From positions 1-64,000 of the forward strand of contig NZ_BCWP01000015.1 of the NCBI RefSeq assembly GCF_001592265.1: a stretch of DNA of 64,000 nucleotides. Reading direction: 5' to 3'. The notes under the pieces are model-generated. The model was not told the DNA's origin. It ran no database searches and was given only the letters and a program-made list of their open reading frames with translations. The first letter of the stretch is position 1, and every line of letters starts with the position of its first letter. The translations under genes and the position numbers were made by a program. Positions 1 to 64,000 of the stretch are shown piece after piece. The stretch is from Curvibacter delicatus NBRC 14919. Its GTDB lineage: Bacteria > Pseudomonadota > Gammaproteobacteria > Burkholderiales > Burkholderiaceae_C.

Positions 1-1370
1 TTGCCGGTTGAATGCCCGGCCACATCCACTAGGACATCGATGCCATCGGCGCGGATGCGCTCGGCCAAGGCCTCGTCGCTCATGCCGTTGGTCAACACCC
101 AGTGATCCACATAGCTTTTGTAGCGCTGCGTCACCTGGTCTTCGCGCGCCAGCGTTGCATAGGCAAAGACTTCGACAACCGACCTGTCATGCTGCGACAG
201 CAAGGGTTCCATGAAGTTCTGCGTCGAGTGGGCGCGGAAATCCGGTGACACATAACCTACCTTGAGACGACGCTTGTCGGCAGGCGGGTTGGCATGGGGG
301 CGCCACTGCGCCCTCACCGGTTGCCCGAAACGCCGATCAAACTCGGCGTACCCCTCGTAAACCGCTTCGGCACTGAGGTCCGGGTGGTAATTCAGGGTGA
401 ACAGGTAATTCGAAAAATCGATCCGGTTGTCAGGCTGAAGCTCCAGGGCCTTCTTGAAATAGGCCAAGGAACGGTCAATTTCGCCCAGGCGTTGGTATGT
501 GATGCCAAGATTGTTGAAAGCTTCCGGGTAGTTGGGCTTGAGCTTCAGGGCACGATTCAGGGCATCCAGCCCGGCCTGGAATTCGCCGACTTCCTGCAAC
601 AGATGACCCAGGTTGCAATGCACCTCCGGGTCCAGCGGCAACAGCTGGGCCGACTTGCGCTTGGCGAGCAAGGCCTCATCCAGCTTGCCCTGCGTATGCA
701 GCATGACCCCCAGCGACTTCCAGGCAAAGCCGGAGTCCGGGTATTGGGCAATCAATTCGCGGGCCCGCGCTTCGCCAGCTACCCAGTTGCGCTGGCGGAA
801 CAGCTGGATCAGCTCAACTTGGTCCGCTTCTGAAACCTCCTGCGCGCGCCTGACCTTGCGCTTCTTCTCGGTTTTGGGCTGCGGCTGCGCTGCCGCAGGC
901 TCCCCCGCCTCCATGACCGGCGCGGCAACCGTCGGCGATGCCGTAGACAGCACTTGCGGCGCCTCGGCCAGACGTTCAGCCAAGGCATTGACCATGGCCA
1001 TTTGCACCCCCATCGACTGGGCGATCGGCAGCAGGCTCTGGGCCAATGCTTTCTGATCTGCCCGGATCAGGGCGTCGATATAACTAAACCAGTATTGCGC
1101 CCGTGCCGAATCGGCATTAAGCGCCGCCTCAAAGTAGGGCAAGGCATCCGCCGGCCTGAGCAACTGGATGGCCAACAGCACCCCCAGGTTGTGGCAGGCG
1201 TCCGCGTTGCCTGGCTCCAATGCAAGAACCGCACGGTACGACGCTTCTGCCTCGTCAAACTTCCAGGCCTGATGACTGGCAATCGCCTGCTCCAGCAGGT
1301 CATCAACGGACCGTCCTCCCTGGGAAGTTGGATCGGTGATGTCTGTCATGTCGCAGCTGTCGATTGGCAT
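1..1370 (-). CDS. TPR / SPINDLY-family O-GlcNAc transferase, C-terminal part cut by window edge
   Basis: The minus strand is open from about 1370 to the window's left edge, so some 456 N-terminal residues are visible and the C-terminus is missing. The translation shows a first block of TPR helices (about residues 10-120), an Ala/Pro/Lys-rich linker, a second TPR block with repeats such as PEAFNNLGITYQRLGE, then the start of a SPINDLY (glycosyltransferase family 41) catalytic region with KVGYVSPDFRAHS and, at the edge, DVLVDVAGHSTGN. Family members transfer GlcNAc or similar sugars to protein Ser/Thr. Beside flhDC, flagellin is the likely target, which is an inference from position. Starts at 1370 and 1349 are in frame with each other and neither has a clear ribosome site. 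Confidence 0.85.
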   Translation of the reverse strand, partial: MPIDSCDMTDITDPTSQGGRSVDDLLEQAIASHQAWKFDEAEASYRAVLALEPGNADACHNLGVLLAIQLLRPADALPYFEAALNADSARAQYWFSYIDALIRADQKALAQSLLPIAQSMGVQMAMVNALAERLAEAPQVLSTASPTVAAPVMEAGEPAAAQPQPKTEKKRKVRRAQEVSEADQVELIQLFRQRNWVAGEARARELIAQYPDSGFAWKSLGVMLHTQGKLDEALLAKRKSAQLLPLDPEVHCNLGHLLQEVGEFQAGLDALNRALKLKPNYPEAFNNLGITYQRLGEIDRSLAYFKKALELQPDNRIDFSNYLFTLNYHPDLSAEAVYEGYAEFDRRFGQPVRAQWRPHANPPADKRRLKVGYVSPDFRAHSTQNFMEPLLSQHDRSVVEVFAYATLAREDQVTQRYKSYVDHWVLTNGMSDEALAERIRADGIDVLVDVAGHSTG

Positions 1371-1616
1371 GGAAGAGGTGGCCTGAAATGTACGCCATGA
1401 AGAATAGCGGCGCCACCCCGCCACAAACGGATGAATAGCACCTGATTCCACTCTCATTTCCCCAACCCGACCGGACGCCGTGCAGGAAATTCCCCTACAA
1501 GCCGCCTCCCTCACTTCTCACACCAAGGGCAGCCAGTCGCCGATTCAAGTTTCTTCCGCGATCGACAGAATCAGGTCCATCGCCTCACGGGGCCCGCCCA
1601 CATGAAGGAGCTGAAC

Positions 1617-1943
1617 ATGACCGACGAACAACTGACCGCTGAAATCCGCGAAGCCAATCTGACTTACCTGATGCTGGCGCAAAGCCTGATTCGCAAGGAC
1701 AAGGCCGAAGCCCTGTTCCGCCTGGGCATCTCCGAAGAGTCCGCCGATCTGATTGCCGCCCTGTCTCCCGTTCAGATCTCGAAGATCGCTTCCGGCAACA
1801 TGCTGCTGTGCCGCTTCCGCATGGACGACGACGTGGTCTGGAACCTGCTGACCAACCACACCACGCGCAAAGTTGACAACGATGCTACCACCAAGCTGCA
1901 CGCCAGCATTCTGATGGCCGGCCGCTTCGCCGAATCCATCTGA
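1617..1943 (+). CDS. flhD: Flagellar master regulator subunit FlhD
   Basis: A 108-residue protein matching FlhD. The segment EANLTYLMLAQSLIRKDKAEALFRLGI aligns with the dimerisation core of enterobacterial FlhD in shorter pieces such as NLTYLMLAQ and FRLGI. With FlhC it forms the FlhD4C2 activator of class II flagellar promoters. The start at 1617 is preferred over an in-frame ATG at 1602, because AAGGAG at 1605-1610 is a perfect Shine-Dalgarno six bases before 1617 and lies inside the longer reading. The roughly 245 bases upstream, shared with the divergent glycosyltransferase, must hold the operon promoter, but I see no unambiguous element there. Confidence 0.95.
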   Translation: MTDEQLTAEIREANLTYLMLAQSLIRKDKAEALFRLGISEESADLIAALSPVQISKIASGNMLLCRFRMDDDVVWNLLTNHTTRKVDNDATTKLHASILMAGRFAESI

Positions 1944-1954
1944 GGAGAACCGAC

Positions 1955-2494
1955 ATGGCCACCGCAAAAAGCGTCCTCAACGAATCCCGCGAAATCGAGC
2001 GCGCCGTTGCCCTGATCCAGCTGGGCGCCCGCCTGCAGGTCCTGGAAAGCGAAACCAATCTTTCCTACGAGCGTCTGTTGCGCCTGTACAAGGAAGTGGC
2101 TGGCCGTTCGCCCTCCAAAGGCCAGTTGCCCTTCTCGACCGACTGGTTCCTGACCTGGCAGCCCAACATCCACTCCTCGCTGTTCCTGAATATCTACGAG
2201 CACCTGACCAAGGTCAGCGCGCTGGAGGACATCGACGCCATCATGAAGGCCTACAAGCTCTACAGCGAGCAGATCACGGCCTGTGCCATGGAACCAATCC
2301 TGTCGCTGACCCGCGCCTGGCGTCTGGTCAAGTTCATCGACAACAACATGCTGGGCATGACGCGCTGCTCCAAGTGCGGCGGCCATTACGTGACCGAACC
2401 TTATGAGAACTCGCGCCACTTTGAATGCGGCCTGTGCTCGCCACCGGCACGTGCCGGCAAAAGCACGGCTGCCGGCGGCATCCTGCTGCACTGA
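1955..2494 (+). CDS. flhC: Flagellar master regulator subunit FlhC
   Basis: A 179-residue FlhC, close to the usual 190. The C-terminal half carries the four zinc-binding cysteines as CSKC and, about 20 residues later, CGLC. It follows flhD after 11 bases with an AGGAG ribosome site, so the two are co-transcribed and co-translated. FlhC supplies most of the DNA contacts of the FlhD4C2 complex that switches on the basal-body and export genes found throughout this window. A rho-independent terminator begins 30 bases after the stop, separating this operon from motA. Confidence 0.97.
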   Translation: MATAKSVLNESREIERAVALIQLGARLQVLESETNLSYERLLRLYKEVAGRSPSKGQLPFSTDWFLTWQPNIHSSLFLNIYEHLTKVSALEDIDAIMKAYKLYSEQITACAMEPILSLTRAWRLVKFIDNNMLGMTRCSKCGGHYVTEPYENSRHFECGLCSPPARAGKSTAAGGILLH

Positions 2495-2499
2495 AGTGC

Positions 2500-2526
2500 T
2501 CAAAGACGCCAATTAAATGCCGATAA
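2500..2526 (+). promoter_or_regulatory. Candidate sigma-28 (FliA) promoter for motAB
   Basis: TCAAAGAC (2500-2507), an 11-base gap, then GCCGATAA (2519-2526), a perfect FliA -10 element. The spacing equals that of the stronger flgM promoter in this window. Initiation near 2533 would fall inside the flhC terminator hairpin, leaving a leader of about 120 bases before motA. Confidence 0.55.
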
Positions 2527-2548
2527 AGGGTCCTTAGGGGCCCTTTTT
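2525..2548 (+). terminator. Rho-independent terminator after flhC
   Basis: AAAGGG (2525-2530) pairs with CCCTTT (2541-2546) around a short inner stem, followed by a T run ending at 2548. It overlaps the last two bases of the candidate sigma-28 -10 box for motA. Confidence 0.75.
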
Positions 2549-2651
2549 CACGTTTGGCGCACGGGCTGAATCCCCTAGAATGGTTTGATCTGATTCATCA
2601 GTTTGGTTACTTTTCCCCAGCTGCAACCCTCAACTCTGACACCGCACCAAC

Positions 2652-3512
2652 ATGACAGTCATCATCGGTTATGCCGTCGCCATGGGTTGCATCTTCGGCG
2701 TCTACATCCTGCACGGCGGCAACATTGGCGTGATCCTGACCGCCCTGCCCTTCGAACTGATCACGATCTTCGGTGGCGCCCTCGGCGCCTTCGCCGTCAA
2801 CAACCAGCCCAAGGTTCTCAAGGCCACCATCGCCCTGTTGCCGCAGGCCCTGAAAAGCTCCATCTATACCAAAGAACGGTATCTGGAGCTCATGGCCCTG
2901 CTGTATGACATCCTGCAAAAGGCCCGCAAGGAAGGTCTGATGGCGATTGAGAAGGATGTGGAGAACCCGCACGAATCACCCATCTTCCAGAAATACCCGA
3001 CTGTGGGCAATGACCACCATGTGGTCGAGTTCATGACCGACTACCTGCGCATGATGGTGTCCGGCAACCTCAATGCCCATGAGATCGAATCTCTCATGGA
3101 CAGCGAAATCGACACCCATCACCAGGAAGCCCACGCACCGGTGGCGGCGCTGGCCCGCCTGGCTGGCGCTTTGCCCGCCTTTGGTATCGTGGCTGCCGTG
3201 CTGGGTGTGGTGAACACCATGGGCTCGGTGGGACAACCTCCTGCCGTGCTGGGCGGCATGATCGCCTCGGCGCTGGTCGGCACCTTCCTGGGCATTCTGC
3301 TGGCCTATGGCGTGGTGGAACCCTTGGGGGGCCTGCTGGAGCAGAAATCGGAAGACAGCGCCAAGGAACTCCAGTGCATCAAGACCACATTGCTGGCCAG
3401 CATGCAAGGCTATAACCCGTCGACCGCCATTGAGTTTGGCCGCAAAGTCCTCTTCTCGACCGAACGCCCGACCTTCCTGGAACTGGAAAGCCATGTCCGT
3501 GGCAAGAAATAA
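2652..3512 (+). CDS. motA: Flagellar stator protein MotA
   Basis: A 286-residue MotA with four membrane segments. The first two lie near the N-terminus (residues 1-55) and the last two near residues 165-230, separated by a charged cytoplasmic loop that contacts the rotor protein FliG. With MotB it forms the proton-conducting stator. It follows the flhC terminator and a candidate sigma-28 promoter, which would make it a late (class III) gene, as motAB is in enterobacteria. motB starts 17 bases after its stop. Confidence 0.97.
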   Translation: MTVIIGYAVAMGCIFGVYILHGGNIGVILTALPFELITIFGGALGAFAVNNQPKVLKATIALLPQALKSSIYTKERYLELMALLYDILQKARKEGLMAIEKDVENPHESPIFQKYPTVGNDHHVVEFMTDYLRMMVSGNLNAHEIESLMDSEIDTHHQEAHAPVAALARLAGALPAFGIVAAVLGVVNTMGSVGQPPAVLGGMIASALVGTFLGILLAYGVVEPLGGLLEQKSEDSAKELQCIKTTLLASMQGYNPSTAIEFGRKVLFSTERPTFLELESHVRGKK

Positions 3513-3529
3513 GACCCCGCAAGAGTGAT

Positions 3530-4459
3530 ATGGCTTCCGACGCGAAAAAGCTCCAGCCCATCATCGTCAAGAAGGTCAAGAAGGGCGGCCACGCTGCCCA
3601 TGGTGGCGCCTGGAAAATTGCCTATGCCGACTTCGTGACGGCCATGATGGCGTTTTTCCTGCTGATGTGGCTGCTGGGCTCCACCACCGAAGGCGACAAG
3701 AAAGGCATTGCGGAATTTTTCAGCGCCCCGATGAAAGTGGCCATGGCAGGCGGCAGCGGCACGGGTGCCAGCAACTCCATCTTGCCCGGCGGTGGCGCCG
3801 ACCTGACGCAAATGGTCGGTCAGGCCCGCCAGGGCGACAGCAAGGAACTGGCGCAGAAAAAGAAGGAACAGGAAGCCATTCGGGCGGAGGCAGCCAAACA
3901 AGATGCCAAAAAAATGGCACCCCTGAGCGCCAAGATCAGTGGCATCATCTCCAACAATCCGAGGCTGGCCGAGTTCAGCTCCCAGATCCGGCTGCAAACC
4001 ACACCCGACGGGCTGCAAATCCAGATCGTCGATGACCAGAAACGCCCGATGTTCGACACCGGCAGCGCCGTGGTGAAGCCCTATATGCGCGACATTCTGC
4101 GGGAAATCGGCACGGCGCTCAGCGGGGTCGAGAACAAGATCAGCCTTGACGGCCACACCGACCGGGCCCCCTATGGCAGCGGCGAACGCGGCTACAGCAA
4201 CTGGGAGCTGTCGGCCGATCGCGCCAACGCCTCTCGCCGGGAACTGGTGGCTGCCGGCATGCCGGACGACAAGGTGGCGCGTGTGGTCGGCCTGGCCTCC
4301 AGCATCTTGCTGGAGCCGGACCAGCCACTGAGCCCGGTCAACCGCAGAATCAGTATCATTGTCATGACCCGTGAAGCCGAAGAACGCCTTCTGGGCACTG
4401 GCCGTACGCCGGTATCATCCCTTTCCAACACCGATGCCGGGGAAACTGCCACAAGATGA
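3530..4459 (+). CDS. motB: Flagellar stator protein MotB
   Basis: A 309-residue MotB. A basic N-terminal tail is followed by one membrane helix (about residues 30-50) that starts AYADFVTAMMAFF and contains the essential proton-carrying aspartate, here Asp34. A plug/linker region leads to an OmpA-like peptidoglycan-binding domain (about residues 140-285) with the LDGHTDRAPYG loop. It anchors the stator to the cell wall and works with MotA encoded directly upstream. Confidence 0.97.
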   Translation: MASDAKKLQPIIVKKVKKGGHAAHGGAWKIAYADFVTAMMAFFLLMWLLGSTTEGDKKGIAEFFSAPMKVAMAGGSGTGASNSILPGGGADLTQMVGQARQGDSKELAQKKKEQEAIRAEAAKQDAKKMAPLSAKISGIISNNPRLAEFSSQIRLQTTPDGLQIQIVDDQKRPMFDTGSAVVKPYMRDILREIGTALSGVENKISLDGHTDRAPYGSGERGYSNWELSADRANASRRELVAAGMPDDKVARVVGLASSILLEPDQPLSPVNRRISIIVMTREAEERLLGTGRTPVSSLSNTDAGETATR

Positions 4460-4529
4460 CAAATCCGTGCATCATCCAAACCGTCCATCCTTGCGATAAT
4501 CAGGCTAAACGCCATTGAAAGGGTCACTT

Positions 4530-4919
4530 ATGGCCAATCCGCTCCGATTTCTTGTTGTTGACGACTTTTCCACCATGCGGCGAATTGTCCGCAATCTGCT
4601 CAAAGAGAGCGGATTCAGTGAAGCCGATGAGGCTGAAGACGGTGTTGTTGCCCTGCAAAAGTTGCGCAATGGCAACTTCGACTTCGTCGTCAGCGACATC
4701 AATATGCCGAACATGAACGGCTTCCAGCTGCTGGCCGAGATCAAGAAGGATGAGAAGCTGAAGCACATCCCGGTTCTCATGGTCACCGCCGAGGCGCGTA
4801 AAGAAGACATCGTGCTGGCAGCCCAGCAAGGCGCCGCCGGCTATATCGTCAAGCCGTTCACCAAAGCAACCCTGGAAGACAAGCTGATCCACATTCTCAA
4901 GAAAACGGGATTGCAGTAA
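4530..4919 (+). CDS. cheY: Chemotaxis response regulator CheY
   Basis: A single receiver domain of 129 residues, very close to enterobacterial CheY ([18 protein letters not shown]). It has the acidic pair Asp11/Asp12, phospho-acceptor Asp56 in [10 protein letters not shown], a Thr in VTAEA and the conserved Lys in YIVKPF. Phospho-CheY binds FliM to switch rotor direction. The ATG at 4530 has an AAAGGG ribosome site six bases upstream; an in-frame TTG at 4515 lies before that site and is unlikely. cheA, cheW and receptor genes are not in the window. Confidence 0.97.
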
Positions 4920-4921
4920 CC

Positions 4922-5566
4922 ATGGAAACCAGCGACGCCACCCAAGGTGCCGGTGAAGCCGAAAACTCCGATGTCCACCACAAGATCGGCCAGCTGACGC
5001 GTCAGTTGCACGACACGCTGCGTGAATTGGGGATGGCCGAAAAGCTCCGCGGCAGTGCCGAGGAATTGCCGGACGCCAAAAGCCGCTTGTCCTACATTGC
5101 AAAATTGACGGGCGAAGCGGCAGAAAAAGTCCTGAACCGGGTCGATCAGGCCAAGAACCAGCACGATTACATTGCCGCCGAGACCCGTCGCGTCAAGGCC
5201 TTGATGGTGCAGGACCCGGTTGCCGCCGTGGCCAAAGGTCACATCATGAATTTCCTGACGGACATGGAGCAGTCCAGCCAGGCCATCGACCAGCACCTGA
5301 CCGAAATCATGATGGCCCAGGATTTCCATGACCTCACAGGGCAAGTGATTGCCCGCGTCGTCAACCTGGCTACGACCATTGAAGATCAACTGGTGAGCTT
5401 GCTGATCCAGACGGCACCGCCCCATACAGTGGTTGCCAAGCCGTCAACGCCCTCGGTGGAAGGTCATCCCGTCCTGCAAGGGCCGGTCATCAACCCCGAA
5501 GGCAATACCGAAGTGGTCACCAGCCAATCCGAAGTCGACGACCTGCTCGCCAGCCTCGGTTTCTGA
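4922..5566 (+). CDS. cheZ: CheY-phosphate phosphatase CheZ
   Basis: A 214-residue CheZ that starts two bases after the cheY stop. The long helical hairpin typical of CheZ covers most of residues 20-170. The central QDFHDLTGQV segment carries the catalytic Gln that positions water for CheY-phosphate hydrolysis, and the C-terminus EVDDLLASLGF is the usual CheY-binding helix. It ends the chemotaxis signal made by the neighbouring cheY product. Confidence 0.96.
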   Translation: METSDATQGAGEAENSDVHHKIGQLTRQLHDTLRELGMAEKLRGSAEELPDAKSRLSYIAKLTGEAAEKVLNRVDQAKNQHDYIAAETRRVKALMVQDPVAAVAKGHIMNFLTDMEQSSQAIDQHLTEIMMAQDFHDLTGQVIARVVNLATTIEDQLVSLLIQTAPPHTVVAKPSTPSVEGHPVLQGPVINPEGNTEVVTSQSEVDDLLASLGF

Positions 5567-5577
5567 TCTTGCCGACC

Positions 5578-5622
5578 GGCCGGCCTCCAAGCGGAAAGTA
5601 GCCGGCCAAACCCCCTCTTTTT
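5578..5622 (+). terminator. Possible terminator hairpin after cheZ
   Basis: GGCCGGC (5578-5584) is complementary to GCCGGCC (5601-5607), with a TTTTT run about ten bases further on (near 5618-5622). The T run is displaced from the stem, so this is a weak intrinsic terminator candidate separating motAB-cheYZ from flhB. Confidence 0.35.
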
Positions 5623-5653
5623 GACCTTTAGTTTGCCGAGTCGGTAACGACAA

Positions 5654-5678
5654 TGGTGGGAACTTCACCGTCCCACCA
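5654..5678 (+). promoter_or_regulatory. Inverted repeat abutting the flhB start codon
   Basis: TGGTGGGA (5654-5661) and TCCCACCA (5671-5678) form a perfect 8-bp stem with a 9-base loop that ends two bases before the flhB ATG. No Shine-Dalgarno sequence is visible in the loop or stem. The hairpin would occupy the ribosome landing site. Confidence 0.5.
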
Positions 5679-5680
5679 CC

Positions 5681-6832
5681 ATGACATCGAGCAGTCAGGA
5701 TCGCAATCTTCCCGCCTCGGAACGCAAGCTGCAGAAAGCGCGCTCCGAGGGCCAGGTTGCGCGCTCGACCGACCTGACGCACCTGGCTGTGCTGGGCACC
5801 GGCGCCGCGGCCGTGATGACGCTGTCGCCCCTTCTTTTTGAACGCCTCAAGCTGGGCCTCAGCCAGCAACTCTCCTTCGACGCCACCACGGTCCTGCACC
5901 CTGACACCATGCTCACCCGCCTGCAGGACATGGTGCTGGCCGGGCTCGTGGGCAGTGTCGTATTTGCCGCCATCGTCACGGCAGCCATCATCCTCAGCGC
6001 CATCACCGCTGGCGGCTGGGTTGCCAGCCTCAAACCAGTCATGCCCGACCTGAGCCGGCTCAGCCCGCTGAAAGGCATTTCGGGCCTGTTCTCGAAGAAG
6101 AAACTGGCCGAGATCGTGAAGATGACGGTGGTCTCGCTGATTCTGGTCGTCATTGCGGCCACCTTCCTGAAGTCCAGCATCGACAGCATTGCCGCCCTCA
6201 TCCTGCAGCCCTCCAGCTCGGCGCTCCGGCATCTGATGGACTGGCTGTCCACCGGCATGGGCTTGCTGCTGCTGGTGATCCTGGTAGTGGCCATGATCGA
6301 CCTGCCGCTGCAGAGTTTCCTGCATAAGTCGCAACTCAAGATGTCACTTCAGGAAGTGAAGGACGAACACAAGGAATCCGACGGCAACCCGCAAATGAAG
6401 GGGAAGATGCGCGCCAAGCAGCGAGAGATGGCTCAGCGTGGCAGCATCCGCGCCGTCCCCAAGGCCGATTTCGTGGTCATGAACCCGACCCACTACGCCG
6501 TGGCCATCCAGTACGACGAGACCACCATGGGTGCGCCACGTGTCATTTCCAAGGGCGCTGATCTGCTGGCCATGAAGATCCGCGACATCGCCAAGGCCCA
6601 CGACATCCCGGTGCTGCAGTCCCCCCCGCTGGCGCGCGCCTTGTACGCCAACGCCGAGCTGGATGAAAACATTCCCGCCACCCTGTACGCCGCCGTTGCG
6701 CAGGTGCTGGCCTATGTTTACCGCCTCAAAGCCGCCATGCGCGGTGAAGGCCCCATGCCGGATGAAGTGCCAGAGCCCTTCGTTCCACCCGAACTTGATC
6801 CCCTGGCCAAACAGACCGTCACCGCATCATGA
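5681..6832 (+). CDS. flhB: Flagellar export switch protein FlhB
   Basis: A 383-residue FlhB: four membrane segments in the N-terminal two-thirds, then a cytoplasmic domain with the autocleavage site NPTH near residue 268. Cleavage there switches export from rod/hook substrates to filament substrates. The start is fixed because no other start codon lies in frame between an upstream stop at 5645 and 5681, yet it has no visible Shine-Dalgarno and directly follows a perfect inverted repeat. The stop overlaps flhA by four bases (ATGA), so flhB-flhA-flhF are translationally coupled. Confidence 0.97.
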   Translation: MTSSSQDRNLPASERKLQKARSEGQVARSTDLTHLAVLGTGAAAVMTLSPLLFERLKLGLSQQLSFDATTVLHPDTMLTRLQDMVLAGLVGSVVFAAIVTAAIILSAITAGGWVASLKPVMPDLSRLSPLKGISGLFSKKKLAEIVKMTVVSLILVVIAATFLKSSIDSIAALILQPSSSALRHLMDWLSTGMGLLLLVILVVAMIDLPLQSFLHKSQLKMSLQEVKDEHKESDGNPQMKGKMRAKQREMAQRGSIRAVPKADFVVMNPTHYAVAIQYDETTMGAPRVISKGADLLAMKIRDIAKAHDIPVLQSPPLARALYANAELDENIPATLYAAVAQVLAYVYRLKAAMRGEGPMPDEVPEPFVPPELDPLAKQTVTAS

Positions 6833-8910
6833 ACCAGCAATTCAAAACACTGCAGCATTGGTTTGGCAGCAACGCATCGATGCTGCAAGGCGTCGCCGCC
6901 CCCATGCTGGTCGTCGCCATCCTGGCCATGATGGTCCTGCCGCTGCCCGCCTGGCTGCTCGATGTGTTCTTCACCATCAACATCTCCGTCGCCCTGATGG
7001 TCATGATGGTCGCCGCCTACATGCTGCGTCCGCTGGACTTTGCCGCTTTTCCCTCGGTGCTGCTGCTCACCACCTTGATGCGCCTGTCGCTCAACGTGGC
7101 TTCCACCCGGGTGGTGCTGCTGGAAGGCCATACCGGTGCCGGTGCCGCAGGTGCCGTGATCGAGGCCTTCGGCCACTTCCTCATCGGCGGGAACTTTGCG
7201 GTCGGTCTGATCGTGTTCGCCATTCTGGTGGTCATCAACTTCGTGGTGGTCACCAAGGGTGCCGAACGTATTGCCGAAGTGTCGGCCCGTTTTGCGCTGG
7301 ACGCGATGCCGGGCAAGCAGATGGCTGTCGACGCCGACCTCAGCGCCGGCACCATCGACGAGAAAGAAGCCAAGCGCCGGCGTGCTGAAGTGGCCGAAGA
7401 GGCCGATTTCTTCGGCTCCATGGACGGTGCTTCCAAATTCGTGCGTGGCGATGCCGTTGCCGGCATCTTGATTCTGTTCATCAACATCATTGGTGGCCTC
7501 ATCGTCGGCATGGCTCAGCACGGCCTGAGCATTGGTCAGGCCGCCGACAGCTACATCCTGCTCGCGGTCGGTGACGCCCTGGTGGCCCAGATCCCCGGCC
7601 TGCTGATTTCCGTGGCCGCGGCCATGGTCGTTTCCCGTGTGGGCAAGGAACACGACCTCGGTCGCCAGATCGTGCACCAGATGTTCGTTTCGCCGCGCGT
7701 GCTGGGCATCACCGCCACCATCATGGGCGTGCTGGGCGTCATCCCCGGCATGCCGCATGTCGTGTTCCTGATGATTGCCGCCATTCTCGGCTACGTGGCC
7801 TGGGTGCTGGCCCATAAGCCGCCAGAGCCTGAGCCGAAAGAGGAGAAACCGGCAGCGGCCCACGACGGCGAAGCCAGCTGGGACGATCTGCAGCCCGTGG
7901 ACCAGTTGGGCCTGGAACTCGGTTACCGCCTCATCACGCTGGTCGACAAGAACCGCCAGGGCGACCTGCTGACCCGCATCAAGGGGGTACGCCGCAAGTT
8001 CGCCCAGGAAGTCGGCTTTTTGCCGCCACCGGTCCATGTGCGCGACAACCTCGAACTCAAACCCAGCGGCTATCGCATCACCTTGCGCGGCGTCATCGTC
8101 GGCGAAAGCGAAGCCTTCCCCGGCATGTACCTGGCCATCAACCCGGGTGGTATCACCACGCCGCTGCTGGGCACCGCCACGACCGACCCGGCTTTCGGAT
8201 TGCCGGCGCACTGGATCGACGAACGACAGAAGGAAGCGGCGCAAATGGCCGGCTTTACCGTGGTTGATTCCGAGACTGTGATGGCCACTCATTTGTCACA
8301 CTTGATGCAAGTCCACGCGGCCAAATTGCTGAGCCGCACCGAGACCCAGCAACTGGTGGAGCATGTCAGCAAACTGGCGCCGAAATTGATCGAAGAAGTA
8401 GTTCCCAAAATGGTGTCGATTGCCGTCTTCCAGAAAATCCTGCAGCTGCTGCTGGAAGAGTCGGTGCACATCCGCGATATCCGCACCATCATCGAATCGA
8501 TCGCCGAGCATGCAGGCATCACCTCCGATCCGGCCGAGCTGGCACGCCGTGTGCGGGTGGCCCTGTCGCCGGCCATCGTGCAACAGATCTACGGCCCCTC
8601 GCGTGAACTCAACGTCATCGCCATCGATCCGCCGCTGGAACGGCTGCTGGTCCAGGCTTTGAGCAATGCCAGCGGCCCGGCGCTCGACCCCGGCGTGGCC
8701 GACATGCTGAGCCGCACGGCCGCCGAAATGGCACTCAAGCAGGAAGAAATTGGCGTGCCGGCTTGCCTGCTGGTACCCGACACCATCCGCAACGCCATCG
8801 CACGACTTGTGCGCCGCGTTGCCCCCCGTCTGCAGGTTCTCGCGCACAGCGAGATCCCTGAAACCCACACCATCCGTATTGGCCCGATTCTGAGAGGCGC
8901 AACATCATGA
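6829..8910 (+). CDS. flhA: Flagellar export gate protein FlhA
   Basis: A 693-residue FlhA, the usual length. About eight membrane helices occupy residues 1-320, including the FHIPEP-family signature region (FAAFPSVLLLTTLMRLSLNVASTR) between helices, given here only as its key piece LRLSLNVASTR-like. A large cytoplasmic substrate- and chaperone-docking domain forms the rest. It is the export gate of the flagellar type III secretion apparatus and works with FlhB. Four-base ATGA overlaps join it to flhB upstream and flhF downstream. Confidence 0.97.
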   Translation: MNQQFKTLQHWFGSNASMLQGVAAPMLVVAILAMMVLPLPAWLLDVFFTINISVALMVMMVAAYMLRPLDFAAFPSVLLLTTLMRLSLNVASTRVVLLEGHTGAGAAGAVIEAFGHFLIGGNFAVGLIVFAILVVINFVVVTKGAERIAEVSARFALDAMPGKQMAVDADLSAGTIDEKEAKRRRAEVAEEADFFGSMDGASKFVRGDAVAGILILFINIIGGLIVGMAQHGLSIGQAADSYILLAVGDALVAQIPGLLISVAAAMVVSRVGKEHDLGRQIVHQMFVSPRVLGITATIMGVLGVIPGMPHVVFLMIAAILGYVAWVLAHKPPEPEPKEEKPAAAHDGEASWDDLQPVDQLGLELGYRLITLVDKNRQGDLLTRIKGVRRKFAQEVGFLPPPVHVRDNLELKPSGYRITLRGVIVGESEAFPGMYLAINPGGITTPLLGTATTDPAFGLPAHWIDERQKEAAQMAGFTVVDSETVMATHLSHLMQVHAAKLLSRTETQQLVEHVSKLAPKLIEEVVPKMVSIAVFQKILQLLLEESVHIRDIRTIIESIAEHAGITSDPAELARRVRVALSPAIVQQIYGPSRELNVIAIDPPLERLLVQALSNASGPALDPGVADMLSRTAAEMALKQEEIGVPACLLVPDTIRNAIARLVRRVAPRLQVLAHSEIPETHTIRIGPILRGATS

Positions 8911-10337
8911 ACATTCAACGCTTTCACGCCCCGACTTCACGCGAAGCGCTTGCCAAGGCACGCATGGCTTTTGGCGAAGGAACCCTGATCCTCTCGAACC
9001 GACCGACCGCCACGGGCGTGGAGGTCCTGGCGACCGCTGAAGACACCCTGAACTCACTGGACCAGCCCCAAGAGGCCCCCAGCAGAACCGCAGCAGCACC
9101 GAAGCCGGCAGCCGTGGCTTCCAAACCTGCGAAAAATGCCCCGCCGACGACACAGTCCCAGGTCGAAGAGGATGCCGAGCAACTGGCCATGAGCACCTTG
9201 TCGTTCCAGGACTATGTGCGTGAGCGCATGCTACGCCGCCGCCATGACTCGCTGAAAGTGATTGCGCAGGACACCCCCGCACCGGCAGCCACACGCTTGA
9301 GCGAAAGTGCAGCGCCCGTCTGGATGGATGCCCCCATGAGCGCCCCCAAACAACCTGCCGTCAGCAGCCCCAAAGTCGCGGCACAACCGGCACAGATGCC
9401 CCAGGGCATCGTCGACGAACTGCAGGCCATGAAAGACATGATCGAGGAGCGCTTCAACACGCTGGCGTGGCTTGGACAAGCCAAGCAGAACCCGATCCAG
9501 TCGAACCTGATGCTCAAGCTCATCCGGGCGGGCTATTCACCCGCCCTGGCTCGCGCCATGCTGGAAAAGCTGCCTGACAGCCTGGGCGCCACCGAATCCG
9601 TGCGCTGGGTCATGGATGTGCTGGAACGCAATCTCAAGACCGATACCGGTCGCTCCCTGCCGGAAGAAGGCGGCGTCTACGCCCTGGTCGGCGCGACCGG
9701 TGTCGGCAAGACCACGACCACTGCCAAGCTGGCCGGCCTGTGCGCCCGCCAGTATGGCCCGGCCAGTGTCGGCCTGATCACGCTGGACACCTACCGCATC
9801 GGCGCTCACGAACAGCTGCGCACCTACGGACGCATGCTCGGTGTCGTGGCGCACCTGGCCCATGACCAGGCCGCCTTGCAGGATTTGCTCAATCTCCTGT
9901 CGAACAAGAAAATGATCCTGATCGACACCACGGGCGTGGCCCCCCGCGATCCGCGCAAGCGCGAACTGCTCGATGTGCTGGACCTGCCCAACGTCAACCG
10001 CCTGCTGGTTCTCAATGCCGGCGGCCAGGGCGAAACGCTGGACGAGGTGGTGTCGTCCTTCCGCTCGACCGGCGTGCAGCAGGCCGTCCTCTCCAAGATT
10101 GACGAAGCCGTCAAGCTGGGCCCGGCACTCGATGCGGCCATCCGGCACCAATTGGTCCTGCGTGGTGTCACCACCGGCCAACGTGTTCCTGAGGACTGGG
10201 AGTCGGCCGATGCCTCCAAGCTGGTTCGCCTGTCCATGCGCACGCCGAACAAATCGGCCTTCGACCCCCAGGCCTCGGATCTGGGCTTCATCTTCAGCCA
10301 GCCGGCCGTTCCATCGCAAGGGATGATCCATGCTTGA
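8907..10337 (+). CDS. flhF: Flagellar placement GTPase FlhF
   Basis: A 476-residue SRP-type GTPase. The N-terminal 200 residues are Ala/Pro-rich and variable, as usual for FlhF. The G domain has the P-loop GATGVGKTTTTAKLAG, the DTYRIGAHEQL motif, DTTG and SKIDEA. FlhF sets the site of polar flagellum assembly and is normally controlled by FlhG encoded downstream. Here the next gene sits in that place, overlapping by eight bases, but its product lacks the ATPase motif. Confidence 0.96.
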   Translation: MNIQRFHAPTSREALAKARMAFGEGTLILSNRPTATGVEVLATAEDTLNSLDQPQEAPSRTAAAPKPAAVASKPAKNAPPTTQSQVEEDAEQLAMSTLSFQDYVRERMLRRRHDSLKVIAQDTPAPAATRLSESAAPVWMDAPMSAPKQPAVSSPKVAAQPAQMPQGIVDELQAMKDMIEERFNTLAWLGQAKQNPIQSNLMLKLIRAGYSPALARAMLEKLPDSLGATESVRWVMDVLERNLKTDTGRSLPEEGGVYALVGATGVGKTTTTAKLAGLCARQYGPASVGLITLDTYRIGAHEQLRTYGRMLGVVAHLAHDQAALQDLLNLLSNKKMILIDTTGVAPRDPRKRELLDVLDLPNVNRLLVLNAGGQGETLDEVVSSFRSTGVQQAVLSKIDEAVKLGPALDAAIRHQLVLRGVTTGQRVPEDWESADASKLVRLSMRTPNKSAFDPQASDLGFIFSQPAVPSQGMIHA

Positions 10338-11139
10338 TGCATGTGTTACCCAGGGCGCAGGCCTGCAAGGGCTCAGTACCCAGGCCGCACCTCGCCTCGT
10401 CGTCATGGCCAGCCACGACGATCGACCCAGCGAGCTCCCGCTGCTGTGGAGCCTGTGCTCAGCCTGGTCCGAGTTGGGTTATTTCGCTGTCGTGCTGGAT
10501 GCCACCCAAAGCGAATCTGCCAATAACCCCGGCCTGCAGCAGCTGCTTGCCCCAAGCAGCCGGCCGGAAGACATGCCGCACGAGGCGATGGATACGGTCT
10601 GGTCGATCTACCCCGCCGCCATCGGTTTGCATCAACTGTGTGCAGCATCCCAGGACCGGGAGAACACGGCACCGTTTGAGGCGCTGGAACAGTTGTTCCA
10701 GCACTATGATGTGGTGGTGTTGTATGCGAATGCCGGCGTGTTGGCCGCCAACCTGCCAGACAGCCGCATCGAACCTCTGCTGGCCGTTTCCACCAATGGA
10801 CGATCCGTGTTGACAGCCTACCAGGCCATGAAACAGTTGTTGCTCAACGGCCGGCTTCAACCTACCATTGTTTCCATGGTGGATGCCTCCGATCAGAGCA
10901 GTCTGGCCAGTGCTCGTAACCTGAACAAAAGCCTTCAAGGCTGTGCCATGAATTTTCTGGGTCGGCAGATCACCACCTTGAGCGTGGACATGCGCCAAGA
11001 CGACGAGGAAGCGCCGCGCGACGTCAACCGGCTGGCGCTGCGCTTGCTGGAGAACGAAATGCCACGCCAGCCGGACGCCAGCATGTCCGCCTGGCGGCAG
11101 GCCACGAGCGACAATGACATTGGGAAGAGGAGTCATTGA
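10330..11139 (+). CDS. FlhG/FleN-position MinD-like protein lacking the Walker A motif
   Basis: A 269-residue protein encoded between flhF and fliA, exactly where flhG (fleN) lies in other proteobacteria. The N-terminal strand reads RLVVMASHDDRPSELPLL, followed by a helix and VVLDATQ. This resembles the MinD/ParA fold start, but the deviant Walker A sequence KGGVGKT is replaced, so ATP binding is unlikely. A later segment, YDVVVLYANAG, occupies the place of the MinD switch region. It is probably a degenerate FlhG that may still bind FlhF or modulate the master regulator. It shares a TGATG stop/start with fliA, implying coupled translation. Confidence 0.7.
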   Translation: MLDACVTQGAGLQGLSTQAAPRLVVMASHDDRPSELPLLWSLCSAWSELGYFAVVLDATQSESANNPGLQQLLAPSSRPEDMPHEAMDTVWSIYPAAIGLHQLCAASQDRENTAPFEALEQLFQHYDVVVLYANAGVLAANLPDSRIEPLLAVSTNGRSVLTAYQAMKQLLLNGRLQPTIVSMVDASDQSSLASARNLNKSLQGCAMNFLGRQITTLSVDMRQDDEEAPRDVNRLALRLLENEMPRQPDASMSAWRQATSDNDIGKRSH

Positions 11140-11852
11140 TGTACACCGCCAAAGGTCAACTCGACCGCAATGCCCTGATCCGGCAGTATTCCCCCTTGGT
11201 CCGCCGCCTCGCCCATCACATGATGGCCAAGCTGCCGCCCAGCGTCCAGGTGGACGACCTGATCCAGGTTGGCCTGATCGGCTTGTCCGAAGCCCTGAAC
11301 CGTTTTGAAGCCACCCAGGGCGTCCAGTTCGAGACCTTCGCGACCCAGCGCATCCGCGGCGCCATGATCGACGAACTGCGGGAGAACGACTGGATGTCTC
11401 GCGGCTCACGCAAGAGCCAGAAGGAAATCGAAGTCGCCCTGCGCCGGCTGGAACACCGACTGGGCCGCAGCCCGACGGAGTCCGAGATTGCCGGCGAGCT
11501 GGGCATGAGCCTGGCCGACTACCAGACATTGCTGGGCAAGGTACAAGGCACGCAGCTGGTTTACCTTGAGGACATGGCAGGTGGCGAAGGCGAGGACAGC
11601 TTTCTCGACCGTCACATGGTCGACACCGAAGCCGACCCCATGGAACTGCTGCGCGACCAGCGTATCCGCAAGTCCTTGGTGGAAGCCATCAAGAATCTGC
11701 CGGAGCGCGAGCAGTACATCATGAGCATGTACTACGAGAAGGACATGAACCTCAAGGAAATTGCGGCGGTCCTGGGCATTACCGAATCGCGTGTCTGTCA
11801 GCTGCACAGTCAGTCCATTGCCCGCCTGCGCGCCAAGATGCGCGCGCATTAA
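11139..11852 (+). CDS. fliA: Flagellar sigma factor sigma-28 (FliA)
   Basis: A 237-residue sigma-28. Region 2 contains DDLIQVGLIGLSEALNRF and FETFATQRIRGAMIDELR, and region 4 contains REQYIMSMYYEKDMNLKEIAAVLGITESRVCQLHSQ, the -35-binding helix-turn-helix; only short pieces are quoted as family markers. It directs late flagellar transcription from promoters with TAAA and GCCGATA elements, candidates for which are seen before motA and flgM here. The ATG at 11139 overlaps the upstream stop (TGATG); an in-frame TTG at 11136 is less likely. A strong terminator abuts the stop codon. Confidence 0.97.
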   Translation: MYTAKGQLDRNALIRQYSPLVRRLAHHMMAKLPPSVQVDDLIQVGLIGLSEALNRFEATQGVQFETFATQRIRGAMIDELRENDWMSRGSRKSQKEIEVALRRLEHRLGRSPTESEIAGELGMSLADYQTLLGKVQGTQLVYLEDMAGGEGEDSFLDRHMVDTEADPMELLRDQRIRKSLVEAIKNLPEREQYIMSMYYEKDMNLKEIAAVLGITESRVCQLHSQSIARLRAKMRAH

Positions 11853-11880
11853 AAAAGGGCTGCGATGGCAGCCCTTTTTA
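11852..11880 (+). terminator. Bidirectional rho-independent terminator between fliA and flgN-like gene
   Basis: A 12-bp perfect stem (11852-11863 with 11868-11879) and GATG loop, flanked by A5 on one side and T5 on the other. The A/T runs serve both strands, ending fliA on plus and the flgM-flgN transcript on minus. Confidence 0.9.
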
Positions 11881-11897
11881 ATTTTGCGCGACGACGC

Positions 11898-12278
11898 TCA
11901 CGCCGTGAGCAATTTGAACGCCCCGCTTTGTTTCGCCGCAGCACCGTAGGGGCCGGCGGCCTGGCCGTAAGTCGACTCGCGCGTGGCTGGGACCATGGCA
12001 TTCAAACCGCGTTCAACAATGGCCGCACGACGCGCCAGACTGCCGCGCTGCGCCCCAATCCCTCCGACGACCTTCTGCAAACGAGCCTTGAACGCCTGCG
12101 TGGCTTGCGCATCAAGGTGAGCGATCTCCTGCGACTGCGACAAGTCGACCGCCAATTGCCGCAACTGGGTGCTGGCCGCCTCCAGGGACACCGGCTCACC
12201 ACTGTCCACCGCTGCAGTCAGGGCCGCGCATTGCTGCTCGATCTCGGACAACTGCTTTTCAATCTGTGGGGACAACAT
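11898..12278 (-). CDS. flgN: FlgN-like flagellar export chaperone
   Basis: A 126-residue mostly helical protein encoded directly after flgM on the minus strand, the normal place of flgN, whose product chaperones the hook-junction proteins FlgK and FlgL for export. Heptad-like stretches such as EKQLSEIEQQCAALTAAV and RRAAIVERGLNAM suit the FlgN coiled-coil hairpin, and the tail GPYGAAAKQSGAFKLLTA is low in complexity. Sequence similarity to enterobacterial FlgN is weak, so the name rests largely on position, size and helix content. Its putative clients are encoded at 20948-24092. Confidence 0.65.
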   Translation of the reverse strand: MLSPQIEKQLSEIEQQCAALTAAVDSGEPVSLEAASTQLRQLAVDLSQSQEIAHLDAQATQAFKARLQKVVGGIGAQRGSLARRAAIVERGLNAMVPATRESTYGQAAGPYGAAAKQSGAFKLLTA

Positions 12279-12303
12279 GGCAAGACACCCTCAATAAGAA
12301 AAA

Positions 12304-12633
12304 TCAGCTTCGGGTACGGTCCAGCATTTCCTTGGCATTGGCCAACAATTTGTCGGCAATGGCCTCGGGGTTGACCACATAGGTACCCTGTTCAATCTCA
12401 CTGCGCACGGCGTTCACCTTGTCCATGTCCACATCGGCGGACTCGGATTGATCGGCTTGCGTCAAGGTACGCACCTGCGCTGAAACCGTGACCGACACGC
12501 TCGCCGAACTGGCATCGCGGGAAGCTGTCGCGGCAGCGCCCTGCGAAGCCGCCTTGGCGGACGCGGACGCAGCCCCCGACGCCGCAGGCGGTGTCGAAGT
12601 AATTGGCAAATCTGATGGCTGACCTATTTTCAT
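12304..12633 (-). CDS. flgM: Anti-sigma-28 factor FlgM
   Basis: A 109-residue FlgM. The N-terminal half is a disordered Ala/Ser/Thr-rich stretch, and the C-terminal half carries the FliA-binding helices (DMDKVNAVRSEIEQGTY and NPEAIADKLLANAKEML, in the family's usual order). FlgM holds FliA inactive until the hook is complete and FlgM is exported. A GGAGA ribosome site precedes the ATG, and a strong sigma-28 promoter lies 43 bases upstream, giving feedback control by FliA itself. Confidence 0.95.
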   Translation of the reverse strand: MKIGQPSDLPITSTPPAASGAASASAKAASQGAAATASRDASSASVSVTVSAQVRTLTQADQSESADVDMDKVNAVRSEIEQGTYVVNPEAIADKLLANAKEMLDRTRS

Positions 12634-12675
12634 CGCGTTCTCCAGAACTACCGTGGAAGTAGCCTTGTACGATTG

Positions 12676-12702
12676 GTATCGGCACGATCATGACTTACTT
12701 TA
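12676..12702 (-). promoter_or_regulatory. Sigma-28 promoter for flgM
   Basis: Read on the minus strand: TAAAGTAA (12702-12695), an 11-base gap, GCCGATAC (12683-12676). The E. coli FliA consensus is TAAAGTTT-N11-GCCGATAA, so 13 of 16 positions match with exact spacing. It lies in the flgA-flgM gap and points to flgM. Confidence 0.8.
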
Positions 12703-12734
12703 GGTTTTTCCGCATCCTTTCGGGAAAACCTGTC

Positions 12735-13481
12735 TTACATTTCCAACTTCACTGTTCGGGCATCCAGTACCGTGCCGGACATCACGCGGCCATTGTCCAT
12801 GCGGACCTTGGCCATTTGCCCGACCACGCCGGGCGACACCGCCTGGCCATCGGAATGGATCTGGAAGCCAACCCCTTGGGCCACGATGCGGACCTGGGCA
12901 CCGGCCTGGAACACCTGGGCCGGACGCACCATGTTCTGGCGCAGGGCCTGACCGGTCATCAGATTGCGGACCGCCACCTGGCCCACCCAGAGCGCCGGAT
13001 CCGCGATGATCGGACTGGGCTCCTCCGCCCAGTCAACCTCAGCCTCCATCACGTCGGCCTCACCCAGCACCGTGCCGGGTGCCACATCGCGCCGCATGAC
13101 CCATGCGCGCCCGATGGCCTTGATGGTGACGGGCAAAAAGACATTCCACTTTCCCATGCCCTCGATGCAGCGTAAACCCAGGCGGGTTCGCCCCCACAGC
13201 CGGGTTCCAACAGGAATATAGGGCTCAACCCGTGCGCAACTGGCCAGGCGCAGCCGGCTGTCCAGCGTCCCCACCGACACCTCCATGCGCAAAGGCACGG
13301 CCCCGGACGACTGTATGCCGGCCACAGCCTGGTCCAGCCAATGACGCGTCGCCCCCAGAAACTCTGCCTCGGCCGACTGGGTTTGCGCCGGAGCAGCCGA
13401 GGCCATCAGGGAGGCGAACACCCAGAAAAAGATCGCCCGCAGCGCGCGCCACGGCCATACCTGATCCATTTTTGCAGTCAT
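12735..13481 (-). CDS. flgA: Flagellar P-ring assembly chaperone FlgA
   Basis: A 248-residue periplasmic protein with an N-terminal signal peptide (hydrophobic residues about 12-30, ending APAQ). The SAF domain is in the C-terminal half, with MRRDVAPGTVLGEADV and NLMTGQALRQNMV, the typical FlgA motifs. FlgA helps FlgI assemble into the P ring. It is divergent from flgB across a gap of about 217 bases that must hold both promoters, an arrangement common in proteobacteria. Confidence 0.95.
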   Translation of the reverse strand: MTAKMDQVWPWRALRAIFFWVFASLMASAAPAQTQSAEAEFLGATRHWLDQAVAGIQSSGAVPLRMEVSVGTLDSRLRLASCARVEPYIPVGTRLWGRTRLGLRCIEGMGKWNVFLPVTIKAIGRAWVMRRDVAPGTVLGEADVMEAEVDWAEEPSPIIADPALWVGQVAVRNLMTGQALRQNMVRPAQVFQAGAQVRIVAQGVGFQIHSDGQAVSPGVVGQMAKVRMDNGRVMSGTVLDARTVKLEM

Positions 13482-13698
13482 GAGGGGATTCCTTTCCGGA
13501 CAAGGGGCTCAGAACGGTCCTCGACCGCTACCCACACCAGGAACTATACGTACGGGCGCCCCATGCGAATCCGGCAAATACAGGGTGTTTTCCCCTTACT
13601 TCAGGGTCTCGAAAATTAAAGTTATTTCCATAATTGCCAGACGTCGAAAGCCCGGGCACCGGCCTGTGGCGCAGCAAGACCGAAAGTTGAGGTGATTC

Positions 13699-14121
13699 AT
13701 GTTTGCACAAATGACCAACAGTCTGGACTTCCACTCGAAGGCCCTGGTCGTGCGCGCCGAACGCCAGCGCGTCATCGCAAGCAACATTGCCAACGCGGAC
13801 ACGCCGGGTTATGTGGCACGCGACGTGAATTTCCGCGAAGCCATGGCCAATGCCACCGGCAACAGCGCATCCCCCGTGGCCGCACGCATGGGCAGCAGCA
13901 CCTCCAACAGCAAGCACATCCCGCTGACCAGCAGCACGGGCGAACTCGGCGGCAACCCGCTGGCGTACGCCCCGCAAACCCAGCCAAGCATGGATGGCAA
14001 CAGCGTCGACCTCGACCGCGAACGCAGCAACTTCGTGGACAACGCCGTTCGCTACGAGTCCACCCTTCGTTTCATTAACGGCCACGCCAAGACCATCTTG
14101 AGCGCGATCCAGGGTCAGTAA
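13699..14121 (+). CDS. flgB: Flagellar proximal rod protein FlgB
   Basis: A 140-residue rod protein with the N-terminal motif VIASNIANADTPGYVARDVNF shared by all axial proteins and a C-terminal helix that pairs with it. FlgB forms the proximal rod on FliE. It is the first gene of a ten-gene operon, flgB to flgL, on the plus strand. GAGG seven bases before the ATG serves as the ribosome site. Confidence 0.97.
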   Translation: MFAQMTNSLDFHSKALVVRAERQRVIASNIANADTPGYVARDVNFREAMANATGNSASPVAARMGSSTSNSKHIPLTSSTGELGGNPLAYAPQTQPSMDGNSVDLDRERSNFVDNAVRYESTLRFINGHAKTILSAIQGQ

Positions 14122-14147
14122 TTTTCAACAGGACCAGGAAACTCACC

Positions 14148-14552
14148 ATGTCCATGTTCTCCATCTTTGGCGTTTCTGGCAGTGCTGTCAGCGCGCAGTC
14201 GCAGCGACTCAACGTGGTGGCCAGTAATCTGGCCAACGCGGATGCCGTGGCCGGTCCGGACGGCAAGATCTACAAGGGCCGCCAGGTCGTTTTCGAAACG
14301 GTCCTGATGGACTCCCAGGCCTCCGCCGGCGTCAAGGTCAGCACCATCAGCGAAAACCAGGAACCCGGCAAGCGCACGCACAACCCGAGTCACCCGCTGG
14401 CTGACGCGGAAGGCTTCATCACGCAATCCAACGTCAACCCGGTCGAGGAAATGGTCAACATGATTTCCGCGTCCCGTTCGTACCAGAACAACGTCGAAGT
14501 CATGAACACCGCCAAGACGCTGCTGCTCAAAACCCTCCAACTTGGCCAATAA
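14148..14552 (+). CDS. flgC: Flagellar proximal rod protein FlgC
   Basis: A 134-residue rod protein. The N-terminus LNVVASNLANADAVAGPDG and the C-terminus NPVEEMVNMISASRSYQNNVEVM are the paired axial helices, quoted as family signatures. Downstream of flgB and upstream of flgD, as in most operons. It builds the proximal rod with FlgB and FlgF. Confidence 0.97.
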   Translation: MSMFSIFGVSGSAVSAQSQRLNVVASNLANADAVAGPDGKIYKGRQVVFETVLMDSQASAGVKVSTISENQEPGKRTHNPSHPLADAEGFITQSNVNPVEEMVNMISASRSYQNNVEVMNTAKTLLLKTLQLGQ

Positions 14553-14570
14553 GCCAGAAGGACCCCGACC

Positions 14571-15230
14571 ATGACCACCACTTCCTCCGTGAACAACGCC
14601 AGCAGCACGGCAGCCCTCAACAACCTGACCACCGGCTCCGGCACCGTGAGCGACGCGACCGCCGCCCAGGACCGCTTCCTCAAACTGCTCGTGGCCCAGT
14701 TGAACAACCAGGATCCGATGAATCCGATGGACAACGCGCAGATGACCAGTCAGATGGCGCAGATCAACACCGTCACCGGCATCAACAAACTCAACGAAAC
14801 CATGTCCAACATGGTCTCGCAGCTGCTGTCGACGCAGATTCTGCAAAGCGCCTCCATGGTCGGCCACAACGTGCTGCTGGCCGGCAACACCCTGAACGTG
14901 AGCAACGGTGTGGCCGCTGGTGCCGTGGATGTCGGCGCCAGCGCCGACTCCGTCACGGTCGAAATCCAATCGCCCGGCGGCCAGGTGCTCGACACCTTCA
15001 ACCTGGGCGCCAAGAATGCCGGCCGCCACGAATTCACCTGGGATGCCTCGGCCTACCAGGGCCAGACCGTCAAGATCGCCGTCAAAGCCAGCATGGGTGG
15101 CAAGAGCGTGTCGGCCACGCCGATGGCGGTTGACACCATCCAGTCGGTCAGCAATGAGAGCGGCACGCTGAAGCTGAACCTGGCCAATGGCACCAGCGTT
15201 TCCTACACCGACGTCGCGGCCATTTATTGA
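14571..15230 (+). CDS. flgD: Hook-capping protein FlgD
   Basis: A 219-residue hook cap. The N-terminal 90 residues hold the conserved DRFLKLLVAQLNNQDPMNPMDN and QMAQINTVTGI segments needed for export and capping. A FlgD Ig-like/Tudor region follows (about residues 110-205), with GGQVLDTFNLGAKNAG and FTWD. FlgD sits at the growing tip and is discarded when the hook is finished. Encoded directly before the hook gene. Confidence 0.96.
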   Translation: MTTTSSVNNASSTAALNNLTTGSGTVSDATAAQDRFLKLLVAQLNNQDPMNPMDNAQMTSQMAQINTVTGINKLNETMSNMVSQLLSTQILQSASMVGHNVLLAGNTLNVSNGVAAGAVDVGASADSVTVEIQSPGGQVLDTFNLGAKNAGRHEFTWDASAYQGQTVKIAVKASMGGKSVSATPMAVDTIQSVSNESGTLKLNLANGTSVSYTDVAAIY

Positions 15231-15289
15231 CCCGACCGGTTCATCGATCCACTTCACCGCCCGACATCTTCCATAAAGGAACCTAGATC

Positions 15290-16540
15290 ATGAGTTTCCA
15301 GACCGGCCTCTCCGGCTTGAATGCCGCCAGCAAAAACCTCGACGTCATCGGCAACAACATCGCCAATGCCGGTACGGCAGGCGCCAAGAAATCGCGCGCA
15401 GAATTCGCCGAAGTGATTGCCTCCACCATCGGTGCCGGCGGCTCGGGCGGCCAGGCGGGTATCGGCGTGGAGGTGTCCGCCGTTTCCCAGGAGTTCTCGC
15501 AAGGCAATATTTCCGTGACGGGCAACACGCTGGATCTGGCCATCAACGGTGACGGGTTCTTCCCCCTGATTCCCTACAACGCCACCGGCCAGGACAAGGA
15601 CAAACCTTCGCTGTACAGCCGCTCCGGCATTTTCAAGCTGGACCAGGACGGTTATGTCGTCAACAACAACGGCGAAAAACTGTACGGCATCAATTACGAC
15701 CTCAACGGCGGACAGAGCCTCGGCCCGCTGAGAATCGACACCAGCACCAGCAATGCGCCGGCACAGACGACCACCATCGGCATGCAGTTCAACCTGGACG
15801 CACGTGCCCCCGTCTGGAACAGCGTGACGCCCACCACCCCGCTGACGACCTACGGCACCTCCATCACCGCCTACGACACCCAGGGTATTGCCCAGGACGT
15901 CAAGGTCTACATGCGCCGGGTGGCAGACACCGGCGGCCCGCTCCCGACTCCGCTGGTCAACAACTGGGAGGTCTACACCGACCCAACCAGCAACGCCACC
16001 GCCACAGCCTCCACCGTCGCCACCTTGCAGTTCGACAGCAACGGCAAACTGCTGAACCCGGGACCGTTCGCCATGCCCTTCACGACGAAGAACGGCACGT
16101 TTACCGCCCAAGCCTCCTTTACCAACTCGACCCAGTTCGCATCTTCTTTTGGTGTGACCACGCTGAGCCAGAACGGCAACCCCGACGGCTCCTTCACGGG
16201 CATCAAGATCTCCGAAGGTGGCGTCATCACCGCCCGCTACTCCAATGGCAAGAGCGTGGACGCCTGCCAGATCCAGCTGTGCTCCTTCCGCAACAACCAG
16301 GGCTTGCAGCCGGTCGGCGGTGGCAACTGGGTTGCCACCAACTCATCGGGCATCGCCACGCCCGGCACACCCGGCACCCTGAGCCTGGGATCCGTTCGTT
16401 CCGGGGCACTGGAAGACTCCAACGTGGACCTGACCGCCGAGCTCGTCAACATGATGACGGCGCAACGCGCCTACCAGGCGAACGTGCAGACCATCAAGAC
16501 GCAGGACCAGGCGCTGTCGGCCCTGACCAGCCTGCGTTAA
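15290..16540 (+). CDS. flgE: Flagellar hook protein FlgE
   Basis: A 416-residue hook protein. It has the axial N-terminal motif LDVIGNNIANAGTAGAKKSR, a DLAINGDGFF segment typical of FlgE/F/G, a variable middle with Ser/Thr-rich outer domains, and the C-terminal SNVDLTAELVNMMTAQRAY helix. The region around residue 325 contains two cysteines (DACQIQLC), which are rare in exported axial proteins. An AAAGGA ribosome site precedes the ATG. Confidence 0.97.
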   Translation: MSFQTGLSGLNAASKNLDVIGNNIANAGTAGAKKSRAEFAEVIASTIGAGGSGGQAGIGVEVSAVSQEFSQGNISVTGNTLDLAINGDGFFPLIPYNATGQDKDKPSLYSRSGIFKLDQDGYVVNNNGEKLYGINYDLNGGQSLGPLRIDTSTSNAPAQTTTIGMQFNLDARAPVWNSVTPTTPLTTYGTSITAYDTQGIAQDVKVYMRRVADTGGPLPTPLVNNWEVYTDPTSNATATASTVATLQFDSNGKLLNPGPFAMPFTTKNGTFTAQASFTNSTQFASSFGVTTLSQNGNPDGSFTGIKISEGGVITARYSNGKSVDACQIQLCSFRNNQGLQPVGGGNWVATNSSGIATPGTPGTLSLGSVRSGALEDSNVDLTAELVNMMTAQRAYQANVQTIKTQDQALSALTSLR

Positions 16541-16577
16541 GCCGCTGTCCGGAACCTGTTACTGAGTACCTACTGCC

Positions 16578-17318
16578 ATGGACAAACTGATTTACACCGC
16601 GATGACGGGCGCCAATGCGGCCGCCCAGCGCCAGGCTGTGTTGTCGAACAACCTGGCCAATGTCTCGACCAACGGGTTCCGCGCCGAGTTGGCGGCCTAC
16701 CGTGCCGTGCCCCTGCGCGGCGACGGCGCCACCACCCGCGTCTTCGCGCTGGAGACCACCACCGGCCACCTGGACACACCCGGCCCCTCGCAACACACCG
16801 GACGCGATCTGGACGTCATGGCCCAGGGCAACGCCTGGTTTGCCGTGCAAGGCCTGGACGGCACCGAAGCCTACACACGCAACGGCTCCATGCAGGTCTC
16901 GTCCGCGGGCAACCTGCAGACCATGAGCGGCCTGCCCGTGCTGTCTGACGGCGGCGCCCCGATCGACATCCCGGCCGGTGCCACGGTCAGCATCGGTGCC
17001 GACGGCACGATCACGGCCAAGGTCAGCGGCCAGCAGCCGGCCACCGTCGGGCGTCTCAAGATGGTCACCCCGACAGCAGATGAACCGATCAAGCGCAGCG
17101 ATGACGGCCTGTTCCGCGCCACCGCCGGTGCAGCCCTGCCCAACAACGCCAACGCCCGCCTCATGCCTGGCACGCTGGAAGGCTCCAACGTCAACGCCGT
17201 GGAAAACATGGTGGGCATGATCCAGACCGCCCGGCAGTTTGAAGTCCAGATGCGCCTGCTGCAGACCGCCGAATCCAACGACCGGTCAGCCGGTCAGCTG
17301 TTGAACCTGCAAGGCTGA
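16578..17318 (+). CDS. flgF: Flagellar rod protein FlgF
   Basis: A 246-residue proximal rod protein with AVLSNNLANVSTNGFRAEL at the N-terminus, DLDVMAQGNAWFAVQ in the middle and VNAVENMVGMIQTARQFE at the C-terminus, the standard FlgF pattern. It lies between the hook gene flgE and the distal rod gene flgG, with gaps of about 40 bases. Confidence 0.97.
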   Translation: MDKLIYTAMTGANAAAQRQAVLSNNLANVSTNGFRAELAAYRAVPLRGDGATTRVFALETTTGHLDTPGPSQHTGRDLDVMAQGNAWFAVQGLDGTEAYTRNGSMQVSSAGNLQTMSGLPVLSDGGAPIDIPAGATVSIGADGTITAKVSGQQPATVGRLKMVTPTADEPIKRSDDGLFRATAGAALPNNANARLMPGTLEGSNVNAVENMVGMIQTARQFEVQMRLLQTAESNDRSAGQLLNLQG

Positions 17319-17359
17319 AGCCCGCAGAGTCGCCACCCTACAAGCCCTAGGAACCCATC

Positions 17360-18148
17360 ATGATCAACTCCCTGTGGATCTCGAAAACCGGCATGGAAGC
17401 CCAGCAGATGCAGCTGGACACCATCTCCAACAATCTGGCCAACGTCTCGACCACCGGCTTCAAGCGCTCCAATGTGGCGTTCGAAGACCTGATGTACCAG
17501 AACCTGCGCCAGGTCGGCTCTGCCACCTCGGAGCAGTCGCAGTTACCCACCGGCCTGCAACTCGGCACCGGCGTGCGCGTGGTCGGCACGGCGCGCCAGT
17601 TCACGCAGGGCAATGTGCAGCAGTCGAGCAACAACCTCGATGTGGCGATCCAGGGCAACGGTTTTTTCCAGGTGACCATGCCCGATGGCACCATGGGTTA
17701 CACCCGTGACGGCTCGTTCAAGATCAACGCCCAAGGCCAGGTGGTGACCAACAACGGCTTTGCCGTGGCCAACGGCATCACGGTACCCACCAATGCCGAG
17801 AACCTGGTCATCAGCGCAGATGGCAATGTCACCGCTTCGATCAAGGAAAACGGCAAGATGGTTGACCGCCAGATCGGCACCATCGCCCTGGCCAGCTTCA
17901 TCAACCCGGCCGGCCTGGAGCCGCGTGGGCAGAACATCTATATCGAAACCGCCGCATCGGGCCAGCCCAATACCGGCACCCCTGGCCTCAACGGCATGGG
18001 CAGCCTGATGCAGGGCTACCTGGAAACCTCCAACGTCAACGTGGTGCAGGAACTGGTGACCATGATCCAGACCCAGCGCGCCTACGAGATGAATTCCAAG
18101 GCGATCCAGACCTCCGACCAGATGCTGCAGAAACTGGGGCAATTGTGA
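17360..18148 (+). CDS. flgG: Flagellar distal rod protein FlgG
   Basis: A 262-residue distal rod protein, close to the E. coli length of 260. Signature segments include LDTISNNLANVSTTGFKR, NLDVAIQGNGFFQV, and VVQELVTMIQTQRAYEMN near the end. Its stop overlaps the flgH start (TGATG). Confidence 0.97.
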   Translation: MINSLWISKTGMEAQQMQLDTISNNLANVSTTGFKRSNVAFEDLMYQNLRQVGSATSEQSQLPTGLQLGTGVRVVGTARQFTQGNVQQSSNNLDVAIQGNGFFQVTMPDGTMGYTRDGSFKINAQGQVVTNNGFAVANGITVPTNAENLVISADGNVTASIKENGKMVDRQIGTIALASFINPAGLEPRGQNIYIETAASGQPNTGTPGLNGMGSLMQGYLETSNVNVVQELVTMIQTQRAYEMNSKAIQTSDQMLQKLGQL

Positions 18149-18846
18149 TGAACACACCGACCGTTTACTCTTCACTGCAACGCTTGGGATGGGTGGTGGT
18201 CATTGCCGGACTGTGCGCCGGCTGCGAGACCACCGCGCCCAAGGTCGACTTCGCCGAGCCCAAGCCCACGGCCATTCCCAGCCCGTCCGCCCGCCCCGTC
18301 ACCGGCAGCCTGTTCCAGACGGTCGGCTATCGCCCCTCCTTCGAGGACCGACGCGCCCGCGTGGTCGGCGACACCCTGACAGTCGTGATCGTGGAAAACG
18401 TCACGGCCAGCCAGAAGTCGACCTCCACGGCGAACCGTACCAGCAGCGCCAACTCGTCCATCACCGCCGCACCGGGCTTCAACTTCCCCGCTACCGCGGC
18501 CGAGAACCAGACCCGGATCGCCGCCACGTCGGCCAACGACTTTGCCGGCAAGGGCGGCACGGAAAGCGCCAATACCTTCTCCGGCTCGATCACCACCACG
18601 GTGGCCGAGGTCTTGCCCAACGGGCATCTGGTGGTGGTGGGGGAAAAGCAGATCGGCGTGAACCAGAACGTCGACGTGCTGCGCTTCTCCGGCACGGTCG
18701 ATCCGCGCGCCATCCTGCCGGGCAGCATCGTCAATTCCAGCCAAGTGGCCAATGTCCGCGTCGAATCCAAGGGTCGCGGCGCCCAGAACGAAGCGCAGAC
18801 AGTTGGCTGGTTAACGCGGTTCTTTTTCAGCGTTTGGCCGTTTTGA
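18148..18846 (+). CDS. flgH: Flagellar L-ring lipoprotein FlgH
   Basis: A 232-residue outer-membrane L-ring subunit. The N-terminal signal ends in a lipobox, LCAGC, so the mature protein is acylated at that cysteine. A conserved GDTLTVVIVENVTASQKS segment and the family's C-terminal VRVESKGRG...GWLTRFFFSVWPF region follow. The ATG at 18148 overlaps the flgG stop; an in-frame GTG at 18145 is a less likely start. Confidence 0.96.
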   Translation: MNTPTVYSSLQRLGWVVVIAGLCAGCETTAPKVDFAEPKPTAIPSPSARPVTGSLFQTVGYRPSFEDRRARVVGDTLTVVIVENVTASQKSTSTANRTSSANSSITAAPGFNFPATAAENQTRIAATSANDFAGKGGTESANTFSGSITTTVAEVLPNGHLVVVGEKQIGVNQNVDVLRFSGTVDPRAILPGSIVNSSQVANVRVESKGRGAQNEAQTVGWLTRFFFSVWPF

Positions 18847-18906
18847 GCCGATACAGAATTGGACTGTCTGATTTAGTCTTTATCGGCCCGTTTCGCCAAT
18901 ACTTGA
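18828..18906. promoter_or_regulatory. Back-to-back sigma-28-like promoter elements in the flgH-flgI gap
   Basis: Plus strand: CAGCGTTT (18828-18835), 11-base gap, GCCGATAC (18847-18854), pointing to flgI. Minus strand: TCAAGTAT (18906-18899), 11-base gap, GCCGATAA (18887-18880), pointing back into flgH. The two -10 boxes also form an inverted repeat, GCCGATA/TATCGGC. The minus candidate matches the FliA consensus better. Confidence 0.35.
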
Positions 18907-18916
18907 GTCCTACGCC

Positions 18917-20059
18917 ATGAATGCCTGCCTGCCCCGCCTCCCGCTGAACCGGCTCCGCCAGTTGGCCACGCTGCTGGTGGCGGCCTGCATGCTGGTCGGC
19001 GGCAGTGCCATGGCCGGGCGCATCAAGGAAATCGCGGCCATCGAGGGCGTGCGCAGCAACCAGTTGACCGGCTTCGGCCTGGTCATCGGCCTGGACGGCA
19101 CCGGCGACCAGACCACCCAGATGCCGTACACCACGCAGGGCATGAACAACTACCTGCAGCAGCTCGGCATCACCCTGCCCTCCGACGTCATCTCGCGGCT
19201 GCAGTTCAAGAACGTGGCCGCCGTGCTGGTGACCGCACAGCTGCCCGCCTTTGCCCGCCCGGGCCAGATGGTCGATGTGACCGTCTCATCGATGGGCAAC
19301 GCCAAGTCGCTCAAGGGTGGCACCCTGATTTCCACGCCGCTCAAGGGCGCCGACGGCGAAATCTACGCCCTGGCGCAGGGCAGCCTGGTGATTGCCGGCG
19401 CCGGTGCTGCCGCCGGCGGCAGCAAGGTCCAGATCAACCACCTCAGCGCCGGCCGCATTCCGGGCGGCGCCCAGATCGAACGCGCTGTGCCGACGCCGCT
19501 GCTCGAAGGCAACAGCATCCGGCTGGGTCTGGACGCCTACGACTTCCAGACCGCACGCCGCGTGGCCGAAGCCATCAACCGCCGTTTCGGCGACGGCGTT
19601 GCCCGCGCCATGGACGGACGTACCGTCGACGTCCAGGCGCCGGTTGACCCCAACGCGCGCATCACCTTCATCGCCGAGATGGAAGAGCTGCCGCTGGAAA
19701 ACTCCATTCGCGCCGCCAAGGTCGTCATCAATTCGCGCACCGGCTCGGTGGTGCTCAACCAGGCCGTGACGCTGGGCCCCTGCGCCATTGCACACGGCAA
19801 TCTGTCGGTCAGCATCAGCTCGACCCCGGTGGTCAGCCAGCCCGGCCCATTCTCCAGCGGCCAGACCGTGGTGACGGAAAAAGCCAACATCCAGATCAAG
19901 CAGGAACCGGGCGTGCTGATCCAGGTACCGGCCTCGCCGCAACTGTCGGAAGTGGTGCGCGCGCTCAACGCACTGGGCGCCACCCCCCAAGACCTGCTGG
20001 CCATTCTGCAGGCCATCAAGGCGGCTGGTGCATTGAATGCGGAGCTTGAGGTGATCTGA
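18917..20059 (+). CDS. flgI: Flagellar P-ring protein FlgI
   Basis: A 380-residue periplasmic ring protein. A signal peptide covers about residues 1-33 (hydrophobic core LLVAACMLVGG, cleavage after AMA). The mature start RIKEIAAIEGVRSNQL and the GYGLVIGLDGTGD-type region (here FGLVIGLDGTGDQ) are the FlgI hallmark. Assembly is helped by FlgA encoded upstream on the other strand. The 70-base gap before it is unusual for this tight operon and holds sigma-28-like elements. Confidence 0.97.
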   Translation: MNACLPRLPLNRLRQLATLLVAACMLVGGSAMAGRIKEIAAIEGVRSNQLTGFGLVIGLDGTGDQTTQMPYTTQGMNNYLQQLGITLPSDVISRLQFKNVAAVLVTAQLPAFARPGQMVDVTVSSMGNAKSLKGGTLISTPLKGADGEIYALAQGSLVIAGAGAAAGGSKVQINHLSAGRIPGGAQIERAVPTPLLEGNSIRLGLDAYDFQTARRVAEAINRRFGDGVARAMDGRTVDVQAPVDPNARITFIAEMEELPLENSIRAAKVVINSRTGSVVLNQAVTLGPCAIAHGNLSVSISSTPVVSQPGPFSSGQTVVTEKANIQIKQEPGVLIQVPASPQLSEVVRALNALGATPQDLLAILQAIKAAGALNAELEVI

Positions 20060-20060
20060 C

Positions 20061-20936
20061 ATGGGTGTCGGCAACCTGACCCACAACTCCAATGCCCTGG
20101 CGGCCGATGCGCGCTCGCTCAACAGCCTGAAGCTGCAGGCCGGCCAGGACTCGCCGGCGGCCATCAAGGAGGCCGCCAAGCAGTTCGAATCGCTCTTCAT
20201 GCGCGAGCTGATCAAGAGCATGCGCGAAGCCACCATGAAATCCGGCATGCTGGAGAGCGCCCAGGGTGATCTCGGCACCGACCTGCTCGACCAGCAGTTG
20301 GCCGTGCAGATGTCGGGCCGGCCCGGCGGGCTGTCGGACATCATCGCCCAGCAGCTCTCGCGCCAGATGGGTGCCGCGGCTGATGCACAACAAGGCAGTG
20401 CACGCGCTGCCGGCAAGCAAGCCATCAAGCCAGCAGCCGGCCAGGGCAATGCCGCGCCGACCGTCAGCCAGACCAGTTTTGTGCAACGCTTCAACGGCAT
20501 CGCCGCCAAGGTGGAGCAGAGCAGCGGCATTCCCGCCAGCTTCATGATCGGCCAGGCCGGGCATGAGACCGGCTGGGGCCGGCGCGAGATCGCCAACGCC
20601 GATGGCTCGACCTCTTTCAACCTGTTCGGCATCAAGGCCGGGCCGGGCTGGAAAGGCAAGGTGGCGGAAGTCACCACCACCGAATATGTCAACGGCGTGC
20701 CGCAAAAGACCGTGGCCAAGTTCCGCGCCTACAACTCCTACGAGGAGTCGTTCCGCGACTACGCCCGGCTGATTTCCGACAGCCCGCGCTACGCCCAGGT
20801 ACGCCAGCAGACCGGCTCGGTCCAGGCCTATGCCAGCGGCCTGCAACGCGCAGGCTATGCCACCGATCCCGATTACGCCAACAAGCTGAGCCGGGCCATC
20901 AACACCACGTTGCGGCTGCAGCGCGCCACCGCCTGA
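20061..20936 (+). CDS. flgJ: Rod cap and peptidoglycan hydrolase FlgJ
   Basis: A 291-residue bifunctional FlgJ. The N-terminal third is the rod-binding/capping domain (AKQFESLFMRELIKSMREAT), and the C-terminal part (about residues 140-291) is a glucosaminidase domain that opens the cell wall for the rod, with GQAGHETGWGRREI containing the catalytic Glu. A Gln/Ala-rich linker joins them. It starts one base after the flgI stop. Confidence 0.96.
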   Translation: MGVGNLTHNSNALAADARSLNSLKLQAGQDSPAAIKEAAKQFESLFMRELIKSMREATMKSGMLESAQGDLGTDLLDQQLAVQMSGRPGGLSDIIAQQLSRQMGAAADAQQGSARAAGKQAIKPAAGQGNAAPTVSQTSFVQRFNGIAAKVEQSSGIPASFMIGQAGHETGWGRREIANADGSTSFNLFGIKAGPGWKGKVAEVTTTEYVNGVPQKTVAKFRAYNSYEESFRDYARLISDSPRYAQVRQQTGSVQAYASGLQRAGYATDPDYANKLSRAINTTLRLQRATA

Positions 20937-20947
20937 AGGGAAAACGC

Positions 20948-22873
20948 ATGGGCAATATCCTGAACGTTGGCGCACGGTCCCTGCTGGTCAACCAGAAGAT
21001 TCTCGAGACCGTCGGCAACAACATCGCCAACGTCAACACGCCGGGTTATTCGCGTCAGACGGTCATCGTCCAGAACGTGGAGGGCCAGTTCACCGGTGGT
21101 GGCTACTACGGCAACGGCGTTGACATCACCACGGTCCAGCGCAACTACAGCGATTTCCTGACCAAGCAGGCTGCGCTGATGAAATCCGTTGCCGCCAGCG
21201 ACGCGACGCGTTACGACAAACTGCAGCAACTGGAAAGCGTGTTCTCCGGCGGCAAAGACGGCCTCGGCGCCTCGGTCAGCGATCTGCTCAATTCGTTTTC
21301 CGACATTGTCAGCGCACCCTCCGACCTGACAGCCCGCGCGGTGGCACTGACCAGCGCAGACGAAATGGCCGCACGTTTCCAGACGGCGGCCAACCAGCTC
21401 TACGAACTCCGGCTGGGCGTTTCGCAGGAGCTGCAGACCAACGTCACGACCATCAACAACCTTGCCGACCAGATCGCCAAGTCGAACCAGGAAATCGCGC
21501 GCGCCACGGGCAGCGGGCACCTGCCCAATGACCTGCTGGACCAGCGCGATCAGCTGATCAGCGAATTGAACAAGTACATCCAGACCACCTCGATCCCTGC
21601 TGCGGACGGGACCGTCGGTGTCTTCGTGGGCGGCAGCCAGGCCCTGGTGCTCGGCACCACGGTATCAAAGCTGGAGATCGCTCCCACCAATTACTCGGGC
21701 GATCCCAACCAGAGCCAGTTGCTGATCAACAATGCGGGCGGCACCAAGTACCCGATCAGTACCTCCATGCTGGGCGGCGGGGAAGTCGCAGGACTGCTGC
21801 GCTTCAAGAACGAAGACCTGGTCAATGCCGGCAACCTGCTCGGCCGCATGGCCTTGGCCATCGGCACGCGCATGAACGAGCAACAGGCCCTGGGCGTGGA
21901 TCTCAGCGGCAATGCCGGCACAGCCTTGTTCAAGCTCAGCGCCCTGCCCAACGGTTACCCGGCCGACACCAATTCCCCGCCAGGTACGACCCTGAGCCTT
22001 GGCGTCCAGACCAACCCATCGGGCACCTCCCAGTTTGCGGCCTCGGACTACGAGGTGACCTTCACCTCGGGTACAGCCGGCACCATCGTGCGCCTGTCGG
22101 ACGGCAAGGCCACGGCCTTTGACTTTGCGAGCACCAACCCGGTCAAGATTGACGGCCTGGACATCCAGCAAAGCGCCACACCGGCAACTGCCGGCGACCA
22201 CTTCCTGCTCAAGCCCTTCAGCACGGCCGCCGGGTCTATTGCCACGGCCTTCTCGTCGCCGCGCGGGCTGGCCATGGCCAGCCCGATCACGGCCACCGCC
22301 GGCACGACCAACACCGGCACCTTGACGGTGGGCAGCCTCACCACACGCTCCGTCCCGGTTCCGCCCGCCGTCACGCTGAACTTCACCAGCACCAGCACCT
22401 ACACGCGCTCCGATACTGGCGCCACGGTGTACACCTACACGCCGGGCCAGCCGATCGAATACAGCACGGCCCCGCCGCTGGCTGGCTGGTCGCTCACCCT
22501 CAAGGGAACACCCCAGCCCGGCGACACGTTCAAGGTGGATGTCAACCCCTACCCGGCCCTCAATGCCGGCAATGCCCAGGCGATGCTGAACCTGCGCGAC
22601 GCGACCATGTTCGACGGCGGCCCCTTGACCGACGGTTATGCCGGCCTGATGGCGGAAATCGGCATCCAGGTGCAGAGCGCCAAATCGGCGAGCACCGTTT
22701 CCGGCAACATCGCCAGCAGCATCGAGCAGCAACGCAGCAGCGTTTCCGGTGTGAACCTGGACGAAGAGGCCGCCAGGATGCTGCAGTACCAGCAGGCCTA
22801 CCAGGCCTCCGGCAAGATGATGCAACTGGCCCAGAATATCTTTGATTCGCTGCTGCAAAGCCTGGGGCGTTGA
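20948..22873 (+). CDS. flgK: Hook-filament junction protein FlgK (HAP1)
   Basis: A 641-residue HAP1. The N-terminal axial motif ETVGNNIANVNTPGYSRQ and the C-terminal VSGVNLDEEAARMLQYQQAYQA helix are both present, and a large variable central region (residues 200-550) is rich in Gly/Thr. FlgK forms the first junction layer between hook and filament and needs FlgN for export. A GAAGGG ribosome site precedes the start. Confidence 0.97.
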   Translation: MGNILNVGARSLLVNQKILETVGNNIANVNTPGYSRQTVIVQNVEGQFTGGGYYGNGVDITTVQRNYSDFLTKQAALMKSVAASDATRYDKLQQLESVFSGGKDGLGASVSDLLNSFSDIVSAPSDLTARAVALTSADEMAARFQTAANQLYELRLGVSQELQTNVTTINNLADQIAKSNQEIARATGSGHLPNDLLDQRDQLISELNKYIQTTSIPAADGTVGVFVGGSQALVLGTTVSKLEIAPTNYSGDPNQSQLLINNAGGTKYPISTSMLGGGEVAGLLRFKNEDLVNAGNLLGRMALAIGTRMNEQQALGVDLSGNAGTALFKLSALPNGYPADTNSPPGTTLSLGVQTNPSGTSQFAASDYEVTFTSGTAGTIVRLSDGKATAFDFASTNPVKIDGLDIQQSATPATAGDHFLLKPFSTAAGSIATAFSSPRGLAMASPITATAGTTNTGTLTVGSLTTRSVPVPPAVTLNFTSTSTYTRSDTGATVYTYTPGQPIEYSTAPPLAGWSLTLKGTPQPGDTFKVDVNPYPALNAGNAQAMLNLRDATMFDGGPLTDGYAGLMAEIGIQVQSAKSASTVSGNIASSIEQQRSSVSGVNLDEEAARMLQYQQAYQASGKMMQLAQNIFDSLLQSLGR

Positions 22874-22898
22874 CGAGAGACAGGACGAGGATTGAAAC

Positions 22899-24092
22899 AT
22901 GACCATGCGACTGGGTAGCGCCAACGCCTATGACAACTCCCTGGCCAAATTGACCAGCCATCAGGCAGGTCTGTCCGAGCTGCAGGAAAAGCTCACCGCG
23001 GGCAAGCGTGTGCTGCGCCCCAGCGACGACCCCACCGGCGCGGCGCAGGCCGAGCGGGCCATGACCCGGATCAGCCGCATCGAGGTCGAGCAGCGCGCAC
23101 TCAACGTCCAGAAGAACTCCATGGCCATGGCCGAGTCGACCCTGGGCAATGCCACCGAAACGCTGCAAAACATCCGCGACCTGGTGGTCAGCGCCGGCAA
23201 TGCCGGCTACACCAGCGTCAATCGCACCAGCATTGCGCAGCAGATCTCGGCCCTGCGCGACCAATTGTTCGGCTACGCCAACAAGGTGGACAGCAACGGC
23301 GTGCCACTCTTCGGCGGCTTGGGCAGCGCCAGCTCACCCTTCACGGATGCCGCCGCCGGCGTGACCTTCAACGGTGTTGCTGGGCAAAGTGCCAGCTCGA
23401 CGGTGGCGATTCCCAGCGCCATGGATGGCCAGGCCGTCTGGATGAATGTGCCCTCCGGCAATGGCGTGTTTGACGTTTCGCTGGGCGGTGGCAACACCGG
23501 CACTGCGTGGACCGATGCCGGCCAGGTCGTCAACCCCTCCGCCGTGACAGGTGACAGCTACACAGTCACGTTCACCGTCGCGGCTGGCGTCACCACCTAC
23601 GCCGTCGTCAACAACACCACGACCGCCACCGTGGCCACCGGCCTCTACACCAAGGGCCAGTCGATCCAGTTCGGCGGCATGGCCGTGCGGGTGGACGGCG
23701 ACCCGGCCAATGCTGACACGCTGGCCGTGGCACCCAGCACCACCACCAACGTCTTCAAGGTGATCGACAAGGCCATTGCCGGCATCAACAACGCCAACAA
23801 CAGCAACACGCTGAGCCAGGCCTTTACCAAGGCCCTGGCCGAGCTCGATACCGGCATGAATCGCATCCAGTCCGCCCGCGGCCTGGCCGGCGACATGCTC
23901 AACCGTGCCGACAGCATTGACAGCAACCAGCAGACCAAGTCCAACCAGCTCGAGACCGACCGCTCCCGCGCCGAGGACATGGACATGATCAAGGGCATCT
24001 CGGACTTCCAGAACCAGCAGACCGGTTACGATGCGGCGCTGAAGACCTACGCACAGGTTCAACGCCTGTCCCTGTTCAACTACCTGGGGTAA
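22899..24092 (+). CDS. flgL: Hook-filament junction protein FlgL (HAP3)
   Basis: A 397-residue flagellin-like junction protein. The N-terminus LTSHQAGLSELQEKLTAGKRVLRPSDDPTGAAQAE and the C-terminus of coiled-coil heptads (LETDRSRAEDMDMIKGISDFQNQQ) match FlgL, quoted only as markers. The middle is a Gly/Ser/Thr-rich outer domain. It lies between FlgK and the filament in the assembled organelle. It is the last structural gene of the operon; a regulatory HDOD gene follows after 16 bases. Confidence 0.96.
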   Translation: MTMRLGSANAYDNSLAKLTSHQAGLSELQEKLTAGKRVLRPSDDPTGAAQAERAMTRISRIEVEQRALNVQKNSMAMAESTLGNATETLQNIRDLVVSAGNAGYTSVNRTSIAQQISALRDQLFGYANKVDSNGVPLFGGLGSASSPFTDAAAGVTFNGVAGQSASSTVAIPSAMDGQAVWMNVPSGNGVFDVSLGGGNTGTAWTDAGQVVNPSAVTGDSYTVTFTVAAGVTTYAVVNNTTTATVATGLYTKGQSIQFGGMAVRVDGDPANADTLAVAPSTTTNVFKVIDKAIAGINNANNSNTLSQAFTKALAELDTGMNRIQSARGLAGDMLNRADSIDSNQQTKSNQLETDRSRAEDMDMIKGISDFQNQQTGYDAALKTYAQVQRLSLFNYLG

Positions 24093-24108
24093 AACCACCC
24101 GCCACGCC

Positions 24109-25353
24109 ATGGCCCAAACCGTTCTTGGCAACATCTCTCTGGGCTATCAGCTGCTGTGGAACCAGTTGCGCCAACCGGCGGCCGTGCGGCTCTTTGTCGA
24201 CATCGATGCGGCGGTGCCGGTGGACGCCCAGCACCTGCTGGCCGCCTTGCGCGAGCAATGGCCGGAACAGGCCCCGGTGCTGCTGCTGGAGATCCACTCC
24301 GCCTCGCTGTTGAACGACATCCTGGAACACGGCACCGCCAGCGATCCCTGGGTGCAGGTGCCCGAAGCCTGGCTGGGCGATGCCGCCCTGGCGCAACGTG
24401 TGGAACACGCCCATGGGCGCGGCCTGCGGATGATCTGGTGCGGGGCACCTGGTCAACGTCCCGACCCCGCCATCAGTGAACGCTTCCATAAAAGCATCAT
24501 CAACCTCACGGCTGAGGAAGCTTTGCTGGGCCTGCGCGTCTCGTTGCAGACGCACCGCGATCATGATGGCGAGGCGCCGCTCAAGAGCCCGGTCGTGCCC
24601 GGCCAGATCTATGAGGCCATCGCCAATCGCGCACTGGCCGAGCATTGCCTGGACCAGCAAGGCGCCTGGGCCTTGACCGGTTGGCCGGTGGAAGATGTGC
24701 TGCACAGTTACCGGGAGCAACTGATCCAGCCGGGCCAGACCGCCATCGTGCGCCTGGTCGAAGCCATCGACGCTGACGTGGCGCTCGACACCATCGAACT
24801 CATCCTGAGCGAAGAGCCGCTGCTGGCCTACCATTTCCTGCGTTACGTGAACTCGGCCGGCCTGGGTCTGCGCAACGAAGTCGAGTCCATCCGCCGCGGC
24901 CTGATGGTGCTGGGCTACTCGGTGCTCAAGGCCTGGCTGCTGGAACAGCTGCCGCACGCCGCCAGCGACCTGAACCTGCAGCCGGTCCGCACCACACTGG
25001 TCACGCGCGCCCACCTGCTGGAACACCTGCTGGATGCGGGCGAGGAAGACAACCTGCGGCGCGAGGTCTACCTCTGCGGCCTGCTGTCGCAGATCGACGT
25101 GCTGCTGGGCGAGCCGCTGGCCACCGCGCTGGAACGCCTGCCGCTGCCCGAGCGGATCCAGGCCGCACTGCTGCAGAACGACGGCCCCTACGCGCCCTAC
25201 CTCGCCATTGCCACGGCACTGGAATCCCCCAACACCCGTGCCACCCACACCTTGTGCAATGAGCACCAGATTGACATGGAAGAGGTCAACCGCGCCTTGC
25301 TGCGCACCCTGTCGGCCATGTTGGCGCGCCCCGCGCGCGGCCTGCTGGCCTGA
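24109..25353 (+). CDS. HDOD-domain protein with degenerate EAL-like N-terminus
   Basis: A 414-residue cytoplasmic protein with the EAL-HDOD layout seen in YuxH-type proteins. The N-terminal 180 residues resemble an EAL fold, but the EAL signature itself is absent (the equivalent stretch reads LLLEIHS), so c-di-GMP hydrolysis is unlikely. The HDOD domain (about residues 205-400) includes ELILSEEPLLAYHFLRYVNS and SIRRGLMVLGYSVLKAWLL. HDOD proteins act as signalling adaptors in motility and c-di-GMP networks. Only 16 bases separate it from flgL, so it is probably expressed with the flagellar operon. A GGCCGGA/TCCGGCC hairpin follows its stop. Confidence 0.8.
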   Translation: MAQTVLGNISLGYQLLWNQLRQPAAVRLFVDIDAAVPVDAQHLLAALREQWPEQAPVLLLEIHSASLLNDILEHGTASDPWVQVPEAWLGDAALAQRVEHAHGRGLRMIWCGAPGQRPDPAISERFHKSIINLTAEEALLGLRVSLQTHRDHDGEAPLKSPVVPGQIYEAIANRALAEHCLDQQGAWALTGWPVEDVLHSYREQLIQPGQTAIVRLVEAIDADVALDTIELILSEEPLLAYHFLRYVNSAGLGLRNEVESIRRGLMVLGYSVLKAWLLEQLPHAASDLNLQPVRTTLVTRAHLLEHLLDAGEEDNLRREVYLCGLLSQIDVLLGEPLATALERLPLPERIQAALLQNDGPYAPYLAIATALESPNTRATHTLCNEHQIDMEEVNRALLRTLSAMLARPARGLLA

Positions 25354-25359
25354 GCCAGC

Positions 25360-25377
25360 GGCCGGACTTCTCCGGCC
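25360..25377 (+). terminator. Short hairpin after the flagellar operon
   Basis: GGCCGGA (25360-25366), loop CTTC, TCCGGCC (25371-25377). It lies seven bases after the HDOD gene stop and has no T run, so it may be a rho-assisted end point at most. Confidence 0.35.
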
Positions 25378-25434
25378 ATGGTGCCGGCACACCGCCGCGC
25401 GGCCAGCGCGTGAAAGCACGGTAGAGTGAAGCCC

Positions 25435-26382
25435 ATGCCCCGCCCGCCGAACCCTGCTCCCCATCTCCGCCAAGGCCTCTGGCTCGGCCTGCTGGGCGTT
25501 GCCATCTTCGCGCTCACCCTGCCCATGACGCGCTTGGCCACCGGCACGCCTGATGCGCCCCAGTTGTCGGGCCTGTTCATTGCACTCGGCCGCGCCGCCG
25601 TGGCGGCCGCCCTGTCTGCCGTCCTGCTGCTTGTCATGCGCGCGCCCTGGCCCACGGCGGAAGACTGGCGTGCCCTGGTCCTCGTGGCGCTGGGCGTGGT
25701 GTTCGGTTTTCCCCTCTGCACCTCGCTGGCGATGCGTCACGTGGAAGCGGTGCACGCCAGCGTCATCTTGGGCGTGCTGCCGCTGGCCACCGCCGCCGTG
25801 GGTGCCTGGCTGCACCGGCAGCAGCCCTCGGCCGGCTTCTGGTTGTTCGCCGTGGTGGGCGCGGCACTGGTCATGGTGTTTGCCATGCTGCGTTCGGGTG
25901 CCAGCAGCCTGACCCTGCAAGCCGCCGACCTCCTGCTGCTGGCCGGCATGCTGTGCGCAGCCGTCGGTTATGGTTTTGGTGCCCGATTGGCCAACCGCAT
26001 GCCGGCCGAGCACGTGATCTGCTGGGCCCTGCTGCTGGCGCTGCCCGTCACGCTGCCGCTGACCCTCTGGACCTGGCCGGCCACACCGGTCCGTCCCGCC
26101 GCCTGGGGCGGCTTTGCCTACATGGCGCTGTTCTCCATGTGGCTGGGCTTCTTCGCCTGGTACCGTGGCCTGTCGCTCGGAGGTACTGTGCGCGTGAGCC
26201 AGCTGCAGCTGCTGCAACCCTTTCTCTCCATGCTGTTTGCCGTGCCGCTGCTGGGCGAAACACTCGACGTCATGACCCTCGGCTTCGGCCTGGCCGTGAT
26301 GGTCGTGGTGTTCGCCGGGCGCAAAATGCCTGTGTCCGCTGCCCGACACCACCCTCTCGATCAAGAAGGAACCACCCCATGA
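25435..26382 (+). CDS. EamA/DMT-family exporter
   Basis: A 315-residue integral membrane protein with ten predicted hydrophobic segments arranged as two EamA repeats (about residues 15-145 and 165-295). Typical features are the ALRHVEAVHAS-like stretch (AMRHVEAVHASVILG) and PFLSMLFAVPLLGE near the C-terminus. Drug/metabolite transporters of this kind usually export amino acids or other small metabolites; the substrate cannot be read from sequence. The stop overlaps the following aminotransferase start (ATGA), suggesting a shared role in amino acid handling. An in-frame GTG at 25426 is an alternative start. Confidence 0.85.
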   Translation: MPRPPNPAPHLRQGLWLGLLGVAIFALTLPMTRLATGTPDAPQLSGLFIALGRAAVAAALSAVLLLVMRAPWPTAEDWRALVLVALGVVFGFPLCTSLAMRHVEAVHASVILGVLPLATAAVGAWLHRQQPSAGFWLFAVVGAALVMVFAMLRSGASSLTLQAADLLLLAGMLCAAVGYGFGARLANRMPAEHVICWALLLALPVTLPLTLWTWPATPVRPAAWGGFAYMALFSMWLGFFAWYRGLSLGGTVRVSQLQLLQPFLSMLFAVPLLGETLDVMTLGFGLAVMVVVFAGRKMPVSAARHHPLDQEGTTP

Positions 26383-27575
26383 ATCCGAGTGCCCCGCACA
26401 CCCCATCGCCCTGGGTGCTGGCCGCACGTGCCGAAAAAATGAACCCCTCGGTGTTGCGCGAACTGCTCAAGGTCACCGAACGCCCGGGCATCATCAGCTT
26501 TGCCGGCGGACTGCCCTCGCCCAAAACCTTCCCGGTCGACGAATTTGCCGCGGCCTGCACCAAGGTGCTGCGCGACGATGCCGCCGCGGCGCTGCAATAC
26601 GCCGCCAGCGAAGGCTATGGCCCGCTGCGCGAGATGGTGGCCGCCTCCCTGCCCTGGCCGGTCGATCCGTCCCAGGTGCTCATCACCACCGGCTCGCAGC
26701 AAGGCCTGGACCTGGCCGCCAAGGTGCTGATCGACCAGGGCAGTCGCATCCTGGTGGAAACACCCACCTACCTCGGCGCCCTGCAGGCCTTCGCCCCCAT
26801 GGAGCCGCAGGTGCAGAGCGTGGCCAGTGACGACGAAGGCGTGGACATCACCGCGCTGCGCCAGGCCCAGGCGGCCGGCACGCCGGCGCGTTTTTTGTAC
26901 GTGCTGCCCAACTTCCAGAACCCGACAGGGCGCACCCTGAGCGAAGCCCGGCGCGTGGCGCTCTCCGCCTGTGCGGCCGAGCTGGGCCTGCCGCTGATCG
27001 AGGACAACCCCTATGGCGAGCTCTGGTTCGACACCCCACCGCCGGCACCATTAACTGCGCGCAACCCCGACGGCTGCCTCTACCTCGGCTCGTTTTCCAA
27101 GGTGCTGGCACCCAGTTTGCGCTTGGGCTTCGTGGTGGCGCCCAAAGCCCTCTTCCCCAAGCTGCTGCAGGCCAAGCAGGCGGCCGACCTGCACAGCCCC
27201 GGATTCAACCAGCGCGTGGTGGCCGAGGTCATGAAGGATGGCTTCCTTGACCGCCACGTGCCGCGCATCCGCGCGCTGTACAAGGCGCAGCGCGACGTCA
27301 TGCTGGCCGCACTCGCGCAGCACATGCCTCCCGAGGTGACATGGAACCAGCCCGACGGCGGCATGTTCCTCTGGGCCTGCCTGCCGCAAGGCATGGACAC
27401 GGCAGCGCTGCTGCCCAAGGCGGTCGACAAGGGCGTTGCCTTTGTGCCGGGCGCTGCGTTTTATGCCGACCTGGCCGACCCACGCACGCTGCGCCTGTCC
27501 TTCGTCACCGCCAGCGAGCAGGAGATCCAGCAAGGCGTGACCGCCCTGGCCGCCGTCATCCGGGAGAACATGTGA
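26379..27575 (+). CDS. PLP-dependent aminotransferase (class I, 2-aminoadipate/MocR-like fold)
   Basis: A 398-residue fold-type I aminotransferase. The PLP features are FAGGLPSPKTFP near the N-terminus, a GSQQGLDLAAKVLID segment, NFQNPTGRTLS, and the Schiff-base lysine in YLGSFSKVLAPSLRLGF (near residue 245). It resembles LysN/2-aminoadipate transaminases and the catalytic half of MocR regulators but has no DNA-binding domain. The ATG at 26379 has an AAGAAGGA ribosome site and overlaps the exporter stop; the phzF-like gene follows with a TGATG overlap. The substrate is unknown. Confidence 0.88.
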   Translation: MNPSAPHTPSPWVLAARAEKMNPSVLRELLKVTERPGIISFAGGLPSPKTFPVDEFAAACTKVLRDDAAAALQYAASEGYGPLREMVAASLPWPVDPSQVLITTGSQQGLDLAAKVLIDQGSRILVETPTYLGALQAFAPMEPQVQSVASDDEGVDITALRQAQAAGTPARFLYVLPNFQNPTGRTLSEARRVALSACAAELGLPLIEDNPYGELWFDTPPPAPLTARNPDGCLYLGSFSKVLAPSLRLGFVVAPKALFPKLLQAKQAADLHSPGFNQRVVAEVMKDGFLDRHVPRIRALYKAQRDVMLAALAQHMPPEVTWNQPDGGMFLWACLPQGMDTAALLPKAVDKGVAFVPGAAFYADLADPRTLRLSFVTASEQEIQQGVTALAAVIRENM

Positions 27576-28507
27576 TGAGCGCTACGCACCGCCAACGCCC
27601 CTTCAAGCAGGTTGACGTGTTCACCGCCACGCCCTACTACGGCAACCCATTGGCCGTGGTGCTCGACGGCAGCGGCCTGAGCGATGACGAGATGCAGCGT
27701 TTCGCGCGCTGGACCAACCTGTCGGAAACCACCTTCGTGCTGCCACCCACACAAGCCGGCGCCGACTACCGGGTGCGCATCTTCACACCCGGCACCGAAC
27801 TGCCCTTTGCCGGCCACCCGACACTGGGCAGCTGCCATGCCTGGCTGGAAGCCGGAGGAAAACCCAGGCAAACGGAGGTGATCGTGCAGGAATGCGCCGT
27901 GGGCCTGGTGTCGATCCGCCGTGCCGGCCACCACCTGGCCTTTGCCGCGCCGCCGCTCCAGCGCAGCACACCGACACCCGAGTTGCTGGCCCTGGTGGCG
28001 CAGGCGCTCGGCATCCGTACGGACCAGATCCGCGCCGCCCAGCATCTGGACAACGGCCCGCAGTGGCTGGGCCTGCTGCTGGACAGCACCGACACCGTGC
28101 TGGCACTGGAGCCGGATCACCAGGCGCTCAAGGACTTGAAGCAAAAAGTAGGGGTTTGCGCCGTCGAATCTGGGCAATCAGCTATAAATTTAATAGCAAA
28201 ATCAAGCCGTGAGGCACGCGCCTTTGCCGAGCACGCGGCCGACGCCCCGCAACAGGCCGCAGCGGACCTGGAGGTGCGCGCCTTCGCCGCGCCGGTGGGC
28301 ATCCCGGAAGACCCGGTCACCGGCAGCCTCAACGCCAGCCTGGCGCAGTGGTTGATGGCCGAGGGCCACCTGCCCACGCGCTACGTCGCCTCGCAAGGCA
28401 CCTGCCTGGGCCGCGCCGGACGCGTGCAACTGGAGCGCGATGCCAGCGGCCAGGTCTGGGTCGGCGGCCAGGTGGTGACCTGCATCGATGGCCATGTGCA
28501 GTTGTGA
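27575..28507 (+). CDS. PhzF-family epimerase/isomerase carrying an in-frame repeat insertion
   Basis: A 310-residue PhzF-fold protein. It has KQVDVFTATPYYGNPLAVVLD at the N-terminus, the catalytic Glu in NLSETTFVLPP, PGTELPFAGHPTLGS in the middle and GIPEDPVTGSLNASLAQWL in the second half. Members act as isomerases or epimerases on small carboxylates; this one's substrate is unknown. About 21 residues near 189-210 (LKQKVGVCAVESGQ and on) are encoded by a dispersed DNA repeat found elsewhere in the window. They sit at the domain junction, replacing the usual short linker. Last gene of the overlapping exporter-aminotransferase-phzF operon. Confidence 0.88.
   Translation: MSATHRQRPFKQVDVFTATPYYGNPLAVVLDGSGLSDDEMQRFARWTNLSETTFVLPPTQAGADYRVRIFTPGTELPFAGHPTLGSCHAWLEAGGKPRQTEVIVQECAVGLVSIRRAGHHLAFAAPPLQRSTPTPELLALVAQALGIRTDQIRAAQHLDNGPQWLGLLLDSTDTVLALEPDHQALKDLKQKVGVCAVESGQSAINLIAKSSREARAFAEHAADAPQQAAADLEVRAFAAPVGIPEDPVTGSLNASLAQWLMAEGHLPTRYVASQGTCLGRAGRVQLERDASGQVWVGGQVVTCIDGHVQL
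28140..28203 (-). repeat. Dispersed repeat copy inside the phzF-like gene
   Basis: Read on the minus strand this segment runs GCTATTAAATTTATAGCTG, then about 25 variable bases, then ACCCCTACTTTTTGC. The ATAGCTG core and the terminal TTTTTGC match the intergenic copies at 28538 and 39187. It keeps the reading frame of the host gene open. Confidence 0.65.
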
Positions 28508-28537
28508 GTCCTCAAACGCGTCGGCACCAGGCCCATC

Positions 28538-28595
28538 ACTCCTGATTTGATAGCTGGCGTCGCACGAGCGACAAGGGTCAGGGGCATTTTTTGCC
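28538..28595 (+). repeat. Dispersed repeat copy between phzF-like and phosphatase genes
   Basis: Begins TGATTTGATAGCTG and ends GGGGCATTTTTTGCC, with CGACAAGG inside. It shares the start TTTGATAGCTG, the central ACAAGG and the T-run end with the copy at 39187, and the ATAGCTG and TTTTTGC parts with the copy inside the phzF-like gene. Confidence 0.65.
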
Positions 28596-28607
28596 ACAAT
28601 TTCTTGC

Positions 28608-29303
28608 ATGGGAACCCTTTACCTCGTACGCCACGGCCAGGCCTCATTTGGCGAACAGGACTATGACCGCCTGAGCGAACTCGGCCACAAGCAGAGCGTA
28701 CGCCTGGGGCAATACTGGCGCGAGCGCGGCATGACGTTCGACGCGGTCATCACCGGCACGTTGCGCCGCCATGCACAGACCTGGGCCGGCATTGCCGAGG
28801 GCCTGGGGCTGGCCCACCCGCAGGACGCCGCGGCCCACGCCAGCACTGCCTTGCTGTGGCCCGGCCTGAACGAGTACGACAGCGAAGCGGTGATCGCCAC
28901 CATCCACCCGCACAAGCTGCAGAAGCCGGACACCCCCGAGCTGTACCGCCACCACTTCCGCCTGCTGCGCGACGGCCTGACGCAGTGGATGAACGGCGTG
29001 GTCAGCCCCAAGGGCATGCCAAGCTACAACGAGTTCAAGGCCGGCGTCACCAGCGCGCTCGACCATGTGCGGCAGAACTTCGAGGGCAATGTGCTGATTG
29101 TCTCCAGCGGGGGGCCGATCGCCACCGCCGTGGGCCACGTGCTGGGCACCACGCCCGAGACCACGATTGAACTCAATATGCGCATCCGCAACAGCGCGGT
29201 GACCGAGTTCATCTTCAACCCGAAGCGCCACACCCTGCTGAGCTACAACACCCTGCCGCACCTGGACCAGCCCGCGCTGGCGGACTGGATCACCTCTGCC
29301 TGA
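28608..29303 (+). CDS. Histidine phosphatase family protein (phosphoglycerate-mutase-like)
   Basis: A 231-residue protein starting MGTLYLVRHGQASFG, which holds the catalytic RHG motif (His9). A second conserved block, LIVSSGGPIATAVGHVL, replaces the usual SHGG with SSGG, so the second catalytic His is absent at that exact place. The middle LNEYDSEAVIATIHP supplies the acidic residue. Such proteins hydrolyse phosphate esters of small molecules or proteins; the substrate is unknown. Single gene preceded by a dispersed repeat and convergent with a PilZ gene. Confidence 0.85.
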   Translation: MGTLYLVRHGQASFGEQDYDRLSELGHKQSVRLGQYWRERGMTFDAVITGTLRRHAQTWAGIAEGLGLAHPQDAAAHASTALLWPGLNEYDSEAVIATIHPHKLQKPDTPELYRHHFRLLRDGLTQWMNGVVSPKGMPSYNEFKAGVTSALDHVRQNFEGNVLIVSSGGPIATAVGHVLGTTPETTIELNMRIRNSAVTEFIFNPKRHTLLSYNTLPHLDQPALADWITSA

Positions 29304-29324
29304 CAAGCAGGCGCTAGGCGACGC

Positions 29325-29759
29325 TCAGGCGCTGCCGATCAGCATTGCCAGCTCACGCCCCAGCAGCGCCGGGTCTTGGGCATTGCGCTCGATGAGCTGG
29401 CGCAGATGCGTCACGCTGTCGAGGTCGATGTGCGTGCACTGCAGCCCCAGCTGGCTGCCCTGCACACGCGCCACCACGATGTCCATGGCAATGAAGGTAG
29501 TGGACGACAGCATGAGGCGCAGACGACCGTGCGTGCCCACAGGGCAGCGCAGTACCGAGCCCATGTCCACCAGCGCACCTTTGAGCGAGACGTCGAGCAA
29601 CTGCACCTCACGCATCCGCCCGCTCAGGTTGAGCCGGGCCGGGGCCTGGAAGACCATGCGCAGAAAGCGCCGGTAAGCCAGCGGCCGGGCCAGCACCGGC
29701 AGCACCTCGACAGGCTCAACCGGCTTGGCAACAACGGGTTTCTTCCAGAATTTCCACAT
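29325..29759 (-). CDS. PilZ-domain protein, probable c-di-GMP effector
   Basis: A 144-residue protein. The PilZ domain covers about residues 28-130, with YRRFLRMVF near the start standing for the RxxxR motif and DVSLKGALVDM for the D/NxSxxG motif, both needed for c-di-GMP binding. A basic N-terminal tail (MWKFWKKP) precedes it. The ATG at 29759 is chosen because longer readings run into the divergent activator gene at 29858. Targets are unknown; motility or surface functions would fit the neighbourhood. Confidence 0.75.
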   Translation of the reverse strand: MWKFWKKPVVAKPVEPVEVLPVLARPLAYRRFLRMVFQAPARLNLSGRMREVQLLDVSLKGALVDMGSVLRCPVGTHGRLRLMLSSTTFIAMDIVVARVQGSQLGLQCTHIDLDSVTHLRQLIERNAQDPALLGRELAMLIGSA

Positions 29760-29857
29760 GGGGCATGAACAGCGCAGGGCGACCAGCGCAGACCATACCA
29801 TGAGGCACTTGGCGGCGGCTGACATCAAGCAGGCCAGCTTCTTGCTTGTGTCCGTCC

Positions 29858-31489
<1,632 letters not shown>

Positions 31490-31523
31490 AACCCCGGCAC
31501 CCTTCTGCGCCCGTGCGCGACTG

Positions 31524-32330
31524 CTACTGGTGGTGGACCGCTGGCACGACGGGTGAGCGCAACAACAAGGCGAACAGCTCGTTGCGGAAATGGATGCCCA
31601 GGCGGGCAAAAGCGCGGTTGCGGTAGGTCTTGACGCTCGGCAGGCTCAAGCCCAGATCGCTCGCAATGCCGTCCTGCGTCATGCCGGTCAACAGCCGGGC
31701 GCAGACGTCCAGCTCGCGCGGCGTCAGCGCCGGGTTGAGCTGGCGCAGGCGCTGCTGCCAAGCCGCCAGCGGGTCGGTGACCGGCGGCGGACTCGACAAG
31801 GCGATGTGTTTCTTGGCCAGGGCCAGCAGTGCCGGCGCCATGTCGGCAAAACCGGCCACCTGCTGGTCGCTAAACGGCCGCTGGTGCTGGTGGCGGTAGA
31901 AGTTGAGCGCCAGCAGCGACGCCCCGGTCTGCTGCACCACCGACACGCGTTCCGCCACACCATGCGCCTCGTACACCCGGGCCCGGTGCTGCACCGGCAC
32001 CTCCTGCGCCGTGATGTGGCACAGCAGTGGCGTGTCGCCGGCGCTGTCATGCACCAGGGTCTGGTCGCTCAGGTAGGGGCCGGAGAGGTAGGCGCGCCAG
32101 CAGTCGCGCGTGGTGTCCGGCACGCCGAAGCTGCCCGACATGAACAGCTGCGGCACACAACTGTGGCCGGTCTGGTAGATCGAGAACGACGCGGCCGGCA
32201 CCACCGGGTTCAGCCCTTCCAGCAGGGCTGACGTGAAGCGCGGCTGGCCCAGCTGGCCGATCAGGTCCGCCAGCACGTGCGCGTAGCAGCCCGTGCTGCT
32301 GGCGCTGGCCGCAGGTGTCCATTTCCTCAT
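31524..32330 (-). CDS. LuxR-family transcriptional regulator
   Basis: A 268-residue protein. The C-terminal LuxR/GerE helix-turn-helix (about residues 195-260) reads LTPRELDVCARLLTGMTQDGIASDLGLSLPSVKTY in family order. The N-terminal 180 residues are a GAF-like or unassigned sensing region without a receiver aspartate pattern. It is divergent from the DUF3237 and Bug genes across 73 bases, so it likely controls them. Convergent with the NifA-like gene. Confidence 0.83.
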   Translation of the reverse strand: MRKWTPAASASSTGCYAHVLADLIGQLGQPRFTSALLEGLNPVVPAASFSIYQTGHSCVPQLFMSGSFGVPDTTRDCWRAYLSGPYLSDQTLVHDSAGDTPLLCHITAQEVPVQHRARVYEAHGVAERVSVVQQTGASLLALNFYRHQHQRPFSDQQVAGFADMAPALLALAKKHIALSSPPPVTDPLAAWQQRLRQLNPALTPRELDVCARLLTGMTQDGIASDLGLSLPSVKTYRNRAFARLGIHFRNELFALLLRSPVVPAVHHQ

Positions 32331-32403
32331 CGCTTGTCTCTCTCTTTTCTTGTCATCTTAAGGGATGACAACCCTTCACGTCGAGCCGCCTTAAGCTGCC
32401 GCC

Positions 32404-32871
32404 ATGCTGAACCTGCCACAACCCGCACTCGAATTTTTTGTCGATCTGTCCGTCACGGTGGACAAACCCCAGGAGGTCGGCCAGACCGTGCACGGCATGC
32501 GCCGCCTGATCCCGATCCTGGGCGGGCAGGCGCAGGGCCAGGGCTGGACGGCGCGTGTGCTGCCCGGCGGCGCCGACTTCCAGCTCATCGTCACCCCGCG
32601 CCTGGCCGAGCTGGACGCCCGCTACGTGCTGGAGACCGATGCCGGCGACCTGATCTATGTGCAGAACCGGGCCGTGCGCGTGGCGCCGCCGGAGCTCACC
32701 GCCCGGCTTATCCGCGGCGAGCCGGTGGACCCGCAGCTGATCTATTTCCGCTGCAGCCCGAGCTTCGAAACTGCTTCGCCCGCGCTGGGCTGGATCAGCG
32801 AACGCCTGTTCATCGGCACCGGCGCGCGGCACCCGGACCGCGTCGAAATGAAGTTGTTTGCCGTGGCCTGA
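32404..32871 (+). CDS. DUF3237 family protein
   Basis: A 155-residue protein matching DUF3237: a beta-barrel-like fold with the conserved GMRRLIPILGGQAQGQGW start and a LIYVQNRAVRV strand near the middle. Function is unknown in the family. It lies 58 bases before a periplasmic solute-binding protein gene and is divergent from a LuxR regulator gene, so the three may form one substrate-responsive unit. Confidence 0.75.
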   Translation: MLNLPQPALEFFVDLSVTVDKPQEVGQTVHGMRRLIPILGGQAQGQGWTARVLPGGADFQLIVTPRLAELDARYVLETDAGDLIYVQNRAVRVAPPELTARLIRGEPVDPQLIYFRCSPSFETASPALGWISERLFIGTGARHPDRVEMKLFAVA

Positions 32872-32929
32872 GCCACAGCAGCCCTCTACCGGCATCCCCC
32901 TTTTTCATAACAAAACTGGAGACACCCCC

Positions 32930-33922
32930 ATGAAAACAACCCTCACCACCCGCCGTGCCGTGCTCGCCGCCACGGCCTTGCTCGCCTGTGCCGCCGCGCC
33001 CGCCGTGCAGGCACAAGCCGCCTACCCGACGCGACCGGTGCGCATCATCGTCGGTTTCCCGGCCGGCACCGGCCCCGACATCGTGGCCCGCCTGCTGGCG
33101 CAGAAGCTCTCCGAAAACTGGGGCAACCTGGGCGTGATCGTGGACAACAAACCCGGTGCCGGCGGCCTGATTGCCGCCAGCGAAGCCGCGCGCGCCACAC
33201 CCGACGGCTACACCCTGATGCTGGGCGAAACCGGCCAGCTCAGCATCGCGCCCAGCAGCTACAACAAGCTGCCCTACAACCCTGCCAAGGACTTCGCACC
33301 CGTGAGCCAGGTGGTGAGTTCGGACTTCGCGCTGCTGGTCAACCCACAGAAGGTGCCGGCGAAGAACGTGAAGGAATTCGTCAGCTGGACGCAGCAGCAG
33401 AAGGGCCTGTTCATGGCCACCTTCGGCGCCGGCACGCCGGGCCACTTCGGTGCCTTCATGTTCGGCGAAGCGGTCAAGCTCAAGCCGGAAGCGGTGCACT
33501 ACAAGAGCACGGCCGACGCGCTGGGCGGCCTGTTCAGCGGCGATGTGCAAGGCGTGTTTGCCAGCGTCGGGCTGGCAGCCCCCAACGTCAAGGCCGGCAA
33601 GCTGGTGGCGCTGGGCACCACCGGCGCCACACGCGCGGGCGCCCTGCCCGATGTGCCCACCATCAAGGAACAGGGTTACCCCACGCTGGAGTTCAGCTCC
33701 TGGTTCGGCATCGTGGCCCCGGCCAAGACGCCCAACGACATCCTGGTCAAGCTCAGTGCCGACGTCCAGAAGGCCATGAAGGCCCCGGACGCCAAGGCCA
33801 AGATGGAAGAAGCCGGCTTCCGCGTCACCGGCACCACCGCGGACGAGTTCGCCCGCATCATCGCCGCCGACACTGTCACCTGGGGCAAGGCCGTGGCGGC
33901 CACCGGCTTCAAGGCCGACTGA
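32930..33922 (+). CDS. Bug/TctC-type tripartite tricarboxylate solute-binding protein
   Basis: A 330-residue periplasmic protein. The signal peptide (about residues 1-26) has a twin Arg, TTRRAVLAATALL, and ends VQAQA. The mature part begins YPTRPVRIIVGFPAGTGPDIVAR, the Bug-family opening, and includes NKPGAGGLIAAS. These proteins bind small carboxylates; the cognate TctAB membrane proteins are not encoded nearby, which is the usual state for the many Bug genes of Burkholderiales. A perfect 12-bp terminator follows. Confidence 0.9.
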   Translation: MKTTLTTRRAVLAATALLACAAAPAVQAQAAYPTRPVRIIVGFPAGTGPDIVARLLAQKLSENWGNLGVIVDNKPGAGGLIAASEAARATPDGYTLMLGETGQLSIAPSSYNKLPYNPAKDFAPVSQVVSSDFALLVNPQKVPAKNVKEFVSWTQQQKGLFMATFGAGTPGHFGAFMFGEAVKLKPEAVHYKSTADALGGLFSGDVQGVFASVGLAAPNVKAGKLVALGTTGATRAGALPDVPTIKEQGYPTLEFSSWFGIVAPAKTPNDILVKLSADVQKAMKAPDAKAKMEEAGFRVTGTTADEFARIIAADTVTWGKAVAATGFKAD

Positions 33923-33958
33923 GGCCACACCGCCTACACGCGCGGGCTCTCCGCGCTC

Positions 33959-33994
33959 ACCGCCAGCCGCACCTCACGCGGCTGGCGGTCTTTT
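33959..33994 (+). terminator. Rho-independent terminator after the Bug gene
   Basis: ACCGCCAGCCGC (33959-33970), loop ACCTCAC, GCGGCTGGCGGT (33978-33989), then C and TTTT. The stem is perfect over 12 base pairs. Confidence 0.88.
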
Positions 33995-34161
33995 GGCATT
34001 TGATGCACACAGCCGTGCGTGCTGACGGCGTGAACCAGCGCGGCGGCAAACTGACGCAGAATACAGAGGCACCGGCACCGGAAGAGGACGTCCTCACCCT
34101 GTTGCCGTGGCGCACCCCGCGCTGCCCGCCCTCACGGCCTTCACCACTGAGTTGATTTTTC

Positions 34162-35736
34162 ATGCCGCCTGCACGCCCGATGGATGACCTGGTCTTTCTT
34201 GTGGTCGACGACCTGGAAACCATGCGCCACATCACCGTCAACCAACTGCGCCTGCTGGGTGCCGGCAAGATCCTGGCCGCCCACAATGGCCTGGAAGGCC
34301 TGAAGCTGCTGCATCAACACGATATCGACGTGGTGCTCACCGACCTGCACATGCCGCTGATGGATGGGCTGGAGCTGCTCAAGGCCATCCGGTCTGATGC
34401 AAGACTGCGCAAGCTGCCTGTGATCATGATCACGTCGTCCGCCGAGCGTGACCGGGTGGATGAAGTCATCGCCGCCGGCGTGACATCGCTGCTGGTCAAG
34501 CCCTACTCCCAGGCGCTGCTGGAAACCCGCGTGACACGCGCCCTGACGTGGACGCCACCCGCGCCCACTGCCCACAAGCCCGCCATGGCAAAAGCGCCGC
34601 AGCCGGCTGCCGCGGCCCCCACGGCGCCAGCCGCACCGGCACCCGCCCGCCCGCTGCCCCACGTACTGGTGCTGGCAGACACCCAGGCCGACTGGCCAGC
34701 CCTGCTGCCAGCGCAGGACTACCGGCTCAGCCGCGCCAGCACCGAGGCCCAGGCCCTCACAGCCGCCGCGTCCGAACACCACCCGGACCTGGCGGTGCTG
34801 GACTGCGCCACCCCGGGGCTGGACCCCTATGCCCTGTTGCAGAAACTGCGCGCCCTGCCGGGCACCGAGGACGTGCCGGTGGTGTTGCTTGAAGACAGCG
34901 CACACACGCTGGATGTGAGCCGCCTGGAACCACTGGGAAGTGTGGACGTCCTGGAACGTGCCGCGGCCCCGCGCCTGCTGCGCCTGCGCCTGCGCAACCT
35001 GTTGCACAGCCGGCAGCTGCGCCACGGCCTGCAGGAACACTACGACCGGCTGCTCGAAACCGCCAAGCTGCAGGACGATGTGGAGCACATCATCCGCCAC
35101 GACATCAAGTCCCCCTTGTCCGGCGTGGTGGAGCAGTTGCAGGGCCTGCTGCAGGACCGCGACCTCACCCACCGCCAGCTGGCCACGCTGCGCGCCATCG
35201 AACAGGGCAGCCTGCATGCGATGAACCTCATCAACCTCTCGTCCGAGCTGTTCAAGATCGAGACCGGCCGCTTTGTGCTCGACTCCAAACCGGTGCCCAT
35301 CGTCGAGCTGCTGCGCCGCATTGCCGACATCGACCGCGTGAGTTATGCCGACAAACGACTCACCGTGGCCGTGCTGGCCGACGACACCCCGGGCCACGCC
35401 CCGCTGCTGGCACGCGGCGACGCCACGCTGTGTTATTCCATCTTCGAAAACCTGCTGCGCAATGCCTGCGAAGCCTCCCCGGCCGGCGCACGCGTCGAGA
35501 TCACCGTGCGCGAACAGGCCGGGCTGCGAATCGAGATCCGCAACCCACGCGCCGTACCGCCCGCGCTGCGTGACCATTTCTTCGACCGCCTGGAACCTGG
35601 CCAGGACGGCAAAACGGGGCTGGGCATCTACTCGGCACGGGTCCTGGCCCGCGCTCAGGGAGGGGATGTGGAGCTGGTCGTGTCAGACGCCACGGACAGC
35701 ACGACGTTGATCATCCACCTGCCGGCGTTTAACTGA
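34162..35736 (+). CDS. Hybrid signalling protein: receiver, degenerate receiver, histidine kinase
   Basis: A 524-residue protein with receivers at the N-terminus and the kinase at the C-terminus. Receiver 1 (about residues 10-125) resembles CheY (LVVDDLETMRHITVNQL) and has phospho-acceptor Asp61. A Pro/Ala linker leads to receiver 2 (about 168-280), which keeps an Asp in AVLDCATP but lacks the conserved Lys. The kinase has the H-box IIRHDIKSP with His313, an N-box FENLLRNACEAS and a G-box KTGLGIYSA. The 5-prime gap (33995-34161) shows no clear promoter or ribosome site. Output is probably phosphotransfer to its own or another receiver. Confidence 0.85.
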   Translation: MPPARPMDDLVFLVVDDLETMRHITVNQLRLLGAGKILAAHNGLEGLKLLHQHDIDVVLTDLHMPLMDGLELLKAIRSDARLRKLPVIMITSSAERDRVDEVIAAGVTSLLVKPYSQALLETRVTRALTWTPPAPTAHKPAMAKAPQPAAAAPTAPAAPAPARPLPHVLVLADTQADWPALLPAQDYRLSRASTEAQALTAAASEHHPDLAVLDCATPGLDPYALLQKLRALPGTEDVPVVLLEDSAHTLDVSRLEPLGSVDVLERAAAPRLLRLRLRNLLHSRQLRHGLQEHYDRLLETAKLQDDVEHIIRHDIKSPLSGVVEQLQGLLQDRDLTHRQLATLRAIEQGSLHAMNLINLSSELFKIETGRFVLDSKPVPIVELLRRIADIDRVSYADKRLTVAVLADDTPGHAPLLARGDATLCYSIFENLLRNACEASPAGARVEITVREQAGLRIEIRNPRAVPPALRDHFFDRLEPGQDGKTGLGIYSARVLARAQGGDVELVVSDATDSTTLIIHLPAFN

Positions 35737-35878
35737 GTCCACCGTGACCTTAGCCTTCACAGCAGGCTCTTCGTAGAAAAATGCATGGGGCGACCGCCAC
35801 ACCAGCCTGCACATCGCGCTGGCACCGGTCAGGGCGCGAGCTCGGCGATGGACTGAGTGGATCTGAACGCAACCTGCG

Positions 35879-37339
35879 CTATGCACCGCTTGGCTTGCCC
35901 TCTTCCTTTATCGGCAGGATATTCCAAGTGTATGAACCATACGGATGGAAATCAGGAAGATAACTTCGAATTTGGCCCTCGTCGAAGTAGTGGTGCGCAA
36001 TATTGGGGAACATCTCCCGGTCCACTGGGTACTTCGCATTAGGGTTGTGGAACATTGAGAGCCCTTCAGCCCAGGTCTCCGTAATCTCCCCCTGCTTGAT
36101 CTCAAAGCAAAATGGTTCCGGTAATGCTGAATTTTTGTCGTGCTTGTACCTAGTGCCTGCACGCATCATTCGTTGCTCGGGCAAACCAAAACCAGCAAGG
36201 CGCCCCATTCTGTTGAATTTTGAGATAGTGCCAGAGGCTGAGAACAGTACCGCACTGATGTTCTCGGAGTTAGGTTGCAGAAAAAACCCAGACGGAATCT
36301 GCTTTCCTTCGTACTCGTGCATCTCAATCTTCACAGGAGAAATGATGAGTTGCCCCTTCTCATCTATCGAGAAATCATGGCTGACCCCATACAAGTAGTC
36401 GATCAAAGCAGTTGACGTCCAGGTCATCGACTGTTTTTCATGGAAATCAGCGATGGCGAATACGAGTGGATTCCCAACGACATTTGGCATCTCCCAATAA
36501 GGCTTTGCGCGTGTGAGCTTTGACCATAGTGGGCTTCCGAACTTAATTGGAATCTTGGTTTCGTTCAGCTTTCGAATCTCTTCGATCGGGCGAAATAGCG
36601 GCTTGTCGTCAGGCTTTGGCGCGGGATCATTCAACGAGGGATTTACTGTAACGGCCTCAATGAAGACCTTCTTTCTACCGAAGGAGACCATGAAATCTGG
36701 CGCTGGGTCGGGCTTCTCGACATACAGCCCTTCTTCCAGTAGTGCAGCGTAGAGGTAGAGCTCCCAAATCCTCGAATCGAAGCCAGTTGTTTGAAACTGC
36801 TCGACAAAATTTCCGTCGATATCGCGAAAGTGACGCATCATTTCGGCCATGATCGAACGTGCCGGCAACCAATGGTTGCTCGATCGCATTAATTGAAAGG
36901 TAGAGCTGAGTTTTTCCTCTTGAACGACCGGCGTAAATAGGTCGATTCCGGCCTTATCCTCGACTTCGTCGCCTTGCTGGAACACCTCAGCGCCGCTATC
37001 AAAGTGTTTCTTGAGGTCCTTCAGCATCGCATGCAAAGCGTCATTACGACTCATGCTTACCTCGCCACCGATACAGCGATATCTCCCCTTGCCGTCTCGA
37101 CCAAGAGTGATATAGCCGTAGTCACGATCCGTTCGATCACGGATTAGCACGCCAATCACATGTTCGTCCAAAGTAGAAAAAAACTGGAGTTCTTCGCCAG
37201 CAACCGCAGCAATGGGAGAACGGGTCCATGCGACGAACGCGTTGTAGCGCTCCCGCGTAAGAGGCTTGACCGAATGCACGGCAAAAAGCGTAGCAACACG
37301 CTCCTCCTGGCTCGCGCCTTTAAGCTTGGCTTGTCCCAT
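35879..37339 (-). CDS. Protein of unknown function, low-GC accessory gene, nuclease-like motif
   Basis: I do not recognise a named family for this 486-residue protein. The DNA is visibly lower in GC (near 50%) than its neighbours, suggesting transfer. It begins MGQAKLKGASQEERVA, an opening that recurs in several uncharacterised bacterial proteins. Around residues 193-228 it has Glu193 in a helix, then PDFMV (Asp215) and VFIEAV (Glu228), an order like PD-(D/E)xK nucleases, but the usual Lys after the last Glu is Val. No membrane segment is seen. The ATG at 37339 has GGAGG five bases upstream; a longer reading to 37384 lacks one. The flanks hold no integrase or transposase gene. Confidence 0.6.
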   Translation of the reverse strand: MGQAKLKGASQEERVATLFAVHSVKPLTRERYNAFVAWTRSPIAAVAGEELQFFSTLDEHVIGVLIRDRTDRDYGYITLGRDGKGRYRCIGGEVSMSRNDALHAMLKDLKKHFDSGAEVFQQGDEVEDKAGIDLFTPVVQEEKLSSTFQLMRSSNHWLPARSIMAEMMRHFRDIDGNFVEQFQTTGFDSRIWELYLYAALLEEGLYVEKPDPAPDFMVSFGRKKVFIEAVTVNPSLNDPAPKPDDKPLFRPIEEIRKLNETKIPIKFGSPLWSKLTRAKPYWEMPNVVGNPLVFAIADFHEKQSMTWTSTALIDYLYGVSHDFSIDEKGQLIISPVKIEMHEYEGKQIPSGFFLQPNSENISAVLFSASGTISKFNRMGRLAGFGLPEQRMMRAGTRYKHDKNSALPEPFCFEIKQGEITETWAEGLSMFHNPNAKYPVDREMFPNIAHHYFDEGQIRSYLPDFHPYGSYTWNILPIKEEGKPSGA

Positions 37340-37458
37340 TGCGTCCTCCGAAATCTTTAATTTGAATTGTGCTGCAGTAGCCACGCGATGAAGAAGTTAC
37401 TCCTGGGATCAACGCGTTCACCGTAAACCCTGCTACTCAGGATGCCCTGACAATCAAA

Positions 37459-39132
37459 CTAGTTCGCGCAAATCCAGTCAAACGGCAACACCACCGCCCA
37501 ATCCACTGGCCGGCTGGTATCCACCTGCACCGCACACGCCCGCTCCTCCTGCGTCAACGGCTCGCGCGCCTTGAGCTGCCCTTCCAGCACCGCCACATCC
37601 GCCTCTGACGGATCACCCCCTTTTGAAGCCCGCTGCAGCACACGCTGGCGCAGCACGTCCACCGGTGCGTCCAACGCCAGGATGCGGCAGGGCAGACCGA
37701 GTTCCCGCGCCAATGCCATGAAGGGCTGGCGCTGCGCCACCTTGAGGCAGGTGGCGTCCACCAACACCGGCAGGCCGGCGTGCAGGATGGCGCGCGCCAG
37801 TTCAGCCAGGTGCGCATAGGTGCGTTGGCCGGCCTCGGCGGTGTAGATGCCACCGGGCACATGGTCGGCACTGCGTGCCAGGGCGGGCAGGCCGAACAGG
37901 CGCTTGCGCTCCACGTCCGCCTTCGCGCGCACGATGCCTTGCCACTCGATGAGTGATTGCGTCTGGCTGCTCTTGCCGGAGCCGGAGACACCGGTGGCGA
38001 GCCACAGCGCCAGCGAACGTGGCTTGATCAAGTCAGCCGCCAGCTGCAGGTAACGCACCACCTCCTGCTGCGCGGCCGCTTGCACGCCTGCCTGCCCTTG
38101 CAGTTGCGCACAACGCAGCGCCGCCACCTTGGCACGCACCATGGCGCGGTAGCACTGGTAGTAGGGCAGCAGCTGCAGGGCGAAGTAGTCGCCGCTGTGC
38201 TCCAGGTAGGCGTTGAGCAGGCGCCACGCATAGTCTGCGCGGCCATGGGCCTGCAGGTCCATGAGCACGAAAGCCAGGTCGGCCAGCACGTCGGTCCAGC
38301 GGAAGGCGGGGTTGAATTCGATGGCATCAAACAGCTCCGGCACGCCGTCAATCAGCACCAGGTTGTTGAGGTGCAGGTCGCCATGGCATTCGCGCACCCA
38401 GCCCTGGGTTCGGCGCTGTTGCATGAGCGGCGCCAATGCCGCGCCTTGTGCCAGGCTCCATGCCTGCACCGTCTGCAAAGTGCCCTGCAAAGGCGTACCC
38501 GCCACCACGGCCAACACGTCAGCGAAGTTGTGCGCCACGGCTTCGCGCATGGCCTCGGGCTGGCCCCAGGGGCTGCTGGCATCTGCCACAGCAGCGCCGG
38601 CATGGAAAGCGGCGATGTGCTGCGCCAGTTGGTCAATGTGCGCCGGCAGCAGGGCACCCTGGGCCGCCAGGTGGCTCAGCAGGCCGTCTTGCGCAAAACG
38701 GCGCATGTGCACGGCCCACTCCAGCACCGGGGTGTCCACGGGCAGCGCGTCCACGGGGACGATGCGCGGCGCCTGCAGCGTGCCGGTGACGGCCACCACG
38801 CCCAGGTAGATGCCGGGCGCGGTGCGGCGGTTGATGCGCAGCTCTTCCTCGCAGGCGGCGCGGCGCAGGGCCAGCGTGCTGTAGTCAAGAAAGTCCAGCG
38901 CCAGCGGCTTCTTGAACTTGTAGACGTGCTCGCCGGCCAGCAGCACCCAGGAGATGTGGGTCTCGATGCATTCAATGCCCGGCACCGCATGCGCAAAGGC
39001 CGCTGGGGTGCGCTGCAGTTGGGTGATGAGGGGGCCGGCATGCGAAGTGGCTGGGGGTAGATGGGTCTGCCGGATATTAGCGCGGCCACTGCGGTGACAC
39101 GCCTCGATCCATTGCCGACATTGTGTTGACAT
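37459..39132 (-). CDS. Fusion of aminoglycoside-phosphotransferase-like domain and P-loop kinase
   Basis: A protein of about 557 residues with two kinase-type halves. The N-terminal APH-like part (about residues 30-350) has ECHGDLHLNNLVLIDG as catalytic loop and DAIEFN as the Mg-binding segment. The C-terminal part (about 370-557) has a Walker A GVSGSGKSS and resembles Zeta-toxin/gluconate-kinase-like small kinases, with LVDATCLKVAQRQ. This layout occurs in an uncharacterised family; substrates are unknown. The start is uncertain: an ATG at 39132 without a ribosome site is used here, and the first 35 residues look poorly conserved. Confidence 0.75.
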   Translation of the reverse strand: MSTQCRQWIEACHRSGRANIRQTHLPPATSHAGPLITQLQRTPAAFAHAVPGIECIETHISWVLLAGEHVYKFKKPLALDFLDYSTLALRRAACEEELRINRRTAPGIYLGVVAVTGTLQAPRIVPVDALPVDTPVLEWAVHMRRFAQDGLLSHLAAQGALLPAHIDQLAQHIAAFHAGAAVADASSPWGQPEAMREAVAHNFADVLAVVAGTPLQGTLQTVQAWSLAQGAALAPLMQQRRTQGWVRECHGDLHLNNLVLIDGVPELFDAIEFNPAFRWTDVLADLAFVLMDLQAHGRADYAWRLLNAYLEHSGDYFALQLLPYYQCYRAMVRAKVAALRCAQLQGQAGVQAAAQQEVVRYLQLAADLIKPRSLALWLATGVSGSGKSSQTQSLIEWQGIVRAKADVERKRLFGLPALARSADHVPGGIYTAEAGQRTYAHLAELARAILHAGLPVLVDATCLKVAQRQPFMALARELGLPCRILALDAPVDVLRQRVLQRASKGGDPSEADVAVLEGQLKAREPLTQEERACAVQVDTSRPVDWAVVLPFDWICAN

Positions 39133-39186
39133 TGTCGACACAGCCCAGCCTCAGCGGCCAGGCACGTCGCCCGAAACGCTCCTGTT

Positions 39187-39240
39187 TTGATAGCTGTTGG
39201 CGCATATTTCACAAGGCCTACAGCCTTATTTTTCATAAAT
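39187..39240 (+). repeat. Dispersed repeat copy upstream of the rhodanese gene
   Basis: Begins TTTTGATAGCTGTTGGCG and ends ACAGCCTTATTTTTC, with CACAAGGCC inside. It shares the TTTGATAGCTG start, ACAAGG and T-run end with the copy at 28538. The rhodanese promoter must lie in or just after it (39241-39321). Confidence 0.6.
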
Positions 39241-39321
39241 TTCCGCATCATGACATCCCCTGGCACGAGGGTTGCGATAAGCATTCCAGGCATCTGCCTT
39301 TCAACCCCAGGAGAGAGCACC

Positions 39322-40224
39322 ATGAGCACAGCCCCCACCGCGGATTCCACCGTCCTGATTTCTCCCGCCGAGCTGCAGGCCCTGCTGGCCAGTGAGCCGG
39401 TGGTCCTCATCGACACACGCGACGCCGACACCTATGCGCAAGGCCACATTGCCGGCGCCGTCAACCTGCGCGAAACCTTCACCTACCTGGCCACCTCCAC
39501 GCCCGAAGGGCTGAAGGAACTCAAGGACACCTTTGCCGCCCACCTGGGCGCCATCGGCCTCTCCGGCAAGGAGACGGCGGTGTTTTACGAAGATGCGATG
39601 AACAGCGGTTACGGCCAGTCCTGCCGCGGTTATTACCTGCTGACCTGGCTGGGTTACCCCAAGGTGAAGGTGCTCAACGGCGGCTTCTCGGCCTGGAAGG
39701 CGGCGGGCCTGCCGGTTTCCACCGCAGCGGTGACGCCGGTGCCGGCCACCTTCCCCACCCACCTCAAGACCGCCGACGTGATGCTGACCAAGGAAGACGT
39801 GGCCGCGGCCCTGGGCACCGATACCGTGCTGCTGGACGTGCGCGACGTGGACGAATGGATTGGTGACAGCTCCAGCCCCTATGGCAAGGACTTCGCACCG
39901 CGCAAGGGCCGCCTGCCAGGCGCCAAGTGGGTGGAGTGGTACCGCTTCATGAAGCCTTCGCCACAGGGCCCGGTGTTCAAGTCGCCGGACGAGGTGCGCG
40001 CCGAATGCGCCACCGCCGGCATCAGCCCGAGCGACACGGTTTACCTCTACTGCTTCAAGGGCGCACGCGCCTCCAACACCTTCCTGGCGCTCAAGCAGGC
40101 CGGCTTCCAGGACGTGCGCATGTACTTCGGCTCGTGGAACGAGTGGTCGCGTGACAACGCGCTGCCGATCGAGTCCGGCCTGCCCTTCAAGAGCGCCGCA
40201 CCGGCGCTGGCCCTGGCGGCCTGA
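39322..40224 (+). CDS. Tandem-rhodanese sulfurtransferase
   Basis: A 300-residue protein with two rhodanese domains (about residues 10-135 and 155-285). The active-site loop of the second reads YCFKGARASNT, with the persulfide-forming Cys followed by the Arg typical of sulfurtransferases. The first domain has VLIDTRDADTYAQGHIAGAVN and is probably structural. Enzymes of this kind move sulfane sulfur from thiosulfate, mercaptopyruvate or persulfides to an acceptor. GGAGAG lies just before the ATG. First gene of a five-gene cluster (39322-44058) whose other members suggest sulfur- or thiol-linked oxidation. Confidence 0.88.
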   Translation: MSTAPTADSTVLISPAELQALLASEPVVLIDTRDADTYAQGHIAGAVNLRETFTYLATSTPEGLKELKDTFAAHLGAIGLSGKETAVFYEDAMNSGYGQSCRGYYLLTWLGYPKVKVLNGGFSAWKAAGLPVSTAAVTPVPATFPTHLKTADVMLTKEDVAAALGTDTVLLDVRDVDEWIGDSSSPYGKDFAPRKGRLPGAKWVEWYRFMKPSPQGPVFKSPDEVRAECATAGISPSDTVYLYCFKGARASNTFLALKQAGFQDVRMYFGSWNEWSRDNALPIESGLPFKSAAPALALAA

Positions 40225-40272
40225 CGCCTGCACCCCCATTTTTCAACACGCAACTGCACTTTAGGAAACACC

Positions 40273-40845
40273 ATGTCCTCCACCGACCTGCTCGAACCCA
40301 CCGCCCCCGTGACCACCGTGAAGGCCTACCTGCGCCCGATCGACCGCGACGGCCTGATGGCCTTTGCCGAGAAAGGCCGCAACAACCCGGCCAGCCGCGG
40401 CACCAACAAGGTCCACACCGTGATGGAAGGCCAGTACCGCTCGCTCAGCTACGTGGGCAACCATGCGCCGGTGGTGGTGGACGAGCCGCTGCACCTGTTC
40501 GGCCAGGACACCGCGCCGGCGCCGGGCGAGATCGTGCTCTCGGGCCTGGGCGGCTGCCTGGCGGTGGGCATCACCGCCGTGGCCACCTGGAAGCGCGTCA
40601 AGCTCACCAAGCTCGAAGTGTTTCTGGAAGGCGACATCGGCAACCCGGCCGCCTGGGGTGCCGACGGCGCGCTGCAGAAAACGCCGCCCGAGATGGGCTT
40701 CCAGGCCATCCGCGTCAAGGTGCTGGTGGAAGGCGATGCGCCGCGTGAGGTGCTGGACGAGATCGTGCAGCACGCCAACTACTACTCGCCGGTGGCCAAC
40801 ACGATGCGCAACCCGATCCCGTTCACCATCGGCCTGGCCGACTGA
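40273..40845 (+). CDS. OsmC-like protein with only one of the two catalytic cysteines
   Basis: A 190-residue OsmC/Ohr-fold protein. The first conserved Cys is present in LSGLGGCLAVGITAVA. The second, normally in a CPVSN-type stretch, is replaced: the segment reads HANYYSPVANTM. Without it the peroxidase disulfide cycle cannot run as in Ohr or OsmC. It may bind a thiol or persulfide ligand instead. It lies between the rhodanese and flavoprotein genes with gaps of about 45 bases. Confidence 0.82.
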   Translation: MSSTDLLEPTAPVTTVKAYLRPIDRDGLMAFAEKGRNNPASRGTNKVHTVMEGQYRSLSYVGNHAPVVVDEPLHLFGQDTAPAPGEIVLSGLGGCLAVGITAVATWKRVKLTKLEVFLEGDIGNPAAWGADGALQKTPPEMGFQAIRVKVLVEGDAPREVLDEIVQHANYYSPVANTMRNPIPFTIGLAD

Positions 40846-40890
40846 ACCTTCACCCCGACATTCCACCCGCTGCCAACCGAGGAGCCCCGC

Positions 40891-42048
40891 ATGAACGCCG
40901 CCGACCTGCCCCGTGAAGTCACCAGCCTGCCGCCACTGTCCGGCGACGCCCTGCTGGCCGCCGTACGTGCGGTGGCACAGGGCCCGCTGCAGCAGCAGGT
41001 GGAAGCGATCGACCGCCAAGGCCACTACCCGGCTGCGGTGCTGCGCCAGCTCGCGGCCGTGGGCGCCATGAGCGCGCACCTGGACGCGCACGCCGGCCCA
41101 GGCAGCTACGCACTGGCCATTCAGGCCATGGCCGAGGTGTCGCGTGTGTGCGGTGCCACCGGCTTCATGATGTGGTGCCAGGCAGTGTGCGGCCTGTACA
41201 TGCAGCAGTCGGGCAACCCGGCGCTGATGGGTGAGGCGCTGATGGAACACGCCAGCGGCGTGGGCCTGGGCGGTACCGCGCTGTCCAACCCGATGAAGAG
41301 CTACGCGCAGATCGAGGGCCTGCTGCTCAAGGCCACCCCGGTGGAAGGCGGCTACCGCATCAACGGCACGCTGCCCTGGGTGAGCAACCTGGGACCGGAC
41401 CATTACTGCGGCGCCATTGCCGCGGTGGTGGACGAGGCACAACAGCCGTTGGACAAGGAAGTGATGTTCCTGCTGCGCTGCAACGCGCCCGGTGTGGAGC
41501 TGCGCGAATGCCCGAGCTTCTCGGCCATGGAAGGCACCGGCACCTACGCCCTGCGCGTGAAAGACCTGTTCATCGGCGCCGACGACCTGATCGCCGACCC
41601 GGCCAAGCCGACCATTGCACGCATCCGCGCCGCCTTCGTCATGCTCCAGTGCGGCATGGCGGTGGGCATCACGCAGGGCGCCATAGACAGCATGTGGGCG
41701 GTCGAGCCGCAACTCGGCCACGTGAACCAGTTCCTGGAAGACCGGCCCGCCGAGCTGCAGGCTGAACTCGATGCCTTGACCGCGCGCGTGATGAAGATGG
41801 CCGAGACACCGTTCGACAGCAGCACCGAGTTTTTCATTGACGTGCTCGATGCGCGGGCGCATGGTGCCGAGCTGTGTCTGCGTGCCGCGCAGTCGGCCCT
41901 GATGCACCAGGGCGCGCGTGGTTACCTGATGAGTTCGGACGTGCAGCGCCGCGTGCGCGAGTCGCATTTCGTGGCCATCGTCACGCCGGCCATCAAACAC
42001 CTGCGCAAGGAGATGGCGCGCCTGAGCGCCGAGGAGCTGCCGGCATGA
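40891..42048 (+). CDS. Acyl-CoA-dehydrogenase-family flavoprotein, possible monooxygenase
   Basis: A 385-residue protein of the acyl-CoA dehydrogenase fold: an N-terminal helical domain (about residues 15-125), a central beta region ([13 protein letters not shown], then [12 protein letters not shown]), and a C-terminal four-helix region. It lacks an obvious catalytic base in the usual place and resembles the DszC/SfnB branch, whose members are flavin-dependent monooxygenases acting on sulfur or aromatic compounds. The exact substrate is unknown. A four-base overlap (ATGA) couples it to the rubredoxin-reductase fusion gene, a likely electron partner. Confidence 0.75.
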
Positions 42049-43382
42049 ACACACGCACCCCGATTGCCGAGGCGGTCCAAGGTACGAGTGCCGCACGGCA
42101 GCCCGAAGGCACGAAGGCCCCCTCGGGGGGCAGCGCAGCACACGCAGTGGCAAGCGTGGGGGCCACACTCGCTCCGTTTGAGCAGTACATCTGCAACGCC
42201 TGCGGCTACATCTACAACGAAGCCGATGGCGACCCCGACAGCGGCCTGCCCGCCGGCACCCGCTTCGCCGACATCCCGGACGACTGGGCCTGCCCGCTGT
42301 GCGGTGTGACCAAGGCCGACTTTGCGCCCTACACGCCGCCAGACCTGGCCGCGTTGCAGGCGCAAGCCGCTTGCACCCCGGCGCTGGCCGCGCGCCAGAC
42401 ACCGGGCGTGGTGATCGTCGGCGCCGGCCGCGCCGGCTGGCAACTGGCCGAAACGCTGCGCGCCCTGGATGCGGCGCTGCCCATCACGCTGGTGACCGCC
42501 TGCGCCGGCGACGTGTACGATAAGCCGCTGCTGTCGGTGGCGGTGGCGCGCCAACTCGACGCGGACAAGCTGGTGCGCGAGACCGGTGCCGCCGCCGCGC
42601 AGCGCCTGAACGTGCGCCTGCTGGCGCACACCCATGCCATCCGCATCTGCGCCGATACGCAGCAGTTGCGCACCACACGCGGCACCTTGCCCTACCAGCA
42701 CCTTGTGCTGGCGCACGGCGCGCAGCCGGCGCTGCCGCCCAGCCTGCCGGCCGCGCTGTGCTGGCGCGTCAATCATCTGGGCGCCTACCTGCAATTGCGT
42801 GCGGCACTCGGAGACACATCCAAGGACGTGCTGATCGTCGGCGCCGGCTTGGTGGGCAGCGAACTGGCCAACGATCTGGCGCTGGGCGGCCACCGCGTCA
42901 CCCTGCTGGACACACAGCCCGAACCGTTGGCACGCTGGCACGACGCACAGGCCGGCGCACAGGTGCTGCAGGCTTGGCAGGATCTGCCGATCCGTTTTGT
43001 TGGCGGCGTATGCGTGGCCCGTGTGGAGAAGATCCAGGGGCGCTACCGCGTGAGCACCGAGTGCGGCCAACGTTTTGCCGCCGACCAGGTGATTGCCGCT
43101 ACCGGCCTGCAGACACCGAGCCGACTGGCCCAGGGCGCCGGGCTGGCATGGCAAAACGGCATTGCGGTGACGCCCGACACCTTGCGCACCAGCGACCCGC
43201 ACATCCACGCCCTGGGCGACTGCATCACGGTGAACGGGCAGGCCAGCCGTTACATCGAACCGATCGTGCGCCAGGCCCGCACCATTGCGGCCGACATCTG
43301 CGGCTGCACGCCGCAGCCCTACGAAAGCCGGCCAGCCATGGTGCGGGTGAAGACAACCTCGCTGCCCTTGACGCTGCATTGA
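42045..43382 (+). CDS. Rubredoxin fused to FAD-dependent NAD(P)H rubredoxin reductase
   Basis: A 445-residue fusion. The rubredoxin domain (about residues 48-95) has both iron-binding pairs, [15 protein letters not shown] and [12 protein letters not shown] linker leads to a reductase with an FAD motif [15 protein letters not shown], an NAD(P) motif [17 protein letters not shown] and the C-terminal HALGDC FAD segment. It would pass electrons from NAD(P)H through FAD to rubredoxin. Residues about 7-42 are encoded by a dispersed GC-rich repeat. The start overlaps the flavoprotein stop. Rubredoxin reductases usually feed alkane hydroxylases; none is here. Confidence 0.88.
42070..42165 (+). repeat. 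GC-rich dispersed repeat inside the rubredoxin-fusion gene
   Basis: A segment including GGCCCCCTCGGGGGGCAG and ending GGCAAGCGTGGGGGCC, with complementary GGCCCCC and GGGGGCC ends. Elements like this are usually intergenic in Comamonadaceae genomes (recalled, not searched). Here it is translated in frame as a Ser/Ala/Gly-rich stretch ahead of the rubredoxin domain. Confidence 0.6.
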
Positions 43383-43386
43383 ACAC

Positions 43387-44058
43387 ATGACGACATCCGC
43401 CACCCCTGCGTTCGATCTGTACGGTTTCTGGCGCACCTCGGCCACCTACCGCGTGCGCGTGGCGCTGGCGATGAAGGGGTTGCCGGTGCACGAGCACATC
43501 GTCAACCTCGACGCCGGCGAGCAGCACAGCCCGGTCTACCGCGCGCTCAACCCCCTGGGCGGTATCCCGACGCTGGTGGAACCGGGCCATGCGCCCATCA
43601 CCCAGTCGCTGGCCATTCTGGAATTTCTGGAAGAGACCCAGCCCGAGCCGCCGCTGTTGCCTAGCGAGCGCCACGCGCGGGCGCGGGTGCGCTCGCTGGC
43701 AGGCATGCTGGCGGCGGACACGCATCCGCTGATCACACCGCGGGTGAGGAAATACCTCAATGCCTCCCATGGCCTTGACGATGCCGCCTGGCGTGCCTGG
43801 CAGACCCACTGGTTCGGCACCGGGTTGCGCGCCGTGGAACAGCGCCTGGCCAGTGAGGCCGAAACCGGCGTCTTCTGCCACGGCGACCAGCCCGGCATGG
43901 CCGACATCTGCCTGGCCAGCGTGCTGGCGGTGATGCAGGTGTTCCAGATCGAGGTGCGTGACATCCCGACCATCGAGCGCATCGTGGCGCGTTGCCAGAC
44001 GCTGGCGCCCTTCGCCCGCGCCCACCCGCGCCGCCAGCCGGGTGCGCCGGCGGCCTGA
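43387..44058 (+). CDS. Zeta-class glutathione S-transferase / maleylacetoacetate isomerase-like
   Basis: A 223-residue GST. The thioredoxin-like N-domain starts LYGFWRTSATYRVRVALAMKG; the zeta-class SSxSxRVR site is present as RTSATYRVR, and the cis-Pro loop reads GGIPTLVE. The C-domain has the helical DxxLA pattern (MADICLASVL). Maleylacetoacetate isomerases share this architecture, but no tyrosine-degradation genes are nearby. In this cluster a glutathione conjugate or thiol-transfer role is plausible. It starts four bases after the rubredoxin-fusion stop and converges with phnE. Confidence 0.85.
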   Translation: MTTSATPAFDLYGFWRTSATYRVRVALAMKGLPVHEHIVNLDAGEQHSPVYRALNPLGGIPTLVEPGHAPITQSLAILEFLEETQPEPPLLPSERHARARVRSLAGMLAADTHPLITPRVRKYLNASHGLDDAAWRAWQTHWFGTGLRAVEQRLASEAETGVFCHGDQPGMADICLASVLAVMQVFQIEVRDIPTIERIVARCQTLAPFARAHPRRQPGAPAA

Positions 44059-44078
44059 GCGGCCCCGGCTGCAAACGC

Positions 44079-44882
44079 TCAGACCAGCAGCTTGCGGATG
44101 CGGGCCGACACCAGGTCGATCGCGCTGACGGTGACGATGATGATCAGCATCACCGCGCTGGTTTCGGCGTACTGGAAGCCGCGGATGATCTCCCACAGCA
44201 CGACGCCGATGCCGCCGGCCCCGACCATGCCCACCACCGAGGCCGAACGCACGTTGGATTCGAAGCGGTAGAGCGTGAACGAAATCCAGAGCGGCATGAC
44301 TTGCGGGATGACGCCGTAGATGATTTCGTGCAACGCGCTGGCGCCGGTGGCACGGATACCCTCCACCGGCTGCGGGTCGATGGACTCCACGGCCTCCGAG
44401 AACAGCTTGGCCAGGATGCCGGCGGTGTGGATCCACAAGGCCAGCACACCGGCAAACGGCCCCAGGCCGACGGCGACGACAAACAGCATGGCAAACACCA
44501 TCTCGTTGATGGCACGGCAGGCGTCCATCAGGCGGCGCATGGGCTGGTAGACCCACCATGGCACGATGTTCGACGAGGCCAGCAGCCCCATGGGCACAGC
44601 GGTGATGACCGCCAGCGCCGTGCCCCAGAGCGCGATCTGCAGCGTGACCACCATTTCCTTCACATACAGCGGCCACTGGCTGAAGTTGGGCGGGAAAAAC
44701 TCGGCCGCGTAGGTGGCCATGTTGCCGCCATCGCGCCAGAGCTCGAGCGGGCGCATGTCGGCGCCGCGCCACGAGGCCGCGAGCAGGACCAGCAGCAGGC
44801 CCCAGACGAGGTAGGCACCCAGGCTGCGCTTGAGCGCCGGCGGTGCCGGTGCCAGGGCCGGCAAGGGAGCGGCGGTACTCAT
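44079..44882 (-). CDS. phnE: Phosphonate ABC transporter permease PhnE
   Basis: A 267-residue inner-membrane permease with about six hydrophobic segments. The EAA loop reads [23 protein letters not shown]-like (here [16 protein letters not shown]), the contact point for the ATPase. It imports phosphonates with PhnD and PhnC. The start overlaps the phnD stop by four bases. Last gene of the phosphonate operon on the minus strand. Confidence 0.93.
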
Positions 44883-45823
44883 TTCAGGGCGGCCAGCTTC
44901 TTGTCGATCTCGGCCAGGCGGCTCTTCTTGTCGGCGTCGCCCAGGGTGGCGTCGGCCTCGACCTTGTTGCGCTGGCCGAACAGGTCCAGCTGGCGGATCG
45001 GGGTCAGCTGGGCATTGCTCGACTCGCGGAACTGCGACCAGTTCATGCGGGCCATGATGTCCTTCTCGGCCGGATTGGTCTTGGCGTAGTTGAGGAAGAA
45101 GGCCTTGATCTTGGCCTTGGTGGCCTCCGGCAGGTCCTTGCGCATGACCAGCGGATCGGACGGGATGAGCGGCGAGGTCCAGATCACGCGCAGCTCCTTG
45201 GCCTTCTCCGGCAGGTTCTTCTCCAGCTTGGCCATGTTCTCGCTGTTGAAGGTGGCCACATCCACCTGCTTGTTGGCCACGGCCATGGCATTGGTTTCAT
45301 GGTTGGCCGAACGCACGACCTTGAAATGGGTCTTGGCGTCGATCTTGTTCTGCGCGAACACGTAATAACCCGGCACCAGGAAGCCGGAGGTGGAGTTGGG
45401 GTCGCCGTTGCCGAAGCTGTAGCTCTTGCCGTTCTTCAGCACGTCGTCGAGCGACTTGATCGGGCTGTCCTTGTGCACGATCATCTGCGAGTAGTAGCCC
45501 TCGGTGCCGTCAACGTTGACAACCTTGGCGAAGATTTCGCCGTTGGCGCGGTCCACCGCCTCCATGGCCGACTTGTTGCCGAACCAGCCCAGCTGCACCT
45601 TGTTGAAGCGCATGCCTTCGATGATGCCGGCGTAGTCCGGTGCGAAGAAGGCGTTGACCTTCAGGCCGGTCTGTTTGGCCATCTCGTCGAGCACGGGTTG
45701 CCAGGCGGTCTTGAGGTTCTGCGTCGAATCGGTGGAGATGATGCCGAAGTTGATGCTGTCCTGCGCCCAGGCGCAAGTCAGGGACAGGCCCAGCGCCAGG
45801 CCGGCCAGTGCTTTTTTGAACAT
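44879..45823 (-). CDS. phnD: Phosphonate-binding periplasmic protein PhnD
   Basis: A 314-residue solute-binding protein. The signal peptide is about residues 1-21 ([16 protein letters not shown]). The mature protein starts [35 protein letters not shown] and [21 protein letters not shown] are typical of PhnD. It delivers alkylphosphonates or related esters to PhnE. The phnC stop lies 40 bases upstream. Confidence 0.93.
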
Positions 45824-45862
45824 GGAAAGAACTCCCGTAGAGGTTGAAGGAGGGGTGGAGGA

Positions 45863-46726
45863 TCAGGCGACTTGCGCCACCGGGACTTGCCAGCCGGAGG
45901 CCGGCGCATGGGACACAGGCAGGGGGGATACCTGCGGTGCGGAGGGCTCTGCCAACAGCTCGTCGGCGTGCATGCCGTAAAGCTCGCGCAACAGCCGCGG
46001 TGTAAGCGCGGCGGACGGGCCGTCATAGACCACCTGCCCCTGGTGCAGCGCCACCACACGCGGGCAGTACTTCATGGCCATCTCCACCTGGTGCAGCGAA
46101 ACGATGACGGTGCAGCCGTCTTCACGGTTGATGCGGGCCAGCGTCTCCATCACCTTGCGTGAGGACTCGGGGTCGAGCGAGGCGATCGGCTCGTCGGCCA
46201 GCACCACCCGGGCGCCCTGCACCAGCGTGCGGGCGATGGCGGCACGCTGCTGCTGGCCGCCGGACAGGGTGGAGGCCCGCTGGGCATGGCACTCGGCAAT
46301 GCCCACGCGGGCCAGGGCGTCCAGCGCCACGCTGCGTTCGTGGGCGTTGAACCAGCGCAGCCAGCTGCGCCAGCCGGGCGTGCGGTGCAGCAGGCCGACC
46401 AGCACGTTCATCAGCACCGGCAGACGGTCCACCAGGTTGAACTGCTGGAACACGAAGCCGATCTGGGAACGCACCCTGCGGATGTTGCGATGGATGCGGC
46501 CGCCCTGCTGCACGCAGCAGCCGTGGATTTCGATCAGGGAGTCGCTGGCGCCGTCGGCTGCCACCAAGCCGGCCACATGGCGCAGCAGGGTGGACTTGCC
46601 GGAACCGGAAGCGCCGATGAGCGCCACCATCTCGCCCTGCTGCACGCTCAGGTTGATGTCACGCAGGGCATGCTTGCCGTTGGCGAAATGCTTGTTGAGT
46701 TGTCGGATATGCAATGCAGTGTTCAT
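45863..46726 (-). CDS. phnC: Phosphonate ABC transporter ATPase PhnC
   Basis: A 287-residue ATPase with Walker [13 protein letters not shown]-loop [17 protein letters not shown] signature LSGGQQQR and Walker [17 protein letters not shown]. The phrase [16 protein letters not shown] is characteristic of PhnC. The ATG at 46726 has a GAGGA-like ribosome site; an in-frame TTG at 46738 lies before it. A Pho box about 49 bases upstream suggests that phnCDE also has its own phosphate-starvation promoter. Confidence 0.94.
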
Positions 46727-46761
46727 GGTTGTCCTCAAGTCGTCTAGACATCCTGCTCAGT

Positions 46762-46792
46762 GTGAAAGCGTGTTGTGACAGCGGTTTGACAG
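46762..46792 (-). promoter_or_regulatory. Pho box (PhoB-binding site) upstream of phnC
   Basis: On the minus strand: CTGTCAA (46792-46786), four bases, CTGTCAC (46781-46775), then a degenerate third unit CTTTCAC (46768-46762). The Pho-box consensus is direct CTGTCAT-type heptamers at 11-base period. The spacing of the first two is exact. Confidence 0.75.
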
Positions 46793-46826
46793 CCCGGCGG
46801 CATTTGCGTGTCAGCGTAGGCCGGGG

Positions 46827-47486
46827 TCAGCAGCCGTCCCGTGCGCCGTACAGCGCCAGGAAGTGCCGCACATCGCCCATGGCCGGCAGGCGTTCAACCA
46901 GCGTGGCGTGGTCCCAGTCCCACCAGGCGGTGGCCTCGATGGCGCAGGCGATGGCAGGCGCAAAGCGCATGCGCAGCAGACGCGCCGGCGCCCCGGCCAC
47001 GATGGCGTAGGCTGGCACATCCTTGGTCACCACTGAATTGCTGCCCACCACCGCACCGTTGCCGATGCGCACGCCGGGCATGATCACCACGCCATGGCCG
47101 ATCCAGGTGTCATGGCCGATGTGCACGCGCTGGCGGCGACGCCAGGCGAAGAACTCGGCATCGTCCTGCGCATGCGCGCCGTAGCGCTGGCGACGGTAGG
47201 TGATGTGGTGCAGCGTGACGCGCTCCATCGGATGGAAGCCGGGGTTGATGCGCACCATGGCAGCGATGTTGGAGAACTTGCCGATGTCCGTCGAGATCAG
47301 CTCGCAGCCGCGGCTCAGGTAGCTGTAGTCGTCGAGCAGGCTGTCAGTCATGTGCACGCCCTGCCCGACCTCGGTATAGCGGCCGAAGCGGCAGTCGGCA
47401 ATCACGGCATCGGGCGCGATCGCCGGCTCGCGGCCCAGTTCGACATCGGGCGGCAGGTTGCGGGCGGCGATATGGGTGTAGTGCAT
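46827..47486 (-). CDS. Phosphonate-operon hexapeptide-repeat acetyltransferase
   Basis: A 219-residue left-handed beta-helix acetyltransferase. Hexapeptide repeats are visible around IGKFSNIAAMVRINPG and IGHDTWIGHGVVIMPGVRIGNGAVVGSNSVVTKDV, with the xenobiotic/CAT-type His in the loop. This gene type recurs in C-P lyase operons, but its substrate there is not established. The ATG at 47486 has AGGGA upstream; an in-frame GTG at 47504 overlapping the phnM stop is an alternative start. It sits between phnM and phnC. Confidence 0.8.
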   Translation of the reverse strand: MHYTHIAARNLPPDVELGREPAIAPDAVIADCRFGRYTEVGQGVHMTDSLLDDYSYLSRGCELISTDIGKFSNIAAMVRINPGFHPMERVTLHHITYRRQRYGAHAQDDAEFFAWRRRQRVHIGHDTWIGHGVVIMPGVRIGNGAVVGSNSVVTKDVPAYAIVAGAPARLLRMRFAPAIACAIEATAWWDWDHATLVERLPAMGDVRHFLALYGARDGC

Positions 47487-47500
47487 CGCGTGTCCCTGCG

Positions 47501-48658
47501 TCACAGCACACGGCGGCCTTCGCGCCAGACCGCGCGCACCACCGCCTGGCGGGCACCGCCCGGCATCTCGGCCAGGCGCACCTGCACCAGGTCGGCCCGC
47601 TGGCCGGCAACCAGTTCACCGCGGTCGTGCAGGCCGGTGGCGCGCGCCGGGTTGCGCGTCACCGTGGCCACGGCCTGCGGCAGTGTCATCAGGCCGTCGT
47701 CCACCAGGCGCATGACGCTGCTGAGCAGGCTGCCCGGCACGTAGTCGGAAGAAAGAATGTCGAGCAGGCCGTGGCGTGCCAGCTCGGCCGCTGCCACGTT
47801 GCCGGAGTGCGAGCCGCCGCGCACGACGTTGGGGCCGCCCATGACAGTCAGCAGGCCCAGTTCGTGCGCGGTGCGTGCCGCGGCCACCGTGGTGGGGAAC
47901 TCCGACATGCTGGCGCCTTCGGCATGGGCCTGCTGCACGTGGGTCGGCGTGGTGTCGTCGTGACTGGCCAGCGCGATGCCGTGCGTGCGGCAGTAGTCCA
48001 CGAAGTAGGCGCGGTGCGGCTCGGCGTACTGTGCCTGCAGCTCCGCAGCGTGGGCCACCTGGCGCTCGAACTTCTCGGCACTCCAGCCCTTCTTGCCGGT
48101 GTAGTAGATGCGCGCCTGCTCGATGTCTTCCCACTGGCGCTGGCCCGGGGTGTGGTCCATCAGCGAGATCAGCGACAGGCGCGGATGGTCGTGGAAGGGC
48201 TGGAACAGATCGATGGTGTTGGGCGCCGGCAGCTCGCAGCGAACATGCAGGTGGTGGTCGGCACGCAGCAGGTCCTGCGCTGTGCAGCTGTCCAGCGTGG
48301 CCAGCACGCCGTTCCAGGCGCTGCCGCGCAGGCTCTCGGGATCGGCCTCGCCGACACCCAGCGCGTCGAACACGGTGGTGATGCCGGCGGCCGCGATCTC
48401 GGCGTCGTGCGCCAGCAGCGCCGGCAGCTCGGCCCAGTGCACCTTGGGCCGCGGCATCAGGTGGCGCTCGAAATTGTCGGTGTGCATTTCCACCAGACCG
48501 GGCAGCAGGTAGTCGCCCTCGAGGTCGATGGCCTGCGGCGCGGCGCTGCTGCCGCTGTCGATGGCGGCGATGCGGCCCTCGGTGGCGGCCAGTGTGCCGA
48601 GCAGTACCTCGTCGGGCAGCACGAGGCGGGCATTCTTGAAGACGGTGGCGGTGTTCAT
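47501..48658 (-). CDS. phnM: Ribosyl-triphosphonate diphosphatase PhnM
   Basis: A 385-residue amidohydrolase-fold enzyme. It removes diphosphate from the alkylphosphonate ribosyl triphosphate made by PhnGHI. It has the PhnM signature LLPGLVEMHTDNFERHLMPRP with metal ligands, SLMDHTPGQRQW, and HDDTTPTHVQQAH later on. Its start overlaps the phnL stop by four bases. Confidence 0.95.
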   Translation of the reverse strand: MNTATVFKNARLVLPDEVLLGTLAATEGRIAAIDSGSSAAPQAIDLEGDYLLPGLVEMHTDNFERHLMPRPKVHWAELPALLAHDAEIAAAGITTVFDALGVGEADPESLRGSAWNGVLATLDSCTAQDLLRADHHLHVRCELPAPNTIDLFQPFHDHPRLSLISLMDHTPGQRQWEDIEQARIYYTGKKGWSAEKFERQVAHAAELQAQYAEPHRAYFVDYCRTHGIALASHDDTTPTHVQQAHAEGASMSEFPTTVAAARTAHELGLLTVMGGPNVVRGGSHSGNVAAAELARHGLLDILSSDYVPGSLLSSVMRLVDDGLMTLPQAVATVTRNPARATGLHDRGELVAGQRADLVQVRLAEMPGGARQAVVRAVWREGRRVL

Positions 48659-49371
48659 GCGCTTCTCCGGAAGTCGGCAACGTTGACGCGGCGGGTAGCG
48701 ACCTCGGCCCCGACGGCGGTGTCATGGAAGATGCCCACCAGGGCGGCGCCGCGCGCCACCGCTTCGTGGATGAGTTCGATCACGGTGCGCGTGTTGGCGG
48801 CATCGAGCGAGGCGGTGGGCTCGTCGAGCAGCAGCAGCGGCCGCGGTTTGATCATGTTGCGCGCGATGTTGATGCGCTGCTGCTCGCCGCCGGAGAAAGT
48901 GGCCGGCGGCAGGTGCCACAGGCGCTCGGGGATGCGCAGCCGCGTCAACCACTGGCGGGCCTGCTCGCGCGCGGCCTCCAGCGCGACCGCGTCGCCCGCG
49001 GCGTCCTCGGCCAGCGGCTCGGCGACCACATCGAGCGCCGAGACGCGCGGTATCACGCGCAGGAACTGGCTGACGTAGCCAATGGTGTGGCGGCGCAGCT
49101 CCACCAGCATGCGCGGTGTGGCCTCGGTGATCTCCACCGCCGCGCCGCCGGGCGGCTGCAGCGTGATGCGGCCGGCACTGGCGCGGTAGTTGGCGTAGAT
49201 GAGCTTGAGCAGGGTGCTCTTGCCCATGCCGGAGGGGCCGTCGAGCACGATGCACTCGCCGGGATGGACGCTGAGGTCGACCTGGTCGAGCACCGGCAAT
49301 TCGGCGCCGTGCTGGTGGTGCAGGGTGAAGCGCTTGGCCACCCCTTTCATCTGGAGCAGGGGTGCGGTCAT
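48655..49371 (-). CDS. phnL: C-P lyase accessory ABC-type ATPase PhnL
   Basis: A 238-residue ATPase with Walker A LDGPSGMGKSTLLKL, signature FSGGEQQRINIAR and Walker B LLLLDEPTASLD. PhnL has no membrane partner and docks on the PhnGHIJ(K) core. A four-base overlap with phnK upstream and phnM downstream shows tight coupling. Confidence 0.94.
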   Translation of the reverse strand: MTAPLLQMKGVAKRFTLHHQHGAELPVLDQVDLSVHPGECIVLDGPSGMGKSTLLKLIYANYRASAGRITLQPPGGAAVEITEATPRMLVELRRHTIGYVSQFLRVIPRVSALDVVAEPLAEDAAGDAVALEAAREQARQWLTRLRIPERLWHLPPATFSGGEQQRINIARNMIKPRPLLLLDEPTASLDAANTRTVIELIHEAVARGAALVGIFHDTAVGAEVATRRVNVADFRRSA

Positions 49372-50150
49372 GGTTGAAGTACCGAAGAGACGAGAAGCTG
49401 GGTGTAGGGGTGCTGCGGGTCATCGAGCACCTGGTCGGTGAGGCCCGACTCGACCACGCGGCCGCGCTGCATGACCATCATGCGGTGCGCCAGCAGGCGC
49501 GCCACCGCGAGGTCGTGCGTGACGATGATGACGGCCAGCTGCATCTGGCGCGTGAGCTGGCGCAGCAGGTCGAGCAGGCGGGCCTGCACCGAGACGTCCA
49601 GCCCCGAGGTCGGCTCGTCCATGAACACCAGGCGTGGCTGCGTGACCAGGTTGCGTGCGATCTGCAGGCGCTGGCGCATGCCGCCGGAGAAGGCGCGCGG
49701 CGCCTCGTCGATGCGCGCCGGGTCGATCTCCACGCGTTGCAGCCAGTCCTGCGCGGTGGTGCGCAGGCGGCCGTAATGGCGCTCGCCCAGGCCCATCAGG
49801 CGTTCGCCGACGTTGGCGCCGGCCGAGACGTCCATGCGCAGGCCGTCGGCCGCGTTCTGGTGCACGAAGCCCCAGTCGGTGCGGGCCAGCAGGCGGCGCT
49901 CGGCCTCGCTCATGGCGTAGACCTCCTGCAGGGTACCGGTGCGGTTCTGGAACTGCACGCTGCCGGCGTCGGGCAGGCTGCGCGCAGCCACGGCATTGAG
50001 CAGGGTGGACTTGCCCGAGCCGGACTCGCCCACCACGGCCAGCACCTCGCCAGGCCAGAGATCAAAGGAGGCGTCGTGCAGCGCCACGCGCTCGCCATAG
50101 CTTTTTTGGATGCCGCGGACCTGCAGGAGCGGTGTAGTGGTTGTTGTCAT
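49368..50150 (-). CDS. phnK: C-P lyase core-associated ATPase PhnK
   Basis: A 260-residue ABC-type ATPase with Walker [16 protein letters not shown], signature [13 protein letters not shown] and Walker [15 protein letters not shown]. PhnK binds the PhnJ subunit of the C-P lyase core. The ATG at 50150 begins one base after the GNAT gene's stop codon; a longer in-frame reading to 50168 overlaps that gene and is less likely. Confidence 0.94.
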
Positions 50151-50151
50151 G

Positions 50152-50601
50152 TCAAGGCTCAATGACAAAGCTCAAGCCGTGTTGGGCAAAGCCGAGCGAT
50201 TCATAGAAGGCATGCGCCGCATGGCGCTTGCGGTTGGAGGAGAGGGCCAGCTTGTAGCAACAGGCCTGGCGCGCCTGCTCGACGGCGTGGGCCATCATGC
50301 GGCGACCAATGCCCTGGCCCTGACAGTCGGGTAACACCACCACGTCTTCGGCAATCGCCGAGGGCGTGCCGCGGTGCGCGAGGTTGTGCATCACCAGCAA
50401 GGCATAACTGCCGACGACGCGGCCGGACGACTCGTCACAGGCCACAAACAGGCGGTAGTTGGGGTAGCGGACGAACTCGGCGAAGAGACCTTGCGCCTCT
50501 TCTTCGCTCAGCACGCGCCCGTCGTCCATGCCCGGCTGGGCGTACAGAGCCAGCACGGCGGGGATGTCGGTCGCCTGGGCCTGGCGCATGACGATGTTCA
50601 T
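50152..50601 (-). CDS. GNAT acetyltransferase inside the C-P lyase operon (PhnO-like role possible)
   Basis: A 149-residue GNAT protein. The acetyl-CoA loop reads VVLPDCQGQGIGRRMM, preceded by AIAEDVV, and the C-terminal strand SLGFAQHGLSFVI follows FYE. PhnO of enterobacteria acetylates aminoalkylphosphonates so that C-P lyase can use them; a similar job is likely for this protein, from position. It overlaps phnJ by four bases and abuts phnK. Confidence 0.8.
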   Translation of the reverse strand: MNIVMRQAQATDIPAVLALYAQPGMDDGRVLSEEEAQGLFAEFVRYPNYRLFVACDESSGRVVGSYALLVMHNLAHRGTPSAIAEDVVVLPDCQGQGIGRRMMAHAVEQARQACCYKLALSSNRKRHAAHAFYESLGFAQHGLSFVIEP

Positions 50602-51470
50602 GCCACCTCCCGGTCGGCGGTGCTGGCAACATCGGCGGCCGCCTGCTGGCGTTCCTGGCAGTAGTCGGAATCAGAGCAGACGTGCATGCGGCCGCCGGCG
50701 TCGTCGGTGATGACTTCGTCGAGGAAGCTGTCGGTGGCACCGCACAGCGCGCAGGCCGCGTCCCAGCGCTGCACCTCGAACGGGTGGTCGTCGAAGGCCA
50801 GGCTTTCCACCCGGGTGTAGGGCGGCACGGCGTAGATGCGTTTTTCACGTCCGGCGCCGAACAGCTGCAGCGCCGGGTTCATGTGCATCTTGGGGTTGTC
50901 GAACTTCGGGATCGGCGACGGCGCCATGACGTAGCGGTCGTTCACCAAGACGGGATAGTCGTAGGTGGTGGCGATATGGCCGTAGCGCGCGATGTCCTCG
51001 TACAGCTTGACGTGCATCAGGCCGTACTCGGCCAGGCCGTGCAGCATGCGCGTCTCGGCCTCGCGCGGCTCCAGGCGCTGCATGGGCTCGGGCACCGGCA
51101 CCTGGTAGACGATGACCTGGCCCTCGCGCAGCGGCGTCTCGGGGATGCGGTGGCGCGTCTGGATCAGCGTGGCCTCCGTGGTGTGGGTGGTGGTGGCCAC
51201 ATCGGTGGTGCGCGCAAAGAAACGCCGGATGTTGACCGCGTTGACGGTGTCATCCGAACCCTGGTCGATGACCTTGAGCACGTCCTGCGGCCCGATGACG
51301 GAGGCCGTGACCTGGATGCCACCGGTGCCCCAGCCGTAAGGCAGTGGCATCTCGCGCGAGCCGAACGGCACCTGGTAACCGGGGATGGCCACGGCCTTGA
51401 GGATGGCGCGGCGGATCATGCGCTTGGTGCGCTCGTCGAGGTAGGCGAAATTGACTTGCGCGGCGCTCAT
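50598..51470 (-). CDS. phnJ: C-P lyase, radical-SAM subunit PhnJ
   Basis: A 290-residue catalytic subunit that breaks the C-P bond. The N-terminus NFAYLDERTKRMIRRAILKAVAIPGYQVPFGSREMPLPYGWGTGG is strongly conserved (pieces quoted as markers). The iron-sulfur cysteines near the C-terminus appear as CALCGATDSF and later CSDSDYC, matching the C-x2-C-x21-C-x5-C pattern. Joined to phnI by a four-base overlap. Confidence 0.96.
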   Translation of the reverse strand: MSAAQVNFAYLDERTKRMIRRAILKAVAIPGYQVPFGSREMPLPYGWGTGGIQVTASVIGPQDVLKVIDQGSDDTVNAVNIRRFFARTTDVATTTHTTEATLIQTRHRIPETPLREGQVIVYQVPVPEPMQRLEPREAETRMLHGLAEYGLMHVKLYEDIARYGHIATTYDYPVLVNDRYVMAPSPIPKFDNPKMHMNPALQLFGAGREKRIYAVPPYTRVESLAFDDHPFEVQRWDAACALCGATDSFLDEVITDDAGGRMHVCSDSDYCQERQQAAADVASTADREVA

Positions 51471-52567
51471 GCCTCATCTCCTGCTGTCGTAGGTGACCTG
51501 TGGTCAGCTCGCATGCGGCGTACCAGCTCCAGCTCGGACTGGAAGTCCACGTAATGCGGCAGCTTCAGGTGCTGCACAAAACCCGAGGCCTCCAGGCTGT
51601 CGGAATGCGAGAGCACGAACTCCTGCATCTGCGCCGGCGACTCGATGCTCTCGCCCAGTTCGTCGGCACGCAGCGCGCGGTCCACCAGGCTCATGGCCAT
51701 GGCCTTGCGTTCACTGTGGCCGAAGGCCAGGCCGTAACCGCGCGTGAACTGCGGCGGCTCGCTCTTGCTGCCAGCGAACTGGTTGACCATCTCGCATTCG
51801 GTGATTTCCAGGTCGCCGATGGAAATGGCAAAACCCAGCTCCTCGGGCTCGACCTCCAGCGCGACTTCGCCGAAGCGGATTTCACCCACAAAGGGGTGGC
51901 TGTGCGAGTAGCCGCGCTGGGTTGAATAGGCCATGGAGAGCAGGAAGCCCTCGTCGCCGCGCGCCAGGTTTTGCAGACGGGTGGCGCGGTCGGCCGGAAA
52001 GCGCAGCGGCTCGCGCGTCAGGTCCATCGGGTCCGGGTCGCCCGGTGGCATGGGCCGGTTTTCGATCAGGCCTTCCTGGTTCAGCAGGTCGACCACGCGC
52101 GGCGTGGCCGGCTCGGGCGCGGCGGGTACTGCGCCAGACGCTGCAGACTCCTCTTGCGCGTTGGCCAGCAGCGTGAAATCGAGCAGGCGCTGGGTGTAGT
52201 CGTAAGTCGGGCCCAGCACCTGGCCGCCCGGCAAGTCCTTGAAGGTGGCAGAGATGCGCCGCTGCAGCGTCATGCGCGCGGTATCCAGCGCACAGGTGGT
52301 GCCCAGGCGCGGCAGCGTGGCACGGTAGGCGCGCAAGAGAAAGATGGCTTCCACCAGATCGCCAGCGGCCTGCTTGATGGCCAGCGCGGCGAGTTCGGGG
52401 TCGTAGACCGAGCCCTCGGTCATGACACGGTCCACCGCCAGCTTGAGCTGCGCGCGGATCTGCGCCACCGAGAGTTCCGGCAGCGCGGTGTCGCCGCGGC
52501 GCTGCGCCGCCAGCAACCGGTAGCTGTTGAGGATGGCGGCTTCCCCGCCCTTGACGGCCACGTACAT
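51467..52567 (-). CDS. phnI: C-P lyase complex subunit PhnI
   Basis: A 366-residue core subunit acting with PhnG, PhnH and PhnL to attach the phosphonate to ribose 5-triphosphate in place of adenine. The start MYVAVKGGEAAILNSYRLL is the family's normal N-terminus. QRGYSHSHPFVGEIR and FTRGYGLAFGHSERKAMAM are further markers. Longer readings upstream overlap phnH and are rejected. It ends with an overlap into phnJ. Confidence 0.95.
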   Translation of the reverse strand: MYVAVKGGEAAILNSYRLLAAQRRGDTALPELSVAQIRAQLKLAVDRVMTEGSVYDPELAALAIKQAAGDLVEAIFLLRAYRATLPRLGTTCALDTARMTLQRRISATFKDLPGGQVLGPTYDYTQRLLDFTLLANAQEESAASGAVPAAPEPATPRVVDLLNQEGLIENRPMPPGDPDPMDLTREPLRFPADRATRLQNLARGDEGFLLSMAYSTQRGYSHSHPFVGEIRFGEVALEVEPEELGFAISIGDLEITECEMVNQFAGSKSEPPQFTRGYGLAFGHSERKAMAMSLVDRALRADELGESIESPAQMQEFVLSHSDSLEASGFVQHLKLPHYVDFQSELELVRRMRADHRSPTTAGDEA

Positions 52568-52569
52568 GC

Positions 52570-53196
52570 TCAGGCCTCCTTCTGCTGTTCGATGCGAGTG
52601 GTGCGTGGCAGGCCGACGATCTGCCGGCCGGTGGCCAGCAGCACGTCCACACCGCGCGGGAAGAGGGCGTGGTTGGCTTGCCACTGCGCCACGAAGCCGC
52701 GGTCCAGCCCTTCCACCTGCAGGCCCGCCACATCCTGGATACCGGGGCCGCTCAGGCGCCACGGTGCGGTGGCTGCCGGCACGGCGTGCAATGCCGCCAC
52801 GTCGATGACACAGGTGGTCGACTGGTCGGGGTAGCTGTCACTGCCCAGGCTGAAACTGTCCAGCGGTTGCAGCACATCCGCCGCGGCCAGCCAGGCAAAG
52901 TGCGCCTGCGCCGGCTGCTCTGTCAGGCGGCAACCGGTATGGAAGCGCAGCCAGGCCGCAGCGCCGCTGTTGCGCAGGGCGGGCGACAGCCAGAGCTTGC
53001 AATCGGCATCCAGCAAGGCTAGCAGCACGGCGGCCGAAGCCGCATGGCCGCTGGGCGGCACCTCGGCATCGTGCTCGACTGTCACCGGCCGGCCGGGATG
53101 CGACAGCGCCTGCAGCGCGGCACGGAAGACAGATTGACTGCCATGTGCCTCGTGGGAGAAGCCGGCACCCAAGGTGGCGAGTGCATCCGCGTTCAT
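52570..53196 (-). CDS. phnH: C-P lyase complex subunit PhnH
   Basis: A 208-residue core subunit with a PLP-transferase-like fold lacking cofactor. It has FRAALQALSHPGRPV near the N-terminus and the C-terminal GVDVLLATGRQIVGLPRTTRI stretch typical of PhnH. The start at 53196 overlaps the phnG stop (ATGA). phnI starts two bases after its stop. Confidence 0.94.
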   Translation of the reverse strand: MNADALATLGAGFSHEAHGSQSVFRAALQALSHPGRPVTVEHDAEVPPSGHAASAAVLLALLDADCKLWLSPALRNSGAAAWLRFHTGCRLTEQPAQAHFAWLAAADVLQPLDSFSLGSDSYPDQSTTCVIDVAALHAVPAATAPWRLSGPGIQDVAGLQVEGLDRGFVAQWQANHALFPRGVDVLLATGRQIVGLPRTTRIEQQKEA

Positions 53197-53699
53197 GCGC
53201 CCTCCTCCTCGTCGTCGTTGTCGGCGCCGCTCTCGCGCGCCAGCGTGAAGAAGTCCACCTTGGTACTCTGCGTGCGGGCGGCCTGCTCGGCGCGCCGGCG
53301 CGCCAGGTGCTGACGCACGGGGGTCAGCAGCGCGGCATCGAGCCCGTCCTGCTGCGCCGGGTCCTGCAGCAGTGCGTCGGCCAGCGCGGCCAGCTGCGCC
53401 TGACGGTGCGAGCGGCCCAGCACGTAGGCCACGCCCACGGCCGCCTGTTCGGCCGCGCCCACGCGCAGGGCGCAACGCGTGACCGTGACCTCGCCCAGGT
53501 TGAAGCGCTCCCCGGTGCCACCGACGCGGCCCTGCACCATCATCAGGCCGGTCTCCGGGCGGCGCAGCCAGCGCGGTTCGGCCGCCTGCGGGCCGAGCGC
53601 GGACTCCAGCAACGGCAGCGGCGCGCGCGCCAGCAGGGCCATCCAGTCCGGGCGTTGCAGCGGCCGGTTGGGGCCGGGGTTGTCAAATGCATGAAACAT
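53193..53699 (-). CDS. phnG: C-P lyase complex subunit PhnG
   Basis: A 168-residue core subunit. Typical segments are WMALLARAPLPLLE, GLMMVQGRVGGTGERFNLGEVTVTRCAL and GVAYVLGRSHRQAQLAALADALLQD. First gene of the twelve-gene minus-strand phosphonate operon. Its promoter lies in the 73-base gap shared with phnF, where a HutC-type palindrome sits at 53718-53729. The acidic tail DNDDEEEGA is unusual but harmless. Confidence 0.94.
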   Translation of the reverse strand: MFHAFDNPGPNRPLQRPDWMALLARAPLPLLESALGPQAAEPRWLRRPETGLMMVQGRVGGTGERFNLGEVTVTRCALRVGAAEQAAVGVAYVLGRSHRQAQLAALADALLQDPAQQDGLDAALLTPVRQHLARRRAEQAARTQSTKVDFFTLARESGADNDDEEEGA

Positions 53700-53717
53700 G
53701 TCCGTGGTACCCTAAAG

Positions 53718-53729
53718 TTGTATAGACAA
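53718..53729. promoter_or_regulatory. PhnF (GntR/HutC-type) operator between phnG and phnF
   Basis: TTGTATAGACAA is a near-perfect palindrome that fits the HutC-subfamily operator core GTMTAKAC (here GTATAGAC). It lies 19 bases before the phnG start and 44 before phnF, so one site could control both directions. Confidence 0.7.
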
Positions 53730-53772
53730 GTTGATCGATGGCGCCAGCTTAAAGATCAAAGATGTAGGTTTC

Positions 53773-54537
53773 ATGACAACACTCAGCACCACCGCCACGG
53801 CATCACCGCCCCCCGCCCGCAGCAGCCGGGACAGCTTCTGGACCCGCATCGCCAGCGAACTGGCCGAGGCCATCGGCAACGGTGTCTACGCGCCCGGCCA
53901 GCGCCTGCCCTCGGAACACACCCTGGCCGAGCAGTACGGCGTGAACCGCCACACCATCCGGCGCTCCCTGGCCAGCCTGTGCACGCAGGGCCTGGTACGC
54001 ATCAGCCAGGGCAGCGGCACCTATGTGGAGGAGTTCGCCGTGGACCTGGCGCTGGGCAAACGCACGCGCCACCAGCAGAACCTGGCGCAATCCGGCCTGC
54101 GCGGCGGCCTGCAGGTGCTGCAGGCGCGCACGGTCCGGGCGACTGCCGCGCAAGCGAAGGCGCTGCAGGTGCCGACGCGCAGCCCGCTGCTGTGGTTGCG
54201 TGTGCTGGGCGAGGCTGAACAGCAGCCGCTGCAGGTGAGCGAACGGCTCTTTCCGCTGCCGCGCTTCGAGGAGCTGGCCGAGGTGGTGCGCAGCACCGGC
54301 TCGATCACGGCCGGCTTTGCCGCCTGCGGTGTGGCGGACTACACGCGGCGCGAGAGCCGCATCACCGCCGTGCTGCCCGAGGCCGAGGTGGCAGCGCTGC
54401 TCAAGCAGTCGCCGAGCCGGCCGGTGTTGCAGGTGGAGAGCATCAATGTGGATGCCGCAGGGCAGCCGATCGAATACGCCACGGCCTGCTTTGCCGGCGA
54501 CCGCGTCAAGCTCACGGTGAACCACGATGAACGCTGA
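53773..54537 (+). CDS. phnF: GntR/HutC-family phosphonate regulator PhnF
   Basis: A 254-residue regulator. The winged helix-turn-helix spans about residues 20-85 (LPSEHTLAEQYGVNRHTIRRSLASL, GLVRISQGSGTYV) and a UTRA ligand domain follows to the end. PhnF is the local repressor of C-P lyase operons. The ATG at 53773 is chosen; upstream in-frame starts would run across the operator. The stop lies 11 bases inside the following DUF1045 gene. Confidence 0.92.
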   Translation: MTTLSTTATASPPPARSSRDSFWTRIASELAEAIGNGVYAPGQRLPSEHTLAEQYGVNRHTIRRSLASLCTQGLVRISQGSGTYVEEFAVDLALGKRTRHQQNLAQSGLRGGLQVLQARTVRATAAQAKALQVPTRSPLLWLRVLGEAEQQPLQVSERLFPLPRFEELAEVVRSTGSITAGFAACGVADYTRRESRITAVLPEAEVAALLKQSPSRPVLQVESINVDAAGQPIEYATACFAGDRVKLTVNHDER

Positions 54538-55237
54538 CACCGCCGCCTACCGCTATGCGGTCTACTACGCACCCCGGCCCGACAGTGCCTGGTGGCAAGC
54601 CGGCAGCCAGTGGCTCGGACGCTGCGCCGCGCGCCACACGCTGCTGCCCCAGCCGGAGGTTGCACATGTGCCGCCACAGGCGCTGCAGCGCCTGACGGCC
54701 GCGCCGCGCCGCTATGGCTGGCACGCCACGCTGAAGGCCCCGTTCGCACTCGCCGCCGGCGTGACGCCGGCACAGCTGCGCGATGCGTTGCGGGCGTTGG
54801 CACGCGAACTGAAGCCCTTCGACATGCCTCGACTGCAGGTGACACGGCTGGACGATTTTCTGGCGCTGGTCCCGCAGGGAGACCACCGTGCCATTGATGC
54901 TGTGGCTGCCGCCTGCGTGACGCAGTTGCTTCCGCTGGCCGCCCCACTGTCGCCAGCCGAACTACAGCGCCGGCGCGCCGCCGGCCTCAGCCCGGAGGAG
55001 GATGCGCTGCTGCTGCGCTGGGGTTACCCCTTCGTGCTGGAGCGCTTCCGCTTCCATCTGTCGCTGACCGGCCCGCTGCAGCACGAAGCGCCGGCGCTCG
55101 TGCACGCGCTGCAACACGCCGCGCAGCAGCACTTCGACCCATTGCCGCCCTGTCGCTTCGACACCCTGGCTCTGTTTGCCGAACCGACCCCGGGCGCGGA
55201 TTTCGTGCTGGTGGCGCATGAGGAGATGGGCGCATGA
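54527..55237 (+). CDS. DUF1045 phosphonate-operon protein, 2H-phosphoesterase-like
   Basis: A 236-residue protein of the DUF1045 family, found almost only in phosphonate operons. Two motifs typical of 2H phosphoesterases are visible: HATL (His66) in YGWHATLKAPF and HLSL (His177) in FRFHLSLTG. That suggests hydrolysis of a cyclic phosphodiester. In E. coli the cyclic ribose phosphate of this pathway is opened by PhnP, for which I see no gene in the window. It overlaps phnF by 11 bases and is followed by phnN. Confidence 0.85.
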   Translation: MNADTAAYRYAVYYAPRPDSAWWQAGSQWLGRCAARHTLLPQPEVAHVPPQALQRLTAAPRRYGWHATLKAPFALAAGVTPAQLRDALRALARELKPFDMPRLQVTRLDDFLALVPQGDHRAIDAVAAACVTQLLPLAAPLSPAELQRRRAAGLSPEEDALLLRWGYPFVLERFRFHLSLTGPLQHEAPALVHALQHAAQQHFDPLPPCRFDTLALFAEPTPGADFVLVAHEEMGA

Positions 55238-55256
55238 GCAGCGCGGAGGTTTCCCG

Positions 55257-55862
55257 ATGAACCGACGTCTGGTGTATGTGATCGGTCCCTCCGGCGCTGG
55301 CAAGGACAGCCTGCTGGCCTGGCTGCGGGCGCGGCTCGATCCTGCGCTGCCGATCCACTGGGCGCGCCGCACCATCAGCCGGCCGGCGCAGGCCGGCGGC
55401 GAGGCGCACGAAAGCGTGGACGTTGCCGCTTTTGAGCAATTGCGCGACCAACAGGCCTTCGCCCTGCACTGGAAAGCCAACGGTCTGCATTACGGCATTC
55501 GACATGCCGAACTGGCTGCTTTCACTGCAGGCAGCTGGGTGATGGTCAACGGCTCGCGGGCCTACCTGCCGCAGGCGCAGGCCAGCTACCCCGGCCTGAC
55601 CGTGCTGCACATCACCGCCAGCGCCGACATCCTGCGGCAGCGGCTGCTGGCACGGGGCCGCGAGACACCCGAGATGATCGAAGCACGCGTGCAAAGAGCG
55701 GTCGATCTCCGGCTGCCATCCCAGGGGGCTGTACTCGAAGTTCGCAATGACGGCGCCTTGGACGCCGCCGGCGAAAGATTGCTGCAGGCCTTGGGACAGC
55801 TGACAGAGTGGCCCCGGCTCCCTGCCAACCCGGTGACAACGAGGGACCGCCCGGCGCCATAA
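55257..55862 (+). CDS. phnN: Ribose 1,5-bisphosphokinase PhnN
   Basis: A 201-residue small kinase of the guanylate-kinase fold with P-loop VIGPSGAGKDSLLAWL. It converts ribose 1,5-bisphosphate, the end product of C-P lyase, into PRPP. The ATG at 55257 lies 19 bases after the DUF1045 stop with GCGGAGG as ribosome site; a longer in-frame reading overlaps the preceding gene and is not used. Confidence 0.93.
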   Translation: MNRRLVYVIGPSGAGKDSLLAWLRARLDPALPIHWARRTISRPAQAGGEAHESVDVAAFEQLRDQQAFALHWKANGLHYGIRHAELAAFTAGSWVMVNGSRAYLPQAQASYPGLTVLHITASADILRQRLLARGRETPEMIEARVQRAVDLRLPSQGAVLEVRNDGALDAAGERLLQALGQLTEWPRLPANPVTTRDRPAP

Positions 55863-55968
55863 CCCCCAGCCATGGCGCTGACTCATGCCAACGACGACAG
55901 CCATGCCAACAGTGCAGTCTGTCGTCGGCATCGCCACGGCAGACCTGTTTTCAGGTCCAATACAGGGC

Positions 55969-56187
55969 ATGAACCAAGCGCACGACACCGACGCCCGCCT
56001 GACCGAACTGGAGATCAAGGCCAGCTACGCCGAAGACCTGCTGGACCAGTTGAACCAGACCATCTTCCGCCAGCAGCAGCAGATTGACGCCCTGCTGCGC
56101 GAGGTGGCCGAGTTGCGCCGCCAGCAGCCCGAAGGCGGCCAGCCTGTGCAGCGCAACCTGCGCGACGAACTGCCGCCGCACTACTGA
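55969..56187 (+). CDS. slyX: SlyX family protein
   Basis: A 72-residue coiled-coil protein, the same length as E. coli SlyX. It begins MNQAHDTDARLTELEIKASYAE and ends DELPPHY, the family's typical C-terminus (PPHY). Function is not established. AGGG just before the ATG supports this start over an in-frame upstream ATG at 55885. Confidence 0.88.
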   Translation: MNQAHDTDARLTELEIKASYAEDLLDQLNQTIFRQQQQIDALLREVAELRRQQPEGGQPVQRNLRDELPPHY

Positions 56188-56525
56188 GCCCATGGAAGAG
56201 AAGTCCTGCGCGTTGAGGGCAAACGTGTTACATTAACCCATCGCTTGTTGCGACTGTGTGCGTCCATCCTGCCAGGCATGACGCGTGCGCCCCCGGCAGA
56301 GGGGTAGCCAGTCCAGCCCCGCATGAGCGAACCGGCCCCCTTCTCACGACGCGGCAGGTTTTTCCTCCCTTCTGTTCTTCACGTCGTCCCTGCTGTGACG
56401 CGTGCCCTGCCCCGATGCATCCGCACGGGCGACCAGGGTGATCAGGCGGAACCCACCGGCACAGGTGCGTGCCAACTGGTTATTCGTCCGTCAGGCGCCT
56501 GGCGCCCGGACCGGTTTGCTTTTTG
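56188..56525 (+). promoter_or_regulatory. Long non-coding leader with terminator-like hairpin ahead of the small ORF and infA
   Basis: No convincing gene is seen in these 338 bases. Near the 3-prime end are GGCAC/GTGCC (56459-56474 region) and a strong hairpin at 56486-56511: GTCCG and GGCG pair with CGCC and CGGAC across a CCTGG loop. It is followed by a T-rich tract (56515-56524) that touches the next start codon. That shape is like an attenuator or a 5-prime regulatory RNA. No clear promoter was identified. Confidence 0.5.
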
Positions 56526-56780
56526 ATGATTCAACACACGACAATTTCTCATGCTTCGCCCATCACGATGGGCAAATACCGGGTGGCAGCCTGCCCCCGA
56601 CCTCTGACCGGCGGCCGCTTTGCGGCCCAGGTGTCGATTGCCAGCGGGCGCGGCAGCGCCTCGACCGACCGGGTGATGCGCTTCATCCCCGATTTCCCCA
56701 CTTACCAGGAAGCCGCGCATTACGCGATCGAGCAAGGCCTGAACTGGGTACGCGAAACCACGCGTACCCCGACCCATTAA
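56526..56780 (+). CDS. Small conserved-looking protein upstream of infA, function unknown
   Basis: An 84-residue protein I cannot assign. The body MGKYRVAACPRPLTGGRFAAQVSIASGRG to YEAAHYAI-type end (here YQEAAHYAIEQGLNWVRE) looks like a small beta-sheet domain with a C-terminal helix. The start may be Met1 (56526) or an internal ATG about 14 residues on, which precedes the better-ordered part. It sits directly after the terminator-like hairpin and 24 bases before infA. Confidence 0.6.
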   Translation: MIQHTTISHASPITMGKYRVAACPRPLTGGRFAAQVSIASGRGSASTDRVMRFIPDFPTYQEAAHYAIEQGLNWVRETTRTPTH

Positions 56781-56804
56781 CCCAAGCAACACAGGAGTAC
56801 CCAC

Positions 56805-57068
56805 ATGGCAAAGGAAGAACTGATTGAGATGGCCGGCGTCGTCAAGGAAGTCCTGCCCGACACGCGTTTTCGTGTGGTGCTGGACAACGGCCATGAGCTG
56901 ATCGCCTATTCCGCCGGCAAGATGCGCAAGAACCACATTCGCATCCTGGCCGGCGACAAGGTGTCGCTCGAACTGTCGCCTTATGACCTGAGCAAGGGCC
57001 GTATCAAGTTCCGCCACCTGGAAGGCCGCGGCCCCGCCATGGCGCCGCGCCGCCCGCCGGCACGCTAA
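56805..57068 (+). CDS. infA: Translation initiation factor IF-1
   Basis: An 87-residue IF-1 with the OB-fold ([43 protein letters not shown], pieces typical of InfA) and a Pro/Arg C-terminal extension beyond the usual 72 residues. Burkholderiales often have a second, longer infA outside the ribosomal protein operon; this is likely that copy. GGAG precedes the start. A strong terminator follows. Confidence 0.92.
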
Positions 57069-57087
57069 GCCAGCGCTCACCAAAGCC

Positions 57088-57143
57088 AAGGCCTGGGGCA
57101 CCCCGCTTATAGAAGCCGAGGTGCCGCCAGGCCTTTGCTTTTT
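57088..57143 (+). terminator. Rho-independent terminator after infA
   Basis: AAGGCCTGG and GGCACC (57088-57102) pair with GGTGCC and CCAGGCCTT (57120-57135), followed by TTTGCTTTTT ending at 57143. Confidence 0.85.
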
Positions 57144-57153
57144 CAGGCCGGCC

Positions 57154-57624
57154 TCACAGCCCCAGATCGCTCAGGCCCGGATGGTCGTCCGGGCGGCGGC
57201 CCAACGGCCAGAAGAACTTGCGCTCTTCCGCCTTGATCGGCAGGTCGTTGATGCTGGCAAAGCGCCGCTGCATGAAACCCTGCTCGTTGAACTCCCAGTT
57301 TTCGTTGCCGTAGGAACGGAACCACTGGCCGGCATCATCGCGCCATTCGTAGGCAAAACGCACCGCAATGCGGTTGCCGCTATGGGCCCACAGCTCCTTG
57401 ATGAGGCGGTAGTCCAGTTCGCGCACCCACTTGCGCGCCAGGAACTCGCGCACCTGCGCACGCCCGACCGGGAACTCGGCGCGGTTGCGCCAGCGCGTGT
57501 CTTCGGTATAGACCTGCACCACCCGGTCCGGGTCGCGCGAGTTCCAGGCGTCTTCGGCCAGGCGCACCTTCTGTGCGGCGGTCTCAAGGGTAAAGGGTGG
57601 CAGCGGCGGTTTGGTTTCCATCAT
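57154..57624 (-). CDS. DUF1348 / SnoaL-like (NTF2-fold) protein
   Basis: A 156-residue protein of the DUF1348 family: an NTF2-like cone with [29 protein letters not shown] at the start and [23 protein letters not shown] in the middle. The fold suits a small enzyme or ligand binder, but no reaction is known. It is divergent from a TetR gene, with two palindromic operators in the shared promoter, so it is the likely target of that regulator. An in-frame ATG at 57621 is an equivalent start. Confidence 0.85.
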
Positions 57625-57645
57625 GCAGTCCTCAGGTCAGGTTGA

Positions 57646-57702
57646 TGTAGACAGGTCTGTCTACATGCCGCAGTCTACCCAAAGTAGACAGATCTGTCTA
57701 CA
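57646..57702. promoter_or_regulatory. Twin palindromic TetR operators
   Basis: TGTAGACAGGTCTGTCTACA (57646-57665) and GTAGACAGATCTGTCTAC within 57683-57702 share the inverted repeat GTAGACAG/CTGTCTAC, perfect in both. Centres are 37 bases apart. A lone half site AGTCTAC lies between. They cover the promoters of both divergent genes. Confidence 0.85.
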
Positions 57703-57710
57703 ATGAACCC

Positions 57711-58316
57711 ATGCACCTCACAGAACCCGCCGACACCCGGAACCTCTCCGCCCGCGAACGCATCCTGCTGACCGCACATGAGCTGTTCTACCGCGAAGGC
57801 ATCCGCGCGACGGGCATCGACCGCGTGATCGCGGCGTCCGGTGTGACAAAAGTCACCTTCTACCGGCACTTCCCGAGCAAGAACGACCTCATCCTGGCCT
57901 TTCTGGAATACCGGCACCAGCGCTGGATGGACTGGTTCACCGATGCCTTGCAGCGCAAGGGCCCAGGCCTGAAAGCGCTGGTGCCGGCGCTGGCGGAGTG
58001 GTTCGGCGATGCGGATTTCCGCGGCTGTGCGTTCATCAACAGCGTCAGCGAACTGGGTGGCACGCAGCCCGAGGTGGTGGCGATCGCACAACGCCACAAG
58101 CAGGACATGGTGGCGGCCATCGCGACGTTGCTGCCGCCGTCGAAACAGCGTGCGCGCGACGCCCAGGCCATTGCGCTCGCGGTGGATGGCGCCATCATCC
58201 GGGCGCAGTTCGACCAGGCAGCCGATGCAGCGCTGCAGGCGCTGGAACGGATTTTGAAGTCGCTGCAGGCCAGCGCACCCCACCACCCCATGCCGGCGAA
58301 ACGCACGGCACACTGA
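57711..58316 (+). CDS. TetR/AcrR-family repressor
   Basis: A 201-residue regulator. The N-terminal helix-turn-helix reads ILLTAHELFYREGIRATGIDRVIAASGVTKVTFYRHFPSKNDL in TetR order, and the C-terminal ligand domain is helical. It probably represses itself and the divergent DUF1348 gene through the twin operators. The ligand is unknown. Convergent with cynS, with a long hairpin between them. Confidence 0.9.
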   Translation: MHLTEPADTRNLSARERILLTAHELFYREGIRATGIDRVIAASGVTKVTFYRHFPSKNDLILAFLEYRHQRWMDWFTDALQRKGPGLKALVPALAEWFGDADFRGCAFINSVSELGGTQPEVVAIAQRHKQDMVAAIATLLPPSKQRARDAQAIALAVDGAIIRAQFDQAADAALQALERILKSLQASAPHHPMPAKRTAH

Positions 58317-58326
58317 GGCCGAGAAC

Positions 58327-58358
58327 CGTTCGGGGCCAGCATGACCTGGCCCCGAACG
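58327..58358. terminator. Perfect 13-bp hairpin between convergent tetR and cynS
   Basis: CGTTCGGGGCCAG (58327-58339), loop CATGAC, CTGGCCCCGAACG (58346-58358). No T run on either side, but its place between two convergent stops suggests a transcription boundary or 3-prime end stabiliser. Confidence 0.5.
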
Positions 58359-58364
58359 TGCCGC

Positions 58365-58808
58365 TCAATACTGCTTGTACGGCAGGAACTTGCCCGACAG
58401 CACCACGTTGACACGGTCGCCTTTCGGGTCGGGCTGGCGCACGATGTCCATGCTGAAGTCGATGGCGCTCATGATGCCGTCGCCGAACTCCTCGTGGATC
58501 AGTTCCTTGATGGTGCTGCCGTAGACGCTGACGATCTCGTACCAGCGGTAGATCAGCGGGTCGGTGGGCACCGGCGTGGGCAACGAGCCTTTGTAGGGCA
58601 CGACCTGCAGCCATTTCTGCTCTTCGACGCTGAGGCCGAAGATCTTGCCCAGGATCTTGGCCTGCTTGGCGTCGAAAGTCATCTGGCCCAGGCAACCGGC
58701 GGTGACCCACTCCTTGGAGAGGCCGACCTTCTTGGCCACATCGTCCCACTTCAGGCCCTTGGACACTTTGGTGGCAATGATTTTTTCGGTGACGTCGTTG
58801 CGGTTCAT
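58365..58808 (-). CDS. cynS: Cyanate hydratase (cyanase)
   Basis: A 147-residue enzyme converting cyanate and bicarbonate to ammonia and carbon dioxide. The active-site residues are found in YRWYEIVSVYGSTIKELIHEEFGDGIMSAIDF: Arg and Glu of RWYE and the Ser of MSAIDF. The N-terminal domain is helical. It is the last gene of the cyanate/nitrate uptake operon and shows that cyanate is a probable substrate. The start at 58808 gives the usual length. Confidence 0.95.
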   Translation of the reverse strand: MNRNDVTEKIIATKVSKGLKWDDVAKKVGLSKEWVTAGCLGQMTFDAKQAKILGKIFGLSVEEQKWLQVVPYKGSLPTPVPTDPLIYRWYEIVSVYGSTIKELIHEEFGDGIMSAIDFSMDIVRQPDPKGDRVNVVLSGKFLPYKQY

Positions 58809-58849
58809 GATGGACTCCGTTGTTGAGTTGAAGGTTGAAAGAGACAAGG

Positions 58850-59722
58850 TCAATGCGCCACAGCGCGCGTGACCAGGAAATCGACGATGTGGTTGCGCAG
58901 TTCGTAGTAGCCGTCCAGGTGGTGCAGACCGGCGCGCGTGCGTTCACGCGGTAGCGGATTGACCACCACTTCGGCAATGCCGCCGGGCACGTAGCCGGTG
59001 GCGGTCTCGCTGCCATTGCTCATGAGCAGGATGCGGTCGGCCAGCAGGATGGCTTCGTCCACGTCGTGCGTGATCATGAACACCGTCTGCTGCGTCTGGC
59101 GCACGATGGTCATCAGCTCGTCCTGGATGGTGCCGCGCGTGAGCGCATCGAGGGCACCGAAGGGCTCGTCGAGCAGCAGCATCTTGGGCTGGATGGAAAA
59201 GGCGCGCGCAATGCCGACGCGTTGTTTCATGCCGCCCGAGAGCTGGCTGGGTTTCTTGTCGATGGCATGGCTCAGCCCCACCATGGCGACGAACTTCTCC
59301 ACCTGCACGTTGACCTTGGCGGCCGGCCACTCCGGCCAGCGCGACTTGACGGCAAAGGCAATGTTCTGGCGCACCGTGAGCCAGGGCATGAGCGCATGGC
59401 CCTGGAACACCACACCACGCTCCAGGCTGGGGCCGGCCACCTCGCGCCCGTCCATGAAAACGTGGCCGCTGCTGGCGGTGTCGAGCCCGGCCAGCACGTT
59501 GAGGATGGTGGTCTTGCCGCAGCCGGAATGGCCGATGATGCAGACGAACTCGCCGCGCTCCAGCGTGAATGAGACGTCGGCGAACACCGGCTTGGCCGCC
59601 TGGTAAGCCTTGCTGAGCTGTTCGATTCTGAGGAAACCGTCCACGGTGGGAACCTTTCGTTGCGGCGAGGTAGGGGCAATGGCCACGGGTGTGGCAACGC
59701 GCGAGGGGACTTCACTCCACAT
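58850..59722 (-). CDS. Nitrate/cyanate-type ABC transporter ATPase
   Basis: A 290-residue ATPase of the NrtD/CynD type. It has Walker A IIGHSGCGKTTILNVLAGL, the Q-loop VVFQGHALMPW, the signature LSGGMKQRVGIAR and Walker B LLLDEPFGALDALTRG. GHALMPWLTV is characteristic for nitrate/cyanate/bicarbonate transporters. The start overlaps the permease stop by 11 bases. It energises uptake of the substrate that cynS then hydrolyses. Confidence 0.9.
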   Translation of the reverse strand: MWSEVPSRVATPVAIAPTSPQRKVPTVDGFLRIEQLSKAYQAAKPVFADVSFTLERGEFVCIIGHSGCGKTTILNVLAGLDTASSGHVFMDGREVAGPSLERGVVFQGHALMPWLTVRQNIAFAVKSRWPEWPAAKVNVQVEKFVAMVGLSHAIDKKPSQLSGGMKQRVGIARAFSIQPKMLLLDEPFGALDALTRGTIQDELMTIVRQTQQTVFMITHDVDEAILLADRILLMSNGSETATGYVPGGIAEVVVNPLPRERTRAGLHHLDGYYELRNHIVDFLVTRAVAH

Positions 59723-60578
59723 AGGTCACCGCCTTCTGCAATTGGCCGAACGCCAGGTCAAGCAGCATGCCGACCACGCCGATGACCAGGATGGCAAAGA
59801 TCACGTTGGTGAGCGACAGGTTGTTCCACTCGTTCCAGACGAAGTAACCAACGCCGGTGCCGCCCACCAGCATCTCGGCCGCCACAATCACCAGCCAGGC
59901 AATGCCCATGCTGATGCGCATGCCGGTCAGGATGGTGGGCGCCGCCGCCGGCAGGATGACGAGGAAGGCCTTGCGCAGCGGGTTGACTTCCAGCGTGCTG
60001 GCCACGTTGAGCCAGTCGCGCTTGACCGAGGCCACGCCGAAGGCGGTGTTGACCAACATCGGCCAGACCGAGCAGATGAAGATGACAAAGATGCCCGAGA
60101 TGGAGGAGTCCTTGATGGTATAGAGCGCCAGCGGCATCCACGCCAGCGGGCTGATGGGCTTGAGCACCTGGATGAAGGGGTCAAAGGCGCGGCGCAGCAG
60201 CGGCGACATGCCGATGATGAAACCGAGCGGAATCGCCACCAGGCAGGCCAGCCCGAAACCCAACCCGACCCGGCCCAGTGAATACCCCAGCTGGATGACG
60301 ATGCCCTTGTCGTTGAGACCGTTGTCGTAGAACGGGTTGGCCAGGTGGCCCCAGACCGTGCTACCCATCTGGCCCAGCGTCGGGAAGCCGCCGCTCTTGC
60401 TGTTGCCGATCTCCTTGCCCATCATCTTGGTGTATTCGATCTGCTCGGCCGTCAACCCGGCCGCCGCCCCACCCGCGCCCGAAGACGCGGTGGCGACGTA
60501 CCAGATGCCCAGCACCAGCAGCAGGATCAGCGCCGACAGCAGGGCCGCCTTGAGTTGGAGGGAACGTGCGGCGTTCAT
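59712..60578 (-). CDS. Nitrate/cyanate-type ABC transporter permease
   Basis: A 288-residue permease of the NrtB/CynB type with about six membrane segments. One helix lies at residues 10-30, and there are five in the C-terminal two-thirds, where GMRISMGIAWLVIVAAEML is the family's EAA-region marker. It starts one base after the binding-protein stop, so translation is coupled. Confidence 0.9.
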   Translation of the reverse strand: MNAARSLQLKAALLSALILLLVLGIWYVATASSGAGGAAAGLTAEQIEYTKMMGKEIGNSKSGGFPTLGQMGSTVWGHLANPFYDNGLNDKGIVIQLGYSLGRVGLGFGLACLVAIPLGFIIGMSPLLRRAFDPFIQVLKPISPLAWMPLALYTIKDSSISGIFVIFICSVWPMLVNTAFGVASVKRDWLNVASTLEVNPLRKAFLVILPAAAPTILTGMRISMGIAWLVIVAAEMLVGGTGVGYFVWNEWNNLSLTNVIFAILVIGVVGMLLDLAFGQLQKAVTYVE

Positions 60579-60579
60579 G

Positions 60580-61980
60580 TCATGCCTTTCGGATCGGGAA
60601 GCTCTTGGCGTATTCGGCGGCCTTGGCAGCATCGAACTCGCGGCCCATGATCTTGAACTTCGGGTAGGCCCCGTCGGGCACCTTCTGGTCCAGCGCCTTC
60701 ATATGCTTCTTGGCGTCGGTGATCAGGAACACCTTTTCGGCGATCTGCTTGTAGTTGACCTCGCCCTTGACGTAACCCCAGCGCTGCATCTGCGTGAGCA
60801 TCCAAACCGCCATGCTCTGCCAGGGCATGGGGTCGAAGTCGGCACGGTCGGGCACGTTCTGGATGTTGCCCAGGCCGTCGGCGAACTTGCCGGTCAGCAC
60901 CTGGTTGATCACCACCTCGGGCTGGTTGAGATACTGCGCCGGGGCAATCACCTTGGCGATCAGCTCGCGGTTCTTCGGGTCGCGCGCCATGGCGGCTGAG
61001 GTCAGCACCGCGCGATACAACGCAGCGAAGGTGTTGGGGTTCTTCTGGATGAACTCGGTGCTGGTGCCAAAGGCGCAGCAAGGGTGCCCATTCCACAAGT
61101 CCTTGGTCAACACATGGATGAAACCCACCTCCTCGTACACCGCGCGCTGGTTGAACGGATCGGGGCCGAGGAAACCGTCGATGTTGCCGGCACGCAGGTT
61201 GGCCACCATCTCGGCCGGCGGCACCACACGCAGCTGCACATCGGTGTCGGGGTTCAGTCCGGCTTCAGCCAGGTAGTAGCGCAGCAGGAAGTTGTGCATG
61301 CTGAACTCGAAGGGAATGGCGAACTTGAAGCCCTTCCAGTTCTTCGGGTCACGGTTGTTCTTGTGCTTGAGCGCCAGCGTGATGGCCTGGCCGTTGATGT
61401 TCTGGATCGTGGCCACGTTCATCGGCGTGGCGTTGGAGCCCAGGCCCATGGAGATGGCCAGCGGCATGGGGCTCAGAAAGTGCGTGGCGTCGTACTCCTT
61501 GTTGATCATCTTGTCGCGGATCAGCGCCCAGCCGGCGGTTTTGGTCACCTCGACATTCAGGCCTTGCTGTTTGTAGAAACCCAGCGGATGGGCCATGATC
61601 AGCGGCGTGGCGCAGGTGATCGGGATGAAGCCGATCTTCAGGTCCTTCTTCTCCAGTGAGCCTTTTTCCTGTGCCATGGCCTGCAGGCTGGCCACTGGCA
61701 GCACGCTGGCAATGGCGGCCATGGCCGTGCCCTTGCCGACGGCACGCAGGAAACGCCGGCGCACCGCGTCCTGCGGAAAGATGGCTTTCACCAACGTGGC
61801 TTCGATGAATTCATTGCTGTAGGCCTCGAATTCACTTGTCAGGCTGCGGCGCTTGAGTTCCTTGACAGCCTGTTCGGCTGCCAGCTCCTGCTGGTGCTCG
61901 GCCACGCTGTGGTCACGGCCGCAGCTGCACTTGAGCATCAGGGGGCGGTCGGCGTCATAGGGATCGAAGTACTGGGTCAT
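60580..61980 (-). CDS. NrtA/CynA-like substrate-binding protein with long N-terminal extension and Tat-type signal
   Basis: A 466-residue binding protein for nitrate, cyanate or bicarbonate (NrtA/CynA/CmpA group; DLKIGFIPITCATPLIMAHPLGFYKQQGL and NNRDPKNWKGFKFAIPFEFSMHNF are markers). Unlike usual members, a 73-residue cytoplasmic-looking extension with two cysteines and a histidine (Cys18, Cys20, His24 in KCSCGRDHS) precedes a twin-arginine signal RRRFLRA (74-80) that ends near ASLQAMA (about 103). A sigma-54-type promoter lies upstream. First gene of the operon. Confidence 0.88.
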   Translation of the reverse strand: MTQYFDPYDADRPLMLKCSCGRDHSVAEHQQELAAEQAVKELKRRSLTSEFEAYSNEFIEATLVKAIFPQDAVRRRFLRAVGKGTAMAAIASVLPVASLQAMAQEKGSLEKKDLKIGFIPITCATPLIMAHPLGFYKQQGLNVEVTKTAGWALIRDKMINKEYDATHFLSPMPLAISMGLGSNATPMNVATIQNINGQAITLALKHKNNRDPKNWKGFKFAIPFEFSMHNFLLRYYLAEAGLNPDTDVQLRVVPPAEMVANLRAGNIDGFLGPDPFNQRAVYEEVGFIHVLTKDLWNGHPCCAFGTSTEFIQKNPNTFAALYRAVLTSAAMARDPKNRELIAKVIAPAQYLNQPEVVINQVLTGKFADGLGNIQNVPDRADFDPMPWQSMAVWMLTQMQRWGYVKGEVNYKQIAEKVFLITDAKKHMKALDQKVPDGAYPKFKIMGREFDAAKAAEYAKSFPIRKA

Positions 61981-62014
61981 GGCATCACCTTCTGGGTTGG
62001 GATGCCACGTCTTA

Positions 62015-62030
62015 CGCAAAGGTCGGGCCA
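62015..62030 (-). promoter_or_regulatory. Candidate sigma-54 promoter upstream of the nrtA/cynA-like gene
   Basis: On the minus strand: TGGCCCGACCTTTGCG, which fits TGGCACG-N4-TTGC with GG and GC separated by exactly ten bases. Transcription would start about 24 bases before the ATG at 61980. Nitrogen-regulated uptake would fit. Confidence 0.6.
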
Positions 62031-62085
62031 GTTTGTGCGGCACGCCCATGCTGGCCTGCATTTCGTGCCCGCCAGCACCACGCCC

Positions 62086-62103
62086 TGTAGGGCCAGCCCT
62101 ACA
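62086..62103. promoter_or_regulatory. Perfect 18-bp palindrome upstream of the sigma-54-type promoter
   Basis: TGTAGGGC (62086-62093), CA, GCCCTACA (62096-62103). A two-base centre is too short for a hairpin loop, so a dimeric regulator site is more likely. It lies about 90 bases upstream of the predicted start, a normal place for an enhancer. Confidence 0.55.
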
Positions 62104-62117
62104 AAGCCCTGTGCAAT

Positions 62118-62774
62118 TCAAGCCGTCGGTGGTCGGCGGCCATGCCGTTCGGCAAACAGCGCCAGCTCCACATCGTTCTTGGTGCCGGTTTTTTCAAGGA
62201 TGCGGGCGCGGTAGGTGCTGACCGTGTTGGGCGCGAGCTTGAGCTGCGCACCAATTTCGCTCACGCTCTGGCCGGCGGTGAGCAGGCGGAACACCTGGTG
62301 CTCACGGTGCGACAAGGCCTCCAACCCGCCGGCACCTGCTGCCGCTGCGCCGACGGCCGCCGCCAGTGCCTCGGCCGTGGCCGGCGTGACGTAGCGGCCG
62401 CCGGCGGCCACCTTGCGCACGGCGGCCAGCATGTCGTCGGGATCGGCACTCTTGTTGAGGTACCCACCGGCACCGAGCTTGATGCAGCGCACCGCATACT
62501 GGCTTTCCGGGTAGGTGCTGAGCATCAGCACCGGCAGCGCCGGATGGTCGCGGCGCAGCGCCTGCAACACCTCCAGCCCGTCCAGGCCCGGCAGGGCGAT
62601 GTCGAGCAACACCAGGTCCAGCCCGGTTGCACCGTCTTGCATCTGCACCTGATCCAGCACCTCGGGGCCGCTGGGCGCTTCGGCCACGACGCACACATCT
62701 GGTGCATCGGCCAGCACCTGCTTGAGCCCTTCGCGCACAATGCGATGGTCGTCGCCGATGAGGACGCGAATCAT
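62118..62774 (-). CDS. NarL/FixJ-family response regulator
   Basis: A 218-residue regulator. The receiver domain (residues 1-120) has GDDHRIVREGL and phospho-acceptor Asp58 (LLDIALPGLDG), with Lys in the YLNKSADPDDML stretch. The LuxR-type helix-turn-helix covers about 150-215 (LSHREHQVFRLLTAGQSVSEIGAQLKLAPNTVSTYRARIL in order). Cognate partner of the kinase encoded just upstream. The ATG at 62774 starts one base after the kinase stop; an ATG at 62783 is in frame and possible. Confidence 0.9.
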   Translation of the reverse strand: MIRVLIGDDHRIVREGLKQVLADAPDVCVVAEAPSGPEVLDQVQMQDGATGLDLVLLDIALPGLDGLEVLQALRRDHPALPVLMLSTYPESQYAVRCIKLGAGGYLNKSADPDDMLAAVRKVAAGGRYVTPATAEALAAAVGAAAAGAGGLEALSHREHQVFRLLTAGQSVSEIGAQLKLAPNTVSTYRARILEKTGTKNDVELALFAERHGRRPPTA

Positions 62775-62775
62775 G

Positions 62776-63996
62776 CTATGCATTCCGTAGCGGCGTGCGC
62801 AAGCGGAACAAGGTCCCGTAGCCAATTTGGCTTGAAATATCGAGCTGGCCGCCAAAGTGGCGCGCCCGCTCGCGCATGCCCAGCACGCCGTAGGCCGTCG
62901 GCGCCTCGAAGGCCTGCGCGGTCGCACCGCAGCCGTTGTCCTGCACCTCGATCGTCAACTCGCCGTGTTCGATGCGGATGCGCACGTCCAGCCCATTGGC
63001 GCGTGCATGACGGCCTACGTTGCTGAGCATTTCCTGGAAGATGCGGAACACCGCCATCGCCATCGGCTCGGGCAGGATCACGCCCTCGGTGCCCCGCATG
63101 TCCCAGGCCAGCGCTAGTTCAGCCGACTGGGCAAATTCCTGCGCCTGCCATTCCAGCGCCGCCCACAGGCCCTGGTGGTCGAGGATGCTGGGACGCAGGT
63201 CGGTGATGATGCGCCCGACGTTGTCGACCGCGGTCTCGATCATGCGGCTCATGTTCTGGCACTTGCAGCGCAGCCGGGTGCGCATGGCCTCGGCTTCGTG
63301 CGGTGCGCGCTGCTGCTGCTCGCCCAGGCGCTTGTCCATCCAGTTGACGTCCATCTTCAGCGCCACCAGCAGGCTGCCGAGTTCGTCGTGCACCTCGCGT
63401 GCGATGCGGGTGCGTTCGTCCTCGCGCACTTTTTCCGAATACGCTGCCAGCTCGCGCAACTGGCCCAGTGCCACTGACAACTCGCGCGTGCGCGCGGCCA
63501 CGCGGTTTTCCAGTTCGTCATTGGCACGTGCCAGTTCGGCGTTGGCACACTGCAGCGCCTCGGCCGCATGGCGGCGTTCGGTGATATCAACAAAAGTGAC
63601 CACGGCGCCACGCACCACGCCGGCATCGAGCAGCGGGTAGCTGGAGTATTCGACCGGAAACGGCTGGCCATCGCAGCGCCAGAACACCTCGGCGTCAATG
63701 CGGCAGGGCAGGCCCTGGCGGAAGGCGTTGAAGATCGGGCAGTCCTGTGCCGCATAGACGCTGCCGTCGGCGTGCGAGTGGTGGGTCAGCTCGTGCATGT
63801 TGCGGCCCAGCACCTCGTCAGCCGCCCAGCCCAGCATGCGGGCACCGGCCCGGTTGATGAAGGTACAGTGGCCGTCCAGGTCGATACCGAAAATGCCCTC
63901 GCCGGTTGACTCCAGCAGCAGCTCGAGCTGGTGCTGCCACAGCGGATCGTCGCTGGCAGGCAAGGGGTTGCGGGCTTCGAACTGAGCGGCAGGCAT
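62776..63996 (-). CDS. PAS-domain sensor histidine kinase (NarX/DesK-like HisKA_3)
   Basis: A 406-residue kinase, complete if it starts at the ATG at 63996, four bases from the window edge; a longer N-terminus outside the window cannot be excluded. It has a PAS domain (about residues 20-140; STGEGIFGIDLDGHCTFINRAG), a coiled coil (150-195), a HisKA_3 phosphoacceptor region REVHDELGSLLVALKMD near residue 205 and an HATPase domain to the end (DNGCGA, YGVLGMRERA). No membrane helix is seen, so the signal is probably intracellular. Pairs with the NarL-type regulator downstream; both lie beside the cyanate/nitrate uptake operon. Confidence 0.88.
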   Translation of the reverse strand: MPAAQFEARNPLPASDDPLWQHQLELLLESTGEGIFGIDLDGHCTFINRAGARMLGWAADEVLGRNMHELTHHSHADGSVYAAQDCPIFNAFRQGLPCRIDAEVFWRCDGQPFPVEYSSYPLLDAGVVRGAVVTFVDITERRHAAEALQCANAELARANDELENRVAARTRELSVALGQLRELAAYSEKVREDERTRIAREVHDELGSLLVALKMDVNWMDKRLGEQQQRAPHEAEAMRTRLRCKCQNMSRMIETAVDNVGRIITDLRPSILDHQGLWAALEWQAQEFAQSAELALAWDMRGTEGVILPEPMAMAVFRIFQEMLSNVGRHARANGLDVRIRIEHGELTIEVQDNGCGATAQAFEAPTAYGVLGMRERARHFGGQLDISSQIGYGTLFRLRTPLRNA

Positions 63997-64000
63997 GCCC

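Follow-up and report, generated by a model that had tools for sequence, protein, structure and literature searches.

A Recurring Flavoprotein–Rubredoxin Gene Set Linked to Cyanase in Curvibacter delicatus NBRC 14919, With a Possible Role in Thiocyanate Use

The genome of Curvibacter delicatus NBRC 14919 encodes a rhodanese, an OsmC-like protein, an acyl-CoA-dehydrogenase-fold flavoprotein and a rubredoxin-reductase fusion, which together form a recurring module that is not due to chance. We propose that this widespread gene set probably turns thiocyanate (possibly cyanide) into cyanate and makes its nitrogen usable. The set was observed to recur together with the cyanase gene cynS, an importer and sigma-54 sites, its flavoprotein lacks the glutamate of the dehydrogenases, and some of its partner proteins are exchanged between loci. 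Our searches of open-licence papers found none that describes this gene set.

Gene Row and Its Recurrence

The window that we analyzed is a stretch of 64,000 nucleotides (contig NZ_BCWP01000015.1, positions 1 to 64,000). Five genes were predicted to lie in one direction; all are on the plus strand, their positions were confirmed and their families were assigned by Pfam and NCBIfam:

39322–40224, plus strand: two-domain rhodanese (sulfurtransferase); PF00581 Rhodanese in two stretches
40273–40845, plus strand: OsmC-like protein; PF02566 OsmC
40891–42048, plus strand: acyl-CoA-dehydrogenase-fold flavoprotein, proposed oxygenase; PF02771 Acyl-CoA_dh_N, other acyl-CoA dehydrogenase domains under their cut-offs
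42045–43382, plus strand: rubredoxin fused to a NorW-like FAD/NAD(P)H reductase, which would supply electrons; PF00301 Rubredoxin and PF07992 Pyr_redox_2
43387–44058, plus strand: zeta-class GST/maleylacetoacetate isomerase, occasional passenger; TIGR01262 maiA, 217.9 bits, cut-off 171.05

The start of the rubredoxin-reductase gene and the stop of the flavoprotein gene overlap in an ATGA. The best NCBIfam match of the reductase was NorW, at 230.9 bits and under the cut-off of 392.

Partner genes were counted from a tblastn table of probes against 120 loci that had been found through the flavoprotein. The loci are not independent: 80 of them are the best 80 among 121 matches, mainly from Comamonadaceae and other Burkholderiales. 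Of the 121 flavoproteins, one from each locus and one from the window, none was identical to another over the core. Seven of the 28 plasmid matches were examined and counted in the 120 loci. L123, which shares a contig with L106, was left out, L154 (from G133, 35%) and L155 (from G119, 31%) were counted although they are remote and may fall outside the family, and for G212, G196, G202 and G288 no long stretch around the match was included. Since the SBP2 probe cross-matches cynA and the s54PAS probe cross-matches s54GAF, the counts of both were not used.

OsmC was found in 104 of the loci, rubredoxin in 102, the reductase in 91, the rhodanese in 64 and the GST in 6, and these numbers are lower bounds because several contigs end near the module. 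The original prediction had joined all five genes in one pathway. Its core of rhodanese, OsmC, flavoprotein and rubredoxin-reductase does recur widely, as a redox gene set with a sulfurtransferase at about every second locus, but the GST, at 6/120, is not supported as a pathway member. An isolated unit of five genes is not supported either. The original prediction did not include cynS and the cyanate-type importer that share the window, the sigma-54 activator and promoter site, or the repeated replacement of OsmC by an AhpD-like protein.

Flavoprotein

The AlphaFold model of the flavoprotein (pLDDT 84.8, pTM 0.86) has the overall fold of the acyl-CoA dehydrogenases according to the top Foldseek matches, with short-chain, butyryl- and isovaleryl-CoA dehydrogenases as the closest solved structures. 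Its fold matches that of the short-chain and isovaleryl-CoA enzymes at a Foldseek TM of about 0.8, and these also gave the best profile scores, whereas identity was 17–23% among the best Foldseek matches listed and the catalytic Glu is lacking. The Glu position of the IYEGT-type motif in MCAD/SCAD-type enzymes is Thr365 in the flavoprotein (alignment to 8i4p), kept in 120 of the 121 sequences, and the alternative position of isovaleryl-CoA dehydrogenase is Ala248 (alignment to 4kto); we take these Glu residues to be catalytic in MCAD/SCAD and in isovaleryl-CoA dehydrogenase, respectively. Neither condition that was to refute the original prediction holds: four of the five genes co-occur widely, and the flavoprotein does not carry the catalytic Glu of an ordinary acyl-CoA dehydrogenase. 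Its fold and nearest sequence relatives would still suit an ordinary dehydrogenase among unrelated neighbors, but this is highly improbable since Glu is absent at either known position, the partners recur and no ETF gene was recognized by eye among the 60 flanking clusters listed.

DszC, HsaA and HpaB are flavin monooxygenases with an acyl-CoA dehydrogenase fold that have lost the dehydrogenase Glu. The flavoprotein resembles them in both respects, whereas here a rubredoxin reductase, and not a flavin reductase, adjoins it. No DszC/SfnB model was among its NCBIfam matches at E up to 0.01, in a library that may hold no such model, and the matches to the NCBIfam HsaA and HpaB models were weak (21.7 and 20.3 bits). 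In a PDB profile search, short-chain acyl-CoA dehydrogenase (96.3 bits) scored far above Rv3094c (42.2), presumably a monooxygenase, and HSA hydroxylase (37.2). Selenocysteine was considered for one in-match TGA in two relatives, which was read as an ordinary stop near the gene end because the aligned stretch without TGA reaches query residue 376.

Thiol Partners and Electron Supply

Among 65 rhodanese sequences, Cys101 is kept in 62 and Cys244 in 64. OsmC/Ohr thiol peroxidases use two catalytic cysteines, and the OsmC of the module does not conform to this pattern: its sole conserved cysteine is Cys95 (105/105 sequences). By motif, the second Cys would be expected at Ser172-Pro173, and all 105 sequences have Ser172 there. 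Repeatedly, an AhpD-like protein takes its place (13 AhpD-type against 104 OsmC-type loci, 3 with neither). The hallmark of AhpD is CxxC with a downstream His, and C77, F79, C80 and H84 are indeed kept in 13/13 sequences of this branch; in L138 both the PF02627 CMD and the ahpD core domain scored above cut-off. In a stretch of Neisseria gonorrhoeae, an eighth plasmid match that is not counted in the 120 loci, homologs of AhpD, flavoprotein and rubredoxin follow one another, and the remaining probes gave no match there at E 1e-5.

Three of the 120 loci encode proteins that resemble the dioxygenase portion of Blh, a persulfide dioxygenase. The one in L142 reached 383.1 bits, under the persulfide dioxygenase cut-off of 625, since only the dioxygenase part is present. 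The C. delicatus genome gave five partial matches to the same model, the best at 70.2 bits and all below 625. A family 2A encapsulin was found in 2/120 loci. As the rhodanese was not seen near 56/120 loci, some of them on short contigs, sulfur transfer is not obligatory in the form proposed below.

Pairs of rubredoxin and rubredoxin reductase serve alkane hydroxylases. The parts for electron supply are the same here, but they are fused and paired with the flavoprotein, and no alkane hydroxylase was recognized by eye among the flanking clusters listed. One locus (L151) has a 2Fe-2S ferredoxin in place of rubredoxin. To our knowledge, there is no precedent for rubredoxin feeding an oxygenase of the acyl-CoA dehydrogenase fold.

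Cyanase and Importer

The following genes lie further along in the window:

57711–58316, plus strand: TetR-type regulator (by eye), adjoining cynS in several relatives
58365–58808, minus strand: cynS, cyanase; TIGR00673, 164.8 bits, cut-off 113.3
58850–59722, minus strand: ABC importer ATPase, ntrCD/CynD type; 286.2 bits, just below the cut-off of 291.8
59712–60632, minus strand: ABC importer permease, NrtB/CynB type (by eye); start may be further in
60580–61980, minus strand: ABC importer substrate-binding protein, CmpA/NrtA/CynA type; NMT1_2
62118–62774, minus strand: NarL-type response regulator (by eye)
62776–63996, minus strand: PAS histidine kinase (by eye)

The cyanase scored above its curated cut-off and stands in a row with an importer of the NrtABD/CynABD type, with cynS 17 kb from the module and other genes between. 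The link of the module to cyanate is well supported. At most 11.2 kb separate cynS and flavoprotein in 64 of the 120 loci (47/80 best-match, 14/33 further and 3/7 plasmid loci), which by type are 63/104 OsmC-type, 0/13 AhpD-type and 1/3 with neither; the 41 OsmC-type and 13 AhpD-type loci with no cynS nearby include some short contigs and some that are not. Among 300 order-level genomes, cynS was present in 15 of 27 with the flavoprotein against 51 of 273 without (Fisher one-sided p 6.5e-5), and in 13 of 16 OsmC-type genomes against 53 of 284 others (p 3.3e-7); these p-values are optimistic since genomes share ancestry, and the OsmC and AhpD classes were assigned by hand, with the unclassified G133, G202, G212 and G288 placed among the others. 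Nine of the 15 genomes that have both genes carry them no more than 20 kb apart, in G119 (AhpD type, 31% match) the cynS gene lies on a different contig, and three of the 16 OsmC-type genomes have no cynS.

On a Marinobacter plasmid the row is OsmC–flavoprotein–reductase–cynS, and on an Acetobacter plasmid it is OsmC–flavoprotein–rubredoxin fusion–NrtA–B–ATPase–cynS. Three plasmid loci without cynS still keep the importer beside OsmC and flavoprotein, a pattern that fits an anion better than diffusible HCN as substrate. The substrate-binding proteins of the importers are similar to the sulfonate family SsuA, with scores under the family cut-off. The cynFABDS cluster of Pseudomonas pseudoalcaligenes CECT5344, consisting of cynF and cynABDS, is described as serving cyanate assimilation (PMC6627978). 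Like that cluster, the window has a cyanase, a CynABD importer, a sigma-54 regulator and a sigma-54 promoter before cynA, but it adds an oxidizing module that could make cyanate; the term OsmC does not occur in the main text of PMC6627978.

Sigma-54 Control

Three features of the window point to sigma-54:

29846–31489, plus strand: GAF-sigma54-activator-Fis regulator; Pfam GAF, Sigma54_activat and HTH_8
39261–39276, plus strand: sigma-54 (-24/-12) promoter-like site TGGCACGAGGGTTGCG, some 45 bp ahead of the ATG of the rhodanese gene
62015–62030, minus strand: sigma-54-like site TGGCCCGACCTTTGCG, which precedes cynA by about 35 bp

With a promoter-like site and an activator, the module is a predicted sigma-54 regulon; rpoN is present. 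The regulator is about 7.8 kb from the rhodanese in the window, and in many relatives a homologous activator immediately precedes the rhodanese or OsmC gene. The s54GAF probe matched 74 loci, four of which (L145, L146, L148 and L150) have a PAS-type activator. A sigma-54 site was found upstream of the module in 90/100 OsmC-type loci, against 1/100, 2/104, 0/104, 0/104 and 2/97 in five control stretches, and in 0/13 AhpD-type loci. A consensus scan of the window alone was not significant (3 sites found against 4.12 expected, one mismatch allowed), and the site at 39261–39276 is significant because its position is conserved across loci. The site upstream of cynA is weaker: it occurs in 51/72 loci, where single-base shuffles predict 1.5. 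This count includes the window and short duplicates of some loci; many of these sites read TGGCCC, and the position in L074 is a negative-offset artefact.

Proposed Pathway and Alternatives

The splitting of cyanate to ammonia and CO2 is established for the cyanase family. We give close to an even chance to a sigma-54-controlled, nitrogen-scavenging and O2-using pathway that makes cyanate in the cell from thiocyanate, in which we infer what the substrate is, how the oxygenase works and where the sulfur goes. The CynABD/NrtABD-type importer would bring thiocyanate in, and electrons would pass from NADH through the reductase and rubredoxin (the ferredoxin in L151) to the flavoprotein. The reduced flavoprotein may then activate O2 and oxidize the sulfur of SCN- to give OCN- and sulfane sulfur, with the putative balance SCN- + O2 + NADH + H+ -> OCN- + S(0) + NAD+ + H2O. 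The one-Cys OsmC, or the CxFC AhpD that replaces it, would together with the rhodanese accept either the sulfur or some reactive intermediate, hypothiocyanite for example, and cyanase would convert cyanate to ammonia and CO2. The original prediction of organosulfur or thiol oxidation thus keeps its sulfurtransferase-bearing redox set, but the likely substrate is inorganic thiocyanate and not a typical organosulfur compound.

In a groundwater consortium, SCN- was reportedly not lost without oxygen, ammonium inhibited the loss and recognized degraders were few (PMC6440457), which is the behavior that an O2-using, nitrogen-repressed enzyme would give. Thiocyanate dehydrogenase is described as a copper-containing enzyme of the cyanate pathway that passes electrons to cytochrome c (PMC5778177); if our proposal holds, the module would carry out the same overall reaction, from SCN- to cyanate plus sulfur. 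Here, in contrast, a flavoprotein has a rubredoxin-reductase beside it and is therefore presumably O2-using. Some observations speak against thiocyanate: the substrate assignment is inferential, the rhodanese is missing from view near many loci (56/120), persulfide-dioxygenase-like and encapsulin genes occur in only 3 and 2 of the 120 loci, and CynABD can simply import cyanate (PMC6627978). To these we add the loci and genomes that show no cynS close to the module, the 17 kb that part the two in the window, and the want of a known precedent for a rubredoxin-fed oxygenase of this fold. The C. delicatus genome also gave 11 partial matches to the nitrile hydratase/thiocyanate hydrolase alpha model, eight arranged in tandem on contig C3, leader-peptide-like, and three on C6, two of them within one 162-residue frame; a nitrile-hydratase-like gene may count as a further point against.

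The chief competing explanation, in which cyanide itself is oxidized, would account for the same cynS link. A cyanide monooxygenase, rather unlikely in our judgment, would use a flavin hydroperoxide to take HCN/CN- straight to cyanate, then to be split by cyanase, and the rhodanese, a classic cyanide sink, would be a side guard that converts cyanide to thiocyanate. Such an enzyme was proposed early, its existence not having been experimentally demonstrated according to PMC11049912, and the route is also drawn in PMC5778177. Cytochrome bd/Cio-like genes adjoin the module in L153 (same place as L121; by eye) and had no match in any other locus of the set. HCN diffuses and needs no importer, yet the importer stays in cynS-less loci, and the few persulfide-dioxygenase-like and encapsulin neighbors point to released sulfur.

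Since the AhpD branch has neither cynS nor the sigma-54 site (both 0/13), substrates may differ within the family. This, and the SsuA-like binding proteins (below cut-off), would suit some other small compound that contains S or N, such as an isothiocyanate, a thioamide or an organosulfur anion. Its breakdown would yield cyanate in the OsmC branch, and in the AhpD branch it might release no more than sulfur. We consider this rather unlikely, and by itself it does not explain cyanase as recurrent partner; it is the alternative nearest to the earlier organosulfur idea. OsmC and AhpD are thiol peroxidase families, and rubredoxin systems often serve peroxide defense. That OsmC and AhpD replace each other could imply stress defense, in which rubredoxin electrons reach OsmC or AhpD via the flavoprotein and reduce hypothiocyanite, peroxide or persulfide with no oxygenation, but this is improbable since neither the sigma-54 promoter, importer and cyanase nor an OsmC without second Cys would be expected.

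Implications

Returning to thiocyanate, we tentatively suggest, at somewhat less than even confidence, that this is the missing gene set for O2-dependent conversion of thiocyanate (perhaps cyanide) to cyanate in heterotrophic bacteria. It would comprise a new class of acyl-CoA-dehydrogenase-fold flavin oxygenase that receives single electrons from rubredoxin or ferredoxin. OsmC or AhpD would be its thiol partner, each exchangeable for the other, and cyanase would act next. A recurring gene set linked to cyanase is testable and has relevance for cleaning up waste from mining and coking. If the proposal is true, it would add a rubredoxin-fed branch to the flavin oxygenases.

Recurrence of the Gene Module

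The original prediction of a five-gene redox pathway, for which oxidation of an organosulfur or thiol compound had been guessed, was correct in the identity and place of the genes:

39322-43382, forward strand: genes for rhodanese, OsmC-like protein, flavoprotein and rubredoxin-reductase fusion
43387-44058, forward strand: GST

Family models indicated that the reductase part fused to rubredoxin is NorW-like and that the GST is of the maleylacetoacetate isomerase type. An ATGA overlap joins the flavoprotein gene to the fusion gene. Searches with the flavoprotein yielded 80 loci from named genomes, taken as the best of 121 matches. Matches also came from 27 of the 300 genomes searched in the same order, 17 of 398 in the phylum (five being the same genomes as in the order-level set) and 28 of 72,556 records of a plasmid collection. 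The 80 named loci, 33 other genome stretches (one duplicate left out) and seven of the 28 plasmid-collection records made up the 120 loci studied at length. Partners among these were OsmC (104 loci), rubredoxin, either fused or separate (102), reductase (91), rhodanese (64) and GST (6). Co-occurrence thus held for four of the five genes, which are a recurring module, but not for the rare GST, which is no member of it. We found no published description of this gene set in the open-licence literature, a scope outside which most subscription journals lie.

The Flavoprotein and Its Electron Supply

The flavoprotein has the predicted fold of an acyl-CoA dehydrogenase (model from 50 close sequences; pLDDT 84.8, pTM 0.86), and Foldseek aligned it with butyryl- and short-chain acyl-CoA dehydrogenases (TM about 0.8, 17-23% identity). 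The best match in a PDB profile search was likewise a short-chain acyl-CoA dehydrogenase (96.3 bits), with far lower scores for Rv3094c (42.2 bits) and HSA hydroxylase (37.2 bits), which we take to be monooxygenases. In the alignment, however, Thr365 and Ala248 occupy the two places of the dehydrogenases' catalytic Glu, which rules against a working acyl-CoA dehydrogenase. Thr365 is kept in 120 of 121 sequences, and residues invariant in 34 diverse flavoproteins include Trp95, Ser132-Asn133, Lys136, Glu142, Pro162-Trp163, Ser165, Gln253, Arg322, Arg353-Arg354, Arg356-Glu357 and Pro366. No DszC/SfnB model was among the matches from the NCBIfam library, which may hold none. By these tests the flavoprotein is a distinct family on the acyl-CoA dehydrogenase fold and not a working dehydrogenase.

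The row of locus L151 holds rhodanese, cynS, reductase and, named by eye, a 2Fe-2S ferredoxin. On the flavoprotein tree it groups (support 90) with the Rhodobacteraceae locus L161, which carries a Reductase_C-domain protein of the ferredoxin-reductase type. This exchange of rubredoxin and ferredoxin, seen in few loci, suggests that a small iron protein, rather than free reduced flavin, hands single electrons to the flavoprotein. A DUF302-like gene (named by eye) lies between flavoprotein and rubredoxin in L137, L139, L140, L129, L132 and L133.

OsmC and AhpD Branches

In the OsmC of the module, Cys95 is kept in all 105 sequences and Ser occupies the second cysteine position. At 13 of the 120 loci OsmC is replaced by an AhpD-like protein whose CxFC motif is conserved, and neither cynS nor a sigma-54 site was found at these loci (0/13 each); the AhpD-type genome G119 (31% match) has cynS on another contig. 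The AhpD label requires four changes on a tree of 89 flavoproteins, against a shuffled mean of 10.6, so the exchange seems, from these sequences, to have happened more than once. Two separate AhpD groups still stand without the long branches L155 and L160. An AhpD-branch row of AhpD-like gene, flavoprotein and rubredoxin also occurs in Neisseria gonorrhoeae (L164, 3315-5362), its AhpD-like gene being 93% identical to that of L138 and its flavoprotein 41% to that of the window.

Partnership With Cyanase

The original prediction overlooked a cyanase gene in the window itself:

58365-58808: cynS, cyanase (164.8 bits, cut-off 113.3)

It lies in one row with an NrtABD/CynABD-type importer, which a two-component system (named by eye) adjoins. 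In 64 of the 120 loci, cynS lies no more than 11.2 kb from the flavoprotein (47/80 named, 14/33 other genome stretches, 3/7 plasmid-collection records). Among the 300 order genomes, 66 have cynS. It is present in 15 of the 27 that have the flavoprotein versus 51 of the 273 that lack it (Fisher p 6.5e-5), and in 13 of 16 OsmC-type genomes versus 53 of 284 others (p 3.3e-7), p-values that are optimistic since the genomes share ancestry. The two genes are at most 20 kb apart in nine of the 15 order genomes having both. A Marinobacter plasmid has the order ABC importer, sigma-54 activator, OsmC, flavoprotein, reductase, cynS, and an Acetobacter plasmid OsmC, flavoprotein, rubredoxin fusion, NrtA, NrtB, ATPase, cynS. 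The starts of cynS and the flavoprotein gene are about 5 kb apart in L030 and L031, two close Curvibacter relatives, versus 17 kb in the window. The partnership is kept while its arrangement varies among named bacteria: the window relatives are betaproteobacteria, Acetobacter is an alpha- and Marinobacter a gammaproteobacterium.

Unlike in L030 and L031, a phosphonate (phnCDE / C-P lyase)-like row, recognized by eye (44079-53700, minus strand), separates module and cynS in the window. A DUF1348 (SnoaL-like) gene (57154-57624) adjoins cynS and has homologues near the module in 21 of the 120 loci. Elsewhere in the genome (contig C3, 19518-22678), the nitrile hydratase alpha model gave eight short matches in tandem, which resemble a family of leader-peptide (RiPP) precursors.

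Predicted Sigma-54 Control

Upstream sequence was long enough in 100 OsmC-type loci; 90 of them carry a -24/-12 site before the first gene, which in 72 has all ten core bases. At the same score, sites were found in 1 of 100 reverse-strand and 2 of 97 further-upstream control stretches, and three sets of 104 stretches within the flavoprotein gene gave 2, 0 and 0; the first-order Markov expectation is 2.1. An activator is found in 74 of the 120 loci, mostly of the GAF type (PAS type in four), and rpoN is present in the genome. A weaker sigma-54-like site precedes cynA in 51 of 72 loci, versus 1.5 expected. The window contains:

29846-31489: sigma-54 activator
39261-39276: predicted -24/-12 site (the window-only scan, with 3 found versus 4.12 expected, is not significant)
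62015-62030: predicted, weaker sigma-54-like site before cynA

Thiocyanate or Cyanide as Candidate Substrate

Cyanate is most likely an intermediate of the pathway, which makes thiocyanate and cyanide the candidate substrates. One review assigns the cyanate route of thiocyanate to a copper thiocyanate dehydrogenase and the COS route to thiocyanate hydrolase (PMC5778177), and another source describes a cyanide monooxygenase as proposed, without experimental demonstration so far (PMC11049912). We give thiocyanate roughly even chances and consider cyanide improbable. The rhodanese in 64 of the 120 loci speaks for thiocyanate, but would fit cyanide too. At three plasmid loci that lack cynS, the importer still lies beside OsmC and flavoprotein, which favors thiocyanate because HCN needs no importer. 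Thiocyanate also gains from two sulfur-related neighbours: a protein resembling Blh's dioxygenase part (three loci) and an encapsulin shell of family 2A (two loci). Against it, rhodanese is not universal and sulfur-related neighbours are few.

As to these neighbours, the metallo-beta-lactamase protein of L142 is closest to the Blh dioxygenase part (persulfide dioxygenase; 383.1 bits, below the full-length cut-off) and has homologues in L143 and L158; the gene lies 3' of the rubredoxin-reductase gene in L142 and L143 and after cynS in L158. The shell gene near the module in L152 was confirmed by NCBIfam and is followed by what appears by eye to be the gene of its cysteine desulfurase cargo, and L134 has a homologue of this shell gene near the module.

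In a consortium study, SCN- loss was reportedly absent without oxygen, ammonium was inhibitory and recognized degraders were few (PMC6440457). An SCN- enzyme of the kind considered here would explain this pattern.
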